DNA from: a virus | DNA: 64,000 nt | Reading direction: 5' to 3' (one strand) | IMG/VR virus record: IMGVR_UViG_3300033153_007973 | Coordinates: 170,009 to 234,008 of that record | Shown: one piece after another, positions 1-64,000 of the stretch | Layout of the letters: the number at the start of each line of letters is the position of its first letter | How positions within the stretch are numbered: position 1 is the first letter of the stretch | Program-made: the position numbers and the translations under genes | The notes under the pieces: generated by a model | Seen by the model: only the letters and a program-made list of their open reading frames with translations | What the model was told of the DNA's origin: nothing | Databases searched by the model: none

Positions 1-2
1 TT

Positions 3-398
3 GGGGATCAGGTGGTTGTCTTAAATCAATCGGACCTATCAGCCAATACGACATTCGGGTCGAGTAACTTAGATGGTCCACGAGGTCTTCATATTGCCAA
101 CGGGATTATATATGTTCTTGATAATGCTAACGCCCGTATAGCGTTTTTTGATTTGTCTGATTATTCCCTATTGCTGTCTTATGGTTCAAGTGGTTCAGGA
201 GTTGGGCAGTTTTCATCGTTGAGAGAAATTACCTCTATCCACAATCGAGTTTATGTATCAGACACACTCAACGCACGAACAGCCCTACTAAATTATAACG
301 GCAATAAATTGATAGATTTGGCAGGTAGTATTGATTTATTATATGTAGATTCACCAACTGCGGTGGGAACAGAACTAAAATTCAGGAGGAATGCGTAA
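3..398 (+). CDS. NHL-type beta-propeller protein, C-terminal part (5' end outside window)
   Basis: The reading frame is open to the left edge, so this is the C-terminal end of a longer protein; a GTG at position 12 is internal. The visible part has two repeat units with the NHL pattern, in which a Gly-Pro-Arg-Gly stretch is followed by a short beta segment and D-N-A-N-A-R or D-T-L-N-A-R. Such repeats fold as blades of a beta-propeller used for protein or sugar binding. Being next to a DUF4376-like gene and upstream of a glycan operon, a tail or fibre role is inferred, not shown. The stop codon overlaps the next start (TAATG). Confidence 0.6.
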   Translation, partial: GDQVVVLNQSDLSANTTFGSSNLDGPRGLHIANGIIYVLDNANARIAFFDLSDYSLLLSYGSSGSGVGQFSSLREITSIHNRVYVSDTLNARTALLNYNGNKLIDLAGSIDLLYVDSPTAVGTELKFRRNA

Positions 399-958
399 TG
401 GCCGATTATATTATATACGATCCAGATGATGCACTGGTCGCAGATCGCGTAACCGAATATAGGATGAGTGCGAATACCCCTACAGATACTGTCAACTGGC
501 TGAAGAACCCCAACTTGAGCGACGTATCTGGGGTATCTCAGAAGTACTGGAAAGAGGATTCGGGCTTGGTGGCAGAGATGTCCCAGGGTGAGAAAGATAT
601 CATGGACCATGGGGATCTCACCGCCCACAAACAGACAAGGTATGCTGAAATCGACGATAAGACTGTTTCTTTGATATCCGAAGGATTTACTTTTGACGGG
701 AATGTGTTCAGCCTATCGGTGCAGGCGCAGACAAATATCAACACGATCAAGAATAATTCTAGTGTATTTACATGGCCGCTTGCTGTCACAACGAATGACA
801 ATAATGTATATATGCTATCTGAGGCAAATCTTCCGGGATACTGGGGGGCGGCGATGGTGGCGACAAAGACAAATCTTGATACTGGACGATCGCTGAAGAA
901 GCTAATCTTTGATGCTACAGACAGAGCAGGCATAGATGCTGTGGTAGACACAAGATAG
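398..958 (+). CDS. DUF4376-like phage tail-associated protein
   Basis: The protein has 186 residues. From about residue 85 it fits the DUF4376 pattern: a Gly-Phe-x-Phe-Asp-Gly stretch, then a Phe-Ser-x-Ser-x-Gln-Ala-Gln segment and a Thr-Trp-Pro segment. This domain is common in phage tail-fibre and tail-assembly proteins. The N-terminal 80 residues are acidic and unrecognised. An AGGAGG site precedes the ATG, which shares one base with the preceding stop, so translation is probably coupled to the propeller gene. Function beyond tail association cannot be given. Confidence 0.55.
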   Translation: MADYIIYDPDDALVADRVTEYRMSANTPTDTVNWLKNPNLSDVSGVSQKYWKEDSGLVAEMSQGEKDIMDHGDLTAHKQTRYAEIDDKTVSLISEGFTFDGNVFSLSVQAQTNINTIKNNSSVFTWPLAVTTNDNNVYMLSEANLPGYWGAAMVATKTNLDTGRSLKKLIFDATDRAGIDAVVDTR

Positions 959-977
959 CGAATTATTCTTAAATGAC

Positions 978-1004
978 TTGACAAGATCTATACAAGACTA
1001 TACG
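978..1004 (+). promoter_or_regulatory. Possible sigma70-type promoter of the glycan operon
   Basis: A perfect TTGACA at 978-983 is followed 15 bases later by TATACG at 999-1004. It lies in the 78-base gap between the tail genes and the first glycosyltransferase, about 32 bases before its start. The spacing is shorter than the ideal 17. The flank ACTTGACAAGAT also occurs at the candidate minus-strand promoter near 34264. It is plausible as the start of a separate glycan transcript. Confidence 0.35.
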
Positions 1005-1036
1005 CTGCCATAAAATAGAGAATAGGAGAGCTTTAG

Positions 1037-2170
1037 ATGAAAGTCGAATACCTCAGTGAAGCATTCAAGAACAGTGGGTATGGCGATGCCAGTCGCCGCA
1101 ATATCATCCTGCTAAAGAGAGCAGGTTTTGATGTCTCAGTCACACAAATAGATAGTGATGATACCAAGCTATCTGATGACTGGAAGTATCAGGAATGCAA
1201 GCGCCTCAAGAACAAGTTCAATGATCCTGACATAAGAATTTCTCATATCTTAGCCTGTGCTATGGACAAAGTCCATCGCGACGGCGTCAAGAATATCTGC
1301 TACACTACCTGGGAGACTGATCTTCTCCCAACAGACTGGGTCGCAAAGCTCAACAAGTATGCTGATGAGTGTTGGGTAACTGCGACTCGGATTAAGAAGG
1401 TCTTCGAAGAATCCGGAGTCAAGATCCCAGTCAAGGTCTTGCCACCTACCCTCTTCCCTGAAGACATCAAATCTGCAGATGAGCCCATCAATCAGACAAA
1501 CCTCGATCCAATCATCAACAACCTCAGACCCAAGAACTTTTGCTTTTATTCAATCTTCCAGTGGATCCCACGAAAGAACCCCGATGCACTGCTCGAGGCA
1601 TATGTCAGCGAGTTCGATGCCTCAGAACCAGTTACTCTACTTTTGAAGAGCTACAGAGTAGACCACTCTCCGGCAGAAACAAAGGCAATGATACAGACTA
1701 TTAATAACCTAACGATAGAAATGGGATGCGGCCGAGAGCTCCTACCAGATATACTTCTGATACATGAACAACTCAGCAATGAATCCATGAAAGCAATACA
1801 TAAGCTAGGAGACTGCTTTGTTCTCCCCCACCGCGGTGAGGGCACAGGCCTCCCCATTGTAGATGCTATCATGTTCAACAATCCAGTGATCACTACAGCA
1901 TATGGTGGTCCCGAAGACTTCCTTACTGAATACAATCAGAAGAAGCTCCCATATCGGATGAGACCTGTCAGAAATGCTTTCTGGGCATATAATTACTTTA
2001 ACTGCTACATGAACTGGGCAGATGTAGATGTCATGGACCTCAGAAACTGGATGCGTGATGCATATGAACGTAGAGATAGTCCTGCTATTATTGCAGAACA
2101 GAGGAAGAAGCTACTTGATAGCTATGGACAAGATACGACACTTAAAATGGTAAAGGAGATGTTAACATGA
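1037..2170 (+). CDS. GT4-like glycosyltransferase
   Basis: The protein has 377 residues with a GT-B (family 4 type) architecture. The N-terminal half includes an acceptor-side motif T-T-W-E-T-D near residue 95. The C-terminal donor-binding half has F-Q-W-I-P-R-K-N-P near residue 178 and G-E-G-T-G-L-P-I near residue 268, the counterpart of the family's nucleotide-sugar binding E-x7-E region. It probably transfers a sugar from a nucleotide-sugar donor in the cytoplasm. It is first in a packed operon, has an AGGAGAG ribosome site and overlaps the next gene by 4 bases. Donor and acceptor are unknown. Confidence 0.75.
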   Translation: MKVEYLSEAFKNSGYGDASRRNIILLKRAGFDVSVTQIDSDDTKLSDDWKYQECKRLKNKFNDPDIRISHILACAMDKVHRDGVKNICYTTWETDLLPTDWVAKLNKYADECWVTATRIKKVFEESGVKIPVKVLPPTLFPEDIKSADEPINQTNLDPIINNLRPKNFCFYSIFQWIPRKNPDALLEAYVSEFDASEPVTLLLKSYRVDHSPAETKAMIQTINNLTIEMGCGRELLPDILLIHEQLSNESMKAIHKLGDCFVLPHRGEGTGLPIVDAIMFNNPVITTAYGGPEDFLTEYNQKKLPYRMRPVRNAFWAYNYFNCYMNWADVDVMDLRNWMRDAYERRDSPAIIAEQRKKLLDSYGQDTTLKMVKEMLT

Positions 2171-2820
2171 GAGTGGTTCTACCATTTAAGAATCGGCCAA
2201 ACTACTTAAGATTGACTTTATCAACTATTAAGGAAGCTATGCGTAGCCGGACTGATATTAAGCTTCACCTCTTTGATGACATGTCTACGACAGCATATCC
2301 TTTAATTATAGAAGAGATGGACCTCATGATTACCAAAAACAGCACATTAGCAGGACCATATCAAGCCACTTCTAGAGCAATCAATGAAGAGTTTCTTATA
2401 TGTGAGGATGAATATCTATTCGCACTAGATGCAGACTGCATTGTCCATCCTAATATCTTTAATATTGTAGAAAATATGGTCAAAGATCTCCCAAAAATGG
2501 GATTTGGTACCCTGTTTAATACTGACACACATAAAGTTAAAGCTGGAAATAGGGACGCAAAAGGATATGTCAGAAAGGTATCTATAGGTGGGTTAGGTTG
2601 CATTATTAAAAGAGATGCTTGGGAGTGGTATCGAAAGCAGACAACACAGAAAGGCCCAAAACATAAAGGATGGGACTGGGACTTCTGTTACTGGCTCGCA
2701 ACAACAGATCAGTGGCATATCTGTAGTACAATCAATTCATATGTAGATCACATGGGCCAAACCGGTAGCCACAGTGGGCCTTCATGTGAAATCGATCGGG
2801 CAATTAGGTTCTTGGAGTAG
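2167..2820 (+). CDS. GT2-like (GT-A fold) glycosyltransferase
   Basis: The protein has 217 residues. It begins with the family 2 pattern V-V-L-P-F-K-N-R-P, continues with a D-D-M-S segment near residue 38 and has a DxD-type metal and nucleotide-sugar site (A-L-D-A-D-C) near residue 88. A C-terminal W-D-W-D-F-C segment resembles the acceptor-side acidic motif of the family. It is short and shows no membrane helix, so it is a soluble cytoplasmic enzyme. The ATG overlaps the preceding stop (ATGA), so it is co-translated with the first glycosyltransferase. Confidence 0.7.
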   Translation: MRVVLPFKNRPNYLRLTLSTIKEAMRSRTDIKLHLFDDMSTTAYPLIIEEMDLMITKNSTLAGPYQATSRAINEEFLICEDEYLFALDADCIVHPNIFNIVENMVKDLPKMGFGTLFNTDTHKVKAGNRDAKGYVRKVSIGGLGCIIKRDAWEWYRKQTTQKGPKHKGWDWDFCYWLATTDQWHICSTINSYVDHMGQTGSHSGPSCEIDRAIRFLE

Positions 2821-2823
2821 CTA

Positions 2824-3513
2824 ATGACTAAAGATGTAACAGTAACAATGACAACATGTAAGCGATTACATCTTTTCAAGAAGACTATCGCATCATTACT
2901 CGAGATGTGCGAAGACCAAGATAGAATAGCTGAATGGATAGTCTCAGATGATCATTCCCCCAAAGAACAAGTTGCAGCAATGAAGAAGCTGTATCCATTC
3001 ATGAATGTCCTTAGTTCTTCAGAGAAAGGACATGCAGCTAATCTGAACAATGTGTTTAAACATGTCAAGACACCATATGTGCTTCACTTAGAGGATGATT
3101 GGCGGTTCATCAAGAAAGGTAAGTTCATAAGCAAAGGAATCCATATCATTAAGAATACCACCAGGATAAAGATAGTCGTATTGAAACCTGGCATGGGTGA
3201 CATACCAAAGATAATCAAGGGCGAATCATGTCTCATACATCTATGGGATAAGGATGAGAATAAGGGAAAGTTTGATTACAAGAAGGCAAAATGTAAACAG
3301 TTCGGACACTACACATTAAACCCAAGTATACAATCTATGGATGCAGTTAGGAAAACTGGTCGATTCAAGAAGCCACCAAACACCGAGGGACAATTCACAG
3401 GAACATTTTCAAATCATGGATTTAAACTAGCAACACTACCACACCAATATGTAGAACATATCGGCACTGGAGCAAAGAATAGTGCTTACATTCTAAATAA
3501 GACACGGAGATAA
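2824..3513 (+). CDS. GT2-like glycosyltransferase
   Basis: The 229-residue protein starts with T-V-T-M-T-T-C-K-R, the usual first strand of family 2 enzymes. It continues with W-I-V-S-D-D-H-S near residue 38 and carries the metal site L-H-L-E-D-D-W near residue 89. There is no transmembrane segment. It lies 3 bases after the previous gene and 2 before the next. The Glu-Asp-Asp form of the DxD motif is common among family 2 proteins that build O-antigen-like chains. Substrate unknown. Confidence 0.7.
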   Translation: MTKDVTVTMTTCKRLHLFKKTIASLLEMCEDQDRIAEWIVSDDHSPKEQVAAMKKLYPFMNVLSSSEKGHAANLNNVFKHVKTPYVLHLEDDWRFIKKGKFISKGIHIIKNTTRIKIVVLKPGMGDIPKIIKGESCLIHLWDKDENKGKFDYKKAKCKQFGHYTLNPSIQSMDAVRKTGRFKKPPNTEGQFTGTFSNHGFKLATLPHQYVEHIGTGAKNSAYILNKTRR

Positions 3514-3515
3514 TC

Positions 3516-4277
3516 ATGGATCAAATACCAATGCGTTGGTGCGCGGGTCTTGCAAATTGGGGAGACATACTCTCACCATATCTAACTTCACTAATCTCTG
3601 GTAAGAAAGCAGTTTTATGTACAGACATAAGTAAGCCAAAGTACTCAGTAATTGGAAGCCAGATGAATCTTGTGGATCGTAATACCATAGTATGGGGAAG
3701 TGGATTTATGCTCCCAGCTGACAACTTCCAAAAGGGCCCACCTAAGCAAGTTCTAGCAGTCAGGGGACCCATGACCAGGCAGAGACTGCTTCAGCTCAAG
3801 GTTCCTTGTCCAGAAGTATATGGTGATCCCGCCCTTCTGTATCCAAGATACTATCATCCGAAGGTCGAAAAGAAATATGTTTGGGGCATCATTCCACACT
3901 ACGTAGATGTAAAACATCCATGGCTTAAACGATTTGTAGGTAATCCAAAAGTCAAGGTTATTGATATCACACAATCAATAAATGGATTTGTAGATGATGT
4001 GTTGTCATGTGAACGAATCGTCTCAAGTGCACTACATGGAATAATAGCTGGCGACGCGTACGGTCTTCCATCATACTGGATCGAGCTTTCTAATAAAGTC
4101 TTTGGTCAGGGATTCAAATTCAGAGACTACTTTGCTTCAGTGAGTCGCCCATCAGTCAGACTTACCCCGGATATGGGCAGACTCAAAGACATGTCTGTTC
4201 ATATGAAAGAGTATAAAGTGAACATAGATCTCAATAAACTTATGGATGCGTGTCCATTCAAGTCAAAGGACATATAA
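3516..4277 (+). CDS. Polysaccharide pyruvyl transferase-like protein
   Basis: The protein has 253 residues. Family features are N-W-G-D at about residue 13, I-V-W-G-S-G near residue 58, V-R-G-P-M-T-R near residue 83, V-Y-G-D-P-A-L-L near residue 101, and S-S-A-L-H-G-I-I near residue 171. These match the pyruvyl-transferase superfamily (PF04230), which adds ketal-linked pyruvate to exopolysaccharide or cell-wall sugars; some members act as sugar transferases. It sits between glycosyltransferases and a radical SAM gene, so it probably tailors the glycan made by this operon. Confidence 0.7.
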   Translation: MDQIPMRWCAGLANWGDILSPYLTSLISGKKAVLCTDISKPKYSVIGSQMNLVDRNTIVWGSGFMLPADNFQKGPPKQVLAVRGPMTRQRLLQLKVPCPEVYGDPALLYPRYYHPKVEKKYVWGIIPHYVDVKHPWLKRFVGNPKVKVIDITQSINGFVDDVLSCERIVSSALHGIIAGDAYGLPSYWIELSNKVFGQGFKFRDYFASVSRPSVRLTPDMGRLKDMSVHMKEYKVNIDLNKLMDACPFKSKDI

Positions 4278-4278
4278 C

Positions 4279-5565
4279 ATGCATGACATGATACTTATAT
4301 ATTTACCCCATCCATATCTCAATGAGCCCAACGCACAGGCACCCATGGGATTGCTAGCAGTAGGTGCTGTTCTTAAAGAGAACGATTATAATACTGTCGT
4401 GAAGAACTACTCCGCGTACTCTATAGATAATGCTATAAAGGATCTTCCAGAGTCTAGGGTCTATGGTATCACCGTGACAAGCCTCGAGCTACTTGCAGCT
4501 AACAGGTTTGCCAAGAGGATCAAGCAGAAGTATCCTACATGTAACGTGATCCTGGGTGGCCCAGGCACATATGCGGATGAGTTCGTTGATACTAATTATA
4601 TAGACAGTATCTTAAAAGGTGAGGGTGACATAACATGCCTGGAAATGATGCGAGATATGGAGATCAACATCCTTAAACCAGTATACCATGGGAAACTTGT
4701 GACAGATCTAGATACTCTGCCATTTCCTGCTAGAGAGATGCTTGATGGGAATATGGGTGGAAATATCTTCGCATTCAAGAAACAGTACACTAACGATGGT
4801 AAATCCACAATCCTGCTATCTTCCAGAGGCTGTCCCTTCAAGTGTGCATTCTGTTCTGCGCCTTCTTTCACTCACAACAGTAGGGTTCGACTCAGAAGTC
4901 CAAAGTCAATAGCGGATGAAGTCAAACAAGTCATAGATGAGTATGGTATACGACAGTTTAGGTTTTCTGATGACATGTTTACTGCTAATGCAAGACATGC
5001 TATAGAGGTTAGTAAGGAGCTCCAGAAGCTGGACATCTACTGGCGGGTATCGTGCCGAACCAAGCCACTATCAGAGGACATGCTTAAGGCCATGTATGAT
5101 GGCGGGTGTAAAGAGCTCTCATTTGGTGTAGAAAGTTTCGACGATGATGTCCTAAAGCTATTGGATAAGCGGGCAACATGTGCTGACAATGTCAGAGCGC
5201 TCGAACTCTCTCACAAGCTCAGGTTCACCACTCGAATCTTAATGATGATCAGGACACCTGGGCAAACACCCAAGACAATAGAGGATAACAAACACTGGCT
5301 AACTAGGGTCCCCTACTCTATCATAGCATGCACCACCTTCGTGCCCATCCCCGGCTCTGATATATGGGACAATCCTGACAAATACAATGTAGAGATCCTT
5401 AACAAGAATCTTGATGACTACAACTTCTACTTCTTTGGACCCGGTGGAGAGAATGAACTAAAGCCCATCCTTAAGATCAAGGATCGTACACTAGAAGAGT
5501 TCCATGCTGAAACAATCGAGTTTCGAGACTGGCTGAAAGAACATACGCAAGTAAATAGAGGATAA
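4279..5565 (+). CDS. B12-binding-domain radical SAM protein
   Basis: The start chosen is the ATG just after the preceding stop, with AAAGGA upstream; an earlier in-frame ATG lies inside the previous gene. The 428-residue protein has an N-terminal Rossmann-like B12-binding region (about 10-130, with I-L-G-G-P-G-T). It then has the radical SAM cluster motif C-P-F-K-C-A-F-C near residue 185 and an E-L-S-F-G-V-E-S motif near residue 275. It binds a 4Fe-4S cluster and SAM. Members of this class methylate unreactive carbons or rearrange sugars and lipids. In this operon, modification of a sugar or lipid carrier is the natural guess. Confidence 0.8.
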   Translation: MHDMILIYLPHPYLNEPNAQAPMGLLAVGAVLKENDYNTVVKNYSAYSIDNAIKDLPESRVYGITVTSLELLAANRFAKRIKQKYPTCNVILGGPGTYADEFVDTNYIDSILKGEGDITCLEMMRDMEINILKPVYHGKLVTDLDTLPFPAREMLDGNMGGNIFAFKKQYTNDGKSTILLSSRGCPFKCAFCSAPSFTHNSRVRLRSPKSIADEVKQVIDEYGIRQFRFSDDMFTANARHAIEVSKELQKLDIYWRVSCRTKPLSEDMLKAMYDGGCKELSFGVESFDDDVLKLLDKRATCADNVRALELSHKLRFTTRILMMIRTPGQTPKTIEDNKHWLTRVPYSIIACTTFVPIPGSDIWDNPDKYNVEILNKNLDDYNFYFFGPGGENELKPILKIKDRTLEEFHAETIEFRDWLKEHTQVNRG

Positions 5566-5569
5566 GATA

Positions 5570-6262
5570 ATGAAAAGCGTACTTGAAGAGACACAGCTAG
5601 AAAGAGATGAGGAACTGGGACCACTGATAGATATCCCACTAAGGTATGTGCAGCAGCTAGGCATTTGCACGCCAGATTCTATAAGAATCTATGATGGTAG
5701 TGCTCCTATCCGTAATGAAGAGGACTATATAGATCTATATAAAGACTTCAAGAGTTTGGATTTTCATGCATACCTCAGGACTCTGATGTTTACAAGTGTT
5801 GTTCGTAGAGGACACTATTTTAAAGATACCAAACATAAAGATAAAACATGCTTAGATTATGGTAGTGGTGTGGGAACACACACCATAGTCCTTCTAGAAC
5901 GTGGTAACTATGTAGACATGATGGACATTAATGGACCTCTATTAAGATTTGCACATAGTCGTGTTCTAAAGCGTGGATATAAGACAAACATACTATATTC
6001 TGACGCGGTTCTACAGGATGATCACTATGATATTGTCGTGTGTCTAGATGTCTTAGAACATGTATATGATCCCTATTCTGAATTGGTACGATTGCACAAA
6101 GCTATGAAGAAGAATGCCATATTGATACTAGAAGTTAGTCTCAAGGTGAAAGAATCATCAGGACATTTCAAGAATAGCATTGATGTATGGGAGAGTAAAG
6201 GGTTAGCATTTCTACGTAAGCATTTCACTCGACAGAGCAATACCAGATGGGTGAAATCATGA
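5570..6262 (+). CDS. SAM-dependent methyltransferase (class I)
   Basis: The protein has 230 residues. The SAM-binding motif I, L-D-Y-G-S-G-V-G-T, lies near residue 94 after a roughly 90-residue N-terminal region. It is followed by D-I-V-V-C-L-D-V-L-E-H-V near residue 150, the post-motif typical of small-molecule and sugar methyltransferases related to UbiG. The last four bases overlap the next start (ATGA). It probably O- or C-methylates a sugar intermediate. The target is inferred from the operon only. Confidence 0.75.
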   Translation: MKSVLEETQLERDEELGPLIDIPLRYVQQLGICTPDSIRIYDGSAPIRNEEDYIDLYKDFKSLDFHAYLRTLMFTSVVRRGHYFKDTKHKDKTCLDYGSGVGTHTIVLLERGNYVDMMDINGPLLRFAHSRVLKRGYKTNILYSDAVLQDDHYDIVVCLDVLEHVYDPYSELVRLHKAMKKNAILILEVSLKVKESSGHFKNSIDVWESKGLAFLRKHFTRQSNTRWVKS

Positions 6263-6759
6263 TAACAGCCAAACTCATCAAGGGTGCGCATTGTACTATC
6301 TCTCCAGAGTCACACATTGGATACAATGAACATGGTGGCGAGATTATTCTGGGCAATGGAACTAAGATCATGCATAACTGTATCATCCGTACGTGTACAG
6401 GAACCATCCGCATGGGAAAACTTGTCAGTGTAGGATATAATACTATTATGCACGGACAGGGCGGCATCACCATTGGAGATTATGTTCTGATCAGTCCTGG
6501 AGTTCAAATACATGCACAGAACCACGGTATAAAACGCAATACTCTGATAAGAAACCAGCCAAACACACATAAAGGTATCAATATAGCAAATGATGTATGG
6601 ATAGGAGCATCAGCTATTATTACTGATGGAGTAAGCATAGGACAAGGTGCAGTAATCGGCGCCGGCGCTATTGTCACAAAAGATGTTCCTCAATATGAAA
6701 TATGGGCCGGGAATCCCGCCAAGAAGATAGGAGAAAGACATGAAGATACTGTACTTTAG
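6259..6759 (+). CDS. Hexapeptide-repeat (left-handed beta-helix) acyltransferase
   Basis: The chosen ATG overlaps the previous stop and has GGGTGA upstream; an ATG 12 bases earlier lacks a good site. About 166 residues show repeated isoleucine/valine-led hexapeptides from residue 15 to 90. They are followed by W-I-G-A-S-A-I-I and I-G-A-G-A-I-V-T-K-D-V-P, ending in W-A-G-N-P-A-K-K-I-G. This is the signature of trimeric sugar O-acetyltransferases of the galactoside/maltose acetyltransferase group, which use acetyl-CoA. The catalytic His is probably in the A-Q-N-H-G segment. It likely acetylates a residue of the glycan. Confidence 0.8.
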   Translation: MITAKLIKGAHCTISPESHIGYNEHGGEIILGNGTKIMHNCIIRTCTGTIRMGKLVSVGYNTIMHGQGGITIGDYVLISPGVQIHAQNHGIKRNTLIRNQPNTHKGINIANDVWIGASAIITDGVSIGQGAVIGAGAIVTKDVPQYEIWAGNPAKKIGERHEDTVL

Positions 6760-7642
6760 CGACCGGTATACATACAACAACTACGGCACAAAGCGCTCGA
6801 TATTTGAAGAAGTTAAAAGCAGAGGAATAGATATAATCTGGATAGACACGTCACAAATGAACAAGATACTTCAGCTCATTAAGGAACACTCTCCAACAAT
6901 GATATGGCTAGCCAGTTCAGCGCTGTTGCTCAGTCCTGCAGTGAAAGCAAAGATAAAGATACCCATTGTTGGATTTGGTTTCTCGGATCCCTATTACTTC
7001 AAACCAGATCGGTTTAAGAGTTATGATCTATATGTCACCAACCATATAGGTACCTATGAGAAGTACAAGACTACCATTCCTATGCATTATAACCAGACAG
7101 CATGTGATTTCAGGTATCATAAGGTAATGGATACACCCAAGAATATAGATGTATCAGTCATCGGACTGGGTACCCATCCATGGTTTCACGACAAGCAAAC
7201 AAGGATCAAATTCGTTAACAAATTACGATCAGAGACATCCTATAGAATACTAGCATTTGGTGCCCAATGGAATTCTCATCCCGAGAACCATGGATTTATT
7301 ACTGGAGAGAAGTTTCTGCGCATTATCGGTAAGAGCCAGATAGGACTGGATGTGCAAGACGACTGGAGCCCACTGGCGCACCGCATGTTCGAGTATGCAG
7401 CATGTGGGGTACCTGTTATCACCAGAGCACGACCAGAAATTGCTATGGTGTTCAATGACAAGGAAATTATTACATATACCACATACAGCGACATCTTGTC
7501 CAAGTTAAACCACTATATGAAACATCCAGAGCAGCTAGCAGAGATTGGCAAGAGGGCACACGAACGATGTAAGAGACAACACAATATCAATTTCAGGGTG
7601 GACGGGATACTACAGTTTGTCAAGAAACACGAAGGAGACTAG
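6740..7642 (+). CDS. Glycosyltransferase, GT-B fold (CgeB/DUF3880-like)
   Basis: The 300-residue protein starts M-K-I-L-Y-F-S-D-R and lacks a typical glycine-rich N-terminal loop. The C-terminal half has L-D-V-Q-D-D-W-S-P-L-A-H-R near residue 205, then F-E-Y-A-A-C-G-V-P-V-I-T near residue 218. This is the donor-binding arrangement of spore maturation protein CgeB-like glycosyltransferases. It overlaps the acyltransferase gene by 20 bases in another frame and ends directly before a GTG start. Sugar specificity is unknown. Confidence 0.65.
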   Translation: MKILYFSDRYTYNNYGTKRSIFEEVKSRGIDIIWIDTSQMNKILQLIKEHSPTMIWLASSALLLSPAVKAKIKIPIVGFGFSDPYYFKPDRFKSYDLYVTNHIGTYEKYKTTIPMHYNQTACDFRYHKVMDTPKNIDVSVIGLGTHPWFHDKQTRIKFVNKLRSETSYRILAFGAQWNSHPENHGFITGEKFLRIIGKSQIGLDVQDDWSPLAHRMFEYAACGVPVITRARPEIAMVFNDKEIITYTTYSDILSKLNHYMKHPEQLAEIGKRAHERCKRQHNINFRVDGILQFVKKHEGD

Positions 7643-8197
7643 GTGCATATCCCTGAAGTATCTAAAGTAATCCATAATGCTGTCGCTTCATATGTCAAGA
7701 AATATGATCCTTCTACTGTGTTGGATATTGGAGGATTCAGAAGACTGCAACAGTTTCTGACAGCCAAAGTAACTGATGCTAATATCAATAATGGAATCGA
7801 TGGCACGAACCTCCCATATAAAGATAACAGCTTCGATGTCACGACATCGATTGCTACGTTAGAACATGTGAACAACCAAGCGAAATTCATGTCGGAATCA
7901 ATCAGAACAGCAAGGATTGCTTCCGTACACTGGTTCCCATTTGGACCTGATGGTCAACGGATAGAAGATCTTCTTAAAGGATATAATCATAAACATGACT
8001 GTGTCGTTCCAAGTCTATCTATCTTCCTGGATCTCTTCAATCGATATGATTTCAGTGTCCATATGTATCCTAAATACAAAGACCACCTCAAGAATATGGC
8101 ACACATAAAACCACAGATTATGAATAGCGATACTATGAGGTTCATTGAGAGATTTAGTTCGAGATCATATGGAATCATACTGGAGATAATCAAATGA
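7643..8197 (+). CDS. Methyltransferase-like protein
   Basis: The GTG start follows the previous stop without a gap and has GAAGGAGA upstream. The 184-residue protein has V-L-D-I-G-G-F near residue 26 in the place of SAM motif I, and N-S-F-D-V-T-T-S-I-A-T-L-E-H-V near residue 60, typical of class I methyltransferases. The glycine loop is short (G-G-F-R rather than GxGxG), so SAM binding may be altered. It overlaps the next gene by 4 bases. Confidence 0.55.
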   Translation: MHIPEVSKVIHNAVASYVKKYDPSTVLDIGGFRRLQQFLTAKVTDANINNGIDGTNLPYKDNSFDVTTSIATLEHVNNQAKFMSESIRTARIASVHWFPFGPDGQRIEDLLKGYNHKHDCVVPSLSIFLDLFNRYDFSVHMYPKYKDHLKNMAHIKPQIMNSDTMRFIERFSSRSYGIILEIIK

Positions 8198-8922
8198 AGA
8201 TAAAGCTCTCCGGATATATGATCAGTTATAATGAGAAACCCATTATAAAGTTATCCATCATGAACTTACTACAGTTCGTTGATGAGTTAATCATTACCGA
8301 TGGAGAGAGTACCGACGGCACAGCAGAGCTTCTAGATAGAATGGCTAATAGATTTAGTAAGATCAAACTATATCCAATGCGACAGAGATATGGCAGAAAG
8401 AGAACTGTATCTGGTCGTGAAAGAACTGCCGATGGCTTTAATGAAATGGAACGTAGAACATATGCTATATCTAAGTGTTCGGGCACGCATATATTAATGA
8501 AAGATGTAGATGAATTGTATCACGAACACACGGATTTCCACAATCTGATAGAGAAGAATCCTGCATTTCTATCCTTTAGTCAGCTACAATATGAAGTAGT
8601 GCCAGGAAATAAGTTCTTGCCTCATATACGAATCAATGGCCATCATAGTGTACCAAGACTTATTAAAAACACTCCAGATATAGTCTTCAAAGATATACGT
8701 AACCTGAATGGAATTGATTGTTGTCTCTTTAGTAACAAGTATAACAAACGACTGGCAGATATCAAGGACATGGTTGGTGCATATAGTATGTGGCACTACA
8801 AAATGATGTTTGATAAGAAACAGCTATACAAGCACTACAAGAGCAAGGATCGGGCAACAAAGCCATTGTTAACATTTCCATCAGAACATAATAAATTCAT
8901 TGACATGGGCAGCTTAACGTGA
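8194..8922 (+). CDS. GT2-like glycosyltransferase
   Basis: The 242-residue protein begins L-S-G-Y-M-I-S-Y-N-E and has I-I-T-D-G-E-S-T-D-G-T near residue 32, the hallmark of family 2 enzymes. An acidic metal-site segment, M-K-D-V-D-E-L-Y, follows near residue 103. The D-G-E/S-x-D-G-T loop and N-terminal strand match the WaaE/KdtX-type subgroup. It is soluble. Its TGA is overlapped by the GTG of a small membrane protein. Confidence 0.7.
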   Translation: MKIKLSGYMISYNEKPIIKLSIMNLLQFVDELIITDGESTDGTAELLDRMANRFSKIKLYPMRQRYGRKRTVSGRERTADGFNEMERRTYAISKCSGTHILMKDVDELYHEHTDFHNLIEKNPAFLSFSQLQYEVVPGNKFLPHIRINGHHSVPRLIKNTPDIVFKDIRNLNGIDCCLFSNKYNKRLADIKDMVGAYSMWHYKMMFDKKQLYKHYKSKDRATKPLLTFPSEHNKFIDMGSLT

Positions 8923-9053
8923 TATTAGGGATAGTCATTGCATTCTGTGTTGGGCTGCTCGCTGGATGGGTACTGAGATTCTTTTGGATCAGGTGGCACT
9001 ACAACAACTGTCGATTTGCACCTATAAGAAGTCTATTTGGAACAGAAGATTAA
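8919..9053 (+). CDS. Small single-pass membrane protein (44 aa)
   Basis: A GTG overlapping the preceding stop (GTGA) opens a 44-codon frame. It encodes a hydrophobic N-terminal segment of about 22 residues (I-L-G-I-V-I-A-F-C-V-G-L-L-A-G-W) followed by a basic, aromatic tail rich in Arg and Trp. It fills the otherwise empty gap before the next SD-preceded gene. The overlap start and the sensible membrane topology (short N-terminus, positive C-terminal side) support it. No ribosome site is obvious, so re-initiation from the upstream gene is likely. Function unknown. Confidence 0.5.
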   Translation: MILGIVIAFCVGLLAGWVLRFFWIRWHYNNCRFAPIRSLFGTED

Positions 9054-9064
9054 AGGAGAATAAT

Positions 9065-9856
9065 ATGAAGATTGTTGCATGCTGGATTTGTTACAACAAC
9101 ATTGTGACACTGCCCTACAGTATAGATGCTGTCTATGACCTAATAGATGAGCTAGTCATAGTAGATGGATCCTTTAAAGGAAAGAGGAGCACTGATGGTA
9201 CCTGGGAGTATCTACAGAAACTGAAGGCATCTTCCAAGAAGCCACTGCACATAGTGGCTTCTCAGATGGGGTCTCTCTTCAATAAGCACAATGAACATGT
9301 GGATGTAACTGGTAACCATGACTCCAACTTATGGACATGGCAGATAGACTCGGATGAGATATATTCTGAGGCTAATGCGAAGGCAGTCAGTGAAGCTATT
9401 CGATCTGATAAATACAATGGCATCATTGTAAAGCTAATGAACATCGAACGATTTATAGATGGAAAGTTCTTCATAGCAAACAATCTTGATAGGATAGACA
9501 CCAACCAAATGCGTGTATATCGCATGCATAAAGGTTTGAACTTCAAGACAAAAGACTCGATCTTTGAATGGATAGTATACGAGGATGGATCCGAGGTACA
9601 ACGTGGTAACAATAAGATACATGCAAATAGTAAGACTCTAAGAGTGGACCACTATCACTGCCTCGCTACCGTGGAACAGGCGATTGCACGATATAACCAC
9701 TATGGGAGCAATGATCCAGTTGGAACAGAAGCTAGGATCAGAAGCCCAGGAAACAGCACCGAAGAGATCAAAATGCATGCTCTTGCAACCAAATGGTTGC
9801 CCGATACCATGACAAATAAAGAATACTATAAGGCTCTCAAGCCTTTCAAAGGATAA
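9065..9856 (+). CDS. GT2-like glycosyltransferase
   Basis: The start is the ATG behind AAAGGAGAATA; an upstream in-frame ATG at 8966 would run through the small membrane gene and is rejected. The protein has 263 residues. It begins I-V-A-C-W-I-C-Y-N-N, has L-V-I-V-D-G-S-F near residue 28 with S-T-D-G-T after it, and carries W-Q-I-D-S-D-E-I-Y near residue 96, the DxD-type metal site. Sugar donor and acceptor are unknown. Confidence 0.65.
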   Translation: MKIVACWICYNNIVTLPYSIDAVYDLIDELVIVDGSFKGKRSTDGTWEYLQKLKASSKKPLHIVASQMGSLFNKHNEHVDVTGNHDSNLWTWQIDSDEIYSEANAKAVSEAIRSDKYNGIIVKLMNIERFIDGKFFIANNLDRIDTNQMRVYRMHKGLNFKTKDSIFEWIVYEDGSEVQRGNNKIHANSKTLRVDHYHCLATVEQAIARYNHYGSNDPVGTEARIRSPGNSTEEIKMHALATKWLPDTMTNKEYYKALKPFKG

Positions 9857-9859
9857 GCA

Positions 9860-10159
9860 ATGAAGAATACACTAGTGCCGTATTGGACTAACGTAGACAT
9901 GCAGGAACCTCACATAGCATTTGTGAGTAATTGGGAGCCATTTCCTACAGATGATATTGAGATCATCAACCAAAAACGTAAAGAAAATCCTGGGACGCCC
10001 ATTTTGATCCTTATTAGGGACACTCGGATCAGAAAGGAAAATGTGCTTAAGAGAGCCGAGCCGATCATACAATGGATGAAGGATAAGGACATCAAGGGAT
10101 CAGTTATGATCATACCAGATGTCTGTGAGGTCCATGACTTAGATGAGGAGAGTATATGA
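9860..10159 (+). CDS. Degenerate nucleotidylyltransferase-like protein
   Basis: The protein has 99 residues. The order S-N-W-E-P-F-P-T-D-D near residue 24, I-L-I-L-I-R-D-T near residue 49, and V-M-I-I-P-D-V near residue 81 follows the layout of phage HxGH nucleotidylyltransferases. In those, a G-R-F-x-P-x-H-x-G-H loop precedes an I-R-D-T strand and an I-P-D-I strand. Here the H-x-G-H residues are absent, so catalysis is doubtful. It may be a scaffold or a worn copy. It overlaps the next gene by 4 bases. The family assignment is by eye and tentative. Confidence 0.4.
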   Translation: MKNTLVPYWTNVDMQEPHIAFVSNWEPFPTDDIEIINQKRKENPGTPILILIRDTRIRKENVLKRAEPIIQWMKDKDIKGSVMIIPDVCEVHDLDEESI

Positions 10160-11118
10160 TGAATCTGCACCTAGTTCCAACTCTTAAGAAGAAGTGCGGA
10201 ATAGCCGAGTTTGCCAAAGGACTGAACTCTTATCTTAACATGGAGATAAATGATTCAGTCATTATTTCTCCAGATGTTATCTTACTAGAACATGAGTACG
10301 CATATGATGGTGATTGTTGGGAACAAATAGAAGTGCTGCGTCCTAAAACCTTTATTTACATGCACTCTGTAAATCTTACCAATCCGAACAACCAGATCAC
10401 TCACAGAAAGATCAACGAGTTATGTGAGGGTGTGTTTGTCTCCACTGAGATCATGAAATCAAAACTCGCTCAGGTTATTACTATTCCTATCTATGTAATA
10501 CAGCACTACTCTGAACCTATCACAGACTCTCCAGACGAGACAAAAGCAGAGAACATTTTCACTATTGGGATGCATGGCTTTGCTGTCCCCAGAACATGTC
10601 TTATCAGAGGCATCATGGAGCTGGGATATAATCTAGATATGCATCTTCATATCGTAAGCACTATTAATGACGTAACTCTGAAACACTTCCAGATCTCTAA
10701 ATCATATCTGGATAGGTGCAGGAGTGTTTGCCGGCGTCAGGGTTTCGAAGATAGAGTTACATTCGATTTTAATTATTACAAAGACAAATCCGACATCATT
10801 AAAGCACTGAACAAGAAGTGTGACATGATCCTTCTCGTTCAGGCTGATGGTGGTGATACGTACAATGCAAGCGGCACTGCCCGCGTTGCATTAGCAAGCG
10901 GGCGGCCTGTTGTGGTGCCAAGCTATCCTCAATTTGATGGTCTTCCAGAAGGTGTTGTCTATCGTATGAAGGACAACTATAGAGACAGCATCAGAGAGGT
11001 CATAGAAGACCCTCAGAAGGTAATTAACTCAATTGACATACGAAAGGTTATAGAGTATACTGAAGAGACCAGCCCGGCCAACACCGCGGCAAAGATCAAG
11101 GAAATCATGGGGATATAA
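10156..11118 (+). CDS. GT4-like glycosyltransferase
   Basis: The 320-residue protein has N-terminal K-K-C-G-I-A-E-F-A, the acceptor-side loop seen in family 4 proteins acting in polysaccharide synthesis. It also has F-V-S-T-E near residue 97, I-G-M-H-G-F near residue 135 and a C-terminal G-D-T-Y-N-A-S-G-T-A-R-V-A-L-A-S-G-R-P-V-V segment near residue 235 for nucleotide-sugar binding. It closes the glycan operon. Its stop overlaps the next ATG by one base (TAATG). The same K/E-C-G-I-A loop occurs in the second half of the 16828-14087 glycosyltransferase. Confidence 0.65.
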   Translation: MMNLHLVPTLKKKCGIAEFAKGLNSYLNMEINDSVIISPDVILLEHEYAYDGDCWEQIEVLRPKTFIYMHSVNLTNPNNQITHRKINELCEGVFVSTEIMKSKLAQVITIPIYVIQHYSEPITDSPDETKAENIFTIGMHGFAVPRTCLIRGIMELGYNLDMHLHIVSTINDVTLKHFQISKSYLDRCRSVCRRQGFEDRVTFDFNYYKDKSDIIKALNKKCDMILLVQADGGDTYNASGTARVALASGRPVVVPSYPQFDGLPEGVVYRMKDNYRDSIREVIEDPQKVINSIDIRKVIEYTEETSPANTAAKIKEIMGI

Positions 11119-13064
11119 TGGCAATATCAACAATACGGGACTCATATCATCATCTCTTTAGTATCAAATCACTAAATCCTCGTAATGGAATATATCTGAA
11201 TGGCTCTCTATTCGGCATACCAACTTGGGCAAACTCTGAAATCGATCCAGGAGTGGTGAATGCTGAATATAGAAAACTGAAACCGAAGTCTGCTTCAGAA
11301 GCAGGAGAAACCACAGATAAAAACTCAACCGCGGGCAACTGGGTGCTAACAAACCTAGATAAACTAACTGGTACAGAAGCAGACAAATACGATTGGGTAT
11401 TTAAGTATGCAACACTAGCTCTATTTAAGAACCACTTTCATTCTGAGAACCCGGATAATTTTAGTATGTCGGTTGGTGGTGGAAGCTCCATTGGTTCTGA
11501 ACGGGAAATTCCAGACTGGAGATTTATTAAAGCATTCTTTGCTACCAGATCGTTACTAGATATGACGAAAGCATCTCGCGTTCCCTCAATCTCTACTATA
11601 AGTTCTAGATTTGGTATTTGTCAGCTCAGTTTCGATGATTTCTTTAATGGCCTTAGTATTTTAATTGATAGATATAACAAAAGGTTCTTTTCTGAAAATA
11701 GTAATAGTAGATTTGCACCTTATCTATATAGGCCAGGAGATAGCAGAAGACTAACCCTCGGAATAACAGGTAATCCTCTATTGTTCGAGATCAAAGGATT
11801 TGTTGCAAGAGCAATTGATTCTCAGAGTCCGCATTTATCATTTGGCCCACAATTCACTTATGGAGATTCAACATATCAATCAGCTAGAGAACATCTAATA
11901 AAGAGTCAGGTTACACGATGGGAAGACATATATAACAATGCAGTGAGTGATAGTACTACTTCGGATCCACCAGGACTAGGATTAGATAAGAATGATTCAA
12001 ACGAGAAAGAAGAAGCTATAGCTATAGCAAATGAAGCAAGCACACCAACAGTTGCAAATGCGTTTCTGGAGAAAGTTATACTTACTCAGCTTTCACAATT
12101 TGATCAAATCATGATTTCAGTAGCAGCACTAAAATATTACTATACGAAGTGCAACTCAGGAAATAATGATTTAAAAATGGTTCAAGCAATGGCAGCAATG
12201 ACTGCGCCAGATCGCGTTGATATGTTTAGAAATTGTCTCAATGTAAACTCTATCAATGAATTTCTGCAAGCTCTTAATATATTTGATTCGCATGTATTCG
12301 TATCAGCTGATCGTATACCAGGTAAGACAGTTGATTTCGGAGTAAGTGGTAGTAGCCGCAAACATATATTTAGTAGTGAACATTTCACTAAGAATAATCA
12401 CCAACTCCATCTACGATTTGCTAAAGCAAACGAAGATGTATCTATTCTAGAGAATGATGTATCCACAAGATACGGATCAAGTGGTAATGCAATTCTACAA
12501 AAGACAGGAGATAGACCCACAGTTCCTACTGTTCCTTCATTAAGTGAAGCCGATGATGGCGTTGAAACGCCTCATCGACGGCTCTATAAGATTGATGATG
12601 AATACTATTATCTAGATGAGAAATTCCGAGAGTGTCTTGAGACATTACTTAAGACCATTACTCTCACAGATTATTACTCACAACATAAGAGGTCAACAAC
12701 AAATCCAGCAGCAGCTGGTGTCACAATAGAAATAGGACAAAGAGGACACACACCAAGTGTCATGAATGTAACAGGTGTAACAGCTTTGCATACATTCATG
12801 ACAGAAGCTGAAGGTAACGGCCCTAACCAACCCTTAACTCGACAGCAGGTACAAACCGCTGTAGCCGGTGCAGCTGCTACTATAACAGGAGTAGCTGTTG
12901 ATACAGTAACGGATGCACCAAAAGCAATAGCTAATACAACAAGAGAGACAATTCATGTTGAAAGTAAAGGAAGAAATTGGTTTCGTGTTTGGTGGTTTAA
13001 CTGGTTTGGCAATCTAATATTTAAATCTAATGTGAGTTCAAAACCGAGAATCCGATGCGTCTAA
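11118..13064 (+). CDS. Large phage protein of unknown function (648 aa)
   Basis: I do not recognise this protein. It is rich in Ser, Asn and Thr, with mixed alpha/beta character. A linker of acidic residues lies near residue 290 (K-N-D-S-N-E-K-E-E), a D-E-Y-Y-Y-L-D stretch near 495, an Ala/Val/Thr-rich segment near 575-610 and an aromatic W-F-R-V-W-W-F-N-W-F patch near 628 that could touch a membrane. Size and composition suit a virion structural protein. It is translationally coupled to the glycan operon and may be what that operon decorates; this is inference. Its last 38 bases overlap the convergent neighbour. Confidence 0.6.
   Translation: MAISTIRDSYHHLFSIKSLNPRNGIYLNGSLFGIPTWANSEIDPGVVNAEYRKLKPKSASEAGETTDKNSTAGNWVLTNLDKLTGTEADKYDWVFKYATLALFKNHFHSENPDNFSMSVGGGSSIGSEREIPDWRFIKAFFATRSLLDMTKASRVPSISTISSRFGICQLSFDDFFNGLSILIDRYNKRFFSENSNSRFAPYLYRPGDSRRLTLGITGNPLLFEIKGFVARAIDSQSPHLSFGPQFTYGDSTYQSAREHLIKSQVTRWEDIYNNAVSDSTTSDPPGLGLDKNDSNEKEEAIAIANEASTPTVANAFLEKVILTQLSQFDQIMISVAALKYYYTKCNSGNNDLKMVQAMAAMTAPDRVDMFRNCLNVNSINEFLQALNIFDSHVFVSADRIPGKTVDFGVSGSSRKHIFSSEHFTKNNHQLHLRFAKANEDVSILENDVSTRYGSSGNAILQKTGDRPTVPTVPSLSEADDGVETPHRRLYKIDDEYYYLDEKFRECLETLLKTITLTDYYSQHKRSTTNPAAAGVTIEIGQRGHTPSVMNVTGVTALHTFMTEAEGNGPNQPLTRQQVQTAVAGAAATITGVAVDTVTDAPKAIANTTRETIHVESKGRNWFRVWWFNWFGNLIFKSNVSSKPRIRCV
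12548..12583. repeat. Imperfect inverted repeat within a coding region
   Basis: AGCCG/CGGCT, ATGA/TCAT and GGCGT/ACGCC pair in order around a TGAA-type loop, giving about 14 base pairs with one single-base and one three-base bulge. It lies inside the 648-residue protein gene. No T-run follows on either strand, so it does not look like a terminator. It may simply reflect the coding sequence. Confidence 0.4.
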
Positions 13065-13788
13065 GTCCTGCAGCATCTAAGTCCTTATATCCTAATAGCT
13101 TTCCGAATCCCACATAGCCAGAGTCTTTAACATTTCCAACATCCTTAAGATAATAATACATATTCTGGATGGTACTATTTGGCGCCTGTTCCATAGAAAC
13201 AAGGCGCTTAATAAGATCTAATCTGGTTAGTGCTTTCTTCTTATTATCTATATAATCATCGTTAAGCTCTATAACAGGATGAATAGATGAGCGAAGGTGT
13301 CTCTTATATGTCTTATGTATCTTAAGTAATGCTTTTGATGTATACAAAGGAAGCATCCTGAGGAAGTAAGGAAGATACTCTGTATATATTTTTGTTTTGT
13401 TAACTGGTCGAAAGCGTTGAGGCATAACATAGAATGAATCATACCAAAGATCTGACCACAAGGTATCCCACCCATAGATACTTAAGGGCTTATGGAACAT
13501 CTGTCGGAAGGCATCTTGTGCTGCGATGATAGGATAAGTCTTTGTACAGAGTCGCACCACCGTCCAGCATAGCTTCTCATGACGATGGATATACTCATGA
13601 AACCCACACCTCTTCGCGATACTACTACTTAGAACAAGATACCTACTCGACTTAAGGAAGTCGAGTAGGTACATGATCGCTGGTGCTACGTGGTTAATGT
13701 CTACTGTGTACGTAAGACTACGATTTCTTGTCTGGTGCCGGATCGTTATATTTCCGTTGGAACCAGTCTGGTACGACTTCTTTGCCAT
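13027..13788 (-). CDS. Hypothetical basic protein (253 aa)
   Basis: I do not recognise the family. The start chosen is the ATG before A-K-K-S-Y-Q-T-G-S, preceded by GGAGGTGG and GAGAGA; a longer frame begins at 13848. The protein is basic and rich in Tyr, Leu and Arg, with no clear catalytic motif. Its 5' part overlaps the 118-residue gene upstream by 71 bases and its 3' end overlaps the convergent plus-strand gene by 38 bases. It is the last gene of the minus-strand block and contains a perfect 14-bp inverted repeat. Confidence 0.55.
   Translation of the reverse strand: MAKKSYQTGSNGNITIRHQTRNRSLTYTVDINHVAPAIMYLLDFLKSSRYLVLSSSIAKRCGFHEYIHRHEKLCWTVVRLCTKTYPIIAAQDAFRQMFHKPLSIYGWDTLWSDLWYDSFYVMPQRFRPVNKTKIYTEYLPYFLRMLPLYTSKALLKIHKTYKRHLRSSIHPVIELNDDYIDNKKKALTRLDLIKRLVSMEQAPNSTIQNMYYYLKDVGNVKDSGYVGFGKLLGYKDLDAAGLRRIGFSVLNSH
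13640..13671. repeat. Perfect 14-bp inverted repeat with a 4-nt loop
   Basis: TACCTACTCGACTT at 13640-13653 and its exact reverse complement at 13658-13671 flank AAGG. Both arms are inside the coding frame of the 253-residue protein, where they encode Y-L-L-D-F-L-K-S-S-R-Y. No T-run follows on either strand. A 28-base perfect palindrome in coding DNA is unusual and could be an mRNA hairpin or a protein-binding site. Confidence 0.8.
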
Positions 13789-14074
13789 TCTCTCTATGCC
13801 ACCTCCAGTTCTTGCCCTTCCAGAACTGTTCGAAAAGTCCAGCCGCATTAAAGAATGCGCTGACCTTCTTCCAGGTTTCTTCGTCTTGTATCTCTCGGAA
13901 GACCCCTGTAAACTTTTCCCTACTTGGCGAGAGTGATACTTCTTCTACGAAGTTCTTCTGACTATTGATGTCGACCATAGCCACATAATAGATGCTGGAA
14001 TCGATTGCCATCCCAATACTATATAGTGACTTAGACTTTGGAATCTTTTTCACATCTGTATTGATCAGTTTCAT
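13718..14074 (-). CDS. Hypothetical protein (118 aa)
   Basis: I do not recognise this protein. The N-terminal half has a beta-rich stretch (S-L-Y-S-I-G-M-A-I-D, then Y-Y-V-A-M-V-D-I-N) and the C-terminal half is aromatic and charged (F-W-K-G-K-N-W-R-W-H). The ATG lies two bases after the preceding stop, so it is probably re-initiated from the upstream gene. There are no membrane segments or cysteine motifs. Confidence 0.55.
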   Translation of the reverse strand: MKLINTDVKKIPKSKSLYSIGMAIDSSIYYVAMVDINSQKNFVEEVSLSPSREKFTGVFREIQDEETWKKVSAFFNAAGLFEQFWKGKNWRWHRENGKEVVPDWFQRKYNDPAPDKKS

Positions 14075-14076
14075 TG

Positions 14077-14364
14077 TTATTTAGCTTTATCTCCCTGGCT
14101 GTCTAGGAGGCTGCTCCCCTCCACCATAGGCACGCTGACGTCTCCTTTCATGATTATTGTTGTTACCAGCTGTCTGCTGATGAGCACTGTTGCCATGAAT
14201 CCCATTGCTGAGTCGCTCGGATCTGGGATTTTGGTCTCCACTACCATGTCCTTCGCATCGAAGTCCAGGAGTTTCCCCTCCATTCCTGCTGCTCTCCCGC
14301 CCATCATTGGAAGTTCCAGCGATACTATCTTGCCCTTGAATCTTTCCATTACATCGTTGCTCAT
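14077..14364 (-). CDS. Small Sm-like candidate nested in the glycosyltransferase tail (95 aa)
   Basis: A strong CAGGAGG six bases before the ATG selects this start. The frame lies almost entirely within the last 280 bases of the upstream glycosyltransferase gene, in a different frame. The protein has G-K-I-V-S-L-E-L, then A-G-M-E-G-K-L-L-D-F-D-A-K-D-M-V-V-E-T and I-S-R-Q-L-V-T-T-I-I. This resembles the strand order of the Sm/Hfq fold (a G-x-L-x-x-F-D core, then an I/V-rich strand), but the match is weak and made by eye. It could be an RNA-binding regulator; function is not established. Confidence 0.6.
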   Translation of the reverse strand: MSNDVMERFKGKIVSLELPMMGGRAAGMEGKLLDFDAKDMVVETKIPDPSDSAMGFMATVLISRQLVTTIIMKGDVSVPMVEGSSLLDSQGDKAK

Positions 14365-16828
14365 TGTCAACCTCCTGTGTAGTGTATGTTGCGATCTGTA
14401 TCTGTGTAAACAGACGATCGTAAATCTGCGTCTTATGCATGGCAGCAAATGCTGTAAAGCTAAACCTAGCTGCTGCTTGGATACAATTTGTTCGCATTGA
14501 TTTGATGAGATCTGGTTGCCCATCAGCAAACTCTAATCCAGATTTGATAAACTCGACAGGGTCATTTGTGGTAGCAACACTTAGTGTACACCTAAGCTTA
14601 TAGAGTTCATGATGCATCTTGCCCTTACCAGCAACGATACATGGAACTCCACTACTAATAAGCATGCGTACGGAGCCCGAATTGGCTCCGACTGCCTGGT
14701 TATTAACAAACATCCAACCAATATCAAGACACTGCAGATATTCTACCAGCTTGGATTGTTCATGGAATCCAAGCTTGATCACGACACGGTCTCCTACCCC
14801 GTTCTCTTTAGCATATGACATGATCTCTTCGACAACATTATTAGCAAAGCCTGCGCTATCATTCCTATGTCGCGAGACCGGGAGAAGCAGAGCATACTTC
14901 GGCCGGTCTTTCATCATATCTATGATCTGTTTTGAGATCTGAAGGATCATCTTGTATGATAAGAGGAAACCAGTGGTTCCAATAACAAAGTCATCTTCTT
15001 TGAATCCCAGATCAGCACGTACTTTATCTCTAGCATCCTTTCTCATAATTTCAATCCCAGTATAGAATGGATGTTGCGCCTTGATAATATTAGTATACTT
15101 AAGGCTGTTTCCAATATTAAACATATCCGAATGAAGGATAATGCTATCGGCGATGCCATCCAGTCCTCTGATACTGCGCTCATTTTCCTGATGCATGGTG
15201 AGGACAGTCTTAATCTTGCCACCCGATAAGGACTTTAGCTTAGCCATAAACGGCATAAGCTTCTCTGGTGAGAATAGGTTGGGCTCATACTGAATGTGTA
15301 TGATCGTAGCCTTATCTGAATCGAGGATGAGGTCCAGATACTTCTCTGGATCTGAGGTATCGTCGAGAACTAAATAGTCTCTTCTTTTGTCGATGCGCTG
15401 AAGATTATTAATCAGGTTCTCTGTATATGTAGCAATCCCACACTCCACATTATAAGTGGAGAGAGCAATAACCCTCTGGTTCGAATATGTCTTGTCTTCT
15501 TCCTTCTCATAATCTTCCGCGGTAGATTTGATTGCATCCTTCCATTGTTTAATCATCGATGCACCATTCCAGTCCAACTCATTAGTGAACTTGATACCAG
15601 CTGGAACAGTAATGGTTGCAGCATCCTGTTTCTGAGCATACTTATACATCTCAGCCAACTCGAAGCCAATAGATTCGGGATTAGCTATTGCTGCCTGAAT
15701 CTCATAGTTCTCCTTGTATTCATATCCACCCACTTCAATTGGGATGCCTTTGCACTCACAGATCTCACCAAGATTTGCATGATCGATGTATGCTACAGGA
15801 ACACCCAAACTCATTGCCTCGATTACGGGGATACCAAACCCCTCACCTCTGCTCACATTGATATAAACATCCATGGCTTTATACAGAGAGACTAAGTCTT
15901 CTAGTGATGCACCCTTCTTCACTCCTGAATTGATTCTTCCGGTCCGGGGGTCCCTGGTTTTCTTGAACGAGTCTACTAGCATATCAGATATCAGTATATA
16001 CTTCTCAATGCCTAGCTTCCTAGCTAGTGAAGGTAGATCCCATCCTGCAACATCATGTCTGGGTGTATGAAGAAGTAAGACTGGTTCTGGTCCCTTCTTC
16101 TTGAGTGCTTCCCACTTCTTAATGAAATTGGCGAAGCCTATCAAAAGGACATCGAGAGCTTTACGCCAGCCGTTTCGGCAGACTGTACCAACAACGAACT
16201 TATCCTTAAGACGTCTAAACTCTCTGGGCTCTATGCTTCGCAACCTCTTGTTGTCGATACCATGATAGATGAATGAGTTACAGATGTCTTTACCGACTAG
16301 TTTCTGAACAACGTTCATACCATTCTTTGTATATCCAATGATCTTATCTGCATATGAATAGAGCCGGCCGATGTTACACTCAATATTCCTTCCAGGAAAG
16401 GAGAACTTCGCGACGTCCACTAGTTCAGTAGATTCTACTGGAAGGTAGCTGATCCATTTCATCTTAGGGAACATGAGCTTTGTTGTCTTCATGTACCAGA
16501 ATGTCCATGGATCACCGATGGTCAGGACTATGCATTTCTCATTGGTATTTCTAAGCATAGTGCGTAGGGTATGCATGCCACACTTACCATCTTCAGCCAT
16601 CATGGTCCCTTGCATGCTACCTACAATGGACGGTGTCGCTGCATTAATGAGCCTATATTTCGTAGGGAATTCCTCGTTGGTGCCCCTGCTGTACCCAATA
16701 GTTGTGACATCACTGATAGGACAACCATCGTATTTCATTTCGTTATCAATGATCTGACTGATATGATGTGTAAGTTGAGAGAATCCTGAATGATTAATTG
16801 GGTGTTCGCCGCAGATAAATAGTCTCAT
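14087..16828 (-). CDS. Tandem two-domain glycosyltransferase (GT4-like)
   Basis: The 913-residue protein joins two GT-B units. The first (about 1-430) has P-V-E-S-T-E near 120, V-G-T-V-C-R-N-G-W-R-K near 212 and G-E-G-F-G-I-P-V-I-E-A near 342, the classic family 4 donor site. The second (about 455-800) has N-V-E-C-G-I-A-T-Y-T near 463, G-T-T-G-F near 622 and an A-N-S-G-S-V-R segment near 735. The last 90 residues are Gly/Asn/Arg/Gln-rich and are encoded by DNA that also encodes the nested 95-residue gene, so they are probably an extension without a fold. The ribosome site is AAAGGAG. Confidence 0.75.
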   Translation of the reverse strand: MRLFICGEHPINHSGFSQLTHHISQIIDNEMKYDGCPISDVTTIGYSRGTNEEFPTKYRLINAATPSIVGSMQGTMMAEDGKCGMHTLRTMLRNTNEKCIVLTIGDPWTFWYMKTTKLMFPKMKWISYLPVESTELVDVAKFSFPGRNIECNIGRLYSYADKIIGYTKNGMNVVQKLVGKDICNSFIYHGIDNKRLRSIEPREFRRLKDKFVVGTVCRNGWRKALDVLLIGFANFIKKWEALKKKGPEPVLLLHTPRHDVAGWDLPSLARKLGIEKYILISDMLVDSFKKTRDPRTGRINSGVKKGASLEDLVSLYKAMDVYINVSRGEGFGIPVIEAMSLGVPVAYIDHANLGEICECKGIPIEVGGYEYKENYEIQAAIANPESIGFELAEMYKYAQKQDAATITVPAGIKFTNELDWNGASMIKQWKDAIKSTAEDYEKEEDKTYSNQRVIALSTYNVECGIATYTENLINNLQRIDKRRDYLVLDDTSDPEKYLDLILDSDKATIIHIQYEPNLFSPEKLMPFMAKLKSLSGGKIKTVLTMHQENERSIRGLDGIADSIILHSDMFNIGNSLKYTNIIKAQHPFYTGIEIMRKDARDKVRADLGFKEDDFVIGTTGFLLSYKMILQISKQIIDMMKDRPKYALLLPVSRHRNDSAGFANNVVEEIMSYAKENGVGDRVVIKLGFHEQSKLVEYLQCLDIGWMFVNNQAVGANSGSVRMLISSGVPCIVAGKGKMHHELYKLRCTLSVATTNDPVEFIKSGLEFADGQPDLIKSMRTNCIQAAARFSFTAFAAMHKTQIYDRLFTQIQIATYTTQEVDNEQRCNGKIQGQDSIAGTSNDGRESSRNGGETPGLRCEGHGSGDQNPRSERLSNGIHGNSAHQQTAGNNNNHERRRQRAYGGGEQPPRQPGR

Positions 16829-16839
16829 TTTATCTCCTT

Positions 16840-17343
16840 TTATTTTAGCAGTTGAGTGATATTACGACGCCCGTATTCTGCAAGAAGGAGGGCGTCAACT
16901 AAACCGCTATGAGGTACTTTTGATCTTGATGTTGCTAGAAGATCTATTTCTGGAAATAGATCAACAACTGCTTGTTTAGCTCTGATCTTTGGATCTTTAC
17001 CGGTGTATTTACGTGTCATTTCTCTGGTCCATCTCTGTGGTGGTACAAGAATATATGCAGCAGAGATCCCGGACAGAATACCTTCTATCATACCAAAGAT
17101 ACGACCAAATTTAAAGGAACTCGCGACCCCCTGCTTAGGCATGGATGCCACCTTCTCGAGCACAAAGTAACGATTCAGCCCCTGAACAGCACTTAGAATC
17201 TTACCCAGTTCATCGAGATCTAATTGTACTTTCTCCTTAATCTTACAGAGAGGCATTACATCTTTACTGTAGAGAGTACCATTGTCCGCAATAGTGACAA
17301 TACCACCTGTGAGTCCTGGGTCAATACCTGTTATAAGTCTCAT
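16840..17343 (-). CDS. RuvC-like Holliday junction resolvase
   Basis: The protein has 167 residues, close to bacterial RuvC. It begins with the RNase H-fold strand I-T-G-I-D-P-G-L-T-G-G, which holds the first catalytic Asp. It has F-V-L-E-K-V near residue 61 for the catalytic Glu and ends with H-S-G-L-V-D-A-L-L-L-A near residue 146, which supplies the last acidic site. It would cut four-way junctions arising during phage recombination and before packaging. The start is supported by AGGAG. It lies just upstream of the two-domain glycosyltransferase. Confidence 0.8.
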   Translation of the reverse strand: MRLITGIDPGLTGGIVTIADNGTLYSKDVMPLCKIKEKVQLDLDELGKILSAVQGLNRYFVLEKVASMPKQGVASSFKFGRIFGMIEGILSGISAAYILVPPQRWTREMTRKYTGKDPKIRAKQAVVDLFPEIDLLATSRSKVPHSGLVDALLLAEYGRRNITQLLK

Positions 17344-17385
17344 CTATGTCTCCTGTATCATAAATCACCAAACGTGTCAAGCAAT

Positions 17386-17844
17386 TTATAATAGATTCTT
17401 TGCTAACGGCTCATCTACCTTTGGATGAATCTGAGAAGCCACTTCTCTCTGTTCCATTTCATGCATGATATTATGTATATTATGTTCTTCCCGGACTCTC
17501 TCATCAATGAGCTTCCAGACCTTACGTACCACCCCAAAGTGGATATACTGTCTGGATGCATATGTTGGCGCCGGAGTATCGAAGCCAACTACATACCTTC
17601 TAGCGAGGTCTTTCAGATTCATCCTTGTCATCATATAGGAATAGACAAAGAGGAAATCTATGTCACTAACTCGCCCTTCTTTATGAAGCTCCACCAATGC
17701 CTCTGAGAAGAGGTCCATCAACTCTTGTGGATATTTCTGATATCTTTCGAACATCGTTCTTTCCCGTTGTTCCTCTTCGTTCACATTCTCCTCTGCAAGG
17801 ACAATTCCTGCAGCGTCTCGTTGCATTCTTCCCCAATATCCCAT
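17386..17844 (-). CDS. Hypothetical helical protein (152 aa)
   Basis: I do not recognise the family. The chosen ATG has GGGAGG ten bases upstream; a second ATG at 17754 is possible. The sequence is helical and charged, with E-E-E-Q-R-E-R and E-R-V-R-E-E-H-N-I-H-N-I clusters, and no cysteines or membrane segments. It overlaps the 3' end of the preceding gene by about 160 bases with the long start, or about 70 with the short one. It sits between a possible nuclease and the RuvC-like resolvase, so a role in DNA processing is possible but unproven. Confidence 0.5.
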   Translation of the reverse strand: MGYWGRMQRDAAGIVLAEENVNEEEQRERTMFERYQKYPQELMDLFSEALVELHKEGRVSDIDFLFVYSYMMTRMNLKDLARRYVVGFDTPAPTYASRQYIHFGVVRKVWKLIDERVREEHNIHNIMHEMEQREVASQIHPKVDEPLAKNLL

Positions 17845-18511
17845 AGGTCATCTGCCTCCCTAATCTGTGGATGTTTTGTTTGCATTCGTCTATGTACTCT
17901 GGCGTGAGATCCAGCCTATATACAGTTTTCCTGAAAGCAGAAATAACGTCTACTAAGACTGGATTCGTCGACATGAGATCGGATGCGAGGCAGACTGTCC
18001 CCATTACTCGTGGGTTATACAGTAACCATACCTTGCTTGGTTCCCTGTCAGGATCTAAATGGTAAATTATTAAGCGAAGGCCAAACTTTGGACTGGAACT
18101 CGAGGTCTCACTAGTCTTAACCTCAGACAACATAAGGTCAATATTGAGATTGATTGGGTTCCCGTCACCTACGTATAGTACAGGGAGATTAAAACCAGCT
18201 ACTCTTTTTCTGGATATTCCACCAGTATGAATAGCTTTCCCTACACAAAATGAAAGGTTATCGACGGCACGGTAGGCCTTATTGATGAGTTGCTCATCAA
18301 AGCGCTTTAAGAGCGCTCTGAGAAGCTTTTTGAGGAGGGGTAAAGAGTATTCTCTACGTTTAACTTGGAGGGTCATGTACCTAGCCATAGCGAAAACGAC
18401 CGAACGTTCATACACTACTTCAGCAACTCTTGTATCACCGTTCTCAGCGATATCAGCGTAGGTAGGGCACAGCATAAACCACTGTGCATATCTTGTTGAC
18501 TGTATATCCAT
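17681..18511 (-). CDS. Possible PD-(D/E)XK-type protein with a C-terminal Cys cluster
   Basis: The protein has up to 276 residues. Near residue 130 it has L-N-I-D-L-M-L-S-E-V-K-T, an Asp followed by E-V-K as in PD-(D/E)XK nucleases. Near residue 233 it has C-R-N-C-P-C-R-G-E-C, reminiscent of the Fe-S cluster region of Cas4/AddB-type nucleases, with another Cys at E-C-K-Q-N just before. Neither match is complete, so the call is tentative. The ATG at 18511 lacks a ribosome site and directly follows a hairpin with a T-run, so the true start may be a later Met. Confidence 0.4.
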   Translation of the reverse strand: MDIQSTRYAQWFMLCPTYADIAENGDTRVAEVVYERSVVFAMARYMTLQVKRREYSLPLLKKLLRALLKRFDEQLINKAYRAVDNLSFCVGKAIHTGGISRKRVAGFNLPVLYVGDGNPINLNIDLMLSEVKTSETSSSSPKFGLRLIIYHLDPDREPSKVWLLYNPRVMGTVCLASDLMSTNPVLVDVISAFRKTVYRLDLTPEYIDECKQNIHRLGRQMTYGILGKNATRRCRNCPCRGECERRGTTGKNDVRKISEISTRVDGPLLRGIGGAS

Positions 18512-18514
18512 TAT

Positions 18515-18544
18515 AAAAAGCAGGTCAAGGGAGTGGCTACCTGC
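18515..18544 (-). terminator. Possible rho-independent terminator
   Basis: On the minus strand GCAGGT and ACCTGC pair across a 13-nt loop and are followed directly by TTTTTAT. It lies at the end of the 343-base non-coding stretch that holds the tRNA-like segment, so it could end that RNA. The stem is only six base pairs and the next gene starts inside the T-run. The call is therefore moderate. Confidence 0.4.
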
Positions 18545-18679
18545 GTCGCCCTAGTAGATATCATGCTCGAACCAGTTCCGCCCCTATTTACGGAGATCCG
18601 GGAATGCCAGTTGATTTACTTAATTATCGGAGGACAACTGACTCTATTACCGAGCTGCTTTTCCAGCATGGACCCTCCG

Positions 18680-18836
18680 CTAGGCACAACCAGGGATTCG
18701 AACCCTGGACATCGCATGACATGTAAAACATGTAACATGCATTCTGAAGCGCACTGACGCACCCCGTTATAGGGTACCGTGCTCACAAGTACGTCTACTT
18801 GTGTCCCGCATCTGCCCTTTCTGCTACCGTACCTAG
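18680..18836 (-). ncRNA. tRNA-like structured RNA, isotype not assignable
   Basis: The 343 bases between the flanking genes hold no convincing gene. On the minus strand a perfect T-arm is present (CAGGG-TTCGAAT-CCCTG, 18691-18707) followed by the acceptor-type strand GTTGTGC. Two 5' partners are possible: GCACGGT at 18776-18782, giving a 99-nt molecule, or CTAGGTACGGT at 18826-18836, pairing over 11 bp with four G-U pairs and giving a 157-nt molecule. A perfect 8-bp hairpin (18784-18803) lies between the two partners. The D and anticodon arms are not clear and no CCA is encoded. Confidence 0.4.
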
Positions 18837-18853
18837 AAAATCTATTTCTCCTT

Positions 18854-19381
18854 CTATCCTTCATCCTTCTTGTCTCTCTTTGGACCACATGCCTTAAAGA
18901 GCTTTAACTCTTCCTTGGAGAGATCTTCGAACCATGGGCTTTGTGGTCTCATGCCCCTCTTCCTGCAAGCCCAGAGTATAGTACCATAAGCCTTAGATAA
19001 TTCAACGCACTCTTGTAGACCTTTTATCTCTTCCGGCTTGATCTCTTCCGAGTCTGCACATGCCCACCAAAATACATCGTTGCAATTTACGTATAGCTTG
19101 ATGGTTTCATCTGCGTCAATGTGTATCCAATCCTTTAAAAGAGCGTCCTCGATTTCAGTTCGATATTGATGCTTCCTGATAAAGTCTGCTATCTGACTCG
19201 CCTTCTTCGCAATCCCCATTATTGCTTCGTTATGTCCTTCCATTCTTTCTGTCCGTTTTTCGTACGGATTCTTTCCGCCAGTTACAGCTGCTGCATATAT
19301 ACCAACATCATCTATCGCTAGGCGATATGGGAGATTTTCAATAGCTGCTTCTCTATAGTCTACTTCAATCTTCTTCATCAT
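18854..19381 (-). CDS. Hypothetical protein (175 aa)
   Basis: I do not recognise this protein. The start is the ATG of M-M-K-K-I-E-V-D-Y behind AGGAAGTGG; an earlier ATG at 19405 lacks such a site. It is acidic, with an N-terminal I-A-I-x-x-V-G-I-Y-A-A-A-V type segment, Trp and Cys scattered from residue 100 on (N-D-V-F-W-W-A-C-A-D) and a charged tail. There are no catalytic motifs. It is the gene immediately downstream of the primase-helicase. Confidence 0.5.
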   Translation of the reverse strand: MMKKIEVDYREAAIENLPYRLAIDDVGIYAAAVTGGKNPYEKRTERMEGHNEAIMGIAKKASQIADFIRKHQYRTEIEDALLKDWIHIDADETIKLYVNCNDVFWWACADSEEIKPEEIKGLQECVELSKAYGTILWACRKRGMRPQSPWFEDLSKEELKLFKACGPKRDKKDEG

Positions 19382-19477
19382 TCCACTTCCTAAGAGGACA
19401 GCCACGATGCAGACTGAGAGGGTATCCGCATCGTGTTGTCCAAATGCTCGGTCAGGAGCACCTCACAAGGAGGCTTA

Positions 19478-21973
19478 TTAAGACCAGTCTCCGTTACTCT
19501 GTTGTTCCCTGGTTCTGATCTCTTTCTGTTCATCCAGGGACAGTTCTGTCATCTGGTTCATCACAGGGTTGAACTTCTGGAGTATACTACCCTTGAAATA
19601 CCCCAGCTTGTTCTTCTGAATGTCTGCATCAAGGTAAGGATATGTCCTTCCTGATGAACCATCATTCCAGGAGTACTTAGTGCCCTTTTCTCCCTTGGCT
19701 TGTAGATCATTCCATATAACCACACCTAAGTCAAGCAAATATTCTATTCTTATTGTCTCTGAAATACTGTTCAGAGTGGGCTTCCGATTGCCAGTTCTCT
19801 CAGATTTGTTCATCTCTAGCACACTAAAGACGGGCATATCATACTTGGTAGCCAGTCTCTTCAGCTGTTGAGCAGTATCCATAACGTTAGCGCGTGCGTC
19901 TCCTCCGTACGATGTAACATCCATGAAGCTATGCAGACTATCTACGAACAGCACCATTTGCCTACCGGAGAGTTCCTTCTTGTTATGGAAGACTTCAACA
20001 AGCCTCTTGATATCTACGATAGAGACAACCTCACTAGAGTCTTTTACAATGACTCTTCCATACATCTTGTTCTTCCATTGAAGCTCACCAAGTGCCATCC
20101 TTCTCATGTTGTCGAAGCCTTGTGCAACCTTCTTCAGTGATTCCTCCCTGATTTCAGGTATGGTTATGCTTCCTGGATACTTTACGTTGTTAATCGGCAT
20201 GCTCATCATGTTAGCTATAATAGCAGGAATAGTTGCTGTACTTGGATCATCAAGACTACAGTATATAATGAACGTGTCTGGATTGTTGGCTGCGATTCCT
20301 ATTGCTAAATTCCTGGTGAATGCGCTCTTTCCATGATTTGGATATCCTGCCATACCTATCAGAGCGGCTCCCTTTGGAATTTGAATATACTTATCAAATC
20401 TAGCCATCCCTGTCTTCAACATCTGGAAGCGGGCATTAACAGTAGCCTTCTCCAGTTCCTCAAGCTGCTGTGTATAATCTCTGTCATCTCCAGTAATACT
20501 ATGCTTCGTGAATGTAAAGAGTTGACTTTGTGCTTTCTCTAGCAAAAGGATTCTGTCGTTGAGCTTCATTCGTTTGCCATCGGAGATCATTTGGCTCCAG
20601 CAACTGTCTGCCTTCCCTGCAATATTATCATCTTCGACTGTTCGGATCCATTCGAATTGATCCCACATCTCAGCAAAGGGTTTTTCCAGTACATCTGATA
20701 ATTGTTGGATAGCTCGACGTCTTAGCATAGGTTGCTTCGTGTAACCTGTGAGCCATCTCATGAAATTATTGATCTTTTCGTCTTCGTCACCCAGTGGATC
20801 TTTGTTGGCAACGAATGTATTATGAATAATATACTCTGGTAGAGAGTATCTATCCAGTTTCTTGAATGCTTCGATACCCTTTGTCCGAATCATGGAATCA
20901 GGATCATCTTCTCCTGGAGGGAGGATGATCAAGTCAAGGGATATAGCCCTGTTATTCTTGAAGATCTTTTCGACTGTACCTAGCATCTTGTTCTGTCCTG
21001 TCTCATCACTGTCCAGACATAAGATGATCTTTCTGACTTCATTAGAGATCATAACAGTTAGATGGTCATCACTGAATGATACACCACCTAGTGCTGCGGA
21101 GTTTTTCAGTCCGTGCTTGTGTGCAGTTATTGCATCTGTGTATCCTTCGAAGATGTATAGTTCTCCGTTAGTTCTAGTATATTCTAAGGCTCTGTCCAGT
21201 AGGTACATAGCTGCGGACTTCTTGTATGCTTTGGTGTTATTAGTATTCAGATACTTCGGAGCTATGTTTCCAGTAATGTTTTTGTTTGCTTTCTTCTCCT
21301 CGAATAACATATCTCGACCAGCAAATCCAATCGGAGCCCCGGCTTCATCACATACTCCGAACAGTAGTCTATCTTGATGAAAGAGCTGTTTAGCAAGGCT
21401 GGATCTCGCATCGTTGGGACCGTATCCGGCACCCGCGGCTTCAATCTGTTCTTCGCTATGTGTCTTCCTGAGATGAGTATATAGTTCTCCATAGTTAACG
21501 TTGCCTATCAGATATAGCTTGGAGTCTTCTAGAGTCATGTTCCTCTGTCCTAGATATCTCTCAAGTCTCTCTGTCTTCTTGATCATATACTGGACAATAG
21601 CTTCGTTGACTTTTACTGCAGCTATCTTCTTCTTGAAGCGATCATCCAACATTGTATCATCGAAGTGAATTCCCAGGTCCTTACATAGTATGGGAATCGT
21701 CTTAGTAACGAATGCGCTACCCCTAATTGGTAGTCCATCTACGACGTTAGCCATATTAAAGATGTCATATCCTAGTCCACAACCATGACATAGAAATCTA
21801 TACTCAGGTCCGTCTCTCCAAAACGATGCCGAAGCCGCTCTGTCACCATGTTTATGAGCATTACTATTTGGGCAGCGGAAATTTTGACCGGTTGATCTTT
21901 TGACCCCTTTAAGCTCCATGTATTCAAGGAGCTTAGATTTAAGTTCTGTTTTCAGTCTTTCTATCTCAGTCAT
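19478..21973 (-). CDS. Bifunctional DNA primase-helicase (DnaG/TOPRIM + DnaB-like)
   Basis: The 831-residue protein has three parts. Near residues 29-60 is a zinc site (C-P-N-S-N-A-H then C-H-G-C) as in CHC2 primases. Near residues 270-330 is a TOPRIM region with Y-I-F-E-G-Y-T-D-A and L-C-L-D-S-D-E-T-G. From about 530 is a RecA-type helicase with Walker A G-Y-P-N-H-G-K-S near 547 and Walker B V-L-F-V-D-S near 675. This is the T7 gp4/Twinkle-like layout that unwinds DNA and makes primers at the phage fork. It overlaps the preceding gene by 4 bases (ATGA). Confidence 0.85.
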   Translation of the reverse strand: MTEIERLKTELKSKLLEYMELKGVKRSTGQNFRCPNSNAHKHGDRAASASFWRDGPEYRFLCHGCGLGYDIFNMANVVDGLPIRGSAFVTKTIPILCKDLGIHFDDTMLDDRFKKKIAAVKVNEAIVQYMIKKTERLERYLGQRNMTLEDSKLYLIGNVNYGELYTHLRKTHSEEQIEAAGAGYGPNDARSSLAKQLFHQDRLLFGVCDEAGAPIGFAGRDMLFEEKKANKNITGNIAPKYLNTNNTKAYKKSAAMYLLDRALEYTRTNGELYIFEGYTDAITAHKHGLKNSAALGGVSFSDDHLTVMISNEVRKIILCLDSDETGQNKMLGTVEKIFKNNRAISLDLIILPPGEDDPDSMIRTKGIEAFKKLDRYSLPEYIIHNTFVANKDPLGDEDEKINNFMRWLTGYTKQPMLRRRAIQQLSDVLEKPFAEMWDQFEWIRTVEDDNIAGKADSCWSQMISDGKRMKLNDRILLLEKAQSQLFTFTKHSITGDDRDYTQQLEELEKATVNARFQMLKTGMARFDKYIQIPKGAALIGMAGYPNHGKSAFTRNLAIGIAANNPDTFIIYCSLDDPSTATIPAIIANMMSMPINNVKYPGSITIPEIREESLKKVAQGFDNMRRMALGELQWKNKMYGRVIVKDSSEVVSIVDIKRLVEVFHNKKELSGRQMVLFVDSLHSFMDVTSYGGDARANVMDTAQQLKRLATKYDMPVFSVLEMNKSERTGNRKPTLNSISETIRIEYLLDLGVVIWNDLQAKGEKGTKYSWNDGSSGRTYPYLDADIQKNKLGYFKGSILQKFNPVMNQMTELSLDEQKEIRTREQQSNGDWS

Positions 21974-23436
21974 CCTGCATATCCTCTTTCATAGTAATAT
22001 GGTGAGCGCCATTCTGATATCTCCATCCTCTTCTTGTGCCACTTATACTCCAGACTTCTGCACTTATCATAGATATGTCTGAGATATCCGGGAAGGAACT
22101 TCTTTCCGATTCTTAGCTTGTAAATTATGTTCATTTCTTGTTTTATCTTGTCGATATTATTAACTGTATTATTTGTTTCACATCCTACCACCTTGGTTTC
22201 TCTTAACATCACAGCTGATTCTATAATCGAACCGATTAAAGCCATCATGTATACATTGTCTGCATAGTTAAAGTATCTGGTATCTGGACATATGAAACCA
22301 ACACAATGGCTGCACTTCGCCTGTTTTTTGGCTTCCTTTGAGTCATGGAGAAATGATACATCATTACTCGCATATTCTTTAACTAATCTTTCCATTGATG
22401 GTAAAGCAGCACCAAATATCCCAGTTGGTAGGATAACAATTGGAAAGAATGGTCTTGGTAAAATTGAACCCATTGCTAACATTCTGCGTGAGAACATCTC
22501 TGCCTCATCTGATGATCTATACCCACTGTCAGGCTTTGGAGGTCTATCGATTATCTGTCTTGTGTCTCTAGCAATATGCTTACAGTATGGAACTTTATAT
22601 ATCCATGATGGTATGGTTTGATGGTCTATCTCCTTGTTTGAGAGTGTGTGTTGCAATGTGTCCAGATTTGATAGAAGAATCGAGTTCCGACTGCTGTTAG
22701 GTTGACATACAAAATCGACCTTGGGAAAGAATCCTTTGTTTACTGCAGTTACAATTGCTTGACCTGCACTAGTGACCATTGCTTCACATACTGTGCTAAT
22801 CTTTCTATTATATCGTGTTGGATCTAGCAGTGATGTTATTAAAGCTTCTTGCATATGTTTCTTTTCGTGTGCAATGAAGAATCCAGAAAGACATTTCTTA
22901 AAGTTAGGCCTCCAGTCGCTTTGTAACCTGCTTGGTAAGTATGAAGATGCAATATTCTCCTCGTGTGTATCGATAAAGCTGCTATCTCCTGTAGTAAATC
23001 GTCTGTATCTTATGCCTCGATTACCTTGTCTCACGGGGTACTGGATTGACAAAGACTGAGATGACATCATTATTCCATGTAGGTGATCTTGTGTGTATTG
23101 TGATGATACTTGGTGAACACTATCTGATACATGAGTTCTCATTGGTCTCATAATGGGTATGATTCTGGAGCTATCTGCCAAGTTATTCATTTCTTCTGTA
23201 TTATTTGCAGCGAATTCACAGAGTCTTTGTCGATCTACAGTGCCGAAATCATTTGCTTCTATGGGAGCGATAGATCGAAATGTATTATATCCATGATATA
23301 GATATGATCGAAGTGTAGATTCTATATTACATCTTGATTGATTATACGTTGCTAACTCAAGAACTCGTACATCCTCCGTCGTGTGTTCTTCTCTTGGAGT
23401 AGCAAGAAGTGGTATAGAAACTGTTTTTATCTTCAT
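21970..23436 (-). CDS. Hypothetical protein (488 aa)
   Basis: I do not recognise this protein. It lies between the intein-bearing helicase and the primase-helicase, overlapping each by 4 bases, so it is co-translated with replication proteins and probably works with them. It has Cys pairs near residue 373 (C-S-H-C, then C-P-D) that could bind zinc, and a C-terminal aromatic, basic region (E-W-R-S-P-Y-Y-Y-E-R). The N-terminal half is rich in Arg, Ser and Gln. The ribosome site is GAGAGAGG. Confidence 0.6.
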   Translation of the reverse strand: MKIKTVSIPLLATPREEHTTEDVRVLELATYNQSRCNIESTLRSYLYHGYNTFRSIAPIEANDFGTVDRQRLCEFAANNTEEMNNLADSSRIIPIMRPMRTHVSDSVHQVSSQYTQDHLHGIMMSSQSLSIQYPVRQGNRGIRYRRFTTGDSSFIDTHEENIASSYLPSRLQSDWRPNFKKCLSGFFIAHEKKHMQEALITSLLDPTRYNRKISTVCEAMVTSAGQAIVTAVNKGFFPKVDFVCQPNSSRNSILLSNLDTLQHTLSNKEIDHQTIPSWIYKVPYCKHIARDTRQIIDRPPKPDSGYRSSDEAEMFSRRMLAMGSILPRPFFPIVILPTGIFGAALPSMERLVKEYASNDVSFLHDSKEAKKQAKCSHCVGFICPDTRYFNYADNVYMMALIGSIIESAVMLRETKVVGCETNNTVNNIDKIKQEMNIIYKLRIGKKFLPGYLRHIYDKCRSLEYKWHKKRMEISEWRSPYYYERGYAG

Positions 23437-26400
23437 GTAGAACCTCTCTCATCTGCCTTCCTGATAACCAACTGTAGGAAGTCTCTGTATGATATGTGTT
23501 TTGTCTCCTCGACTGATACGTCTTTGTCTTTCAGATATTTGTCGATCGTCTTTCTCTTTGAGGAGATAACTTCGAATTTATATTGATCAATCATAAACCT
23601 GTTGAATATTACATAGACCTCTGGGTTACCTGTCTGATCGGGCCTCAGGATTCTTCCGATAGCTTGTTCATAGAACGCTGGTGACCATGGAATATCTGAC
23701 ATGATAACAACATCAGCTTGTTCCAAATTGAAGCTCTTTCCAAGGATTCCTATGTTACCAACAGCTACACTATTTGGAGTCTTTCTGAAGTTCTCGATGA
23801 CTTTATATCTTGCTGAAGGTGTCATCTTATTTGAAAGCAAGAAAGTACTCGCTCCACTGTTCTTGAATAGATTACTAAGATCTATACTGGCTTCTGTGAA
23901 TCCTGTAAAGACTAGTACACTTCTTCCCTCACTGAGTTTGTCAATGACCAGGTCTCTTGTTACTAATTGCTTAGCTGTTGGTGTGTTCTGCCATGTTGGA
24001 TCAAGAAGTTTTGGACACTCAGAGATTTTCATCATGGCGATTAGTCGTGCTAAGCTTTTGCTTTCATCTCTGACGAATTCTCTTGAGCCATCTAGAATAG
24101 ACAGATATTGTTCGAACTGTGTATTGTTTGGTTCCGCGACAACTTTCATCTCTTTCACATTGAAACGAAACATATCGTTCTTTACCAATCCTTCATTCTC
24201 TCTGGCGACCTTGACAACCAAGTTTCGGACATAGTCCTTTGTGAATTCAGGATCTGAGCTCATCTTATCATTGATTTTTGCAAGCCTCATATTTGTTGTT
24301 GATATATTATGAACAATCTTGTATGTTGGTTCTCCCTTTTTGTCCTCTCCGAGCCTGGCTACTACCTTCTTATTTTTCCGTCTGATCTCTGTTCCTATGT
24401 GGGATATCGGAGTGGCATCGACCTTGGATACACAGCTCTTGCTACCATATCCGATCACTGCATATGTAGCTAGCTCAGCCATCTTATTAGTAATGACTGT
24501 ACCACTCATGAACATGGAGCGAGCTGGTCTTAGTCTGATCGCTGACTTTGACTTCAAAGATGTAGGAGATTTAACGTTTTGACAATTTTTGACGAGTAAT
24601 CCGTTAGCTACATAGTTGTGATTATCTCCTACGTCGATGTTGAACACTCTTTGATCTTGCTGAGGACTGTATCCAGATTTTCCATTACTTCTTTGTTCCA
24701 GAATCGTAACATTTTCCACCCTAGCATAAGCAATACGGATTCTTTCCTTTTGTCGAGATACTTCCATTTCTTTGTCTTGTGAGATTCTCCGTCTACTTCG
24801 ATTGCTATCTTCTTGTCGGGAATTGCTAGGTCGACTGCATACTTTGTCGGAAGACAGAGATCTGGTCTCTTCCTTCTGAGATTCTTTAGACCGATCTGAA
24901 ATTCCATTGGGTATCCTGTTGCTTTGTGAAGCTTCAGTTGTGGCACAGTTAACTTCCCGTTTCCTCCTCTGGAGAGAAACGTGGGGTTCTTTTTCCATCT
25001 CTTCTTTGTGCCAGCAATAGCTTTCCTCTGAAATTCTGGGTCTGCGTTCATTCGTTTCATTCGTTCTGATTGTGCTTTGAATCCAGTCTTTCGTAGAGCA
25101 GCAGTTGCTTTCTTCTTGTATTTCTTTTGTATAATGTGGAATCTCTTTTGTTGTTTTGGTTGACTGCATCGCCATTTTGCAGAACATTGCTTTCCGCAGA
25201 ATCGTGTGTTCTTGCTCTTTCTCGTTAGTCCGGTACCTAGGCTGAAGTCTTTCCCACACCACTTGCAGGTTTTTGTTATCATCTTTACACGGCGAAGAAT
25301 TCCTGCACACTTCGTACTGCAGCATTTTTGTTGTCTTGTTGATTTTGGTCTGTAATATGTGAACGTTGTTCCACATGAAGCACACTGTCTCGTTTCGTAG
25401 TTCCTTTGCCTTGACATAGCCTTTCTCCTTTGTCCAGATTTTATGGTCTGGAGTACATATGATGCTATGTCCATTATTATATTCTACTTTGACGAGGTTG
25501 TCAACATATGGCTTATGAAAATAATGTACTACGGGTTTGTATTCCCAGTTGTTAGTTTCTAAGTTCTTTGATAATGCGAGTACATCTTCTCTGTTCGTGA
25601 CAATGTCTCCAATCTTTCTTAGCCCTTTGTTTGTCATAATTTCAGTGTCATATGTGAAACACTCATCAAAGATTACCAGATCAAATAGTCCTCGTAGATC
25701 ATCACCTGTAGTATGTATCTTGTATAGGCTCTTCTGTTTCTTATCTTCATTGGACCGTCGACTCTTTATCTTTGTCTCAGCACCTAAGATCGAGTACCCG
25801 ATTAAGGTTATGGGTGTGGCATTTTCCTTGGCGAGTGGGATGTCTGTCAGCTTCTTGATGATGAAAGGTTTCTCCATCTTCAGTTTATCCATCTCTCTTA
25901 TGAATTCATTGAGAGCACCGGGTTCTACGCATACTAGTGTCCTCTTCACACCGAGTGCAAGATGGAGTCCGATTGCGATCCGAGTTTTGCCTAGGCCTAC
26001 ATCACATTGTAGTACTGAAGCCTTCTTTCTCATGGCCATAGCAATTGAATACTTCTGATGCCACTGCAGCTCTAGCTTGTGTATCTTGTTGATCTTTTCG
26101 ATCTGTCCCATGTGTGTTCTGAACAAGTCATCTTTCTCTACTTGAGCAGGTGGAGGGGACATCCATTTCTTGATGTTCCTTACTGCTTTAATAATAGTAG
26201 TCTTAGTGCTATCGTCAACGTCGAAGCCTTCTTTTTCCAAGATTCCTAGTAATAGCTCAATTCTCAGAACGGAGCCCTCAAACTTTGCTAGCTCTATTTC
26301 GAATTCATATGCAACAATGTTCACATCACATGCATCTAGTCTTTTGCGAGTGTTTCGAGCACTATTAGATTCAGGATCATCTTCCTCTGTTGTACCTTGA

Positions 26401-27185
26401 ATATTTACTGGATCAATATCTGATAGGATATGATCATTTACGACCGCAGGAAGACCATAATTGGTGGATCCGTCTAGTGCTTGACTCAATCCCTCGTTTC
26501 TTTGTTGGAATTGGTATCTATATACGTTTCCAATATATCTTCCTTGTCGACCCTCAATTGGAAAGATTCTGTTCTGAACCAAGAGAACAATTGATGATAT
26601 AAGATCCATTGGCAGAGATGTTATCTGTGCATGTTCTCTGGGTAGCCCAGGATGTAGATGTAGATTAAATGGGAATCTGATACGAAGTGTTCGTCCAGAG
26701 ACGATAGAGACTATCTTAGATTCAGCATCTATAGCAGGTTTCTTTGTGAAATATAAATAGTCGATAATCTTTCTGTTCTTGACCAGGACAACTACGCTAT
26801 TAAAAAGCTGCGGACACTTAGTCTTCGTCTTTATGCCCTTCTTAGCAGCTTTGAAATCATCTTCGTTATCGATAATGATGATAGCGTTATTGACCCGTAT
26901 CTTCTGGTCAAGTAGGTTAATCGCATTGACTCTCTCGAAATTAATATGCTTACTGAGAATCATGTCGATTCCATCTGCCGATTTTCCCACAAGGACTAGA
27001 TGATATTTTCTTGATGCGGGACCCTTAGCTTTTCGTGTAAATCCAAGATCAGTTAGATAGCTTGTAAGAGTATCCTCTTCTCGTTTAGCTTTGAGATGTT
27101 CAAGGTTATCATCAAACTCTTTAATGTCACTATCTACAGACGCTAACAGATCGTCTACAGATATAAGATCTAGATCATCTGGCAT
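23433..27185 (-). CDS. SF2/SNF2-like DNA helicase interrupted by an intein
   Basis: The precursor has 1250 residues. Removing the intein (509-867) leaves an 891-residue helicase. Walker A is C-D-V-G-L-G-K-T near 395. Walker B, V-I-F-D-E then C-Q-N, is split by the intein between Glu and Cys. The second domain has V-L-V-F-T-G-F-T near 1090 and the arginine-finger motif Q-A-I-G-R-I-L-R-P near 1172. Such ATPases move on double-stranded DNA, remodel forks or strip proteins. About 370 residues before Walker A are unrecognised. Activity should require splicing, because motif II is broken in the precursor. The ribosome site is GAGGAG. Confidence 0.85.
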   Translation of the reverse strand: MPDDLDLISVDDLLASVDSDIKEFDDNLEHLKAKREEDTLTSYLTDLGFTRKAKGPASRKYHLVLVGKSADGIDMILSKHINFERVNAINLLDQKIRVNNAIIIIDNEDDFKAAKKGIKTKTKCPQLFNSVVVLVKNRKIIDYLYFTKKPAIDAESKIVSIVSGRTLRIRFPFNLHLHPGLPREHAQITSLPMDLISSIVLLVQNRIFPIEGRQGRYIGNVYRYQFQQRNEGLSQALDGSTNYGLPAVVNDHILSDIDPVNIQGTTEEDDPESNSARNTRKRLDACDVNIVAYEFEIELAKFEGSVLRIELLLGILEKEGFDVDDSTKTTIIKAVRNIKKWMSPPPAQVEKDDLFRTHMGQIEKINKIHKLELQWHQKYSIAMAMRKKASVLQCDVGLGKTRIAIGLHLALGVKRTLVCVEPGALNEFIREMDKLKMEKPFIIKKLTDIPLAKENATPITLIGYSILGAETKIKSRRSNEDKKQKSLYKIHTTGDDLRGLFDLVIFDECFTYDTEIMTNKGLRKIGDIVTNREDVLALSKNLETNNWEYKPVVHYFHKPYVDNLVKVEYNNGHSIICTPDHKIWTKEKGYVKAKELRNETVCFMWNNVHILQTKINKTTKMLQYEVCRNSSPCKDDNKNLQVVWERLQPRYRTNEKEQEHTILRKAMFCKMAMQSTKTTKEIPHYTKEIQEESNCCSTKDWIQSTIRTNETNERRPRISEESYCWHKEEMEKEPHVSLQRRKREVNCATTEASQSNRIPNGISDRSKESQKEETRSLSSDKVCSRPSNSRQEDSNRSRRRISQDKEMEVSRQKERIRIAYARVENVTILEQRSNGKSGYSPQQDQRVFNIDVGDNHNYVANGLLVKNCQNVKSPTSLKSKSAIRLRPARSMFMSGTVITNKMAELATYAVIGYGSKSCVSKVDATPISHIGTEIRRKNKKVVARLGEDKKGEPTYKIVHNISTTNMRLAKINDKMSSDPEFTKDYVRNLVVKVARENEGLVKNDMFRFNVKEMKVVAEPNNTQFEQYLSILDGSREFVRDESKSLARLIAMMKISECPKLLDPTWQNTPTAKQLVTRDLVIDKLSEGRSVLVFTGFTEASIDLSNLFKNSGASTFLLSNKMTPSARYKVIENFRKTPNSVAVGNIGILGKSFNLEQADVVIMSDIPWSPAFYEQAIGRILRPDQTGNPEVYVIFNRFMIDQYKFEVISSKRKTIDKYLKDKDVSVEETKHISYRDFLQLVIRKADERGST
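24585..25661 (-). other. Intein (359 aa) in the helicase Walker B motif
   Basis: The splice junctions are D-E | C-F-T-Y-D-T-E-I and L-L-V-K-N | C-Q-N. Hint-domain blocks are visible: block A at the N-terminal Cys, block B with C-T-P-D-H-K-I-W-T, block F with F-N-I-D-V-G-D-N-H-N-Y-V-A-N-G and block G ending in Asn with extein Cys+1. The penultimate residue is Lys where inteins usually have His. The middle 240 or so residues in this frame are Lys/Glu/Arg/Ser/Asn-rich with no LAGLIDADG or HNH motif, because the same DNA encodes an endonuclease in another frame. Confidence 0.9.
24629..25417 (-). CDS. Nested homing-type endonuclease (Vsr-like/EDxHD family) out of frame inside the intein
   Basis: The 262-residue frame lies wholly within the intein DNA, shifted one base from the intein frame. 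The ATG has AAAGGAG seven bases upstream; a longer frame from 25474 lacks a site. Two Cys4 clusters (C12/C15/C32 or C33/C37 and C51/C54/C74/C78) form probable zinc fingers for DNA binding. A basic helical region follows. The C-terminal nuclease domain has A-V-D-L-A-I near 196, I-A-I-E-V-D-G-E-S-H near 207-213, L-D-K-R near 222 and L-G-W-K-M-L-R-F-W near 233, the pattern of Vsr-like (EDxHD/DUF559) endonucleases. It probably cleaves intein-free helicase genes to spread the intein. Confidence 0.88.
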   Translation of the reverse strand: MSRQRNYETRQCASCGTTFTYYRPKSTRQQKCCSTKCAGILRRVKMITKTCKWCGKDFSLGTGLTRKSKNTRFCGKQCSAKWRCSQPKQQKRFHIIQKKYKKKATAALRKTGFKAQSERMKRMNADPEFQRKAIAGTKKRWKKNPTFLSRGGNGKLTVPQLKLHKATGYPMEFQIGLKNLRRKRPDLCLPTKYAVDLAIPDKKIAIEVDGESHKTKKWKYLDKRKESVLLMLGWKMLRFWNKEVMENLDTVLSKIKECSTST

Positions 27186-27217
27186 TTTATCTCCTCTTGT
27201 GGTATCCTGACCGAATA

Positions 27218-28057
27218 CTACTGTTTCTTTCTTGCAACGGAATCATTGATGAACTTAGCGAACTTCGTTACTTTTTCATCTTGTGTTCCATTTTCATCAT
27301 CAACTTTCATGAATGCATATTGACCTTTGGAAGCAGGGAAACAGGTTTTTAGGTAATCACTTAAGTCATCCTTACCAAGACCATGCTTCTCTCTTAAAAG
27401 CTTGATTTTCTCAGAGTTGATTTCAGACATGGATGGACCTGTCTTTGCTGGTGCTGATTCATCAATAGGTTCGGGATCATTTTGAGGCAAAGTATCATCT
27501 GGACCATGCCATAGATAAATACCAAAGCCATAATTGTTCGATGCTTTCCGTATGGCATTAGCAAGAGCTGTCTTGGTCATCTTATCAGAGTCCAAATTCC
27601 TTTGACCGCTATTTGTTCCGCTACCAGTACCTGGGCGTCGGCAAATCTCAGTACCTTCATTGTCTCTAAGAACTAAGTCAAGAGATACAAATGCTGCACT
27701 TTCTGTGACATGAATTCTTTCCTTCCTCGGAAAGTTCTTTACTTTGCCATTCTGCTGCTCAAGTTTCATCCAGTCCAGCTTTCCATTCTCAAGTCTAACT
27801 TCCTGCATGTATGAGAAGGATACGTCTTTCATGGTCTGTTCTAAGTTTTCGACAGACCAATGAGTGCCGAAACGTTTATCGAATTCTTCAATCGTGACCC
27901 AGATTGGGATATATGTGAGCTCTATATCTTCCATCTTCCTGGTGTCTTTGTTGTATTGCTTAACCTTCCTGGATTGCGTTCTCTCCTTTGGAAGCGGATC
28001 TGACAGTCCAGCAACTGCATCCATGATTTGTTCTCGATTCATTGATTTATTCTCCAT
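27218..28057 (-). CDS. Rad52-like single-strand annealing protein
   Basis: The start behind AGAGGAGG is chosen; a longer frame starts inside NrdG. The 279-residue protein has Y-I-P-I-W-V-T-I near residue 50 and H-W-S-V-E-N-L near 66. Its core is A-A-F-V-S-L-D-L-V-L-R-D, then R-P-G-T-G-S-G and K-T-A-L-A-N-A-I-R-K-A-S-N-N-Y-G-F-G near 165-185. This order (beta core, G-x-G loop, A-x-x-x-A-I/L-R-K-A helix, G-x-G-x-x-L/Y-L) is that of the Rad52/Sak-type annealing family. It would anneal complementary strands in recombination-dependent replication. The NrdG stop lies one base before this ATG. Confidence 0.65.
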   Translation of the reverse strand: MENKSMNREQIMDAVAGLSDPLPKERTQSRKVKQYNKDTRKMEDIELTYIPIWVTIEEFDKRFGTHWSVENLEQTMKDVSFSYMQEVRLENGKLDWMKLEQQNGKVKNFPRKERIHVTESAAFVSLDLVLRDNEGTEICRRPGTGSGTNSGQRNLDSDKMTKTALANAIRKASNNYGFGIYLWHGPDDTLPQNDPEPIDESAPAKTGPSMSEINSEKIKLLREKHGLGKDDLSDYLKTCFPASKGQYAFMKVDDENGTQDEKVTKFAKFINDSVARKKQ

Positions 28058-28058
28058 C

Positions 28059-28772
28059 TTATCCTCCTCTAATATGAGTGTCCGCATGAACACTACTTGC
28101 TATCTCCAGAAATGGGAGCAGTGCACCCTCTGGTGTTGATTGAATATTATCGCCCTCTACTTGCTGATATGGCTGTAGATAGTAAGGGACTTCGTCTGGT
28201 ATTAGTCTTGCAATTGCTCTGATGATCCTCTCGTTCACATAAAGAGGATGACATGTTGTTCTGATCTCGTACTGGAAATCTAACGATGTACGATAGTTTT
28301 CCATTACATCTAAGCTAGATATGATTTGCTTCCAGTGTTTGGCTTCATATCCTTTTCGATTTTGTCCTGCTTGTGGATATGTCTTGATATCCATTGCGAC
28401 ATAATCGATGTGAAGTCTGGTTATCACATATGATAATCTGTCAGCATATGTACCATTTGTATCTAGCTTAACCATTAAGCCAAGTTTGTGTGCCTCCAAT
28501 GCAATGGTTTGAATCTCATTGAATGATGAGCATGGGGGTTCACCGTGTAATGGTTCACCCCCGGTTATCACAACTGCATCGATAAGATCTTTGCTCTTTC
28601 TCATCCGGTGTATTACTCTTCTCATTTCTATTGATTCCACAACTTGTGGCATTCTTGCGAGTGCCATGTTGTGACAGTATGTACATTTTAGGTTGCATCC
28701 CTTCATGAAGATCACCATAGCTGGTAAGCTAGGGTAATCAACAAGAGAGAGGTTTGTTATTGCTCCTACCAT
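28059..28772 (-). CDS. nrdG: Anaerobic ribonucleotide reductase activating protein (radical SAM)
   Basis: The 237-residue protein has the cluster motif C-N-L-K-C-T-Y-C-H-N near residue 26 and the SAM-binding V-V-I-T-G-G-E-P-L near residue 69. NrdG-type activases use a 4Fe-4S cluster and SAM to put the glycyl radical on NrdD. Its size and N-terminal L-S-L-V-D-Y-P-S-L-P segment match the longer bacterial activases (NrdG2/PflA-like). It lies 15 bases downstream of the nrdD stop in the same direction, as expected for a working pair. Confidence 0.85.
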   Translation of the reverse strand: MVGAITNLSLVDYPSLPAMVIFMKGCNLKCTYCHNMALARMPQVVESIEMRRVIHRMRKSKDLIDAVVITGGEPLHGEPPCSSFNEIQTIALEAHKLGLMVKLDTNGTYADRLSYVITRLHIDYVAMDIKTYPQAGQNRKGYEAKHWKQIISSLDVMENYRTSLDFQYEIRTTCHPLYVNERIIRAIARLIPDEVPYYLQPYQQVEGDNIQSTPEGALLPFLEIASSVHADTHIRGG

Positions 28773-28787
28773 GGATTACTCCTTCAA

Positions 28788-30908
28788 TTATGCTGGTAGG
28801 CAGTATGTTCTTCTGTCTCCATACTCGCTTTTCTTTCCGTCATTCCAGCTACTGACCGGTCTGTAATAACCAACCACTCTTGAATAGACATTCACTATAG
28901 CGATACATCCTTCGTGTGGACATTTATGATGTTCGCCTTTTAGATATCCATGTTCTTCGCAGATCGTAAACGTTGGTGTGATTGAAATATATGGTAACTT
29001 GTACTTCGAAGTGATCTTCTTGATGAGACCTGCTAATGCTTCTGGGTCTGGCGCACTTTCACCTAGGAATGAATGAAGCACAGTACCACCGGTGTAAAGA
29101 CACTGTAACTCATCTTGATGATCTAGTGCCTTAAACAGATCATCTGTGTGTCCTACAGGTAGATGTGTTGAATTAGTATAATATACAATCTTGTCTCCTG
29201 CATGAGCAGCTTCGGCACCAAACGATTTCTGATCTGCTTTTGCTAGTCTGTAACATGCGCCTTCTGCTGGTGTTGCTTCTAGATTATATAGATTTCCGGT
29301 AGTGACTTGGAATTCTTGTGTGATTTTCTTCATGAACGTGAGTGTCTCTATAGCTAATGCCTTTCCGGCTTTGGTTTGTATCCCATCTCCCAGGAGATTG
29401 AGACATGCTTCATGCATACCTACTAGACCAACTGTTGAGAAATGGTTTGTATAATATGCACCACTCCGTTGTTTAATTGATCTGAGATAGAACTTAGAAT
29501 ATGGATAGAGTTCTCTATCCATTAGATCTTCTAAGATCTTGCGTTTAATCTCTAGACTATCTCTTGCAACTTCCATATATGCTTCAACGTTTTCAAAGAA
29601 CTCTTCTTTATCACTTGATATATAAGCGAGTCTTGGTAGGTTAAGTGTGCATACTCCGACACTTCCTGTTAATGGAGCAGATGCAAAGATACCACCAAGT
29701 CTCTTCCTGAGTTCACGATTATCGATAGAAATTCGACAACACATGCTGCGAATATCTTCAGGTTTTATACCTGAGTTTACCATATTAGCAAAGTATGGTA
29801 CGCCTAGTTTTGCTGTCATTTCCCATACCTTTTTTGCCGCGGGAGAATCCCAGATGAATTCATCTGTAATATTATAAGTTGGGATCGGGAAGGAGTGAAT
29901 AGCACCCCTTGAGTCACCCTCCATCATTGTTTCTGCGAAAGCGATATTGATCATCTCCATCTCTTTCGCACATTCTTTATATGTGAAATCCATCTGTTTG
30001 CCACCAATGATACATGGTCGATCGGCATACAGTGATGATGGCACCATGTCCATCGTGATGTTCGAGAACGTTTGTTGAAACCCAGTTCTCAGTGGCGAGT
30101 TCATATTGTATACGAACTCTTGAATGCCTTGCTTTACTTGCTTCTGGTTTAGTCCATCCTTCTTGATGAATGGAGCTAATAGTGTATCAAAGTTCGAAAG
30201 CGCAACAGCTCCTGCAATTTCTCCTTGGAGCATGTATAGGAAATTCATTATTTGACCAAGGATAGATGAGAAATGAGTTGCTGGTCCAGAAATTGTCTTC
30301 TGTGGAACACCTGTGATACCAGTCATTAGAAGATCTTCCAAGTCCCAACCGCAACAATAACACGCAAGTGATCCAAGATCATGAATATGTATATACCCAA
30401 ACTTATGTGCATCTGCTATCTCAGAAGGATAAATTCTATCCAACCAGTATTTAGCAGTAGTGCTGCTCGATAGATGGTTGTTTAATCCTTGAAGTGAATA
30501 CGTCATGTTTGAATTCTCTTTGACGCGCCAGTCCTTTGCGCCTAGATAATCATCCATGACTTGCATAGTTTCAGAGAACAGATTGTCGATCTTCTTCAGT
30601 CTCTTCTCTTCTGCTCTCTCGAGAATGAATTTCTTTGCTACGTTCTTGTGTTCTGAATTTAACAGAACTTCTTCAATGGTATCGCTTATCTGATTACCAC
30701 TGGGTGTTTCCTTCTTGTCTTTTGTGAGTGTTTGTGTTACTAAACCAGCTATATTTTTCGAGAATGTCTTTGGTCCCTTTACCTTGCAGGATGCAGCAAG
30801 TTTTAGAATCTTGTTTCTGATATGGTCTTCTTTATACTTGGCGATCTTACCGCTATGTAGTCTCACTCGTCTTGGGGCATAGTCCTTCTTAGTTTGCTGT
30901 GCGCTCAT
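28788..30908 (-). CDS. nrdD: Anaerobic (class III) ribonucleoside-triphosphate reductase
   Basis: The 706-residue protein has an N-terminal ATP-cone (about 15-100: R-L-H-S-G-K-I-A-K-Y). The catalytic barrel has A-C-Y-C-C-G-W-D-L near 188 and G-S-V-G-V-C-T-L-N-L-P near 417. A C-terminal zinc site has C-E-E-H-G then C-P-H-E-G-C near 655, followed by the glycyl radical loop R-V-V-G-Y-Y-R-P near 680. It makes dNTPs from NTPs without oxygen, with formate as the usual reductant. This points to replication in an anaerobic host. Confidence 0.92.
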   Translation of the reverse strand: MSAQQTKKDYAPRRVRLHSGKIAKYKEDHIRNKILKLAASCKVKGPKTFSKNIAGLVTQTLTKDKKETPSGNQISDTIEEVLLNSEHKNVAKKFILERAEEKRLKKIDNLFSETMQVMDDYLGAKDWRVKENSNMTYSLQGLNNHLSSSTTAKYWLDRIYPSEIADAHKFGYIHIHDLGSLACYCCGWDLEDLLMTGITGVPQKTISGPATHFSSILGQIMNFLYMLQGEIAGAVALSNFDTLLAPFIKKDGLNQKQVKQGIQEFVYNMNSPLRTGFQQTFSNITMDMVPSSLYADRPCIIGGKQMDFTYKECAKEMEMINIAFAETMMEGDSRGAIHSFPIPTYNITDEFIWDSPAAKKVWEMTAKLGVPYFANMVNSGIKPEDIRSMCCRISIDNRELRKRLGGIFASAPLTGSVGVCTLNLPRLAYISSDKEEFFENVEAYMEVARDSLEIKRKILEDLMDRELYPYSKFYLRSIKQRSGAYYTNHFSTVGLVGMHEACLNLLGDGIQTKAGKALAIETLTFMKKITQEFQVTTGNLYNLEATPAEGACYRLAKADQKSFGAEAAHAGDKIVYYTNSTHLPVGHTDDLFKALDHQDELQCLYTGGTVLHSFLGESAPDPEALAGLIKKITSKYKLPYISITPTFTICEEHGYLKGEHHKCPHEGCIAIVNVYSRVVGYYRPVSSWNDGKKSEYGDRRTYCLPA

Positions 30909-30928
30909 ATCAGTTCCTCCAGAGTAGG

Positions 30929-32011
30929 TTAGTTGAGTTTGGTTTCGTCTTGCCTATGTAGGCTTCGCCATTTGAACTTGGCGAGTTCTCTTGGGTCTCT
31001 TATCTTGAAGTAGATGCTTTCTACATCTGCATCTTGGAAAAGCATCTTCTCTGTTTGTGCCCTTTCACTTTCGAGCAATGTAATATCTTCTTCAAGTTTT
31101 ATATATTCTGCTTTTTCTGTTTCATGAAGACCTGATTTCTTCATGAATTCTTTTGCGAGTGAGAACTCTCTTCCCCATCGTGATATTTCTTCAAGATCTT
31201 TTGGTGCCATTACTACGTCTACGTTCTTGTCCATACATGCGAGAATCTTGCGGATCTCTATTCCGGAATGTTTCTTGTATTCTGTGAATAAATGTTTTCC
31301 ATATGGTACAGTAAGTGTTCGAGTGGCTACATTGGCTTTGTACGATGCATAATGTTCCCAGAAGATTTGGTTGCCATTTGATGGTATCATCTCCAATGCT
31401 AGTACTTCTGTGTCGGTAATCCTGGATATTCTCATAGCGATTGCATCAAGAAGTTCAAATGATATGACTGGAATAAGTGGGTTCAAGCATAGATTGATAA
31501 TCCATGATTTGTCATGGATGACTTGTTGTTTCATGTCATGATCAAGACGCTTAACTTCTTCACTATGATCTTCTATTCTTTCTAGAAACGGTTTCTTTCT
31601 GGATGTGTCTTTACCAGATTGATCATATGTGATATCGATTTTATGAATGTCTAGTATGCCATATCTCTTGTCAGCTTTGGATGGATCCTCATCTGGACGA
31701 CCTAGTTTTGGCATCTCAATGCTTGTAATCTTTCCATCGTTAAGATTTTGTTGGAATGCAGGTGTCTTTCCTTGTTCTAGATCTTTTTTCATGTCTTTAA
31801 GATACTGGCGGAACTCAGTTCTAATAGCCATAATGTATCTTTTAACATTGTCTTGAGTGGTTCTTCCTCTGAACTCATCATATGAAACTCGTTTAATATG
31901 TACTTCAGCATTTATCGCACTGATTACAGCTTCTTTTACAGTGTCAATATTAATGTGTTTCTCTGGAATTCTAATAAGCTTGAATTCTGTTGGGCCCTTA
32001 CGTCGTCTCAA
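30929..32011 (-). CDS. Hypothetical protein (360 aa)
   Basis: I do not recognise this protein. The start is a TTG behind GGGGAAG that overlaps the end of the previous gene by 14 bases. The protein is rich in Lys, Glu and Asp. Residues 60-170 are strongly charged, 175-240 more hydrophobic and beta-like, and residues 290-330 look coiled-coil (E-Y-I-K-L-E-E-D-I-T-L-L-E-S-E-R). It lies between RecA-linked genes and nrdD. No membrane segment or Cys motif is present. Confidence 0.55.
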   Translation of the reverse strand: MRRRKGPTEFKLIRIPEKHINIDTVKEAVISAINAEVHIKRVSYDEFRGRTTQDNVKRYIMAIRTEFRQYLKDMKKDLEQGKTPAFQQNLNDGKITSIEMPKLGRPDEDPSKADKRYGILDIHKIDITYDQSGKDTSRKKPFLERIEDHSEEVKRLDHDMKQQVIHDKSWIINLCLNPLIPVISFELLDAIAMRISRITDTEVLALEMIPSNGNQIFWEHYASYKANVATRTLTVPYGKHLFTEYKKHSGIEIRKILACMDKNVDVVMAPKDLEEISRWGREFSLAKEFMKKSGLHETEKAEYIKLEEDITLLESERAQTEKMLFQDADVESIYFKIRDPRELAKFKWRSLHRQDETKLN

Positions 32012-32444
32012 TATCTTCCCCCACTACCATTGATTTTAAAACTTCAAATGCATCCTCAAGATCATTATGTTCAAAGTCATTATCGATCATATTTTGAGGT
32101 ATACCAACATTCTTATTGATCATATCTAGGAAATGGAGTAAGCCCTTCATTGCCACTGTGAGCTTTACCTTACATGGTAAGATGCTTCCCTTGAGACTCC
32201 ATTCTGCTTGTAGAATCATCTCTGATGTTTCTTTAGGTGTACCAAGTATGCACGTAGCAACTCCGAAGACACTAGCACCATATAACCAAGCGATTTCTCT
32301 AATCTTCTTGGCTATCTCTATATCTGAGCAGTTCTTTTCTACTTGTGAGATTACCTGTTTTGCTTGCTTCTTCGAGAGAAGTCGTATCTTTTCTTTGCCA
32401 ATAATCGTTGCATATGTTGTATCAAGCAGCGGGTTCTTCTTGTC
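31998..32444 (-). CDS. Hypothetical helical protein (148 aa)
   Basis: The start behind AAAGGAAA is chosen over a longer frame from 32519 that would overlap the zinc-cluster gene. The protein is largely helical, with K-K-Q-A-K-Q-V-I-S-Q-V-E-K and I-A-K-K-I-R-E-I-A-W-L-Y-G segments and an acidic C-terminus. No catalytic motif is seen. It overlaps its upstream neighbour by 23 bases and its downstream neighbour by 14. Function unknown. Confidence 0.55.
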   Translation of the reverse strand, partial: DKKNPLLDTTYATIIGKEKIRLLSKKQAKQVISQVEKNCSDIEIAKKIREIAWLYGASVFGVATCILGTPKETSEMILQAEWSLKGSILPCKVKLTVAMKGLLHFLDMINKNVGIPQNMIDNDFEHNDLEDAFEVLKSMVVGEDIETT

Positions 32445-32661
32445 CATTGCTTTCCTTTCTTTCATGGTATATGTCTTCATCGATGTCGTCGAATTCTCTG
32501 TTCCTACATGTTGGTACACGAATGAATCTGAATCTCTTGCTTTCCATATACTTTATGTCTAGATGTCCACCAAACTTGGAACAATCATATCGTGGTATCT
32601 TATGTGAGCTAAGTATATCTTGCTTGATATACTGACAACTTTTTGGGCAATATGCACTCAT
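32422..32661 (-). CDS. Small Cys-containing protein (79 aa)
   Basis: The ATG overlaps the stop of the RecA-like gene (ATGA), indicating coupled translation. There are four Cys (C5, C9, C27, C52), the first two as C-P-K-S-C, with an acidic C-terminus (D-D-I-D-E-D-I). It might bind zinc, but the spacing is not a classical ribbon. It is likely expressed with RecA. Function unknown. Confidence 0.5.
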   Translation of the reverse strand: MSAYCPKSCQYIKQDILSSHKIPRYDCSKFGGHLDIKYMESKRFRFIRVPTCRNREFDDIDEDIYHERKESNGQEEPAA

Positions 32662-33827
32662 TTCTTAGCTGGTTTCTCCTCGGTCTTTTTGTCCTCTGGT
32701 TTTGATTCCATTCTTGCTTTCTCATCTTGGATGGCTTCTTGTTCGTACTCCGTATCCACATCAGAAGGTGGGTTCGTGAAGTTACCTGGTTTACATCTTG
32801 TCTTGATTGATTCTATCATTTGATTGTATAATCCATCATTGGTTCTGATGTCACGAAGAACATTCTCTGATCCATGTTGATCATATGTGCTACCATCGTT
32901 CGCCATGAACTTATATCCTCCTGGACCATTCTTCTCCAGAATGCCATGTCCAAGTGCTAGTTCGAATACAGTACTCTTATTATCAAATCCGCTTCCAAAG
33001 AAGAAGTCGAGGAGGACACCTGTATTCTCAGTAACATCAACCTTGGATTTTATTGCTTTCCACATACTGGCAAAGCCAATTTTGTGTCTGTCTTGTATGA
33101 ACTTGGCTCCGCCGTCTCTTTGAGCGGACTTTCCAGACCTTCGTACATTGATAGCCATTGCCAATTGATGTTTGAGAGCGTTGCCTCCAGGATATTGTTC
33201 CAGACCACCAGAGAATAGATCTAATGAATCTCTTTTCTGGGTAACAAATACAATAGCAGTATTTGATTTCTTAATGGTCTCAGGAGCAATCTGGAAGAAT
33301 CGACCGAGTCTTCTAGCTACGATTGCCATGTCATCTTCATCGACTCCCTTCTTTCTCATCTCTTTAGGACTTAGAGTAGCGAGAGAGTCAACGTAGATGA
33401 CATCACATTTGCCAGTCGCTGCGATCCTGACGACAGCATCTAGGACACTACCAAGATCTGTGCTTTGTGTCATAACTAGGTTCTCGAGGTCAACTCCGTG
33501 TGTTACTGCCCATTTCTTTGAGAAGCTTTGTTCAGATTCAGCTAAGAATATTCCCATGTTCAAACTTTGTTCATGTGCAATAGCCTGCATAATAAGACTT
33601 GTCTTTCCACATCCGGGTCCGCCATAGATACATGAGAACATACCACGTGGCCAGCCTCCGAATACTAAATCAAATGCTGGGTTACCTGTTGGTATATACT
33701 CCTGACTTCTTAGCTCGGATGCTTTTATGATCTCAATGTTTAATCGTTTGTCTTTTGCTTTGGCTGTCATTGCTCTCGTTGTTACTTCGAGTAATTCTTG
33801 CGCCTTGTTCTTCTTTCCTTTTGGCAT
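32658..33827 (-). CDS. RecA/UvsX-like recombinase
   Basis: The start before P-K-G-K-K-N-K with AAAGGAG upstream is chosen; an upstream in-frame ATG is weaker. The 389-residue protein has Walker A Y-G-G-P-G-C-G-K-T-S near residue 75. It has a catalytic-Glu strand F-L-A-E-S-E-Q near 100, Walker B D-V-I-Y-V-D-S-L-A near 147, and an L1/L2-type region with F-V-T-Q-K-R then G-G-N-A-L-K near 210-230. It would form filaments on single-stranded DNA and pair it with duplex. A charged Lys/Glu tail replaces the usual RecA C-terminal domain. It probably drives recombination-dependent phage replication. Confidence 0.85.
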   Translation of the reverse strand: MPKGKKNKAQELLEVTTRAMTAKAKDKRLNIEIIKASELRSQEYIPTGNPAFDLVFGGWPRGMFSCIYGGPGCGKTSLIMQAIAHEQSLNMGIFLAESEQSFSKKWAVTHGVDLENLVMTQSTDLGSVLDAVVRIAATGKCDVIYVDSLATLSPKEMRKKGVDEDDMAIVARRLGRFFQIAPETIKKSNTAIVFVTQKRDSLDLFSGGLEQYPGGNALKHQLAMAINVRRSGKSAQRDGGAKFIQDRHKIGFASMWKAIKSKVDVTENTGVLLDFFFGSGFDNKSTVFELALGHGILEKNGPGGYKFMANDGSTYDQHGSENVLRDIRTNDGLYNQMIESIKTRCKPGNFTNPPSDVDTEYEQEAIQDEKARMESKPEDKKTEEKPAKK

Positions 33828-34209
33828 TTTTCTCTCCTTTTGTTCTGCCATTCCCTCCAAAGGGGAACGGACAAGATCTCATCTTATATGATACACAAGC
33901 TTTACACATTTCTTCTGATTCAGGATAATTTAGATAGATGGCTTCATTACAGTCTCGTCTTGGGCATTTAGCGGCTGGACAGTCAACGTTCATGCGTGTA
34001 CCACAGTCAGGACATCTAGGTGCATCAGTACTATGAAGTTTTAAGAAGAACTTGAATGATGGAGGAGCCCAGTCTAGCTTGATCAGTTCTTCCAGTGTCT
34101 TTTTGTTGGAACGAATATGCTCATCAAAGTATCGTGAGCCCTCTGCTTCAGACAATCCAAACTTGATTATCTGACGCAATACGTTTACTAAATGATCGCT
34201 TACCTTCAT
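33733..34209 (-). CDS. Zinc-ribbon protein (158 aa)
   Basis: The protein has three Cys groups: C-P-D-C near residue 64, C-P-A-A-K-C-P-R-R-D-C near residue 73 and C-K-A-C near residue 100, enough for two zinc sites. The N-terminal 60 residues look helical. The last 32 residues (Lys/Arg/Asn/Ser-rich) are encoded by DNA that also encodes the start of RecA, a 95-base out-of-frame overlap. It follows a candidate promoter and has GGGAG upstream of its ATG. A DNA- or RNA-binding role is inferred from the zinc sites only. Confidence 0.55.
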   Translation of the reverse strand: MKVSDHLVNVLRQIIKFGLSEAEGSRYFDEHIRSNKKTLEELIKLDWAPPSFKFFLKLHSTDAPRCPDCGTRMNVDCPAAKCPRRDCNEAIYLNYPESEEMCKACVSYKMRSCPFPFGGNGRTKGEKNAKRKEEQGARITRSNNESNDSQSKRQTIKH

Positions 34210-34240
34210 TGTTCTCCCTTGGTTGTTATGCGATACGAAA

Positions 34241-34269
34241 TATGTAACTCATTATCTTAATCTTGTCAA
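34241..34269 (-). promoter_or_regulatory. Possible sigma70-type promoter upstream of the zinc-ribbon/recA genes
   Basis: Minus-strand TTGACA (34264-34269) is separated by 17 bases from TACATA (34241-34246), in a 66-base gap. The -35 is perfect; the -10 keeps only part of the TATAAT consensus. The flank ACTTGACAAGAT is shared with the candidate promoter at 978. It would start a transcript for the zinc-ribbon, recA and downstream genes. Confidence 0.4.
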
Positions 34270-34275
34270 GTACTT

Positions 34276-35274
34276 TTATTGAATTGCTGCACAAATTCTT
34301 GCAATGTCCAGCATTCTTGCAATAAAGTCAGCTTTCTGGTTTGTCATCTCCAGAGGAGCCCTCATGCACATTAGAAGCTCGTGACATCTCTGAAGCTTAG
34401 TCTTTCGCTCTCTCATGGCAATTGCAGCGAAGTAGTTCACCATATGGATTCTAACTGCTTCGTGATCAGTTTTGACTCCCTTAATAAGGTCAACCATTTC
34501 TCGCCATCTGCAGCTACCTAGAATCACCCTGGCAAAGTCTCTCATTAGAATCTCTCGTTCCTCATGCATTTCGGAAACGGCACCAGTTCTCTGAAAGATA
34601 TAAGTTAGGACAGTAAGCTGTCTAGCAGATCCCCGAGCCATGCCTATAATGGTATCTCTAGTGGGTTCCATCATCGTACGGACCTCATCAATATAACCAC
34701 CATCGAGCATTCTCTTGGTGATATATTCCATGAACTCTTTAGACTGTGAGTATGCTAGACTATCGAATCCGATTTGGTAACATCTGTTTCGGATGGTTGG
34801 AAGTACCTTCATGGGTTCAGTCGTACACATGATCATACAGAGGTGGTCTGGACACTCCTCTAGCACTTTCAGAATTACATTTTGGGCGTCCTTAGATAAT
34901 TGGTGACATTCGTCTAGGATAACTGTCTTGATTTCTGAGTTCAGGGGTGGGACTGCCACCTCATCTATTAATGATCTCATATCGTCAATGCCACGTTGGT
35001 CCGCGGCGTTGGTCTCTATGATAGACCACATATCAGCATTCGTACATTGTGCACAGACACCACATGGTTTCTCATCTTTAGATTCACAGTTCAGGAACCT
35101 AGCAATAATCCTGGCGAGAGTGGTCTTGCCGCAGCCAGACTCACCATATAGAAAGACGCTTCTGCCCATCTTCCCTGTCTCCATGAGTTCCTTCACGTGC
35201 TTTAGGGAATTAGATGTCGGAAACATCTCGCTGAGACGCTTGGGTCTTATTGCGTTGTATATATTTTGGTCCAT
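34276..35274 (-). CDS. Clamp loader ATPase (DnaX/RFC-like)
   Basis: The 332-residue protein has Walker A G-E-S-G-C-G-K-T-T at residues 44-52. A four-Cys zinc module as in DnaX tau/gamma follows (C63 and C-G-V-C-A-Q-C at 71-77). It also has Walker B I-L-D-E-C-H-Q-L and C-T-T-E-P with an arginine-finger-like I-R-N-R-C-Y near 164. It opens and loads the sliding clamp. Only one loader subunit is visible here, and the clamp gene lies about 4 kb upstream in the same direction. Confidence 0.85.
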   Translation of the reverse strand: MDQNIYNAIRPKRLSEMFPTSNSLKHVKELMETGKMGRSVFLYGESGCGKTTLARIIARFLNCESKDEKPCGVCAQCTNADMWSIIETNAADQRGIDDMRSLIDEVAVPPLNSEIKTVILDECHQLSKDAQNVILKVLEECPDHLCMIMCTTEPMKVLPTIRNRCYQIGFDSLAYSQSKEFMEYITKRMLDGGYIDEVRTMMEPTRDTIIGMARGSARQLTVLTYIFQRTGAVSEMHEEREILMRDFARVILGSCRWREMVDLIKGVKTDHEAVRIHMVNYFAAIAMRERKTKLQRCHELLMCMRAPLEMTNQKADFIARMLDIARICAAIQ

Positions 35275-35690
35275 TATGGGTTCTCCTTGGCATCTTTTAT
35301 GATTGCCTCATGATCTTCTTTTCCTTGACGATGCGCTATCTCGAATTTCTCAATCGGATCTCCGTAGCCAATCCGAAGTGCCTTGCAGAATGCTTTGTAC
35401 TTTCGTGATCTCCACCCAGAATGGCAGTATACCCTCGCCTTATCTGAATAGTTATAACGAGTAGCCTCTAGGAAGTCTTCCGCATCTTTTCTAGAGAAGA
35501 AGATTCCAGATATACAGTGTGCAACTCTGTAAATATCTGGATCTTCTGCTTCATCATCGTCTCTATTTCTCTCTAATGTGCAGGGATCAATGATCAACCA
35601 GTATGGACTGTCAGTGGCTTCGTTACTGCCCTCAACAAGAGTTTCCATGAGAACTTGGATGGCTGCTTGTATTTCTTTATTAGTATGCAT
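35274..35690 (-). CDS. Hypothetical protein (138 aa)
   Basis: I do not recognise this protein. The ATG 13 bases after the previous stop, with AGGAATGGTGAG upstream, is preferred to one 30 bases earlier. A mixed alpha/beta core includes Y-W-L-I-I-D-P-C, then R-V-A-H-C-I-S-G-I-F-F-S-R-K-D-A-E-D-F and R-V-Y-C-H-S-G-W-R-S. It overlaps the clamp-loader start by one base, so the two are co-expressed. Function unknown. Confidence 0.55.
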   Translation of the reverse strand: MHTNKEIQAAIQVLMETLVEGSNEATDSPYWLIIDPCTLERNRDDDEAEDPDIYRVAHCISGIFFSRKDAEDFLEATRYNYSDKARVYCHSGWRSRKYKAFCKALRIGYGDPIEKFEIAHRQGKEDHEAIIKDAKENP

Positions 35691-35703
35691 CTCACCATTC
35701 CTG

Positions 35704-36210
35704 CTAATACTCTGCTTCATTGGCTTCCAGTACCTCCGCGTTGTATTGCTCGATCTTAGCTAGTACATATTCACCTAGTTTCCTGTAGCTTTCGTTTGTG
35801 TGGAGGGACAGGACTCTGACCTGATCCTTCGTGAGTCGGTAGCTCACGACTTTTCCTTTGCTAGCGTCCGCAGCGTTGATCCCAACGTTATCACACCAAT
35901 GAATCTTTCTTCCGTCTCTAGCAGTTACCTTACTGACGTAGAAGTTGATTCCAGGATTGAAGTCATTGGATGCTGTAAGCTCTTTGGCTACATTCATGAG
36001 GTTTGTTTCCTTCTTCTCATGCTTAGTCTCTGATCCTTCTCGATCTTTTAGCATCTTCATTCTGTCTTCTTGTCTTGCTGTGTAAACTGCTTCACGTATC
36101 TGGGCATTATCATTGCATCCTCCAATGATTCCTCCGAATATTATAGATAATGTTACAGTAATAATCATTAATGTAAGGTCCATTCCATCAAAGTTCTTCC
36201 AGTTCATTTT
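35704..36210 (-). CDS. Membrane-anchored hypothetical protein (168 aa)
   Basis: The start behind GAGGAG is chosen over an ATG 48 bases earlier. Residues 10-30 form one hydrophobic segment ending I-G-G-C-N-D, either a signal anchor or a weak lipobox-like site. A coiled, charged stretch follows (R-M-K-M-L-K-D-R-E), and then a soluble domain from about residue 65 with Y-V-S-K-V-T-A-R-D-G-R-K-I. It probably faces the periplasm or the outside. Function unknown. Confidence 0.55.
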   Translation of the reverse strand, partial: KMNWKNFDGMDLTLMIITVTLSIIFGGIIGGCNDNAQIREAVYTARQEDRMKMLKDREGSETKHEKKETNLMNVAKELTASNDFNPGINFYVSKVTARDGRKIHWCDNVGINAADASKGKVVSYRLTKDQVRVLSLHTNESYRKLGEYVLAKIEQYNAEVLEANEAEY

Positions 36211-36514
36211 GTTTCTCCTCTTTGTGTGGATCGAATATGTCATCCATTGATGGTCCAAGAACTCCTATCCGAAACTTCTTGAACTCCTTCTCTCCAAGAT
36301 GTTCTAACAGTACTTTATCGGAGCAGCCTTCACAATAGAATTTATCACTAAACTGAAACTTAACACCGAGAACCATAGATGCATTATATATAGTGCGACA
36401 TTTGCCACACTCGAACCATCCCTCTGGAAGAGTTGTAGAAGGCCTCTCAGATGCACGTACGGACTCCTCAAAGCTATTTATCCTTATTGAAGATAGATCA
36501 TGTGTGTCAGCCAT
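36188..36514 (-). CDS. Small zinc-ribbon protein (108 aa)
   Basis: C-G-K-C near residue 36 and C-E-G-C near residue 61 form a four-Cys zinc ribbon separated by about 24 residues. The rest is polar with an acidic C-terminus (E-E-K-Q-N-E-L-E-E-L). The ribosome site is AAGGGG. It overlaps the next gene by 23 bases. Such ribbons often bind nucleic acid or other proteins. Function unknown. Confidence 0.55.
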   Translation of the reverse strand: MADTHDLSSIRINSFEESVRASERPSTTLPEGWFECGKCRTIYNASMVLGVKFQFSDKFYCEGCSDKVLLEHLGEKEFKKFRIGVLGPSMDDIFDPHKEEKQNELEEL

Positions 36515-36562
36515 TTAGATACCCCTTAGAATGCTCCTATGAGCGCGTTTTTGGCTTCGATA

Positions 36563-38059
36563 CTATAACCCCGCGTCCTGTAAGGACTTAGCTATTAATC
36601 CAGATTTGTTGTTGATCATGCCTCTTCCTGTACCTTGGAGAGGATACACTGCTTCCTTTACTACAGTATAACCAAGAGCGTTGCAATGTTTCTGAACCGC
36701 CCTCGCTCTTCTCATTGCTCCTGTCGTTTCGCTATCGTATATATAATATGCTTCCGGCTTTGGCTTCCCGGGGTACTGTCTGAGTACCCGGCCGATAGCC
36801 TGTTGCACATCATTCTTAGCAGCGAATGGGGTAGTGAAGACGATGAGATCCAGTCTCGGTATGTCCAATGCTTGTCTAACGTATTGGAAGGTAGCGAATG
36901 TGATGTGTGGCTCATTTTTCTCCTCGCATCCTGGGTGGTCTTTGAATCCCTTACCCCCGACCATAATCAGCTTTTCTTTGTCTGGGATCTTATCGCACAG
37001 TTCGTACAGAACCTTAGTGTGGTCTCTTCGATGTGTTAAGATAATTACATTTCGTCCGCCAGCATACTTCTTCATTATGAGCTCGGCGATACGTTTATTT
37101 CTCTCCTTGTCTGATACAAGAATGTTTATTAATTTAGGCATGTTATCACCTTTGTTAATCCATTGTCCATTCTCTCTGCGCCACATGGCGTACTTGTTGT
37201 CGGGGACAGCCATCCTGGTATCCAGGAATCGGATGTCGGGAATAAGCATGTTTGTTTCCATCCTATGGATTCTGTTACCGATGACCCACATGAATACTCG
37301 AAGCTTATCTGTCCTCTGGATGGTGGCAGTAACGCCCTTCCTGGCGCAGGGAAATTTCTCGATGGCTTCTCTGAACTTGAAAGATCCTACTGAAGTATGG
37401 ACTTCATCTGCTATGACTAAGCTGTGTGCATCATAGAACTCCTGGTTGTCTTCATAGTCACGACGAATTAGAGTTTGGACTAGGCAGATATTTACTTTGC
37501 CTGAGTGATCCAGTTTTCCACCAGCATTGATCTTAATGTCATCCTCTGTGAGGTTAGTGAACTTCAGGAGAGAGTCCTTCCATTGATTAGCGAGGAATTC
37601 CTGGTTAACCAATACCGCGGTTCTGACCTTGAGTTTGTTGATGAGTCCGACACAGACTACAGTCTTTCCTGATCCACAATCTGCATGTAAGAGATCACAT
37701 GATGTAGCTAATGCTTCGACCGCGGCTTGTTGGTCTCTTCTTAGCTGGCAGGTCTTCTTCTTGGTCCAACTGATCTTGATTGGCTTATCAGGTAGATCAT
37801 CAGTTGAATACAGCTGCTCCATGTTTTCTGTAATTATGGACCAGTAGGCGTTCTTGTTGTCAGCTAGGAAGTGTCTCGGAATAAGGATGCTTCCTAGTTC
37901 GTCTTCCGAGTAGAGGAAGATTGTTTCTGGTACATCAGTCTTTCCTGCAAATTTGGACTGGCTTTTATGAAGTGGGTTTGCGATCGTCAATGATTTCCTT
38001 AATGCATCTCGTTCGATAGTATCGTTTGGTTCGATGATACAATATCTATTTATCTTCAT
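36563..38059 (-). CDS. SF2 helicase, UvsW/RapA-like
   Basis: The start at M-K-I-N-R-Y-C is preferred to one 18 bases earlier. The 498-residue protein has a roughly 110-residue N-terminal region, then Walker A H-A-D-C-G-S-G-K-T near 130 and the DExH-type motif L-V-I-A-D-E-V-H near 218. Later are I-L-T-H-R-R-D-H near 345 and the motif VI Q-A-I-G-R-V-L-R near 425. This is the compact layout of T4 UvsW and related phage helicases, which move branches, unwind R-loops and restart forks. It is distinct from the intein-bearing helicase. Confidence 0.8.
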   Translation of the reverse strand: MKINRYCIIEPNDTIERDALRKSLTIANPLHKSQSKFAGKTDVPETIFLYSEDELGSILIPRHFLADNKNAYWSIITENMEQLYSTDDLPDKPIKISWTKKKTCQLRRDQQAAVEALATSCDLLHADCGSGKTVVCVGLINKLKVRTAVLVNQEFLANQWKDSLLKFTNLTEDDIKINAGGKLDHSGKVNICLVQTLIRRDYEDNQEFYDAHSLVIADEVHTSVGSFKFREAIEKFPCARKGVTATIQRTDKLRVFMWVIGNRIHRMETNMLIPDIRFLDTRMAVPDNKYAMWRRENGQWINKGDNMPKLINILVSDKERNKRIAELIMKKYAGGRNVIILTHRRDHTKVLYELCDKIPDKEKLIMVGGKGFKDHPGCEEKNEPHITFATFQYVRQALDIPRLDLIVFTTPFAAKNDVQQAIGRVLRQYPGKPKPEAYYIYDSETTGAMRRARAVQKHCNALGYTVVKEAVYPLQGTGRGMINNKSGLIAKSLQDAGL

Positions 38060-38591
38060 GCTTCTTAACCTTATCATGTCTGCAACACTTCGGGCATGTA
38101 ATCAAAGATACTTCATGTTCGTAAGGCAGAGAGAGAATTTTATAGAATGCATTAAGATCATATTGGTCACTAGTTGTACGTTTATATTCAACAGATTCTC
38201 CCCCTCTCAGTTCTTCCGTCCATGTCTGATTGCACCGAGTGCATTGCATTCTTTGTGCTTCAGGATACTTTACCTTCTTGCATTTGCCACATTTTTTGTC
38301 AATAGTATGAGTCATGCAAAAGCAGTGCGGACAGATGGTTATAGTACTTAGCCTTTCGTCTATCTCTTTGAGCTCTTCCTCGTCCTTTTTCTTCATCTTG
38401 ATAATCTCTTTGATCATATTGATTGCGCGAATGTTCTTTGGTGCGATCTTCTTACACTCATCTTCGGAGAGTACTTGGAGGTGCGGATGGTGTTGACCCA
38501 TTCCTGCATCTGCAATTGCGACTTTCTCGAAGGTGTCTAAGAAAGTCTGGAGATCATCCGCTGAGCATTCTGTATCTATAGTGTGCGTCAT
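38046..38591 (-). CDS. Multi-zinc-ribbon protein (181 aa)
   Basis: The protein has a helical N-terminal half and a Cys-rich C-terminal half with C-P-H-C, C-G-K-C, C-T-R-C and C-P-K-C pairs, enough for two zinc ribbons. The region around C-T-R-C-N-Q-T-W resembles TFIIS/transcription-type ribbons. The ATG overlaps the previous stop (CCATGA), and the 3' end overlaps the UvsW-like gene. A role in transcription or DNA metabolism is a reasonable guess only. Confidence 0.55.
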   Translation of the reverse strand: MTHTIDTECSADDLQTFLDTFEKVAIADAGMGQHHPHLQVLSEDECKKIAPKNIRAINMIKEIIKMKKKDEEELKEIDERLSTITICPHCFCMTHTIDKKCGKCKKVKYPEAQRMQCTRCNQTWTEELRGGESVEYKRTTSDQYDLNAFYKILSLPYEHEVSLITCPKCCRHDKVKKHEDK

Positions 38592-38881
38592 GGTCTGTTA
38601 CGTACCTCTCTTTCTTTTCTCTCGATTGAGCCAATATTCAATGGCTTAGAGGTATAAGAAATCATACCAGTGCAGAAATCATAATCTATATCCTGTCTGC
38701 ATCTAGCTAGTTTTCTTGCGTATACTTTTGCTTTAGGAGTACTCTCGAAGAAGAGCACAGATGTTCTGGACTGGTGAGTCTTCGTATCGTATTCTTTCAT
38801 GATGAGAACAACTTTTTGAGCTAGTCTGTCTGATATTACCCATTGGACATCTGCTTTCAGCTTTGCGGTGCTCTTTTTCAT
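38588..38881 (-). CDS. Hypothetical protein (97 aa)
   Basis: I do not recognise this protein. The start behind AAGGAAAG is chosen over an ATG 33 bases earlier. It is basic, with alternating hydrophobic strands (V-Q-W-V-I-S-D, V-V-L-I-M-K-E, S-V-L-F-F-E-S) that suggest a small beta-rich fold, and a charged C-terminus. It overlaps its neighbours by 4 bases on each side, so it is part of the replication operon. Confidence 0.55.
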   Translation of the reverse strand: MKKSTAKLKADVQWVISDRLAQKVVLIMKEYDTKTHQSRTSVLFFESTPKAKVYARKLARCRQDIDYDFCTGMISYTSKPLNIGSIERKEREVRNRP

Positions 38882-39300
38882 TGTTCTTTCCTTGCTAGTG
38901 CCATCATGATGCACTTATAGTTTCTGAGAATACGAGCAGACTTATCTGCTTCATCTAATGAGTTTGTAATATTTGGATTATTAATGCGTGCAGATGTAAG
39001 TAGATTCTTGAAGTCATTTGCAGTAGATGATTTGGCGGAGTGTCCATGATTTTCTAGTGTTCTTATGATATAATCATCTGGTGAATAGTTCTCAGGTGGA
39101 GTTATTTTATCTGGGAGTATGACATACGTAGTACTCTCTCCTTCAGAGTAGAGATATACTCTGGGAACTTCATCAGTTCCCGTTGGTAAGAGAGTTTCAT
39201 GTGGTATGGGACTACCAACTGCCCAGCCGTTACTTATTAAAGCTCGGCGAAGGGATGCAGTAGTCCTGCCGAGCTGTGTATTTACATGAAAGCCATTCAT
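38878..39300 (-). CDS. Hypothetical protein (140 aa)
   Basis: I do not recognise this protein. It starts in the stop of the sliding-clamp gene (ATGA). A beta-like segment (R-V-Y-L-Y-S-E-G-E-S-T-T-Y-V-I-L) lies near residue 50, and the C-terminus is helical with S-L-D-E-A-D-K-S-A-R. Coupling to the clamp suggests a replication-linked role, but nothing in the sequence defines it. Confidence 0.5.
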   Translation of the reverse strand: MNGFHVNTQLGRTTASLRRALISNGWAVGSPIPHETLLPTGTDEVPRVYLYSEGESTTYVILPDKITPPENYSPDDYIIRTLENHGHSAKSSTANDFKNLLTSARINNPNITNSLDEADKSARILRNYKCIMMALARKEQ

Positions 39301-40466
39301 TTATTCTTTACCATCTTGAAGGCGTATGAGATCCTGGAGTCTTCTCCCTTTACTCCACCAGCCATGTTAACATAGAAGTTCTTCTGGTTTACTTGGTAGA
39401 CTCGGATACCGACCTTGTCTTCTTCGGCTGCATCACCGACACATTTTAGCATCCTCGAGAACATTCCTGCTACACACTTAACATCTGTCTCTTTACCCGT
39501 AAGTTTATATGAAGAACCGTTCACTGTTGTACTGAAGCTACCAGATGATGTTTGAACTCCAAGGTGCACGCCCGAAGATTTAAATGCCATTGGGAGTTGT
39601 AGTCCAGGACCAGCCATCATGGTAGCTGTAGAGAGTGCATCTCTGAGTTTCTTGACTGGAACCTCCATGGTACTAGCGACAGTTTTCATAAGACCATGTA
39701 GCTTACGGATCTGCGCAATACCAGTGCCGCCCTCTGTCTTTGAGTATGACATGATTATTTTACATGAGTCGTTCTCGAGTCTGACGATCTTGTCTCCGAT
39801 GCTGATCTTAAGTGGTGCTTTCTTCGTGCTTTGTCCTATGGCTCTGACTGCTTGCATTAGAGATTTAGAGTTTGTCTCTACATCCATAGTACTTGTTATG
39901 CCCTTGTTCTTGATATCAAGGGTTGCGATCACAGAGTTACAACCAATAGCAATATTGGCTTGCCCAGGTTCTGTATGAATAATCACTTTGAAGGTAGCAC
40001 CCTTGACGTCTCCGATAGATAAGCTGGAGATTATCTCTGTGAATACAGAGAGCGTGTTAGGACTCATAACCAAGATATCTTCATAGGTGTCCTTCGCTGC
40101 GTCAACTAACATGGGTTTCATTTGTTCCATGTCTAACTCATTTGCTGACAGGCTGAACCGTCCACCTGGTCCTCTAATCTGTATGTTTTTGCCAATTCGC
40201 ATTTCAACATTGCCTTCCCTACATGTCATAAGGACATTCAGGAATCTTTGGAAGTCAATAGCAATAGGACCAAATGTATCTGGATCCTTTCCCTCTTCGA
40301 CTGGCATTTGCATCACTGTAATCGCGCGTGCGGATGCTGATGAGACAACAGATACCAGGCTTGCTCCTTTAGAAAACAACACCACCCGTTTTGAATCAAT
40401 GGATGGTGCTGTAAGAGATCTTAGCCTGGAGAAATGCTCAACAAGTTCTCCTCCGTTAATCTTCAT
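39297..40466 (-). CDS. DNA polymerase sliding clamp (DnaN-like)
   Basis: The 389-residue protein matches the length of a three-domain bacterial beta clamp. It alternates beta-strands and short helices throughout. Recognisable points are I-A-I-D-F-Q-R-F near 80, G-R-F-S-L-S-A near 112 and M-S-P-N-T-L-S near 142, similar to the domain starts of DnaN. Identity is low. It would encircle DNA and tether the family B polymerase. Position in an operon with helicase and clamp loader supports the call. The ribosome site is AAGGAGA. Confidence 0.6.
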   Translation of the reverse strand: MKINGGELVEHFSRLRSLTAPSIDSKRVVLFSKGASLVSVVSSASARAITVMQMPVEEGKDPDTFGPIAIDFQRFLNVLMTCREGNVEMRIGKNIQIRGPGGRFSLSANELDMEQMKPMLVDAAKDTYEDILVMSPNTLSVFTEIISSLSIGDVKGATFKVIIHTEPGQANIAIGCNSVIATLDIKNKGITSTMDVETNSKSLMQAVRAIGQSTKKAPLKISIGDKIVRLENDSCKIIMSYSKTEGGTGIAQIRKLHGLMKTVASTMEVPVKKLRDALSTATMMAGPGLQLPMAFKSSGVHLGVQTSSGSFSTTVNGSSYKLTGKETDVKCVAGMFSRMLKCVGDAAEEDKVGIRVYQVNQKNFYVNMAGGVKGEDSRISYAFKMVKNK

Positions 40467-40496
40467 ATTTATCTCCTTATTAGGGTTTGTTTTAGG

Positions 40497-40598
40497 TGGA
40501 GTAGGTGGGACTCGAACCCACGGCGACTTTTCGCTGGTTCCCGCAAGGGTACTCTAAGCGTACTCACCCTGAGTGGCGCCTAACCCAATAGCTACCCC
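40497..40598 (-). tRNA. tRNA-like gene, isotype not assigned
   Basis: On the minus strand the acceptor arms GGGGTAG and CTACTCC pair over seven bases with one G-U pair. The T-arm GTGGG-TTCGAGT-CCCAC is perfect, and A is in the discriminator position. No CCA is encoded. The 102-nt length and the small hairpin GCGA-AAAG-TCGC just before the T-arm suggest a long variable arm (Leu/Ser-like). The D and anticodon arms can be folded in more than one way (for example GTAC-GCTTAGA-GTAC), so I do not name an anticodon. Confidence 0.55.
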
Positions 40599-40644
40599 TG
40601 AGACCCCATAGAGAGCGCCGTCCGACTGTAAGCCAGACAGTCCT

Positions 40645-40797
40645 CTAATCCTTCTCAGAATCGCTTGGATCTAGGACGATCACGGAGATCCCTCGGCTTT
40701 CGCCATCTTCCTTATACGGGCGCAGGTCATAGACCAAACACGGGCCGAAGCCACTATAATTCCGTGGAAGTGGGATATTCCTGACCTTCCTTGTCAT
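40645..40797 (-). CDS. Small hypothetical protein (50 aa)
   Basis: The 50-codon frame starts with ATG and lies in the otherwise gene-free interval between the transglycosylase and the tRNA-like gene. The product has an ordered composition (M-T-R-K-V-R-N-I-P, then G-F-G-P-C-L-V-Y-D-L-R-P-Y, then I-S-V-I-V-L-D-P-S-D) with likely beta-strands and an acidic end. The ribosome site is weak (GATGG). The protein-like sequence supports it, but expression is uncertain. Confidence 0.4.
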   Translation of the reverse strand: MTRKVRNIPLPRNYSGFGPCLVYDLRPYKEDGESRGISVIVLDPSDSEKD

Positions 40798-40862
40798 ACA
40801 CCATCGAGGCGGGAGGAAAAGTTCTCTTCCGCTGAGATACTACTCCATATTTTGTGCAGCAG

Positions 40863-41582
40863 TTACTTTCTACTGCGTCTTTTGCTGATTCTTTTCTTCT
40901 TGTATTGGTTCTTACAGTACTTGTTGAATCCTTCATCGGTACCATATGAATCATAGAATGCTTTCCTATGTCTCTTATAGATACGCATAACATCACGAAC
41001 ATACTTAGCGTTTCTTACATTATAATAGTGGTAGTTTCCCCATCCTACATTGTATAGTTCGATGACTACCTTAAGGTTGTCTTCGTCCATTGTACCATCT
41101 TCGTAGTACATGGGATACTTTTTAGCTAGCCATTCAAGAAGGCCAACCCCACCATGAATGTTATTCTCTATGTTATATACTTTCCATTTGTTGAGCTCCC
41201 AGCCAATGATTTTACCATTGGTATTCTTTACTGGGTCAAAGTAGCTTCTTCCAGTTTCCCATTCAGCCTGCTTGGCTCCGAGTCTTACGAGCTGCATCAG
41301 TCCCCTGGCTTTCTTTGGACTGTATGCATATTGCTTGTAAGCACTTTCATTTGACATGATAGCAGTGACTAGTGGAGGCTCAATGATTTGCTTCCTTGTA
41401 GCACTTGCTATCGATTTCATGATTCTTCCCTCGAGCTTAAGTGTCTTGGGAGAATACATCTTCATCTCATTTCTGATCATACTCATAAAACTGTCGCTAC
41501 CGCTATGGAGGTTGCTCTCGGTAATGAGCACGAAGGTCAGGGCGACAAGAGCAATCAGAGTATACTTGATTCGCTTACGCAT
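40863..41582 (-). CDS. Lytic transglycosylase (SLT-like), membrane-anchored
   Basis: The start after GAGGTG is chosen. Residues 5-25 (Y-T-L-I-A-L-V-A-L-T-F-V-L) form a signal anchor. The domain has T-A-I-M-S-N-E-S near 85 with the catalytic Glu, then K-A-R-G-L-M-Q-L near 101, N-I-H-G-G-V-G-L-L near 148 and Y-N-V-G-W-G near 185. These are the four regions of the SLT/goose-lysozyme-like fold. It cuts peptidoglycan glycan strands to 1,6-anhydro ends, either at entry or lysis. The C-terminus is Lys/Arg-rich. It lies next to the endolysin. Confidence 0.82.
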   Translation of the reverse strand: MRKRIKYTLIALVALTFVLITESNLHSGSDSFMSMIRNEMKMYSPKTLKLEGRIMKSIASATRKQIIEPPLVTAIMSNESAYKQYAYSPKKARGLMQLVRLGAKQAEWETGRSYFDPVKNTNGKIIGWELNKWKVYNIENNIHGGVGLLEWLAKKYPMYYEDGTMDEDNLKVVIELYNVGWGNYHYYNVRNAKYVRDVMRIYKRHRKAFYDSYGTDEGFNKYCKNQYKKKRISKRRSRK

Positions 41583-41612
41583 AGTGTACACCTCACTTGT
41601 GGGATGTTATTG

Positions 41613-42236
41613 CTATCCCTTATTTGATCGAGCTCTAATCGCCCAACCTATGGCGAATGACTCGAATCGTTCGTTCTTTTCTCCGAGCTCTACATATCTG
41701 GCTCCTTGCAGGCAGTTCAGATATAACTCAAGAGCTTCTTCGATGTCTTGTCTCTTAGTAGCTATGTTACATGCTGATATTGTCTTGGGACCGACCTTGC
41801 CATCTACGACAAGATCGTCCCATCTCTTTTCTTTCAGGTTCAGGAAGTTTAAGGTTCTCTGAAGGAACTTCTTTGATGTTCCATGTCCGCAGTTAACTGC
41901 GGTATCGAAGTACTCCATGGCGATGAGCTTGGACTCAATCTTGTCTGCCTTGAGTGGCTTCCAGAACTCAGTCAGGTAGAAGTCTTTGACCTCTACTTGA
42001 AGTTGTATATCCTCATGCAGATGAGTTTCTAGCCGTTTCTTTCCGGCCTTTGATTTCAGATCGATTTCAAGCATATCTACTTTGTAGTTATCGATAATTA
42101 TCCAGCCTTTCCAGTTCGGAAAGATCCGGCGAGCACACCCGCGGTATGTCTCTCCGCCTGGATCATCTGGATGATTTACATAGTCACCTTCGAGCTTAAG
42201 TGTATGCTCATATGCAGTATTAAAGTTATCGCTCAT
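41613..42236 (-). CDS. Endolysin, glycosyl hydrolase 108 with PG-binding domain
   Basis: The start behind AGGAGGAAAAAG is chosen; an ATG 54 bases upstream is less good. The 207-residue protein has the GH108 signature L-E-G-D-Y-V-N-H-P-D-D-P-G-G-E-T near residue 14, with the catalytic Glu at its start. It is followed by F-D-T-A-V-N-C-G-H near 112 and a C-terminal D-G-K-V-G-P-K-T peptidoglycan-binding segment near 145. It hydrolyses the cell-wall glycan at lysis. It has no signal peptide, so it needs a holin or release factor not identified here. Confidence 0.88.
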   Translation of the reverse strand: MSDNFNTAYEHTLKLEGDYVNHPDDPGGETYRGCARRIFPNWKGWIIIDNYKVDMLEIDLKSKAGKKRLETHLHEDIQLQVEVKDFYLTEFWKPLKADKIESKLIAMEYFDTAVNCGHGTSKKFLQRTLNFLNLKEKRWDDLVVDGKVGPKTISACNIATKRQDIEEALELYLNCLQGARYVELGEKNERFESFAIGWAIRARSNKG

Positions 42237-42289
42237 CTTTTTCCTCCTGAGACGGTATTTTATTCCCGCCCATATTTTCTCGATTGACA

Positions 42290-43039
42290 CTATTTGTCCT
42301 CGATGTCCTCTTCTTTTGTAGTACTAATGATATGGTTATGATCGTTACTGTCTACCATAGCTGTACGATCTTGAGTCGAGAATGACATAATCTGTGCATT
42401 GTTTATGTCTGTATTAGTGTTAGAACGCATCATAGATACGTTACGAGATGTGATACCATATGACTTATGTACTCCAGCGGAGTCATGTGAATAGTGTGCA
42501 GCCATGTTTGCATTAAAGCCCATGGATGTTGCCTGTTGGATGGCATCCTGTCCGGCGCCAAGGAATACAAATTGCCAGTGTTCCTTAAGCTTGTTAATGG
42601 TATCTTGAACCTGGTTGTGTTTGTATTCCATACTCATGTTCTCTTCACCGTCAGTGATGACAACTATAACAACATTGGTTGGTTTCTCCTCGATATTTAT
42701 GATGGATTCCTTCTTGCTGGCTACGGCCATCCCGATAGCATCTAGAAGAGCAGTTCCACCACGTGGTATGAACGTTTTTGCAGTCAGTTCGGGGACGTCC
42801 TGAATGTCCTTGTCTTTATAGACAACTTCATACTGGTTGTCGAATTGAACCAGAGTCATTCTGGCCTTACCTTTCACTGCCTTCTGTTCATCAATGAACT
42901 TGTTGAAACCAGTGATAGTAGGCTCGAGTACTGTATTCATCGAACCTGATCTATCTAGAATTACTGTGATATCAGTAACACCATCCTTCTTGTCATTACT
43001 CATATTAGCCTGCGGGTCGAACAGTTCTGCGTCGCTCAT
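42290..43039 (-). CDS. von Willebrand A-domain protein
   Basis: The 249-residue protein has the metal-ion adhesion site I-L-D-R-S-G-S-M near residue 28 (DxSxS), R-G-G-T-A-L-L-D near 93 and V-V-V-I-T-D-G-E-E-N near 128, the full vWA set. The C-terminal 60 residues are Ser/Thr/Asn-rich without a known domain. Soluble vWA proteins bind partner proteins through Mg2+, often with AAA+ ATPases. It lies between the polymerase and the endolysin. The partner is unknown. The ribosome site is AAAGGAG. Confidence 0.8.
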   Translation of the reverse strand: MSDAELFDPQANMSNDKKDGVTDITVILDRSGSMNTVLEPTITGFNKFIDEQKAVKGKARMTLVQFDNQYEVVYKDKDIQDVPELTAKTFIPRGGTALLDAIGMAVASKKESIINIEEKPTNVVIVVITDGEENMSMEYKHNQVQDTINKLKEHWQFVFLGAGQDAIQQATSMGFNANMAAHYSHDSAGVHKSYGITSRNVSMMRSNTNTDINNAQIMSFSTQDRTAMVDSNDHNHIISTTKEEDIEDK

Positions 43040-43050
43040 TTTGATCTCCT

Positions 43051-45498
43051 TTATAGTATGTTGCCGGAGACATCAAAGATATCTACCAGCTCTATTGCTT
43101 CTTGATCCTCATTTGTCATGTGGATCAAGTCTCCAAGTATACGCTCTACCATCTCGAAGTAATATTCGTTATCGATTCTACCTAACTGAGTAGAATCGTG
43201 GACATTAAGTGGTTCATATTCTTTCTTCCCAGTAAGTGGGCTCTTCACGACGATGTACTCTAGTACATCGCCTCCACTGGGAGTGAATCCGAATAATGTT
43301 TGGTACTGGTTTACCAAGCTTACTACTAAACTTGATGATGATGTTGCTACTCTATCAGCAAATGTTGATGTAGCATGCATATTGAAGTTATCATCATCCG
43401 AGAGTGCCTTGATCTTTCCTCCTGTCATACCATAATCTTCGACGTTCTTTGACATTCTCATCGAAAGCATATAGTCTTCAACTGGTAGGTTAGCAAAGTC
43501 TAGAGACTGAGTTTTGCATTGTTCAGCTGTAAGAGTTTCATTAATAGCATAATCTGTTAAGAAATTTACTGCTCGTCTGTGTACAGCAGCTGCCTTTGAT
43601 GATTTAAATGCTGCACCATGCTTAATGATCTTACCACCTTTTTCTCTGACAATGTAGTTCTTCATCTTGTAGAAGTATCCAGCATCAAACTCTTCTTCTT
43701 CGAGCTCAAGTTTGTTATCTGTGATACCAAACTTTGTTTTAACTATCTCTTGTATATATGTGTTGATTTCCTTAACCGGCAAATCTGCTGTCGTGATAAC
43801 ACCATCAGTATCTACTTCTATTACACATTCTGGTCCGGATTTATCTCGGAGGAATTGCATAACCTCCTTAAGAAAGTATCTACCCATGCCAGTAATTGTA
43901 ATACCTATAGGAAGGTATCCAATGGTGTATCTGTTTGCAAGAATACCATATGCTGAATTGGCACACACCTTTATATACCACTGCTGTGAATCTAGCTTCT
44001 GGAACTTGATGTCACCTTTCTCAAGTCCCTTGATCTCTTCCTTAAGCTTGCTTCTTTCATCAAGTAAGCTATCAAGCATCTTTGGAACCATGCCTCTCTC
44101 TGATAGATCAATGTGAACTACGATGGTTCTCTTTAGGATTTCATCTGGAATACCTAGGATTAACTCATTATTCTGTTCGTCTTTGTTTATTATAAAGTCT
44201 TCTTGATAAGAAAGAATATCATTGATGGAATCGAACCTTACTGTTTCGTAGCTAAGGTTAAACGTTTGGATCAAGGAGGGATACAGTGATCTAAAATCAT
44301 ACTTCTTCATGTTCTTGATCTTACCTGTTCGATAAATACCTACGAGAGCTCCTTGGAAGTCTTTACTGAATCCGTTTTCTAGTGAGAGTTTATAGAACTC
44401 ATCATAATATCTGGAGTAATTATTATCAACCGCAATGATATCGCTCTTTAGCATCTCTTTCATCATATGAAGTGTCGCAATACCACCACTAGTGCGGCTC
44501 ATAATTTGTCCCAAGGGAACATTTAGTTTCTCAGCGAACTCTATGTTCTGTCCTATGTAGACTTGTTCAAGTCGTTCTGTGATGTTAACATCTGATGTGA
44601 GATACTCTCTGAGTTCGCTTCTGCCGGATTCAGTCTTCATCATATCCATGATGTTTTTGATACCTGTCTCAAGTTCAATGATGGAGTCACTCTCTTTGTC
44701 AGTAAGAAAGTACTTGGCTAGTGTCTTCATCTTCTTGTTTTCGAGACCCATCAGCTTCTGGTCTTTCATAACATCAACTGCATATATATCATAGCTTAGT
44801 CGGCCAGCCATATTAGATCGAGCGTTCTTTCCCTCAGTCATAGCTAGTATCTTAGTGAGGTGATCTCCTGGTATTGTAATTCCTTCATCAGGTTTGAATC
44901 CCTTTCGGATGAAAAGTTCATTATGTGGAACCTTGCAGATTTCCATTCTTGTTCTAAGATATGGAATATCAAACTTCCATCCGTTATATGTGACAATAAT
45001 GTCTGGGTCTAGTTCATTGATCTTACTCATGAAGTCTCGTAGTAACTGAGTATCCTCCATGCCTTTGGCTCTCATATCAAAGCTGTCAAGAATAGTAACA
45101 TCCTTGTCTCCAGACATCTTGTATCCTATCATGGCTGCAGCATTGCGCTCTGCCCGCGGGAACATACCAGAGCCGTCGGATGCTACCTCAATATCTAAGC
45201 GCATGATCCTGGGTTCTCTCTCCCATGTAGCTTTCTTTACAAAGTCAGGATTTGTGACATATAGGTGAGCCATATATCCAAATGGATAGGATGCACATTG
45301 TTTAGACCAATCTCTTAGTGAGAGCATTCGTTCATTGACTTGTTTCCATCCGCGACCAACGACAAACGCACTCTTGTCTCCTACTTCTACGATGTCATAC
45401 TTTGGTACTTTGGGGGGATGAGTGATAGCAATAGTACCATCTTCTTGGACAATATGTAAGAGATCTTGGAATGGAAAGATGTTAAGAGGTACTTTCAT
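43051..45498 (-). CDS. Family B DNA polymerase with 3'-5' exonuclease
   Basis: The start behind GGAGAAGG is chosen; the frame is open for 114 bases more but those codons overlap the previous gene. The 815-residue enzyme has exonuclease motifs R-L-D-I-E-V-A-S near 101, Y-N-G-W-K-F-D near 185 and Y-L-T-S-D near 290. Its polymerase motifs are A (Y-D-F-R-S-L-Y-P-S near 400), B (K-V-C-A-N-S-A-Y-G near 513) and C (E-V-D-T-D-G near 561, with Gly where Ser is usual). It is the phage replicative polymerase. It overlaps the upstream gene by 17 bases. Confidence 0.92.
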   Translation of the reverse strand: MKVPLNIFPFQDLLHIVQEDGTIAITHPPKVPKYDIVEVGDKSAFVVGRGWKQVNERMLSLRDWSKQCASYPFGYMAHLYVTNPDFVKKATWEREPRIMRLDIEVASDGSGMFPRAERNAAAMIGYKMSGDKDVTILDSFDMRAKGMEDTQLLRDFMSKINELDPDIIVTYNGWKFDIPYLRTRMEICKVPHNELFIRKGFKPDEGITIPGDHLTKILAMTEGKNARSNMAGRLSYDIYAVDVMKDQKLMGLENKKMKTLAKYFLTDKESDSIIELETGIKNIMDMMKTESGRSELREYLTSDVNITERLEQVYIGQNIEFAEKLNVPLGQIMSRTSGGIATLHMMKEMLKSDIIAVDNNYSRYYDEFYKLSLENGFSKDFQGALVGIYRTGKIKNMKKYDFRSLYPSLIQTFNLSYETVRFDSINDILSYQEDFIINKDEQNNELILGIPDEILKRTIVVHIDLSERGMVPKMLDSLLDERSKLKEEIKGLEKGDIKFQKLDSQQWYIKVCANSAYGILANRYTIGYLPIGITITGMGRYFLKEVMQFLRDKSGPECVIEVDTDGVITTADLPVKEINTYIQEIVKTKFGITDNKLELEEEEFDAGYFYKMKNYIVREKGGKIIKHGAAFKSSKAAAVHRRAVNFLTDYAINETLTAEQCKTQSLDFANLPVEDYMLSMRMSKNVEDYGMTGGKIKALSDDDNFNMHATSTFADRVATSSSSLVVSLVNQYQTLFGFTPSGGDVLEYIVVKSPLTGKKEYEPLNVHDSTQLGRIDNEYYFEMVERILGDLIHMTNEDQEAIELVDIFDVSGNIL

Positions 45499-45955
45499 CA
45501 TCCTTCTCCAGTATAATTGTATCTGTAGTCTGTATGATATACTCTGGATCCATGATGATATCCCGAACATTAATAATACCATCATCTGGAGAAATATTAC
45601 ATGCTGTACCAAGAATATTCTTAAGATTCCTAAGAGTAACAGATTTGAATGGAATAACTTTGTCTCCCATCTTCATCATCATTCTGAGTGTTTCCTTATC
45701 CTTCCTGAAGTACACAGACACTGTATCATTGTTTTCATTCATCTGTACAGGAAGGAAGTTTATACTAATGTCATTTCCTTCTGGAGATTTCCTATAGTAT
45801 AAGAGGACTTGAGTTCCATCACTTACTACCATTAAGCGAGCATACTCTTCTCCACCATAAAGACGAACCTTCATAAAGCTCGTTACATCTGAGCCAGTCA
45901 TATCTCCATCAAGAATATCATAACAGGTGCTAGCTATTTTCTCCGTTATTCGCAT
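45482..45955 (-). CDS. Hypothetical protein (157 aa)
   Basis: The start behind AGGAGATC is chosen. I do not recognise the family. It looks beta-rich (V-R-L-Y-G-G-E, R-L-M-V-V-S-D-G-T-Q-V-L-L-Y, I-S-I-N-F-L-P-V) with a helical, acidic C-terminus. It overlaps the polymerase gene by 17 bases and may be a polymerase accessory, but this is context only. Confidence 0.5.
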   Translation of the reverse strand: MRITEKIASTCYDILDGDMTGSDVTSFMKVRLYGGEEYARLMVVSDGTQVLLYYRKSPEGNDISINFLPVQMNENNDTVSVYFRKDKETLRMMMKMGDKVIPFKSVTLRNLKNILGTACNISPDDGIINVRDIIMDPEYIIQTTDTIILEKDDESTS

Positions 45956-46238
45956 TTGGATCTCCTGGTGTCGGATCAACTGCTTCATCGTTTGTTGATT
46001 CTTTCTTCTCTGCTTTTTGAGCTGCTTGTTTCTGAAATGCTTCGGTGAAGCTCTTTAACATGTTTGCAGACTCTGTCGAGATTTCATCTTTAGTTAGAAC
46101 ACCTTTCTTTTCCAAGACTCGGATCGTTGCTTCTTGTACAGTAACGATCGCTGAAAGCATGGCTTTCAGTTGAGCTATTGTTGGTTCTTTTCCGGCTGGA
46201 ATATCAAATGGATTTGTACTTACTGGCTGATCTGGCAT
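45930..46238 (-). CDS. Hypothetical protein (102 aa)
   Basis: The protein has an N-terminal Pro-rich segment, then a long helix (about 20-80) with heptad-like hydrophobics (L-K-A-M-L-S-A-I-V-T-V-Q-E-A), followed by an Asn/Pro/Asp-rich tail. It is probably a small coiled-coil protein. It overlaps the next gene by 26 bases. Function unknown. Confidence 0.5.
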   Translation of the reverse strand: MPDQPVSTNPFDIPAGKEPTIAQLKAMLSAIVTVQEATIRVLEKKGVLTKDEISTESANMLKSFTEAFQKQAAQKAEKKESTNDEAVDPTPGDPNANNGENS

Positions 46239-46247
46239 CTTAGTCTC

Positions 46248-46466
46248 CTAGTATCCTCTTCGTGTTTCCCAGCCCTTCAAGTCTGGGTGTTTAATGTCTT
46301 TCATTAATTCATACATAAGATTGTCAGCTTCGAGGATAGATGCTCGGAGTGCTTTCCATAAGACCTCTTTCCCCTTAGCTTCTTCCACTTCTTTGTGTTC
46401 AATAATGATAGCATGCGTTCTGACTAACGCTGTATCTAGCTTGTTTATTATTTCGTATGTATTCAT
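46248..46466 (-). CDS. Small helical protein (72 aa) with a structured leader
   Basis: This is the first gene after the consensus promoter at 46589-46617. It is short, charged and helical (I-I-E-H-K-E-V-E-E-A-K-G-K-E) with Trp residues. The ATG lacks a Shine-Dalgarno sequence (AACCTTTAACAT precedes it) and stands about 20 bases after a predicted pseudoknot, so initiation may depend on RNA structure. I do not recognise the family. Confidence 0.5.
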   Translation of the reverse strand: MNTYEIINKLDTALVRTHAIIIEHKEVEEAKGKEVLWKALRASILEADNLMYELMKDIKHPDLKGWETRRGY

Positions 46467-46485
46467 ATGTTAAAGGTTAATAGTA

Positions 46486-46548
46486 GCGCTCTTTTTAAAG
46501 CTGCTTCGGCAGGGAGAAAGAGCGCCAGAAACCCAAGGGAGGAAGCAG
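46486..46548 (-). promoter_or_regulatory. Predicted H-type pseudoknot in a 5' leader
   Basis: In minus-strand order, CTGCTTC (46542-46548) pairs with GAAGCAG (46501-46507), and GCGCTCTTT (46517-46525) pairs with AAAGAGCGC (46486-46494). The strands interleave (1, 2, 1', 2'), giving an H-type pseudoknot of 7 and 9 base pairs. A CTGC-CGAA-GCAG hairpin is an alternative to the first helix. Two CTCCCT stretches are also present and could mask a ribosome site. The element lies between a promoter and a gene without a Shine-Dalgarno sequence. Confidence 0.55.
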
Positions 46549-46588
46549 TGCATCGTACATATGCTATTATGTTTAACACGTTGAAGCA

Positions 46589-46617
46589 ATTGTAAATGAT
46601 CATCTGTAATATGTCAA
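46589..46617 (-). promoter_or_regulatory. Strong sigma70-type promoter
   Basis: Minus-strand TTGACA (46612-46617) is followed by exactly 17 bases and TACAAT (46589-46594), one change from the full consensus. It starts immediately after the stop of the Cas4/RecB-like gene and precedes a roughly 120-base leader. It should drive the operon of the 72-residue protein, the 102- and 157-residue proteins and DNA polymerase with the early host RNA polymerase. Confidence 0.75.
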
Positions 46618-47634
46618 CTACTTTTTTCGAGGAAATGTCTTCATAATTTCCTCATCAGAGGGATATGGTTCTTTGCCAGATCTGCCTAGACAGAGAGCTT
46701 TATGATCACAATATCCACATTGCCAGTCTTTGGGAGATAGCTTATTGTTTTGCCAGTCTGTAAATGCTTTCTTGGTCATGAATTCGGCGTTTCTCATTGC
46801 TTGAATCTTAGCTTCACTCCAACATGGATCTGCATCTCGAGGTGGAATAGTCTTATTGACCATATGTTCACCTAGCTCAAGATATCTTGAGTAGATATCT
46901 CTTAACGAGACATCTTTATAGGTTTGTCCGTCGATGATAGGATAACCATTAATTACTTTGCCGTCGTCATCCTTTACTTCTTCGAGCTCAATGATAAATG
47001 TTCCCTCTTCAGCGTCACTCCTATCTATGTAATGGAGCAATGCATATTTTATAGTGGTATCTTTCTCTCTGAGAACTTGGAGATATATTAGTGCCTGCAT
47101 GAGATGCCCGATCTTTGGTCGACCACCTGGATTTGTCTTTGTTCCAAAGACTTGTTTCTTTGCCCAGTATCCATAGAAACTCTTGATTTCGTTGATGTAT
47201 TTATCATCTCCGTCCTTAAGAACTGAGTCGACTTCCATCTTGAGAATACATGTGGGAGTAAGCATATGTGTTAACCGTACGTTTTTGTTCACTAGAATAC
47301 CAGCATGATGAGAATATTCGTGCTCTTGTGCTTCAATAGCTTTTCCCATTGCCATCTTTCTTCTCCCTGCGGCATTAGGTGGGTCGGTAACTTCGAAGCC
47401 CATTTTCTTTAACCAGACAGATCTTCGACATGATCCTTCTAGTCTGGAGAATTCACCAGGACCGGGAATCATGACACTAGCACTGCTCGGTGATACATAA
47501 GCAACACCTTCACGTTTCTCTCCCTCTTCCTCGAGAACTCTCTTCCTGAATTCTCCATATTCAAATTTATCCCAGATGATTATGCCATCGTGTATTGCTT
47601 TAATGTGTTTGCTCTTAGTTTCAGTGTGATTCAT
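46618..47634 (-). CDS. Cas4/RecB-like PD-(D/E)XK nuclease with Cys cluster
   Basis: The 338-residue protein has a Cys near residue 68 (G-S-C-R-R-S). The nuclease core follows: G-K-A-I-E-A-Q-E-H near 98, M-E-V-D-S-V-L near 133, N-E-I-K-S-F near 147 and a Q-A-L-I-Y-L segment near 178. A C-terminal C-G-Y-C-D-H-K-A-L-C lies near 308. This is the arrangement of Cas4/AddB-like nucleases that hold a 4Fe-4S cluster with one early and three late Cys. It likely resects DNA ends in recombination. The ribosome site is AAGGAG. It overlaps its upstream neighbour by 14 bases. Confidence 0.8.
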   Translation of the reverse strand: MNHTETKSKHIKAIHDGIIIWDKFEYGEFRKRVLEEEGEKREGVAYVSPSSASVMIPGPGEFSRLEGSCRRSVWLKKMGFEVTDPPNAAGRRKMAMGKAIEAQEHEYSHHAGILVNKNVRLTHMLTPTCILKMEVDSVLKDGDDKYINEIKSFYGYWAKKQVFGTKTNPGGRPKIGHLMQALIYLQVLREKDTTIKYALLHYIDRSDAEEGTFIIELEEVKDDDGKVINGYPIIDGQTYKDVSLRDIYSRYLELGEHMVNKTIPPRDADPCWSEAKIQAMRNAEFMTKKAFTDWQNNKLSPKDWQCGYCDHKALCLGRSGKEPYPSDEEIMKTFPRKK

Positions 47635-47863
47635 TATTTCTCCTTGCTTCTTTATTAATCTGGATCATTCGAAATGCTAAAGTAATGGTTTGCTTAATCT
47701 TCTCATCTGTGAGTTCTTCCCCGTCAATATGACTGGGGAATTCTACACGCTCAATACATACGTACTTTTTATGCATCGAATTGTTTTTAGTAGTAATGCC
47801 AGCAAAGAAACCGACAGCTACGATCATCAATGTTAGTATAATGTTCTTGATAGTATTGCTCAT
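47621..47863 (-). CDS. Small single-pass membrane protein (80 aa)
   Basis: The ATG behind GGAGGCAGAGGG is chosen. Residues 5-25 (I-K-N-I-I-L-T-L-M-I-V-A-V-G-F-F-A-G) form one membrane helix, followed by a soluble domain of about 55 residues (V-C-I-E-R-V-E-F-P, then I-T-L-A-F-R-M-I-Q-I). It overlaps the Cas4-like gene by 14 bases. Function unknown. Confidence 0.55.
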   Translation of the reverse strand: MSNTIKNIILTLMIVAVGFFAGITTKNNSMHKKYVCIERVEFPSHIDGEELTDEKIKQTITLAFRMIQINKEARRNNESH

Positions 47864-47876
47864 ACCCTCTGCCTCC

Positions 47877-48188
47877 TTAATCTTTCTTGCCATAGAGCCA
47901 TGCCTCCGGGACTTCGAAGTCTACTGCCATGACACCTGAATCTGACAGTGTGATTGATCCGTGACCCGTCATTGGAATCAACTCTTTTGGGACTGTACCA
48001 TTGAGTGTAATGTGACCGTCTCCTGCACTCAGTGAGAATACGAATCCGTTATAGCTAGCGTTGATCTTTATGATCTCATGTTTGCGCATACGTGCACTTG
48101 CTTCTGCAAATGCATGTTCGAATGGTGCTGCACGAATGAATCTGTCAACTTTTTCATGTCCTTCTTTGTCTGTGATCTTTATCTCCAT
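47877..48188 (-). CDS. Hypothetical protein (103 aa)
   Basis: I do not recognise this protein. The C-terminal part is beta-rich with alternating small residues (F-V-F-S-L-S-A-G-D-G-H-I-T-L-N-G-T, then G-S-I-T-L-S-D-S-G-V-M-A-V). The leader carries a 28-nt hairpin element also found before the UDG-like gene at 58483-59082, so the two may be co-regulated. AAGGAG precedes the ATG. Confidence 0.5.
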   Translation of the reverse strand: MEIKITDKEGHEKVDRFIRAAPFEHAFAEASARMRKHEIIKINASYNGFVFSLSAGDGHITLNGTVPKELIPMTGHGSITLSDSGVMAVDFEVPEAWLYGKKD

Positions 48189-48213
48189 GTCAAGCTCCTT
48201 CGGAAAAATTATT

Positions 48214-48241
48214 GCGGGGAACGGTTTTAGTCCCCTTTAAG
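48214..48241 (-). promoter_or_regulatory. Repeated 28-nt hairpin element, copy 1
   Basis: The RNA-sense sequence is CUUAAAGGGGAC followed by UAAAACCGUUCCCCGC. GGGGA pairs with UCCCC around a loop holding AAAACC. It contains the stop codon of the preceding gene and sits about 30 bases before the ATG of the 103-residue gene. Copy 2 at 59106-59133 is identical at 23 of 28 positions and keeps the pairing (A-U here, G-U there). No U-run follows, so it is not a terminator. A translational operator is likely. Confidence 0.6.
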
Positions 48242-48556
48242 GGACACTTCCTTCTCCAGCTTGGATCTGGTGCGTTTTAGCTTATCTTCTAGATGTTGAA
48301 GGATAAGAACGATACTCCAATCATCATCAGTATGTCTGATTCTCTGGACTAGAGGATCTAGAACATAATTCATTTGGCTGATATAATCTTCACCATGATA
48401 ATCATCTCCCTCTTTATAGAGGGATTTTGCATGCGTGATGATGTCTTCTTCCTCACATCCAATTTCATTAAGAGTTTTCTTGTATCTGTTTAGAATTTCC
48501 TGAAGATCATCAATTCTCCCCTTCAGCATTGCTTTTAGTGTTGATGTCAGTTCCAT
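48227..48556 (-). CDS. Hypothetical helical protein (109 aa)
   Basis: The protein is predicted to be largely helical, with L-K-G-R-I-D-D-L-Q-E-I-L-N-R-Y and a C-terminal L-E-D-K-L-K-R-T-R-S-K-L-E coil. It overlaps the 3' end of the SbcC/Rad50-like gene by 47 bases, out of frame. It may be a small partner of that ATPase (by position only). AGGTAGGA precedes the ATG. Confidence 0.55.
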   Translation of the reverse strand: MELTSTLKAMLKGRIDDLQEILNRYKKTLNEIGCEEEDIITHAKSLYKEGDDYHGEDYISQMNYVLDPLVQRIRHTDDDWSIVLILQHLEDKLKRTRSKLEKEVSLKGD

Positions 48557-50378
48557 TTCCTACCTTCCCTTCTTTGATGTTGATTTTCTCGAAGCCTTCG
48601 ATATCGAGATCCTCTGGAGAGATTACGATAATGGTGCACTCTGTATCCTTTGCGATTTCTTTAGCCATAGATGTAATTGGACTAATATCTATGACTCTTC
48701 TGATGTCATCGATAATTACGATGCCCGCTTTAGATACTTTAGAGATAGCTTGTTGTACTGCAACACATATTTTGTAGCGTTCGCTCTCAGATAGATAATC
48801 AAATGGTAGATCATGAACAACTAGGTCAACCTCATCAGGAGATAGTGTAATATCATCTGTATTAGCAAGATGTTTTCCCCATACTTTGATTTCATTAGCG
48901 AGAGGCTTCATTCTGGACATGACCATTCTTCTCCATGCTGCCGTAGGTCTAAGCTCCTTCTGTAGCATCTCCCAGAGAGTTAACTCTTTCGATCCCTTAT
49001 TGATTACTCTGTCCGCATCTGTTATCTGTTTCTCAATACTAGCAGGAGACGTAGTCTCACTGACTTGTTGAATACTAGAGAAGTCCTTTCCCTTAACTGC
49101 TTCCTCAAGGCTAGTAACAGATGCTTCGATACTTTCGATTGTCTTCTCTGTTCTTTCCTGTGATGATTTCAGAAGGGCTAATGTCTTCTCCAAGGCTTGT
49201 GATGCTTCCTCTTCTTTTTTGATTTCGAGCAAGGCTTCAGTTGCGATGTCACATTTCCCCTGGAATGTATCATATGCTTCAAGAGCAATTTCGCTAGCTG
49301 CATTTGCTTTCTTTAGTTCTTCTTGTGTCTTCTCCAAGTTATCAGAGATTAATGCGGAGAGTTTGGTTTCTGATAGTTGGCATCCTCCGAAGTGCGGACA
49401 AGGCACTTTAGAAGGATCAGCTTTCTTCAGACTTTCAACAAGAGAGAAGAGTCTTGTCCATTCTTTGTCAAGTTCATCCGAATTGAGAGCTTCCTGTCTC
49501 ATATGTGCTTCAGTTATAGCTTTCGTGTGCGGTTCCTTCTTCTTATCGAACTCTTCTTTGGATGTAATACTATTTGTTATGGTCTCGATGCGTTTCTTTA
49601 TTTCTATAAGATTCTCTTTCTTTCCTTCAAGATCAGGTTTTATGACGTTGAGATTTGCATTGTCCTCCCACCATTGTGCGATCTCGTCAGTATTATTTGT
49701 AGGTTCCTTGTGTTCTTTCTTTGCCTCTTCGAGGTTGACAGTAAGTTTGTCTCTCGCTTCTTGCTGGAGTTCTAGACTAACGTCAAGCTTGGATCTCTTT
49801 GTCCTCACCGCGGCGCCGAGCTGTTTGTATATAGCAAGAGCATCGTTTCCACCAGCATCCATGTCATCAGCATTGAGCAATGCTTTGGTTGCTTCCTTAT
49901 GTTCTTCACGAATACCGGCGATGACTTCATCCTTAATGGTCTTAAGTGTGATCTGACCAAGGACTAGCTTGGAGAACATTCGTACACGTTCGTCCTTGGT
50001 CATGTTCTCGAAGCGGTGGGTACTACAAAGGACCTGGGCAACATCTTTGTCGACGCCCACGAAATCGAGAAGTGCTTGATGATTCATGAGGTTGGTACGT
50101 TGTGGTTTGGAGGGATCCACTGGGATGATCTTCTCAATGATACGCGTAGATTCACCCATAGCAAACTCGGCCTTGACTCTGGCTTCCTTCTGTCCTCTTC
50201 TTACGAGGGGTCTAGAGTCTGGGAAGCTGGCGTTGCCCCTAAGTGCTACCTCAAGAGCGTACCTGATAGTGCTCTTCCCGGACCCTTCTGGTCCGGTAAT
50301 GATGAGCGCGTGTGGAATCTTTATGTCAGTGTTCTCGTGGTTTCTGAAGTCCTTAATTGTTAGTCGTTTTAGTTTCAC
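48510..50378 (-). CDS. SbcC/Rad50-like recombination ATPase
   Basis: The GTG start has AGGAGAG upstream. The 622-residue protein has an ABC-type Walker A (G-P-E-G-S-G-K-S-T near 30) and two long coiled-coil arms (about 170-320 and 345-480). Between them is a C-P-H-F-G-G-C turn near 330 that resembles the Rad50 zinc hook, though with wider spacing than CxxC. After them come the signature L-S-E-S-E-R near 529 and Walker B I-V-I-I-D-D near 553. It is smaller than SbcC, near T4 gp46 in size. The matching Mre11/gp47 nuclease is not visible in this window. Confidence 0.85.
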   Translation of the reverse strand: MKLKRLTIKDFRNHENTDIKIPHALIITGPEGSGKSTIRYALEVALRGNASFPDSRPLVRRGQKEARVKAEFAMGESTRIIEKIIPVDPSKPQRTNLMNHQALLDFVGVDKDVAQVLCSTHRFENMTKDERVRMFSKLVLGQITLKTIKDEVIAGIREEHKEATKALLNADDMDAGGNDALAIYKQLGAAVRTKRSKLDVSLELQQEARDKLTVNLEEAKKEHKEPTNNTDEIAQWWEDNANLNVIKPDLEGKKENLIEIKKRIETITNSITSKEEFDKKKEPHTKAITEAHMRQEALNSDELDKEWTRLFSLVESLKKADPSKVPCPHFGGCQLSETKLSALISDNLEKTQEELKKANAASEIALEAYDTFQGKCDIATEALLEIKKEEEASQALEKTLALLKSSQERTEKTIESIEASVTSLEEAVKGKDFSSIQQVSETTSPASIEKQITDADRVINKGSKELTLWEMLQKELRPTAAWRRMVMSRMKPLANEIKVWGKHLANTDDITLSPDEVDLVVHDLPFDYLSESERYKICVAVQQAISKVSKAGIVIIDDIRRVIDISPITSMAKEIAKDTECTIIVISPEDLDIEGFEKINIKEGKVGNGTDINTKSNAEGEN

Positions 50379-50408
50379 CGATTCTCTCCTGCCTGCTTAA
50401 GTCCATCT

Positions 50409-51065
50409 TTAATCGTCATCCTCTTCCTCCTCATCCCCATATGTTTTGGGGAATCTCTTTTTGATGCTCTCTGGTATTGAGCGGCGTAGTTTCCTAAGTA
50501 TGAATCCTGCAGCTCTTAGGTCATTCCTGTTAGTACTGGATGAGAGTTCCATAGCATCTTTCTCACTAAATATGAACGTGTTTTGTTTCTTCGTAACAGG
50601 ATCCCAGATTCGGATCTGAATGCCGTCGATGAGTGACCTCCCGCGGACCCGATCGGCACTATCGCCCCAGTTTTCATCTGGATCTTTAACCCATATGCTC
50701 TCATGGCTTGAGTTAAAGTATCCCTTCCCGCTGATGTCGTCACGATCGTTGATTGCCAACATTTTCTCAACCTTCCAGTGAAGATCATCATTTTCAAACT
50801 TTGGATGTTCTACTTGTGGTGGCACGACTAAAGTCTTAGGATCTAGCTTAGGCTCATGTGTGAGATTAGTATTACATGTTATAGTTGTAACCGATGCAAT
50901 AAGAAAGAGAAAGATTAGTCCCCCAGCGACAACATATGTTCCATTTACCGTGTTTAATAGTAACTGTACGATCTTCTTTAGTATGTCCCAGATATCTTTG
51001 AACTTCTCTCCTATTGAGTTGAGTAGGTTGAAGATCTCTTGTTCTTTACTTTTCTTCTTTTGCAT
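50409..51065 (-). CDS. Membrane-anchored hypothetical protein (218 aa)
   Basis: The start behind AAGGGAG is chosen over one 33 bases upstream. An N-terminal basic helix is followed by a membrane helix at about 42-62 (V-V-A-G-G-L-I-F-L-F-L-I-A-S-V) and a soluble domain of about 140 residues that ends in an acidic tail (E-E-E-E-D-D-D). I do not recognise the domain. It overlaps the upstream nucleotidyltransferase gene by 20 bases. Confidence 0.55.
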   Translation of the reverse strand: MQKKKSKEQEIFNLLNSIGEKFKDIWDILKKIVQLLLNTVNGTYVVAGGLIFLFLIASVTTITCNTNLTHEPKLDPKTLVVPPQVEHPKFENDDLHWKVEKMLAINDRDDISGKGYFNSSHESIWVKDPDENWGDSADRVRGRSLIDGIQIRIWDPVTKKQNTFIFSEKDAMELSSSTNRNDLRAAGFILRKLRRSIPESIKKRFPKTYGDEEEEDDD

Positions 51066-52023
51066 TATTAATCTCCCTTCTGTAGATATCAGTGACAAAC
51101 TTCTGCGCTAGTGTTGACATCGGTTTGTCAGGAAGATTTGATGTCTTCATAAGTCCTTCGATCTGACTAATAGTTGTCGTAATGATCGTATCAATTACAT
51201 AGAACTTGATCTTACCTGTCTTAATTTGCAATAGGAAGTCTGCATTCGGCCGCGGGAATGTGATTTTCTTATCCCTAAGGAGCTCACGTGCTTCTTCAGC
51301 TACACGTACGGCGTGCATCAATGCTTTCCAGTCGTTGTACTCCATGTTGGCTGCTTTCTTTACGCGTTTACCATACTTGCTGAGAATGTTTTTGATGATC
51401 TTGACTGCTTGTTCTATAGAATCATTCTCAGAGATCATTTTGCCACATACCTTAAGGTATTTTTCCTTTCTGCCTGTGCCATCTTTATGTATAATCTCTT
51501 CGAAAGATATATGCTCTTTAGGAGATTTGGTGATGTCAATTTCGCAGTCCTTGATCTTTAGGGGAGGAGATCCTTTGCAATCGGGGTCTCTTTTGGAATA
51601 TGGAAGTAGGATATCATGTATAGTCTGTGCTACTTTCATTCTCTCAGCTTTGACACAATACATATAGGCTTGTGCTTTGCAGAATCCCACCATTTTTGTG
51701 ACATTCTTGCTGATGAAATGCTTCCTGCCTACTTCAACCAGTTTATGCCAGTCATCTGTAGCATCATGAACCATATTATCAGGAGCAAATAGCATATCAT
51801 GCGCGGAAGTCTGTCCTTCCATGAGTAACTGTATATATCTGTGCAAGGGAAGGCGTTCGATGTCTAGATCATCGACGTTATTGTTACGAGTGATTTTGTC
51901 TGCATTCTGAAGAAGAATGTCATCGATATCAGGGATGTATACTTCCTTAAGGTCTGTATCTGATGTGGGCAAAGCGGTACCGTACAGATGCGACCCAACG
52001 GTCACTTTAGCAATGACTTTCAT
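51046..52023 (-). CDS. RlaP-type nucleotidyltransferase (pol-beta superfamily)
   Basis: The 325-residue protein begins with V-G-S-H-L-Y-G-T-A near residue 9 and S-D-T-D-L-K near residue 20. This is the G-S-x-x-x-G-T then D-x-D pattern of pol-beta-fold nucleotidyltransferases in the YcgL/RlaP (PF10127) family, often found with RNA ligases in phages. A second half (about 150-320) is helical. No RNA ligase is in this window, so the RNA-repair link remains open. It probably adds nucleotides to an RNA or protein target. Confidence 0.75.
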   Translation of the reverse strand: MKVIAKVTVGSHLYGTALPTSDTDLKEVYIPDIDDILLQNADKITRNNNVDDLDIERLPLHRYIQLLMEGQTSAHDMLFAPDNMVHDATDDWHKLVEVGRKHFISKNVTKMVGFCKAQAYMYCVKAERMKVAQTIHDILLPYSKRDPDCKGSPPLKIKDCEIDITKSPKEHISFEEIIHKDGTGRKEKYLKVCGKMISENDSIEQAVKIIKNILSKYGKRVKKAANMEYNDWKALMHAVRVAEEARELLRDKKITFPRPNADFLLQIKTGKIKFYVIDTIITTTISQIEGLMKTSNLPDKPMSTLAQKFVTDIYRREINNAKEEK

Positions 52024-52032
52024 GATTCCTCC

Positions 52033-52326
52033 CTATTTTTCCTTGAGTGTTGGATCGAAGATGAAGTTAGGATCTGTTGGTAACTTCTCTCGTCTTATGT
52101 TTTCCTCTTTGATGGCACGCACTGAAGCTAGAACCCTTGCTTCGCCCTTTCCATCTACGAGTTCAGTAATTAGATTTTGCTGGTCTGATGATACATATAT
52201 CATCAGTCCCTTACCTGCGCCATAGCAGTCTTGAACTAAACTGAGTGGTACTTCTATTCTTCCGCCTGCTTGGTATACTATGGCAGCTAGTGCTGCTAAG
52301 TTTCTTTCATCCTGAACTGGCAACAT
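52033..52326 (-). CDS. Hypothetical protein (97 aa)
   Basis: I do not recognise this protein. It begins at an ATG overlapping the preceding stop (TAATG) and ends 9 bases before the nucleotidyltransferase. The first half is hydrophobic helical (L-A-A-L-A-A-I-V-Y-Q-A-G-G) and a central strand pair (G-L-M-I-Y-V-S-S-D) follows. There are no motifs to assign a role. Confidence 0.5.
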   Translation of the reverse strand: MLPVQDERNLAALAAIVYQAGGRIEVPLSLVQDCYGAGKGLMIYVSSDQQNLITELVDGKGEARVLASVRAIKEENIRREKLPTDPNFIFDPTLKEK

Positions 52327-52871
52327 TATACGTTTCGGTCGCTCGCAAGTTGCTTACTCATCTTGTTTTCAATACCGAATGCAACCAGCTCGTCTCCGAT
52401 CCTCTTGCCGATACGAATCTGTCCTTCCCACATCTCGGAAAGGAAAGTTAGCTTTCTTAGTTGTTTTCTGCTCTCTGCAGTGAGCTTGTATGCTTCCCTC
52501 TCTGCAATAGCTTTCATCATATTCTCTGTGAGACCAGCAGGATCCACGTTAGTAATACCAGCTAGGTCGGGATCAGCATTACCTATCTCATCAGAGTTTC
52601 TGTTCTTTGATCTGATCTTTGCTTCAGCCAGTTTGGCTAGTGTATTAGCTTTAGCTTCTTTGAATTCCTTCTCGGCTACAGCAGCATCAGATCTAGCTTT
52701 TACCACCATATGATGAAGCTCGATCATCGTATGTGTCAAACGTTCGTTGAACTTTCTGGTATCTGCTGCAGTTTCTGCATGTGGCTTACCTGTAATGATT
52801 AGTTCTTGGTACTCATTGTACGGAATACGTAGTACTCTTTCGCACTCCTCTTCGGTTAGGATTTTTGGCAT
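52326..52871 (-). CDS. Hypothetical coiled-coil protein (181 aa)
   Basis: The start behind GGAGGAAGG is chosen. The protein is largely helical, with a long coil (about 55-105: A-A-V-A-E-K-E-F-K-E-A-K-A-N-T-L-A-K-L-A) and a C-terminal helix, and no cysteine or catalytic motif. The first 59 bases overlap the 3' end of the preceding gene. A structural or adaptor role is possible, but nothing proves it. Confidence 0.5.
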   Translation of the reverse strand: MPKILTEEECERVLRIPYNEYQELIITGKPHAETAADTRKFNERLTHTMIELHHMVVKARSDAAVAEKEFKEAKANTLAKLAEAKIRSKNRNSDEIGNADPDLAGITNVDPAGLTENMMKAIAEREAYKLTAESRKQLRKLTFLSEMWEGQIRIGKRIGDELVAFGIENKMSKQLASDRNV

Positions 52872-53151
52872 CTTTTCCTTCCTCCACGTTTCTGGCTTCT
52901 TGTTCAGCCATAGTTGCTTCTTCTTTAAGTTCCCTTGCAATAATCTTATTGCAGGTAACAGTTGTTGCTCGTTTGACTTCTTTACGTATGCTTTTGCTTT
53001 TCAGGATACGTGCATGTGGTCCGAAATCTCCGATATTAGCACCAACTCTACGTGATCGTCCTACAAACCAACCACCAATGAAAGCACCAATTAGTAGAGA
53101 TATTGCGATTATTGATGATATTCTAAGCGCACGTTCATCAAGTGTGTCCAT
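52813..53151 (-). CDS. Small membrane protein (112 aa)
   Basis: The start behind GAGGAGGCG is chosen. Residues 13-32 form one membrane helix (I-S-S-I-I-A-I-S-L-L-I-G-A-F-I-G-G-W), followed by an Arg-rich region (G-R-S-R-R-V-G) and a charged, helical C-terminus. The last 20 or so residues are encoded by DNA shared with the next gene in another frame. Function unknown. Confidence 0.5.
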   Translation of the reverse strand: MDTLDERALRISSIIAISLLIGAFIGGWFVGRSRRVGANIGDFGPHARILKSKSIRKEVKRATTVTCNKIIARELKEEATMAEQEARNVEEGKDAKNPNRRGVRKSTTYSVQ

Positions 53152-54004
53152 TTTTCGCCTCCTCTTTTTCATCTTCTGTTGATACCTCCAGAGGAATTCC
53201 TAATGCAGCTAACTTCTCTGTTTCATTTAGTGGAGTTAGCTTTTCGATAGTTCTATTCACTAGCTGCGGAAGAGGCATGAATATCTTCTTGGTTTCATCA
53301 TTCCTGGTTTCTAGGTCTGCCGCGCCGCGCAACACTCTGGTAGCCATAGTATGTATGACTAATCCTTTGGATAATCTGATGTTCTCCTTACATGTGGCTG
53401 CACCAGAGGTATTCTTACCAAGTCCTTTAGTCTGTCTAATTGCTAACCTGGCAAAACAACAGATGGGTCTATTGCTGTACGTAGTACAGAGCTTCGTGCT
53501 CTTATCTAAGAAAGGGCACGCCATCTTCAATTCGAATGCTTTTTGTGCTGCCTCCTTGAGTTTCCCCTTGTCCCAAAGTTCATAGACACCTGCTTCTTCG
53601 TATGCAGCATCAAGCATATCAACCATAGATACTGTGGCAGCATAGTCTCCTTGTTGTATAGATTGTGCAATTAGTAAAGCTTCTTCGCCATAAGTGATAG
53701 GAACTAATGTATAACAACAAAGACAGCACTTTTCTTTGCATGCTGTCTTGTATGCCTTCTTTTTGCCGTTAACTTTAAGTTTCTTAAGCCCTTCAAGATC
53801 TTCTTGAACAGCGAGGTATGCTTTAGCTCTTGCAGCATCTATATTAGCGATGAATTCTTGTGGATCACGAGGTCTTATCTTCAGGACATCACTTCCCCCC
53901 TTTTCCTTGAAGACACTCTTCTGCATCTTTTGCACAGCATCTTCGGGTGGTTTCTCTGTCTGTCCCATCATGAGTCCTGTATTCATGTCTTCTGGCTTAT
54001 CCAT
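53138..54004 (-). CDS. CxxCxxCC (YkgJ-type) metal-binding protein
   Basis: The start behind GGAGGAAAG is chosen. Two Cys groups are seen: C-K-E-K-C-C-L-C-C near residue 90 and, about 75-95 residues later, C-P-F-L-D then L-C-T-T-Y-x-x-R-P-I-C-C-F. This matches the YkgJ/PF03692 pattern of iron- or zinc-chelating proteins; some members may act as chaperones or oxygenase-like enzymes. A long helical C-terminus is added. Function in the phage is unknown. Confidence 0.65.
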   Translation of the reverse strand: MDKPEDMNTGLMMGQTEKPPEDAVQKMQKSVFKEKGGSDVLKIRPRDPQEFIANIDAARAKAYLAVQEDLEGLKKLKVNGKKKAYKTACKEKCCLCCYTLVPITYGEEALLIAQSIQQGDYAATVSMVDMLDAAYEEAGVYELWDKGKLKEAAQKAFELKMACPFLDKSTKLCTTYSNRPICCFARLAIRQTKGLGKNTSGAATCKENIRLSKGLVIHTMATRVLRGAADLETRNDETKKIFMPLPQLVNRTIEKLTPLNETEKLAALGIPLEVSTEDEKEEAKNGHT

Positions 54005-54371
54005 TCTTTCCTCCATAGATGAGCTCGAGTAGTGCTGTTAGTGGTAGCATTGCTACCATCTTGTTAGTTTTTGATGGTGTAATGATAATTCCTTTTCTTC
54101 CTCTCATTGCTGCTTGTAGTGCTATCTTTTCTAGTTCATTATCAGTCGCGATAGCACTTTTTGCGTTGCCCTTCCATTTGGCATCGATAGCAATCTGTGG
54201 TCTGTCAGGATGATGCTGAGAAACTATGTCTCCATCGTTATGTACAGCACCAGATCCTTTTGTCTTAATGAATCCTTCATCGTATTTGTGAATGAGTTCA
54301 AGGATCTCATCCTCATACTCATCACCAATGTCTCGTGTGTCTAGTCCTTTTGCCACTGTTTCTTTATCCAT
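53997..54371 (-). CDS. Small PD-(D/E)XK nuclease-like protein
   Basis: The 124-residue protein has K-T-K-G-S-G-A-V-H-N-D-G-D-I-V near residue 38 and I-A-I-D-A-K-W-K near residue 60, an Asp then D-x-K arrangement, with a following helix. This resembles small resolvase/Mrr-type nucleases, though the usual ExK is DxK here. It lies directly after a RecA-core ATPase, overlapping it by 31 bases, which suggests DNA processing with that ATPase. The family call is tentative. Confidence 0.5.
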   Translation of the reverse strand: MDKETVAKGLDTRDIGDEYEDEILELIHKYDEGFIKTKGSGAVHNDGDIVSQHHPDRPQIAIDAKWKGNAKSAIATDNELEKIALQAAMRGRKGIIITPSKTNKMVAMLPLTALLELIYGGKNG

Positions 54372-55180
54372 TTCTCTACGATTTCTATATCTTTTGTGTT
54401 TGTTGCTGGATTATCCATCATTGCTAAGGGAAGTAGTGTTTCTACTATCTTGTTGTTCAGGATATTACCATCATAGTCCATAGGAAGCGTTGCAATCCTG
54501 CCTTCCTTAGTTCCCTTACCGCGATATCTTTCCAGCTTAAGTTGGCTGATGGAATACTTCTCTCGTTTCTCTACGCGCTTCATATAGATAGACATAGTCA
54601 TCATGCCTTGAAGGCCAGGTCGTCGAGCATAGTATCCACCCTTCATGTTAGCTCTGATTTGGTTGCATACTATTAGGATGGTTTCTGTGATGCCACATGA
54701 TGACATAAGTTGTATAACAGAGCCAGGATCGGTAACACAAGCAAAGTCGTCTAGAATTATGATGTTGTATTCTCCGACCGCGGGGATGACTGGAGCAATC
54801 TCTGCAGTTTGGACAATGCTGAAGTCTCCGCTCAGTTTAGTTATATAGTTTTTGTTTGCTGCAAAAGTAGTGTCAATGAGAAGGATTTTCCCGCCACAAC
54901 ATGCAGTTTGACTAGCAATATTAAGAGCGAGTGCGGTTTTACCTGATGAGGGAGGGCCCCAAATGTGTACTCTACTTGAGGGATTGAGTGGTCCTGCTAC
55001 ATAATCGTATGGAAGAACACCACTCCATACATCACCTCCGATGGAGATCTTCCTTTTCTCTGTGGAAGATGCTAGATGGATCATGTTCAGGAGTTTGTGC
55101 CTGACTCGGTGATTATCAATACCTATATCGGTAATGAGTTTATCGATATCGATAAGCTTTTGTTCTCTTGGGTCTTCCAT
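54341..55180 (-). CDS. RecA-core ATPase (second recombinase-like protein)
   Basis: The 279-residue protein has Walker A W-G-P-P-S-S-G-K-T-A near residue 75 and a catalytic-type strand I-L-L-I-D-T-T-F near 97. It has Walker B I-I-I-L-D-D-F near 143 and an L1/L2-like I-V-C-N-Q-I-R near 168 and Y-Y-A-R-R-P-G-L-Q-G near 182. It is shorter than the other RecA-like protein at 32658-33827 and lacks its N- and C-terminal regions, so it looks like a RadA/KaiC-type core. A helper or regulator of recombination is likely. Confidence 0.7.
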   Translation of the reverse strand: MEDPREQKLIDIDKLITDIGIDNHRVRHKLLNMIHLASSTEKRKISIGGDVWSGVLPYDYVAGPLNPSSRVHIWGPPSSGKTALALNIASQTACCGGKILLIDTTFAANKNYITKLSGDFSIVQTAEIAPVIPAVGEYNIIILDDFACVTDPGSVIQLMSSCGITETILIVCNQIRANMKGGYYARRPGLQGMMTMSIYMKRVEKREKYSISQLKLERYRGKGTKEGRIATLPMDYDGNILNNKIVETLLPLAMMDNPATNTKDIEIVEKWIKKQWQKD

Positions 55181-55215
55181 ATTCTCTATGCTCAGAAAGT
55201 AGGGCCAAGGGGCGC

Positions 55216-55629
55216 CTACTCCTTCTCAGTCTCTTGCTTTATAGCTTGATCAAAGCTAGACTCTTCCGGAGTTGGTACCCCTTCGTCCTGGTGTGCACCA
55301 GCTGCTCTCTCCATGGCTTTACTTACATCTTCATATCCAGCCTTGATGAGAGAATTGAGTTTCCTGTTTTCTTTGCCATCCATTGTATCTCGGGCGAGAA
55401 CCTCTGCCATTACCGCTTGCATAGCAGTAGAGATAATGACTCGGATTATCTCGTCTCTAGGCTGTCGATGATTCTTTGCAGCTACTAAGACTTCCTTGGA
55501 TCCATCTGTGGCTTTCTTCATGAGCCAGTTCCAAAACTCTGGTTCTCTCTCACAGATGTACTCCTGTGCCTTAGTTCCAATGGCATCAGCAGATTCTAGG
55601 ATACGTGAAGTAATGATGGATTCACCCAT
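55216..55629 (-). CDS. Hypothetical helical protein (137 aa)
   Basis: I do not recognise this protein. It is helical with Trp residues near 33 (F-W-N-W-L-M-K-K-A) and a hydrophobic helix (I-R-V-I-I-S-T-A-M-Q-A-V-M-A) near 65. The tail is acidic. It lies 13 bases after the DUF2997-like gene and has GGAGTAAG, so it is part of the same transcript. It might be a fourth partner of the AAA+ set (position only). Confidence 0.5.
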   Translation of the reverse strand: MGESIITSRILESADAIGTKAQEYICEREPEFWNWLMKKATDGSKEVLVAAKNHRQPRDEIIRVIISTAMQAVMAEVLARDTMDGKENRKLNSLIKAGYEDVSKAMERAAGAHQDEGVPTPEESSFDQAIKQETEKE

Positions 55630-55641
55630 CTTCTTACTCCG

Positions 55642-55845
55642 TTACGACTGGCTGTTCTGGGCAACAACTTTGGAGTCCTTGTCTCTGGACTCCTCTCTGA
55701 ATGTTAAGTCTTTATGTTCGCTGATATGCGAAAGACTTTCGGCAATCTCACTCAGATGTTTTGTACAGCTGCCCTTTACTCCATGGACATCGACTTCAAT
55801 CTTTCCGTCGATATCAATGGTTGCGGTTACACCTTTCTGTGACAT
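55642..55845 (-). CDS. DUF2997-like small protein (67 aa)
   Basis: The N-terminal 35 residues, T-I-D-I-D-G-K-I-E-V-D-V-H-G-V-K-G-S-C then H-L-S-E-I-A, match the DUF2997 pattern (a strand, D-G, a strand, G-V-K-G, Cys, a helix). The C-terminal 30 residues are charged. DUF2997 proteins are known mainly from cyanobacteria and other bacteria next to DUF1257 proteins. Here the DUF1257-like gene lies 35 bases upstream. Their biochemical role is not known to me. AAAGGAG precedes the ATG. Confidence 0.65.
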   Translation of the reverse strand: MSQKGVTATIDIDGKIEVDVHGVKGSCTKHLSEIAESLSHISEHKDLTFREESRDKDSKVVAQNSQS

Positions 55846-55880
55846 ATTCCTCTCCTTTGTTAACGTATCGGGAACGTTTC

Positions 55881-56222
55881 TTAGACGTTCGCCTGGATTA
55901 CGTACTTGCTGTTCTTTTCCAGGTTACGCAGGCCTGGTTCCTGAATGTTCTTGTAGCCACGTTCCATGAACAGTTCACGGACTGCAACGACGTTGCAAGC
56001 CTGGAGAAAACGATTGACATGCTGCTTGTTCATGGTGTCACCTTTGGCATCAAACGTTCCATTCGTGTTCTTTTTGAACGTGACGGAACCGTAGTAGCCT
56101 TCGTTGACGTGAACCTTCAGAGTGTCCTTGATTTTCTCCACCTTGTGACCACGTTCTTTAGCAGCTTGCTCAATATGACTCTCACAAGATACTTTGGTCT
56201 TAACTGTTAGAATCCCACTCAA
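55881..56222 (-). CDS. DUF1257 (Ycf35-like) protein
   Basis: The start chosen is a TTG with AGGAGG nine bases upstream; a longer frame to 56333 crosses the promoter. The 113-residue protein has L-T-V-K-T-K-V near residue 4, A-A-K-E-R-G-H near 20 and E-G-Y-Y-G-S-V-T-F-K near 38. A helical C-terminus contains Q-H-V-N-R-F-L-Q-A. This follows the DUF1257/Ycf35 pattern (K-T-x-I/V, A-L/K-x-x-L/R-G, G-Y-x-G). It sits between the Ycf46-like AAA+ gene and the DUF2997-like gene. Confidence 0.6.
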   Translation of the reverse strand: MSGILTVKTKVSCESHIEQAAKERGHKVEKIKDTLKVHVNEGYYGSVTFKKNTNGTFDAKGDTMNKQHVNRFLQACNVVAVRELFMERGYKNIQEPGLRNLEKNSKYVIQANV

Positions 56223-56305
56223 TGTATTATACCTCCTCTTTAGTTTTATCATTCCATCTGGGATGATATCTTTCTCTCTTTTCCTCAATCGTTTGTATGT
56301 GTACC

Positions 56306-56333
56306 AACATATACTATTGATCGATTTTGTCAA
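56306..56333 (-). promoter_or_regulatory. Possible sigma70-type promoter upstream of the DUF1257-like gene
   Basis: Minus-strand TTGACA (56328-56333) is followed by 16 bases and TATGTT (56306-56311). It begins 10 bases downstream of the AAA+ gene and precedes a leader of roughly 80 bases. It could supply extra transcription of the DUF1257, DUF2997 and RecA-core genes. The -10 has four of six consensus bases. Confidence 0.5.
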
Positions 56334-56342
56334 GCATTTTAT

Positions 56343-58022
56343 TTAACTTTTCTGTCGCGTGATTGATGCGAATTCAGCATGTTTCTTCGCCCAGTTTCGT
56401 AGGTCAACGATCTCTTTCTTGTCGTAGTCAATCCCTTTACACTCACGAATTTGTGCCATAATCATGCTGGTATTCAGTTCTTCGTCCTCAATTACGCTGG
56501 TTGCGACTGCTTCATTCACAATAGATTCGATTTCCGCGCCGGTAAAGTCCTCCATTTCGCTGATGATCTTTTCCTTGTCTTCCTTGGGAAGCTTAAGCGC
56601 ATCTTCACCTCGTTTCTTCATGTGGATTGCGAAGATTTCTGCTCTCTCAGTTGGACCTGGAACATCCATGAAGAACATCTTATCGAATCTTCCTTTCCTC
56701 ATGAACTCTCCGGGTAAAGATTTCACGCGGTTCGCACTGACACCAAAGATGATGTCATTGCTCTCGTTCATTGCGCGTAGGAGCATTCCAAAGATCCTCA
56801 GTGGAACATCGCTTCCTGCGGTCTGCCCCTCACCGACCCCGGCAAGAACCTTGTCTACCTCATCAATGAGACAGAAACAAGGTGCTAGTTTCCTCAAGGT
56901 GTCAAACCCAGCCTGTAACCTGCTCTCACTCTCGCCGACATATCGACCGAGTGCCAGGTTCAGGTTCAGTTCATATGAAGGCAAACCCCATTCTTTACCC
57001 ATTGCTTCTAGTAAGATAGTCTTACCAGATCCTGGGATACCAACCAAGAATATTCCTTTCATCTGAACATTCTTTGCTTTGGCTTTCTCCCATTTCTCAA
57101 CGATGGATTTGCGTCTGTTGATGAACTTCTTTACTACTTCGTATCCACCAACATCTTCCATGCGAATGGTCTCGCTGAGTTCTTTCACAACTGCATTGCT
57201 TCTAAAGATACCGCTTCTGATCCACGTTGCTGCCTGGACCATTGCGTCAATCCGTTTCTTTCCTGCTAGATCATCAGCACCTTTGTGAGCAGCAGCTGCT
57301 ACCATGGTACACTCATTCTGGATTAGACCACCAAGGTGTTCCCATAGTTGTTTCGGATAGATTAGGTTACCCTTCTTGTCCTTCTTCTCCGATGTAATCC
57401 ACGATGGAAGTTCGGTCTTCATGGCTCCAAAGACAAAGCAATGTGAAGCTATCTGCGGAGGTGGTTCTAGTGTTTCACCAAGCAGAATTATTGTACTGCT
57501 CGTCGGTACCTGTGATTTCGGTTTGTACTCCTGCATTGCTTCGGAGTGCTGTGTCGAAGTTCCTTGTTTCTTCTTTCCACCTAGAGGCGGTGCTAGCTTG
57601 AACAGCTTATCGGCACCAACATACAGTGACTTACACATACTTACCAATGGAGGTGATCTATCAAATGAATCTCTTTCCATTAGGCACAGGAATACATTGC
57701 TTCCTGGTCTTAGTATCTGTGCATGAGGTGATACTCCAATCACCAAAGATAGCAGAGTTTCTGCATCTGTGATTGGTTGATTTCCCATGGATAACTTAAT
57801 CGTTACCTGTGATACTGTAGGTGCTCCACCACTTAGAGGAAGATCGTACAGGAATAATCCTGCTCCGTTCACAAAGAAATAAGTTCCTCCGGAGTTACCT
57901 CCCCTTGCTTTATGCCCCGCCACTACTGCTAGCAGGGTTGGAACATCCCTGTCTGAGATATGTATTAGCGGTGCTCCTACGTCAAGTAACCGTAGGAATT
58001 CGTCGACTTTCTTTAGAGCCAT
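56343..58022 (-). CDS. Ycf46-like AAA+ ATPase
   Basis: The 559-residue protein has an N-terminal region of about 290 residues (G-A-P-L-I-H-I-S-D then beta-rich). It then has E-D-V-G-G-Y near 290, leading into a single AAA+ module: Walker A V-G-I-P-G-S-G-K-T near 330, Y-V-G-E-S-E-S-R near 364, Walker B C-L-I-D-E-V-D-K near 384 and a sensor/arginine-finger G-R-F-D near 440. The G-G-Y-E-V-V-K-K-F-I linker and G-E-S-E-x-R loop match Ycf46-type AAA+ ATPases of cyanobacteria and plastids. It would act as a protein remodeller. AGGAGG precedes the ATG. Confidence 0.75.
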   Translation of the reverse strand: MALKKVDEFLRLLDVGAPLIHISDRDVPTLLAVVAGHKARGGNSGGTYFFVNGAGLFLYDLPLSGGAPTVSQVTIKLSMGNQPITDAETLLSLVIGVSPHAQILRPGSNVFLCLMERDSFDRSPPLVSMCKSLYVGADKLFKLAPPLGGKKKQGTSTQHSEAMQEYKPKSQVPTSSTIILLGETLEPPPQIASHCFVFGAMKTELPSWITSEKKDKKGNLIYPKQLWEHLGGLIQNECTMVAAAAHKGADDLAGKKRIDAMVQAATWIRSGIFRSNAVVKELSETIRMEDVGGYEVVKKFINRRKSIVEKWEKAKAKNVQMKGIFLVGIPGSGKTILLEAMGKEWGLPSYELNLNLALGRYVGESESRLQAGFDTLRKLAPCFCLIDEVDKVLAGVGEGQTAGSDVPLRIFGMLLRAMNESNDIIFGVSANRVKSLPGEFMRKGRFDKMFFMDVPGPTERAEIFAIHMKKRGEDALKLPKEDKEKIISEMEDFTGAEIESIVNEAVATSVIEDEELNTSMIMAQIRECKGIDYDKKEIVDLRNWAKKHAEFASITRQKS

Positions 58023-58049
58023 CGTGTCCTCCTAGTAGGAGAACTGGGA

Positions 58050-58472
58050 CTATCCGTCCCAGTCACTCCCACCTTTTTCGTCACTTGCAGGTGCAGCCTG
58101 CTCTGTCTTCGCGCCATCGGATGCTGGTTTGGCTTCGCCACTGCCCTTTGCAGGACCATCGCCCAACAGGGTGATGTCATTAGCATTGACACGAACTTTC
58201 CAGTATCGAGTAGATTTTCCTTCCTTCTCGACGTCGTCATAGTACAGCCCACCATTTACAAACATGATGCGCTTCCCACCTTTGATGTAGTCGGCGAGCT
58301 TTCCATCTTTGCGAACGAAGATCTCGACATTAATAAACTGTCGATCCTTCCGTTCTGCTTTGGGCTTCTGGCTCCGCACGGACAAACCAAAGTTCACGAA
58401 GCGACCAGTATCACCGGCTTCGTTGATCCTCACGTTGTCAGTAACGTAACCTTCAGCTGTTACCTTAATCAT
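58050..58472 (-). CDS. ssb: Single-stranded DNA-binding protein (SSB)
   Basis: The 140-residue protein has an OB-fold N-terminal part (about 1-100) with the SSB pattern A-E-G-Y-V-T-D, G-R-F-V-N-F-G-L-S-V, F-I-N-V-E-I-F and R-Y-W-K-V-R-V. A Gly/Ala/Lys-rich linker follows, then an acidic C-terminal tip G-G-S-D-W-D-G that resembles the D-F-D-D-x-x-P/F recruitment tail of bacterial SSB. It coats single-stranded DNA at forks. It lies just upstream of the AAA+ gene, with AGGAGG. Confidence 0.85.
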   Translation of the reverse strand: MIKVTAEGYVTDNVRINEAGDTGRFVNFGLSVRSQKPKAERKDRQFINVEIFVRKDGKLADYIKGGKRIMFVNGGLYYDDVEKEGKSTRYWKVRVNANDITLLGDGPAKGSGEAKPASDGAKTEQAAPASDEKGGSDWDG

Positions 58473-58482
58473 TGTAATCCTC

Positions 58483-59082
58483 CTAACGTATAAATAGCGG
58501 CCGTTCGACCGCTTTACTTATCAATTCTAGATTTCTCACAAATGCTGATGCTATTGCCTTCTTGTATTCCTTCTTGCGATCAGCATCACCTCTTAGTATT
58601 GCTGCTGGATGATAAATGGGCATGATATCAATATTAAATCCATCAGAAACTGTTAGTGTTGAAATTTTACCATTGACTTCTCCGATTCTGACCTGGGCTA
58701 GTCCAATCTTTTCCTTTTGGGTTAGTGCCCAGTAAGCAGTAGCACCAACAGATATAATCATCTTTGGTCTGATCTTCTGAATCTCTTGGATGAGGATTTC
58801 TGCATCCTCACTGATTTCTTTCTCAGTGGGACGTCTTGTTCTTCCTCTGTCATCAGTGGGAAAGAACTTCACGACATTTGTCATGATATAATCGCCTTCC
58901 TCTATGCCAGCCCATTGTAGTATCTGCTGGAGTAACTGTCCTGATTTGCCAGCAAATGGTATTGGTACTGATACTGATTCCATGCCAGGACTCTTTAGGA
59001 CATGACCTATCTCATCTTTCCCAGGGCCTTCGCCGACTATCATAATTGGTGCTAGGATCGAGCCTCTTGAATAACAGTTCAT
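58483..59082 (-). CDS. Family 4-like uracil-DNA glycosylase without Fe-S cysteines
   Basis: The start behind CGAGGAGAG is chosen. The upstream in-frame ATG at 59136 would put the hairpin element in coding and is rejected. The 199-residue protein has M-I-V-G-E-G-P-G-K-D-E near residue 15, T-N-V-V-K-F-F-P near 75 and I-Y-H-P-A-A-I near 160, the three family 4/5 motifs. The Cys residues that hold the 4Fe-4S cluster in family 4 are missing (K-F-F-P where K-C-R-P is usual). It may excise uracil or be a processivity or decoy form. It is under the 59106-59133 element. Confidence 0.7.
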   Translation of the reverse strand: MNCYSRGSILAPIMIVGEGPGKDEIGHVLKSPGMESVSVPIPFAGKSGQLLQQILQWAGIEEGDYIMTNVVKFFPTDDRGRTRRPTEKEISEDAEILIQEIQKIRPKMIISVGATAYWALTQKEKIGLAQVRIGEVNGKISTLTVSDGFNIDIMPIYHPAAILRGDADRKKEYKKAIASAFVRNLELISKAVERPLFIR

Positions 59083-59105
59083 TGTCTCTCCTCGAATCTT
59101 TTTTA

Positions 59106-59133
59106 GCGGGGACAGGTTTTGACCCCCTTTAAG
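59106..59133 (-). promoter_or_regulatory. Repeated 28-nt hairpin element, copy 2
   Basis: The RNA-sense sequence is CUUAAAGGGGGU followed by CAAAACCUGUCCCCGC. GGGGG pairs with UCCCC around an AAAACC loop. It contains the stop codon of the preceding 71-residue gene and sits 24 bases before the ATG of the UDG-like gene, with GGAG in between. Copy 1 is at 48214-48241 and differs at five positions outside the stem-loop core. It probably binds a regulator of translation. Confidence 0.6.
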
Positions 59134-59344
59134 CATCGAATATGATCTCTTTGAGCTTACATGTATGATCGAGTGTCTTAAGTTTACGTATTAATACATT
59201 GATTTTGAGTGCTAGTGCTGCAAGCGTACCTGACACATGATGCAAGAGTTTGTTTCCGCAGTCATATTCATCTTGAAGATCTACATAGTTTAAGTATGCG
59301 ATCTTGAGTCTCCACTTCCAGAATGCTATGCGCATTTTTCGCAT
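59129..59344 (-). CDS. Small hypothetical protein (71 aa)
   Basis: The start behind AAGGAGATCAGAG is chosen. The protein is aromatic and basic at the N-terminus (R-I-A-F-W-K-W-R-L-K-I-A-Y) with a hydrophobic central helix (G-T-L-A-A-L-A-L-K-I-N-V-L-I). It overlaps the previous gene by 19 bases, and its stop codon lies within the second hairpin element. Function unknown. Confidence 0.5.
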   Translation of the reverse strand: MRKMRIAFWKWRLKIAYLNYVDLQDEYDCGNKLLHHVSGTLAALALKINVLIRKLKTLDHTCKLKEIIFDA

Positions 59345-59523
59345 ACTCTGATCTCCTTCACGATCTCCCATCCTTTAGTGGTAATAGAAGCACCATTTCT
59401 ATCGGTGATGAGATTGCCATGCCTGTCTTTAGGCTGATATTCCTTATCTCGTTTCTCGGTGACGATCAGAGAACCTTTCTCTCCTAAATCAGTTGTTCGT
59501 CCACATCTTCCACAGTTAAACAT
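59326..59523 (-). CDS. Small zinc-ribbon protein (65 aa)
   Basis: C-G-R-C near residue 4 and C-E-K-C near residue 61 form a four-Cys zinc ribbon, with a basic linker (K-D-R-H-G-N-L-I-T-D-R-N-G-A-S). It is a very small protein, probably nucleic-acid binding. It overlaps the next gene by 19 bases. Function unknown. Confidence 0.55.
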   Translation of the reverse strand: MFNCGRCGRTTDLGEKGSLIVTEKRDKEYQPKDRHGNLITDRNGASITTKGWEIVKEIRVCEKCA

Positions 59524-59537
59524 ATTTCCTCCTAGTA

Positions 59538-59987
59538 TTATGTATAATTGCTATTCTCTTTACAGATATGGTCTGCCGTACCTGCATTTATATTATATGT
59601 TTCATAGCAGAATTGACATGTTCTCCATCCACATGAGTATGCCCATTCTTCGACAGCATCTTTTGCTTCTTTCAGACCAGTATTATAGAATTCTCTATGT
59701 TTTTTGATGGCCTGGATTTTTTTGCCCTGGATAAACAATTCATGCCATTCTTTGTCTGCTTCATCTCTTTCTAGTTCACCTTTGAGGAGGCCTCCAACAT
59801 GTGCTATCGATGGTAAGGCTGTTAGTCTACTTGTTAGTGATACAATACAACAGTTGTGTCCATCCCACCATTGGCATTGTTCCTCGTGACAGGTTGTAAA
59901 TACGGGAGTATCATACGATGGATCATTTGGAGTTGGTCTAGACTTTACGAATGATAATGGACAGATCTTATATTTTGGATCTTTCAT
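59538..59987 (-). CDS. Cys-cluster protein with an L7/L12 C-terminal-domain-like motif (149 aa)
   Basis: The protein has an N-terminal C-P-L-S then C-H-E-E-Q-C-x-x-W and C-C pattern (about 9-48) and a C-terminal C-G-W-R-T-C-Q-F-C near 120. In between is G-K-K-I-Q-A-I-K-K-H-R-E-F-Y-N-T-G-L-K-E-A-K-D-A-V-E, which matches the helix pair of the ribosomal protein L7/L12 C-terminal domain. Free-standing L7/L12-like domains occur in phage and bacterial proteins of unknown role. It could contact translation factors; this is inference. Confidence 0.55.
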   Translation of the reverse strand: MKDPKYKICPLSFVKSRPTPNDPSYDTPVFTTCHEEQCQWWDGHNCCIVSLTSRLTALPSIAHVGGLLKGELERDEADKEWHELFIQGKKIQAIKKHREFYNTGLKEAKDAVEEWAYSCGWRTCQFCYETYNINAGTADHICKENSNYT

Positions 59988-59988
59988 G

Positions 59989-60183
59989 TTAGTCCTTTGA
60001 CATTAGTTTCTTTTCGATCTGTCGTGCGAACTCCTTTGTGATTCTTAGCTTGGGACTACCCTGTTGTCCTTTCAGTGTACGCTTAATCTTTCCGTTGTGG
60101 ATCTCGAGTGACATTCTGATTCCAACACCGGCAAGTATTTTAACTTTGTTTCCTTCGACGATCGCTTTTCTTATTCCTAACAT
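59989..60183 (-). CDS. Small basic protein (64 aa)
   Basis: The ATG six bases behind GGAGG is chosen over one at 60189. The protein is basic with alternating hydrophobic residues (I-V-E-G-N-K-V-K-I-L-A-G-V-G-I-R) and R-T-L-K-G, suggesting a small beta-barrel or nucleic-acid-binding fold. It overlaps the previous gene by 44 bases in another frame. Function unknown. Confidence 0.5.
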   Translation of the reverse strand: MLGIRKAIVEGNKVKILAGVGIRMSLEIHNGKIKRTLKGQQGSPKLRITKEFARQIEKKLMSKD

Positions 60184-60409
60184 TATCATCCTCCCAGCAG
60201 CAGCTTGTGGATCCTACCTTCCTAGAGAGGATCCTCCTAGTTTCTGATGCTTTCCTTGCTTTCTCCTTGTCGTTATCGTTCTTCCTAGGTATGAGTTTTC
60301 GCAATGGGAATGCAAGTCGGAATATTTCATACAAGCTTCTCATTATTGGATATACAATAATGATAAGTACAGCAAATGCTGATATAATAATCGCAATGGT
60401 CTTGACCAT
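60140..60409 (-). CDS. Small membrane protein (89 aa)
   Basis: The ATG overlaps the previous stop (TAATG). Residues 4-25 form one strongly hydrophobic helix (I-A-I-I-I-S-A-F-A-V-L-I-I-I-V-Y). A basic, Arg/Lys-rich cytoplasmic tail of about 55 residues follows, with C-C near 70. The tail overlaps the next gene. It could be a holin-like or membrane-localising protein, but one helix alone does not prove that. Confidence 0.5.
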   Translation of the reverse strand: MVKTIAIIISAFAVLIIIVYPIMRSLYEIFRLAFPLRKLIPRKNDNDKEKARKASETRRILSRKVGSTSCCWEDDNVRNKKSDRRRKQS

Positions 60410-61212
60410 TATTGTGAACACTCCAGTTCAATGTCGTATGGACATTCTCTATGTACTTTTGTGCGCGTTATTTCTGCATACTTACAGAGCTTTGCGTAAC
60501 AAGGAATGTTTCTCTCTCTTGCTTTGGGAGCGAGTACTCTTTTTATGCAGGGTGATGCGTATGTATGTAAATTCTTCACTCTCCATAGTGTATCGAGTGA
60601 TGATCCAAGCAGACCCATTGATGCTTCAAGTGTGTCTGGATTTGTTATTCCCTTAGCTATTGGAATAGTCACATTAATCTCTGATAGTTGAATGCCTGAG
60701 CTTTCTAGTGTTTTCTGCATTTCTGTTATCATATCTAGTGTAACTAGTTCATCCAGAATTAGATTAATAGTTATAGTAACAGTAGGCGAGATCTTGCCCA
60801 GTGTTATCTTTGGGAGTCTTATCATTTCGCTAGACTGTACTGATAGAAATAGGTCGCCAAAGTTCACACAGTTCTTAATCAGTGTAGCTAATGTGTTTCC
60901 ATATTCTGCTGCTGTATTGTATAGTGCAATTACTCCGAGTTTTATAAGCTTATCTGCGACCTGTTTGTCTAGGATTTGTAGCTGATGATCGAGTAGGTCT
61001 ATTGCTTGTCTGTTATGTGGAATAGATAAGAGTAATGTTCCATGTTCTTTTACGTACATTCGGATTATGTTTGCTGTATAAGATAGTTCATCTTCCATAC
61101 TTATATTCTTGTCCCAGTCTGCGCCGAATCTGCGTTTAAGGTAACAGAAACTACAGTTTGCTTCACACTTGCCTGGAACATTTAGGACTAGGCAATCGAT
61201 TTCTTTGTTCAT
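60409..61212 (-). CDS. Radical SAM protein with a C-terminal Cys cluster
   Basis: The 267-residue protein has the cluster motif C-E-A-N-C-S-F-C-Y near residue 16. A C-terminal set of Cys follows: S-P-C-I-K near 220, C-Y-A-K-L-C near 237, C-P-Y near 256 and E-C at the end. This looks like an auxiliary Fe-S or SPASM-type region, although spacing differs from the standard. Such enzymes modify peptides or nucleotides. It overlaps a 85-residue membrane protein upstream and a membrane protein downstream by a few bases. Confidence 0.7.
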   Translation of the reverse strand: MNKEIDCLVLNVPGKCEANCSFCYLKRRFGADWDKNISMEDELSYTANIIRMYVKEHGTLLLSIPHNRQAIDLLDHQLQILDKQVADKLIKLGVIALYNTAAEYGNTLATLIKNCVNFGDLFLSVQSSEMIRLPKITLGKISPTVTITINLILDELVTLDMITEMQKTLESSGIQLSEINVTIPIAKGITNPDTLEASMGLLGSSLDTLWRVKNLHTYASPCIKRVLAPKARERNIPCYAKLCKYAEITRTKVHRECPYDIELECSQ

Positions 61213-61466
61213 GGTACTATCCTTGTTTGTTGATATCCAACAACGAATGTGCTTGCTGCTGATGTTATTGCTCCTAGGATATCAAACATAATGTTATCCT
61301 CGTTGCCATCTTGTGATCCATATTTTCTTCTGCAGATTGCATTTACAAGTATTCCACCTTCTAGAACTACATTGACCTTTCTTGGAAGGATTTCGAACTT
61401 TGCCTTCGGGAAGACATATAATAGTCCTGCAGTAATACCTGTTAAGACCAGGGATACACTAATCAT
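61209..61466 (-). CDS. Small membrane protein (85 aa)
   Basis: There are two hydrophobic segments: S-V-S-L-V-L-T-G-I-T-A-G-L-L-Y at the N-terminus and I-L-G-A-I-T-S-A-A-S-T-F-V-V-G near the C-terminus, with a short soluble loop that contains a Cys. It overlaps the radical SAM start by 4 bases and the upstream gene by 4 bases. Function unknown. It may belong with the radical SAM protein. Confidence 0.5.
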   Translation of the reverse strand: MISVSLVLTGITAGLLYVFPKAKFEILPRKVNVVLEGGILVNAICRRKYGSQDGNEDNIMFDILGAITSAASTFVVGYQQTRIVP

Positions 61467-62233
61467 TCTTTTCTGTCCCCTGGAAGATGAGCAGGCATGT
61501 CCTTAGATATCTTAGGTGCTGTTTCTTTACAGCACTCAGGAGTTGGGTCGAACAGGGAATCGAGGCCAACTTTCCTTCTTTCTTCATCAACACCTTTTGG
61601 ATCAAACATTTCTCCTTCTAGTCTGGATTCCATATCTTTCTTAATAACTAAGCCGAAGTAGTTTCTTAGAGCGAAGAGGAACGATAATTGATATGGATTA
61701 ATCACACAAACCAACTTCCAGAATTGATTCTGTATCGTCTCAGATCGTGATGGTGATGGTGATTTTGATTCATCATCATCATTATCGGTTGTTTCTTGTG
61801 TTGTTGACAGATACGATAGAAGCGTCATGTTTGCAAGACACATGTCTGCTCTTCCCTCTCTTAATAGTCCACTGCGGGGAAAGCGGGAAGTGTGGTTTCC
61901 CATAGTTGCAATTTTCTTTGTGTCTTTATTTGCGAGGAATCCTCTGAGAAACAATGGACAAAACCTGCATTCCATCTCTTCCTCATTAATAACCTTACCT
62001 ACCATCTTACAGAAGATACCATTATCGATATCATCTTCATTGTTACTTGATTTCCGCTTGGAATCTTTCTTTATTCCATCAGAAACAATAGCAGTCATAC
62101 TCTTCTCATCTGCGACCCATTGTGAAACAGTGTTAGCAATCCATTCTGCTAGTGCATGTGCTTCCTCTACTACATTGTCAACAAGCGTTTTGTCCAATGA
62201 ATGTCTATCGTTTTTCTTTGTTTCGTCTGGCAT
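61463..62233 (-). CDS. Hypothetical protein (256 aa)
   Basis: I do not recognise this protein. It is acidic and rich in Lys, Asp and Ser. Cys pairs occur near residue 88 (M-E-C-R-F-C-P) and 236 (P-E-C-C), a poly-acidic run near 150 (D-N-D-D-D-E) and a hydrophobic segment near 175 (F-W-K-L-V-C-V-I-N-P). It lies one base after the AAA+ gene and overlaps the 85-residue membrane protein by 4 bases. Function unknown. Confidence 0.55.
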   Translation of the reverse strand: MPDETKKNDRHSLDKTLVDNVVEEAHALAEWIANTVSQWVADEKSMTAIVSDGIKKDSKRKSSNNEDDIDNGIFCKMVGKVINEEEMECRFCPLFLRGFLANKDTKKIATMGNHTSRFPRSGLLREGRADMCLANMTLLSYLSTTQETTDNDDDESKSPSPSRSETIQNQFWKLVCVINPYQLSFLFALRNYFGLVIKKDMESRLEGEMFDPKGVDEERRKVGLDSLFDPTPECCKETAPKISKDMPAHLPGDRKE

Positions 62234-64000
62234 CTACTTCTCCTTTTTAGCTACTAGCTTGTCATTCTCTATCTTGAGGAATACTGTTGTTCCCGTTGGT
62301 AGTCCTTCTTTTATGATCTCATTCGCGATTTGGTCTGTAACCTCAGTTTCGATAATCCTCTTGACCTCTCGAGCACCATAGAGTTCGACCTTTTCGTTAT
62401 CCTTAACTCTTTTCATCATATGATCAATAACTCCATCCTTGATGCTGATCTTATATGAGGAAAACTCTCCGAGATGGTTTAGTTGATATTGTAGGATTCT
62501 CTTGAGAGGTTTATCAGATAGAGATTTGAAGTATACGATCATATTAAGTCTGTTAATAAACTCTGGGCTCATAAACCCCTTGATTTCATCACTGACCTTT
62601 TCTTTGGATGATTCGTCCTTGCTTTTACCAAAACCCATTCCATATTTAATGCTTCGCTTTGTGCCTAGATTACTGGTCATAATAATGATACAGTGTCTGA
62701 ATGTTACCTCTCTATCTCTGCTATCGGTTAGTCTTCCATCTTCAAGTACTTGAAGTAAAGCGTTCAGGATATCTGGATGTGCCTTCTCGATCTCATCAAG
62801 TAGTAAGACACAATGAGGTCTATTATATACCTTATTAGTGAGCTGTCCTCCCTTATCGAAGCCAATATATCCGGGAGGTGCTCCAATCAGTTTGCTTACA
62901 CTGTGTCTTTCCATGTATTCAGACATATCGAATCTGACCAGTGACTTATCGCTGCCAAACATTAGCTCTGCAATCTGAGTGGCAAGCCATGTTTTTCCAA
63001 CACCAGTTGGTCCCACAAATAGGAAACTTGCAGGTCTTTGGGGATCACTTAAGCCAAGACTCTTTCTTTTGATGGCTTTACAGATCGATGATATAGCATC
63101 ATCTTGACCATAAACTTTCTCTTTCACATAAGGTTCCAACATTTGCAGTAATTTAACAGAGTCTGCAGTAATTGCTGCAAGTGGGACATTCGGAGAGATA
63201 TCAGCAACAATTCTTAATGTATCACTGACTTCCTCTCTATTAATGTCAGCAGTATCAGCAACTAGCATTGCTTTTGCTAGGCTCTCGTTTCCACTTGCTT
63301 CAATCAGCTTCTTCAGAAGGGGAATATTTCCGTCCCGGATTTCCTTCTCGATATCAGTCTCAAGAAAGCTTGAGTCCTTTGTAATCTTTACTCTCTTGGT
63401 TGCACATGTGATTTCCATCAGAGTTAATGTTTTTGTTGGTTGGCTTGCTTCACTATGGAACTTAGTTGATACGTCAACTGCATAATCGAGTACATCATCA
63501 GCGATCTTACAGTTAAAATCATACTCAAACTTCTTAGCCTTGATATGCATGATTTTCTTTGTCTCTTCATCAGAAGGTTCAGACACACGGATCACCACCG
63601 CACTCTTCTTTAGCTCTTTGGATGTATCCACAATAGCCGAATATTCACTTTCGTCACATGTAACAAGGACTCTGTTGTGCTTACGCATTGTATTAATCTG
63701 TTGAGCATGTTGCTTACCAGCACCATCAAACACACCTATTGCTCTGGACTGTTCTGCAGATCCAGGCAGTTGTAGGCCTTGAATTGTGTTAGTCGGTATG
63801 TTAGGTTGGATCATTTGCATTTGTCCCTGAGCTAACTCAACTGGTGGTTGAAGATACTTACTTGTATCAAGGAGTACCATTCCGTTTAATTGAGGAATAG
63901 CATTGAATGCAAGTAGTCGTGCGAGTCCTTTTACAACAGAGGTCTTACCGACACCAGTTTTACCAATAACAAATGGAACTCTGTTCTTTCTAGCTATGCA
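62234..64000 (-). CDS. ClpA/ClpB-like AAA+ ATPase (N-terminal part outside window)
   Basis: The frame is open through the right edge, so about 589 C-terminal residues are seen; an internal ATG at 63880 is not the start. Visible first-ATPase residues include Walker A G-K-T-G-V-G-K-T-S near the edge, but its Walker B position reads G-V-F-D-G-A-G-K-Q, without the catalytic Glu. The second ATPase is canonical: G-P-T-G-V-G-K-T, then F-D-M-S-E-Y-M and L-L-L-D-E-I-E-K-A-H, with T-S-N-L-G. It would unfold or remodel proteins. No ClpP gene is seen here. Confidence 0.85.
   Translation of the reverse strand, partial: CIARKNRVPFVIGKTGVGKTSVVKGLARLLAFNAIPQLNGMVLLDTSKYLQPPVELAQGQMQMIQPNIPTNTIQGLQLPGSAEQSRAIGVFDGAGKQHAQQINTMRKHNRVLVTCDESEYSAIVDTSKELKKSAVVIRVSEPSDEETKKIMHIKAKKFEYDFNCKIADDVLDYAVDVSTKFHSEASQPTKTLTLMEITCATKRVKITKDSSFLETDIEKEIRDGNIPLLKKLIEASGNESLAKAMLVADTADINREEVSDTLRIVADISPNVPLAAITADSVKLLQMLEPYVKEKVYGQDDAISSICKAIKRKSLGLSDPQRPASFLFVGPTGVGKTWLATQIAELMFGSDKSLVRFDMSEYMERHSVSKLIGAPPGYIGFDKGGQLTNKVYNRPHCVLLLDEIEKAHPDILNALLQVLEDGRLTDSRDREVTFRHCIIIMTSNLGTKRSIKYGMGFGKSKDESSKEKVSDEIKGFMSPEFINRLNMIVYFKSLSDKPLKRILQYQLNHLGEFSSYKISIKDGVIDHMMKRVKDNEKVELYGAREVKRIIETEVTDQIANEIIKEGLPTGTTVFLKIENDKLVAKKEK

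Follow-up and report, generated by a model that had tools for sequence, protein, structure and literature searches.

An endonuclease gene nested out of frame within an unbroken intein of a viral helicase gene, with relatives in phages and bacteria

The endonuclease of a mobile intein is thought to be either an in-frame domain of the intein or, in fractured genes, a protein encoded between the split halves. The locus described here raises the question of whether an endonuclease can also be encoded as a separate gene, out of frame, inside an intein that is still whole. The DNA that we analyzed, referred to here as the window, comprises the last 64 kb of a 234-kb virus record. Its genes, which encode a DnaG-DnaB-like primase-helicase (19478-21973), a Rad52-like protein (27218-28093), an NrdG-like radical SAM protein (28059-28772, recognized by eye), NrdD (28788-30908), and a family B DNA polymerase (43051-45612), point to a large phage with an anaerobic nucleotide-reductase set.

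Anatomy of the nested gene

The window contains a single open frame of 1250 amino acids (23433-27185, minus strand) that the ORF list and Pfam identify as an intein-containing precursor of an SNF2/SF2-type helicase, with a Helicase_C match of E=6.6e-15 and a weak ResIII match. The intein (24585-25661, minus strand) is 359 codons long, matches Pfam Intein_splicing (E about 9.8e-12 to 8.5e-11), and interrupts the helicase in frame in the Walker B motif, after D-E (FDE|C...N|CQ). It begins with Cys1 (25661-25659), carries the block B TxxH as TPDH at residues 70-73 (T70-P-D-H73), ends with Asn359 (24587-24585), and is followed by a Cys as the +1 extein residue; together with the in-frame splicing domain, these are the features by which an intein is recognized. 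C1, H73, and N359 are invariant among the 50 relatives in the intein family alignment (A4). The penultimate His of block G is absent from the window intein, which has Lys358, and the relatives have mostly His and in some cases Ser. This His is common in inteins and is not an absolute requirement. The Lys before the terminal Asn may make splicing of the window intein slower.

Wholly inside this intein is a complete gene of 262 codons (24629-25417, minus strand) whose product matches DUF559 (Pfam, E=1.5e-14). It lies one base off the intein register (1768 mod 3 = 1) and is thus in the +1 frame. All coordinates of this nested arrangement, as proposed in a first-pass annotation of the sequence, checked out, as did the gene's own AAAGGAG ribosome binding site, which we located at 25425-25431 (read 25431-25425 on the minus strand), 7 nt before the ATG. 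The same annotation had placed the two ends of the gene in conserved intein blocks. For the stop codon (24629-24631, minus strand) this is correct, since it falls at intein residue 345, within block F (VFNIDVGDNHNY in the intein frame); the start, in contrast, lies at residue 82, nine residues past the block B histidine (residue 73) and after block B proper.

The encoded protein has a Cys-rich, zinc-ribbon-like N-terminal part followed by a C-terminal Vsr/DUF559 nuclease domain. Its AlphaFold model (pLDDT 90.7) was matched by Foldseek to the catalytic domain of I-Bth0305I (3r3p) with a probability of 1.00 and a TM score of 0.68 to the target, and profile searches returned 3hrl (E=2e-12) and 3r3p (E=4.5e-4). 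The EDxHD catalytic-type residues are E207, D209, H213, and D222 (24752-24799, minus strand). In an alignment of the endonucleases (A3), D209, H213, and D222 are invariant and E207 is kept in at least 90%. By its Vsr/PD-(D/E)XK fold and its conserved E, D, H, and D, the endonuclease is of the EDxHD (Vsr-like) type.

Because EDxHD and HNH endonucleases often ride in group I introns, such a gene could also sit within a self-splicing RNA intron nested in the intein. We consider this extremely unlikely. An Rfam search of positions 22000-28800 for group I or group II introns returned nothing but a chance snoRNA match, with no intron match even at E<=1; the intein frame is open through the whole segment, for which an intron would have no need; and a motif at the C-terminal end is coded in both frames, as described below.

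Relatives with the same layout and selection on the two frames

Relatives were fetched by endonuclease sequence, independently of whether any frame was open. Querying cultured phages with the endonuclease by tblastn gave matches in 40 records. Each match was covered by an annotated gene, and many of these genes were named helicase. At nine inspected loci, which include Corynebacterium phi673, Pseudomonas MR14, and several Vibrio phages (CP-T1 among them), the match was offset by +1 from a helicase ORF that is unbroken and contains intein blocks. A profile scan of viral contigs yielded 252 relatives, and among the best 80 of these, 75 were within an intein, one of them on a contig with the window's own identical element. 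The offset was +1 in all 75. Scanning bacterial genomes added 34 further complete examples (bacterial or prophage, from named species or MAGs), again all +1, with Longilinea arvoryzae, Azospirillum canadense, and Ktedonobacter racemifer among them; the other bacterial matches were short DUF559 proteins without an intein. The host genes encode P-loop NTPases that are interrupted at or beside the Walker B motif, namely SF2/SNF2 helicases, helicase-methylases, and DNA polymerase III delta-prime-like clamp loaders. The offset was 1 in every element, in contrast to the in-frame endonuclease of a canonical mobile intein. The first-pass proposal of a separately started endonuclease, with its own ribosome site, out of frame in an unbroken intein is thus borne out by conservation at over 100 loci, all of which have it in the same frame.

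This constancy bears on the idea that assembly or sequencing indels pushed an ordinary in-frame endonuclease domain out of frame. In-frame versions do exist, as shown by a DUF559 endonuclease at offset 0 within the intein of a C5 DNA methylase (L005 4140-6299). However, the same offset at more than 100 independently assembled loci, completely sequenced isolates included, contradicts an origin by error, to which we give practically no credence.

A minority of loci departed from the nested layout. Five of the 80 viral relatives (L058, L061, L089, L092, and L098) had no intein nearby. L157 (3854-5919) has a free-standing endonuclease immediately ahead of an SF2 helicase that lacks an intein and has DESHH as its Walker B motif, L133 has an endonuclease without an intein, and L134 retains an endonuclease beside a degenerate remnant of the intein C-half. 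Only the C-half of the intein was present in L140, L192, and L194, the last two of which are at contig ends. These exceptions have the appearance expected of decay of or escape from the nested element, of free-standing relatives, or of contig ends, and none of them had a nested layout in another frame. The first-pass annotation had set against its own proposal homologues with a broken intein frame, or with an eroded endonuclease frame beside a conserved intein frame. The few loci in which the intein is absent or degenerate are free-standing or decayed copies, and the mini-inteins described below are ordinary endonuclease loss.

The position of the endonuclease stop codon varied among 64 elements, mostly being 8, 20, 23, 44, 50, or 65 nt before the intein end. 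These discrete distances presumably reflect where a +1 stop is tolerated by blocks F and G. At one locus (L079 3724-4777), the nested endonuclease appears to end 37 nt past the intein, in the C-extein.

For 64 non-redundant elements, we reshuffled each endonuclease synonymously with the codon usage of the host gene. The intein frame contained 0 stops, compared with 978.5 expected. In the window element alone, the intein frame had 0 stops versus 18.3 expected (P<0.0005), in agreement with the earlier observation that it stays open across the endonuclease, and the third frame held 15. Across the 64 elements, the third forward frame had 1261 stops against 904 expected, which is above the synonymous-shuffle expectation. 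A stop in the intein frame requires an endonuclease codon ending in T before AAN, AGN, or GAN. At these stop-making places, T was found in 0/1099 of the codons ending in T or C (1099 C), compared with 2867/4544 (63%) elsewhere in the same endonuclease genes and 3091/6042 (51%) at the same kind of place in exteins. The open intein frame is maintained by selection.

These counts contradict the view that only one frame is real, with the intein frame open by chance or composition and the helicase either inactivated or made as two split-intein pieces, in that stops are absent and stop-making codon pairs are wholly depleted. There is precedent for split inteins with EDxHD endonucleases in fractured genes, and Vibrio phage 1.238.A has a split form, there with an HNH endonuclease. 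Against this precedent, the splicing residues and the block F strand are conserved, and the window and each of the 75 intein-bearing viral relatives (from the best 80 of 252) have both intein halves in one frame; we found no halves in separate frames and no fractured case among these relatives. We regard a single functional frame as very unlikely.

The two frames are constrained in different places. We scored single changes in both frames in eight close pairs, some of which share a member. In the middle region, 209/268 changes were silent for the endonuclease and 222/268 altered the intein frame; the endonuclease is under purifying selection. Since the +1 overlap makes most endonuclease-silent changes alter the intein frame, dN/dS of the intein frame was excluded as evidence for the middle, and codon-identity profiles and paired-frame counts were used instead. 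At conserved endonuclease residues before residue 228, codon identity was ~1.0-1.1 times that expected from codon usage, with no excess codon conservation across the middle (intein residues ~100-310). From residue 228 to the end, which covers the last ~35 codons, the ratio was ~1.5x, and intein-silent changes rose from 46/268 in the middle to 16/40 in this zone (Fisher P=0.002). Both frames are under constraint in this terminal stretch of the endonuclease gene. Here, at 24693-24724 (minus strand), the same bases encode LGWKMLRFWN of the endonuclease and the intein strand RVENVTILEQ; as a pattern, the bases for LGWKxLRFxN encode the strand RVExVxIL ahead of block F.

The intein-frame reading of the endonuclease (intein residues ~100-310; 24732-25364, minus strand) is predicted by AlphaFold to be a disordered linker, with pLDDT mostly 41-54 and little structure, compared with 86-98 in residues 1-100 and ~95 in most of 311-359, the splicing halves. 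The 210-residue middle of the intein frame is an unconstrained linker that must only stay open. The expectation that both frames would be under purifying selection thus holds throughout for the endonuclease and, for the intein, in its two splicing halves and over the ~35 codons with which the endonuclease ends; the rest of the intein frame shows stop avoidance only, not constraint on its amino acids.

Expression and movement of the element

In 61 elements, we compared the nearest ATGs with the other ATGs inside the elements, counting ribosome-site matches of at least 5 nt. Such sites preceded 24/61 of the nearest ATGs (39%) and 6.4% of 1170 others (Fisher P=1.9e-12), and some elements have no clear ribosome site. 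A stop codon lies in the endonuclease frame <=12 nt ahead of the chosen start in 16/64 elements; entry by frameshifting would have little space there, and internal initiation is favored. Judged by these sequence features, the endonuclease is probably made by internal initiation.

The alternative is programmed ribosomal frameshifting, in which ribosomes translating the intein N-half would shift into the +1 frame and produce a fusion; the endonuclease would then in effect be a recoded in-frame domain. Internal ribosome-site-like sequences can also stimulate frameshifting, and in the window the endonuclease frame is open for some distance upstream of the ATG. However, the upstream stops in the 16 elements would confine the shift to the same few codons each time, ATG starts with ribosome sites are strongly enriched, and the intein frame lacks any stop at which ribosomes would pause. 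We consider frameshifting improbable and favor, with high confidence, a mobile intein whose homing endonuclease is a separate overprinted gene instead of an in-frame domain.

Splicing, internal translation, and cleavage are predicted steps in the life of such an overprinted element. Ribosomes starting at the helicase ATG would read through the whole element and produce a helicase-intein-helicase precursor. The intein halves (residues 1-~98 and ~311-359) would fold together, splice, and free the helicase, while the residues read out of frame from the endonuclease gene would loop out of the folded intein as a disordered linker. Ribosomes starting at the internal AAAGGAG-ATG would produce the 262-residue endonuclease, which would cut intein-free helicase alleles at the Walker B codons, and repair of the cut allele would copy the whole element in.

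Homing predicts that occupied and empty alleles exist. When we looked for a close relative of the window's helicase without an intein, only the contig with the identical element came up, and we therefore drew on related phages. The helicases of CP-T1 and vB_VchM-138 are 96.4% identical, and vB_VchM-138 lacks exactly the 1059 nt, or 353 codons, of the CP-T1 intein. The sequence is DE|CHH in the occupied allele and DEAHH in the empty one, as co-conversion would give. At this one helicase site, looking also at the phages around Vibrio phage 1.194.O, alleles are empty in vB_VchM-138, 234P10, and 1.024.O, hold mini-inteins of ~150 residues without an endonuclease in K389 and K459, and carry the nested element in CP-T1, 1.194.O, and K391; this distribution, seen in the sequences, is consistent with homing. 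In Vibrio phages PS65A.1 and 13VV501A (L123 and L124), the helicase has a second insertion, at Walker A, with intein-like ends (GK|C...N|T), which coexists with a mini-intein at Walker B.

Distances between splicing domains and between endonucleases are correlated (Mantel r=0.66), and a correlation is also present against the exteins (r=0.68-0.73). The result is therefore compatible both with the element moving as a unit and with vertical descent inside host gene families. Free hopping between host genes was considered and rejected: the endonuclease tree places all 18 clamp-loader elements in one clade, and jumps between host genes are thus rare.

A second case and comparison with known systems

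The nested layout is not confined to EDxHD endonucleases. In terminase large subunit inteins at six loci (L006 and L111-L115), the +2 frame contains a nested HNH_3 endonuclease (E=7.8e-13); in L006, the terminase with its intein spans 1417-3771 and the HNH gene 2895-3572. Phages TJE1, Highwayman, and LS06-2018-MD07 (loci L207, L208, and L211) have the layout as well. All of these HNH terminase inteins have 0 intein-frame stops, with individual P0 values of 0.0005 to 0.13 and modest significance in several. A relative of this HNH lies in the fractured terminase of Vibrio phage 1.238.A (L209 1-3077), arranged as TerL-IntN stop, HNH, IntC-TerL, and another is free-standing beside the terminase genes of Acinetobacter BP10. 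Nested, split, and free-standing forms of one endonuclease family therefore coexist. The HNH is unrelated to the EDxHD endonuclease, and its +2 layout arose separately from the EDxHD +1 layout. The first-pass suggestion of a third way to build such an element is supported for the nested EDxHD gene, which is real and is joined by the similarly placed HNH genes in terminase inteins.

The nearest published precedents are fractured genes and, without an intein, the out-of-frame HNH of ShiLan. Fractured genes reportedly consist of a host enzyme gene with intein halves and an EDxHD/Vsr-like endonuclease gene between them. They share with the window element an interrupted host gene, intein halves, and an EDxHD/Vsr-like endonuclease, but their intein is in two separately made pieces with a free-standing endonuclease, whereas the window has an unbroken frame with an overlapping one. 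Fractured genes (Dassa et al. 2009, NAR 37:2560) are cited in PMC3653736. The ShiLan domain and the Pacc40 insertion encode an HNH out of frame within inserted sequence that leaves the reading frame of the host gene unbroken, with no intein splicing domain, no detectable ribosome site, and no predicted splicing (PMC11855218). The window element likewise has an out-of-frame endonuclease in an insertion with the host gene open and, unlike ShiLan, has a complete intein around the gene, a ribosome site, and a DUF559/EDxHD nuclease.

Other systems resemble the element in part. I-Bth0305I and other EDxHD homing endonucleases have the same nuclease fold and E/D/H/D pattern; I-Bth0305I is intron encoded, whereas the window endonuclease is in an intein and has an added Cys-rich N-terminal part. 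Canonical mobile inteins have the same intein blocks and homing logic, and in L005 the same nuclease class, but their endonuclease is read in frame, as a part of the intein polypeptide. STALEMATE constructs also overlap two reading frames, of an intein and a meganuclease, but are engineered, sequence-entangled constructs in which the meganuclease is the extein (PMC12455656). A paper on crAss-like phage inteins (PMC7886860) describes no endonuclease out of frame in an intact intein. The first-pass annotation knew of no described case; we likewise found none inside an intact intein in the literature searched, and an earlier mention in work on fractured genes or actinobacteriophage inteins is possible. 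An out-of-frame HNH in a gene without an intein has been published, as noted above.

Taken together, it is likely that nested, frame-shifted endonuclease genes are a third, widespread mobile-intein architecture that arose independently on two or more occasions (EDxHD endonucleases in the +1 frame of Walker B inteins in helicases and clamp loaders, and HNH endonucleases in the +2 frame of terminase inteins), related to fractured genes by simple stop gain or loss, and entangling a selfish gene with an important host gene. The selfish element would consist of two overlapping genes, one functional throughout its frame and the other free except at its ends, and would lend itself naturally to tests of how overlapping genes evolve. 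The overprinted form is present in cultured phages and is open to direct test there. It is also a possible route between intact and split inteins, and in many phages, an annotated "helicase" conceals an unannotated endonuclease.

Follow-up and report, generated by a model that had tools for sequence, protein, structure and literature searches.

What does a virus do with a Ycf46-type AAA+ ATPase and two small proteins of the DUF1257 (Ycf35) and DUF2997 families, encoded side by side next to genes for a single-stranded DNA-binding protein (SSB) and a RecA-like ATPase? A first-pass annotation, made from the sequence alone, had recognised this triad and proposed that its carriage by a virus points to a self-contained function, such as protein remodelling or a conflict or defence role, rather than photosynthesis. 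Here we examine the identity of the three proteins, the distribution of the set and the activity that best fits the available evidence.

Results

The gene set and its viral background

The window, that is, the whole stretch of 64,000 nucleotides that was analysed (G000:C1:170009-234008), is the right end of a virus record of 234,008 bp, and its last 50 kb form a long run of minus-strand genes. The three open reading frames of the triad lie on this strand, and the triad reading was confirmed, with qualifications. The genes around them are transcribed in the order uracil-DNA glycosylase (UDG) superfamily, SSB, AAA+, DUF1257, DUF2997, a 137-aa gene, RecA-core ATPase and a resolvase-like gene, with intergenic gaps of 10-35 bp except for the 120 bp between the AAA and DUF1257 genes:

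58483..59136, minus strand: UDG superfamily gene (PF03167, 3e-26), 10 bp upstream of the SSB gene
58050..58472, minus strand: SSB (PF00436, 3.3e-06, above cut-off), 27 bp upstream of the AAA gene
56343..58022, minus strand: probable Ycf46-type AAA+ ATPase, 559 aa (Pfam AAA, 1.3e-21; phrog_8638, 2.6e-63)
56223..56342, minus strand: gap between the AAA and DUF1257 genes, with a promoter-like match, a palindrome and a Shine-Dalgarno sequence
56333-56306, minus strand: promoter-like TTGACA-16-TATGTT in this gap
56247-56268, DUF1257 leader: 22-bp near-perfect palindrome TATCATTCCATCTGGGATGATA, unique in the window
56232-56238, minus strand: strong Shine-Dalgarno sequence GAGGAGG before the TTG start of DUF1257
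55881..56222, minus strand: divergent DUF1257 (Ycf35) protein by profile, 113 aa, TTG start at 56222 (window-free profile, 1.6e-4; hhalign, 95.3%)
55642..55845, minus strand: DUF2997 protein, 67 aa (window-free profile, 1.1e-6; hhalign, 97.1%)
55216..55629, minus strand: 137-aa gene, no Pfam hits, 12 bp after DUF2997
54341..55180, minus strand: RecA-core ATPase, 279 aa (PF00154, 9.2e-07; phrog_97 UvsX-like, 3.9e-09)
53997..54371, minus strand: possible Holliday-junction-resolvase-like protein (phrog_2002, 1.9e-04; Mrr_cat below cut-off), overlapping the RecA-core gene

Both neighbours named in the first-pass annotation, SSB and the RecA-core ATPase, are thus real according to Pfam. The RecA-core ATPase is distinct from a second UvsX/RecA protein elsewhere in the window, which scores 1.8e-29, and a search for its relatives in phage and plasmid collections found none. 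The window also encodes a family-B DNA polymerase, a clamp loader, a DnaG-type primase, a DnaB helicase, a UvsX-like recombinase, an anaerobic ribonucleotide reductase (NrdD) and a resolvase. The presence of NrdD together with an NrdG-like radical-SAM activase (28059-28772) suggests an anaerobic or facultative host. One gene of the window contains an intein splicing domain (PF14890, 8.5e-11), and the 149-aa protein encoded at 59538-59987 includes a segment resembling the C-terminal domain of ribosomal protein L7/L12 (25.8 bits, cut-off 25.9). Neither Rfam nor tRNA scans found anything in the window. Scans of viral contigs with single proteins matched one contig, which is identical over 13,677 bp and therefore provides no independent close relative; a near-identity search of 24 kb among known phages found none.

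The AAA+ ATPase

All catalytic residues of the AAA+ protein reside in its C-terminal half, namely, Walker A (G328-T335), Walker B (D387-E388), sensor N431 and arginines R442 and R445, along with a pore loop, RYVG, that contains the aromatic Tyr361, and a C-terminal signature, W544/A552. Across 82 relatives, the classical catalytic AAA columns are invariant, W544 is found in 77 and A552 in 78, and the only P-loop in each of the 82 is in the C-terminal half; the N-terminal half of the window protein (residues about 1-285), like theirs, has no P-loop. Position 361 is nearly always hydrophobic in these relatives (L 40, F 14, Y 13, I 6, M 3, W 2, V 2). In the phylogenetic tree, the window protein falls on the Ycf46 side of a 97% branch. 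Its own branch is very long, and two viral triad sequences close to it have long branches too, so that its exact place is unsure. An identity as FtsH was rejected given that the tree separates FtsH from the window protein and that the FtsH profile TIGR01241 yields 93 bits against a cut-off of 600, matching the AAA part alone and not the zinc protease domain that marks FtsH. FtsH-type AAA loci caught in the survey of viral loci described below (L063, L065, L067-L070, L073-L079) carry neither partner gene. Taken by sequence, the C-terminal classical AAA domain, the W..A signature and the grouping apart from FtsH identify this protein as a probable Ycf46-type ATPase. The N-terminal half is very divergent: a family profile of this half, which features the motifs FVLKDFH, SP..iP.ELEK and GLT..EAE, aligns with only 25 residues of the window protein in a weak match of 5.4 bits.

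The two small proteins

The assignment of the two small proteins by the first-pass annotation fails formally when judged by Pfam thresholds but stands when judged by profiles built without the window. PF06868 (gathering score 22.2 bits) matches neither the DUF1257 protein nor any other place in the whole record, and Pfam, NCBIfam, PHROGs and PADLOC returned nothing for this protein. We therefore relied on DUF1257 and DUF2997 profiles that were built from clear members in annotated phages, with RHph_I4 (annotated as DUF1257/DUF2997) and HJ05, both Pfam-confirmed, as seeds, and extended over viral and cellular loci. A DUF1257 profile that included neither the window protein nor its identical copy retrieved the window protein with E=1.6e-4 among 14,176 open reading frames (iteration 3), and hhalign against the window-free profile gave 95.3% over 94 aligned columns; in the controls, unrelated profiles reached at most 1.0%, and the maximum, 2.3%, was obtained for the 137-aa neighbour. 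The listed reading frame, 55881-56333, is over-extended; the gene starts with TTG at 56222, GAGGAGG lying about 10 bp before it, and from this start the N-terminus reads MSGILTVKTKV against MSHFTTIRTKI in the family. The window protein lacks a middle stretch of about 14 residues and retains 9 of the 23 consensus positions. From these comparisons we conclude that the protein encoded at 55881-56222 is, as judged by profile similarity, a divergent DUF1257 member.

The DUF2997 protein scores 23.7 bits (4.3e-05) with PF11211, 0.4 bits short of the cut-off of 24.1, and the place 55642-55845 is the only one in the whole record that matches this profile. The profile made from viral relatives without the window found the protein with E=1.1e-6 (iteration 1), and hhalign gave 97.1% over 40 columns, unrelated profiles again staying at or below 1.0%. 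Neither small protein of the window matched the phage DUF3150, c265, c218, c121 and MPCDT families, and the 137-aa gene matched none of the corresponding partner profiles.

The first-pass annotation had named a promoter inside the set. The corresponding TTGACA-16-TATGTT match exists in the 120-bp gap before DUF1257, yet promoter-like sites in the region are not above chance, with 16 observed versus 13.0 in shuffled sequences, so that the promoter is unproven and a separate transcript is a guess. The palindrome at 56247-56268 is a candidate operator or hairpin.

Distribution of the set

With the AAA+ protein as the query, tblastn matched 125 phage records, generic AAA hits included, and with the DUF1257 protein of RHph_I4, 21 phage records. 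A survey of phage genomes for the triad, as suggested by the first-pass annotation, identified 31 viral loci, fetched by AAA similarity, in which the three genes lie together within some 5 kb, some of these loci belonging to related phages. The isolates with the triad include RHph_I4, in which DUF1257 and DUF2997 were already annotated, HJ05, SM1 and RcDurkin, and the hosts of triad phages are Rhizobium, Aeromonas and Pseudomonas, with Rhodobacter phages represented as well. All three genes are also found in 42 of the 88 loci from cells and plasmids, many of them non-photosynthetic and some archaeal; the AAA loci in cells span Bacillota, Actinomycetota, Chloroflexota, Planctomycetota, Verrucomicrobiota, Myxococcota, Cyanobacteriota and archaea. 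This widespread recurrence bears out the co-occurrence of the three families, and the presence of the set in phages of Rhizobium, Aeromonas and Pseudomonas, in Bacillota, Actinomycetota and Planctomycetota, and in archaea agrees with the earlier suggestion that it is not tied to photosynthesis. The window set is a divergent phage copy of a widespread, uncharacterised Ycf46-DUF1257-DUF2997 set; its carriage by viruses is not unusual, and phage copies are already in public records under these family names.

The phage triads of Rhizobium RHph_I4 and L338C, Aeromonas HJ05, Pseudomonas SM1 and Rhodobacter RcDurkin consist of the same families in the order AAA - DUF1257 - DUF2997, and share with the window the length of the AAA protein, the C-terminal W..A signature and nearby replication genes. 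However, the window set is far more divergent, with 34% for the AAA protein, across its C-terminal half only, and it lacks both the gene of about 210 aa (c218) that most other phage triads carry between AAA and DUF1257 and the 121-aa gene that often follows DUF2997. In several phages, this 121-aa protein (L003:6712-7083, L007:6339-6704 and relatives) shares the N-terminal hairpin of DUF2997 (hhalign, 62% over 16 columns). The flanks of the other triad phages contain genes for DnaB helicase, primase-helicase, a DnaD-like loader, ligase, RecT and exonuclease VIII, but lysis genes (endolysins) are equally frequent there, so that the link to replication is not exclusive.

Other neighbours of Ycf46-type ATPases were noted in the same collection. 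A DUF3150 protein, which is missing from the window, adjoins the AAA gene in 14 viral loci (L015:5850-6863 and 13 others), and the 265-aa protein of Corndog-type phages, which hhalign relates to DUF3150 with E 0.001 over 103 columns and a probability of 20%, may be a distant DUF3150 relative. In L095 (Treponema pTRESU01), the gene immediately after the AAA and radical-SAM genes encodes a phage baseplate assembly protein V, which hints that the pair may be connected to a contractile-tail-like cluster.

Predicted structures

The AlphaFold (AF2) model of the AAA+ protein has a mean pLDDT of 76.5, with values above 90 over most of residues 281-540 and below 50 at 68-139 and over most of residues 41-153. 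The full-length model aligns to the D1 and D2 tiers of p97, Cdc48, Drg1 and Rix7; in particular, residues 1-549 align to p97 (7lmz_C; Z 25.8, rmsd 4.7, 446 residues), the model matches Drg1 (7z11_C; Z 25.6, rmsd 5.1, 429 residues), and its C-terminal half matches substrate-bound Vps4 (6bmf_B; Z 26.3, rmsd 3.0, 275 residues). Within the family, the profile of the N-terminal half matches the lid part of the C-terminal half profile in register (E=4.5e-4 in one comparison, probability 33%); a PDB sequence search with profiles of the N-terminal half yielded nothing convincing. We read the model and this weak lid match as suggestive of a two-tier AAA motor, the first tier of which is degenerate and would have lost ATP hydrolysis; the soft spots of this reading are the low-pLDDT stretch and the 5.4-bit match of the N-terminal half.

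Cdc48/p97 consists of two AAA domains, with a P-loop in each, after an N-domain. The window protein resembles Cdc48/p97, Drg1, Rix7 and Pex1/Pex6 in the predicted span over D1 and D2, the classical AAA residues and the hydrophobic pore loop but, unlike Cdc48/p97-type proteins, it has no N-domain before D1, no P-loop in the first tier and no ubiquitin-type adaptors. Membership in the Cdc48/p97 group was accordingly rejected.

The AF2 model of the DUF1257 protein (pLDDT 77) has a beta-alpha-beta4-alpha fold. Foldseek found no significant PDB hit for this model, the DUF1257 profiles found nothing convincing among PDB sequences, and the best VIA match (Z 8.0, METTL16 KA1-like) lies among unrelated small alpha/beta domains, so that the fold is uninformative; a binding module would be compatible with the predicted fold, which is not diagnostic of one.

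Discussion

Of the activities proposed in the first-pass annotation, protein remodelling is the best supported, given the predicted fold, which matches p97/Cdc48, Drg1, Rix7 and Vps4, and the intact catalytic residues. The ATPases p97/Cdc48, Drg1 and Vps4 pull polypeptide through a pore with hydrophobic pore loops. From the features computed here (homology, conserved co-occurrence, intact catalytic residues, the N-terminal half devoid of a P-loop, and gene context), we infer a mechanism in which the AAA+ protein would form a hexamer of two stacked AAA tiers. The inactive N-terminal tier could serve as a platform for partners, whereas the active C-terminal tier would hydrolyse ATP and draw polypeptide through the pore via the hydrophobic pore loops (Tyr361). 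DUF1257 and DUF2997 may act as small adaptors or regulators that deliver the client or control the ATPase, a role suggested by their neighbourhood only. Because the genes around the set encode SSB, a UDG-family protein, the RecA-core ATPase and a resolvase-like protein, its likeliest use concerns replication or recombination complexes; given the site between SSB and the RecA-core ATPase, we favour such phage complexes as the putative clients, which the set would take apart or re-set during DNA replication or recombination. Taken as a whole, a hexameric two-tier threading AAA+ with small adaptors, used on the replication and recombination complexes of the phage, appears to us a reasonably probable account. 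A more specific version, in which DUF1257 and DUF2997 recruit the ring to SSB- or RecA/UvsX-coated DNA, and the p97-like ring strips the filaments, is unlikely; if true, such a set would be the bacterial-virus counterpart of FIGNL1 acting on RAD51. We found no biochemistry of any phage member.

The main rival lead comes from the cellular loci. The AAA gene has a Fer4_12/radical-SAM gene close by, in many cases immediately upstream, in about 20 of the 88 cell and plasmid loci (among them L094-L096, L118, L128, L136, L139, L146, L155, L157, L159, L164, L173, L174 and L179), in Planctomycetota a different radical-SAM family precedes the AAA gene (L110, L124, L170), and in Synechocystis, a ferredoxin gene is located beside DUF2997 and ycf35 (the DUF2997-ycf35-fed7 cluster; PMC4284462). 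Accordingly, the AAA+ protein and its partners might mature Fe-S/radical-SAM enzymes, and the phage, which encodes NrdD, the NrdG-like protein and other radical-SAM proteins, might apply the set to its own anaerobic enzymes. However, in none of the viral loci do the 5 kb around the AAA gene include a radical-SAM gene of the cell-locus family, and a radical-SAM link in the window itself was rejected because the NrdG-like gene is unlinked, 28 kb away, and explained by NrdD; we consider this explanation fairly improbable for the phage. The same observations qualify the earlier claim of a self-contained set, which holds at most for the phage form, a radical-SAM/4Fe-4S neighbour being frequent in cells.

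The defence or conflict role that had also been proposed for the set, which would either disarm or itself constitute a toxin-antitoxin or anti-phage AAA system such as IetAS or SgiAT, fares worse. Mobile elements do often carry the set, and SgiA of SGI1 is a SpoVK/Ycf46/Vps4-superfamily AAA ATPase paired with a subtilisin (PMC10954446). The IetAS and SgiAT pairs share a classical AAA domain with the window protein but combine it with the subtilisin protease rather than with DUF1257 and DUF2997. The relevant PADLOC matches in the window are limited to the generic IetA AAA domain (9.5e-14, at most 50 bits, AAA domain alone), NF042959 IetA gives 46 bits against a cut-off of 510, no IetS or other subtilisin partner was seen among the neighbouring genes scanned, and the two small proteins match no PADLOC model. 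Membership in IetAS was rejected on these grounds and, with the same set being chromosomal in many phyla, including archaea, a conflict module is quite unlikely. Still less can be said for a replication factor that acts on DNA or the replicase in the manner of a clamp or helicase loader, without threading protein. The SSB, UDG and RecA-core genes adjoin the set in the window, and initiator-like and DnaB genes follow it in several phages, but a clamp loader and DnaB are already encoded by the phage, the AAA domain belongs to the classical type and has hydrophobic pore loops, and a Pfam search of the AAA+ protein for a DNA-binding domain found none; this possibility seems to us very unlikely.

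Cyanobacterial and plastid Ycf46 (Slr0374), Ycf35 and DUF2997 belong to the same families as the window proteins, and in the cyanobacterial chromosomal AAA loci that were fetched, DUF1257 is beside the AAA gene but DUF2997 is not. In Synechocystis, CO2 utilisation and EcaB activity are reportedly affected when Ycf46 is lost (work cited in PMC7496141); in the window phage, there is no sign of a link to photosynthesis.

In the literature searched, we found no paper that describes the phage set, and three things seem to be undescribed there: the occurrence of the set across phages, its interpretation as a two-tier, p97-like machine and the association with radical-SAM genes in cells. The papers that we found treat Ycf46 and Ycf35, both of them conserved in plastids and cyanobacteria, as photosynthesis genes. 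In our survey, the same set emerges as a general, mobile module that occurs in phages whose hosts are easy to grow, namely, Pseudomonas aeruginosa, Aeromonas, Rhizobium and Rhodobacter capsulatus, and with a compact phage copy, which combines a predicted p97-like motor with two small partners, the function of these proteins becomes directly testable.
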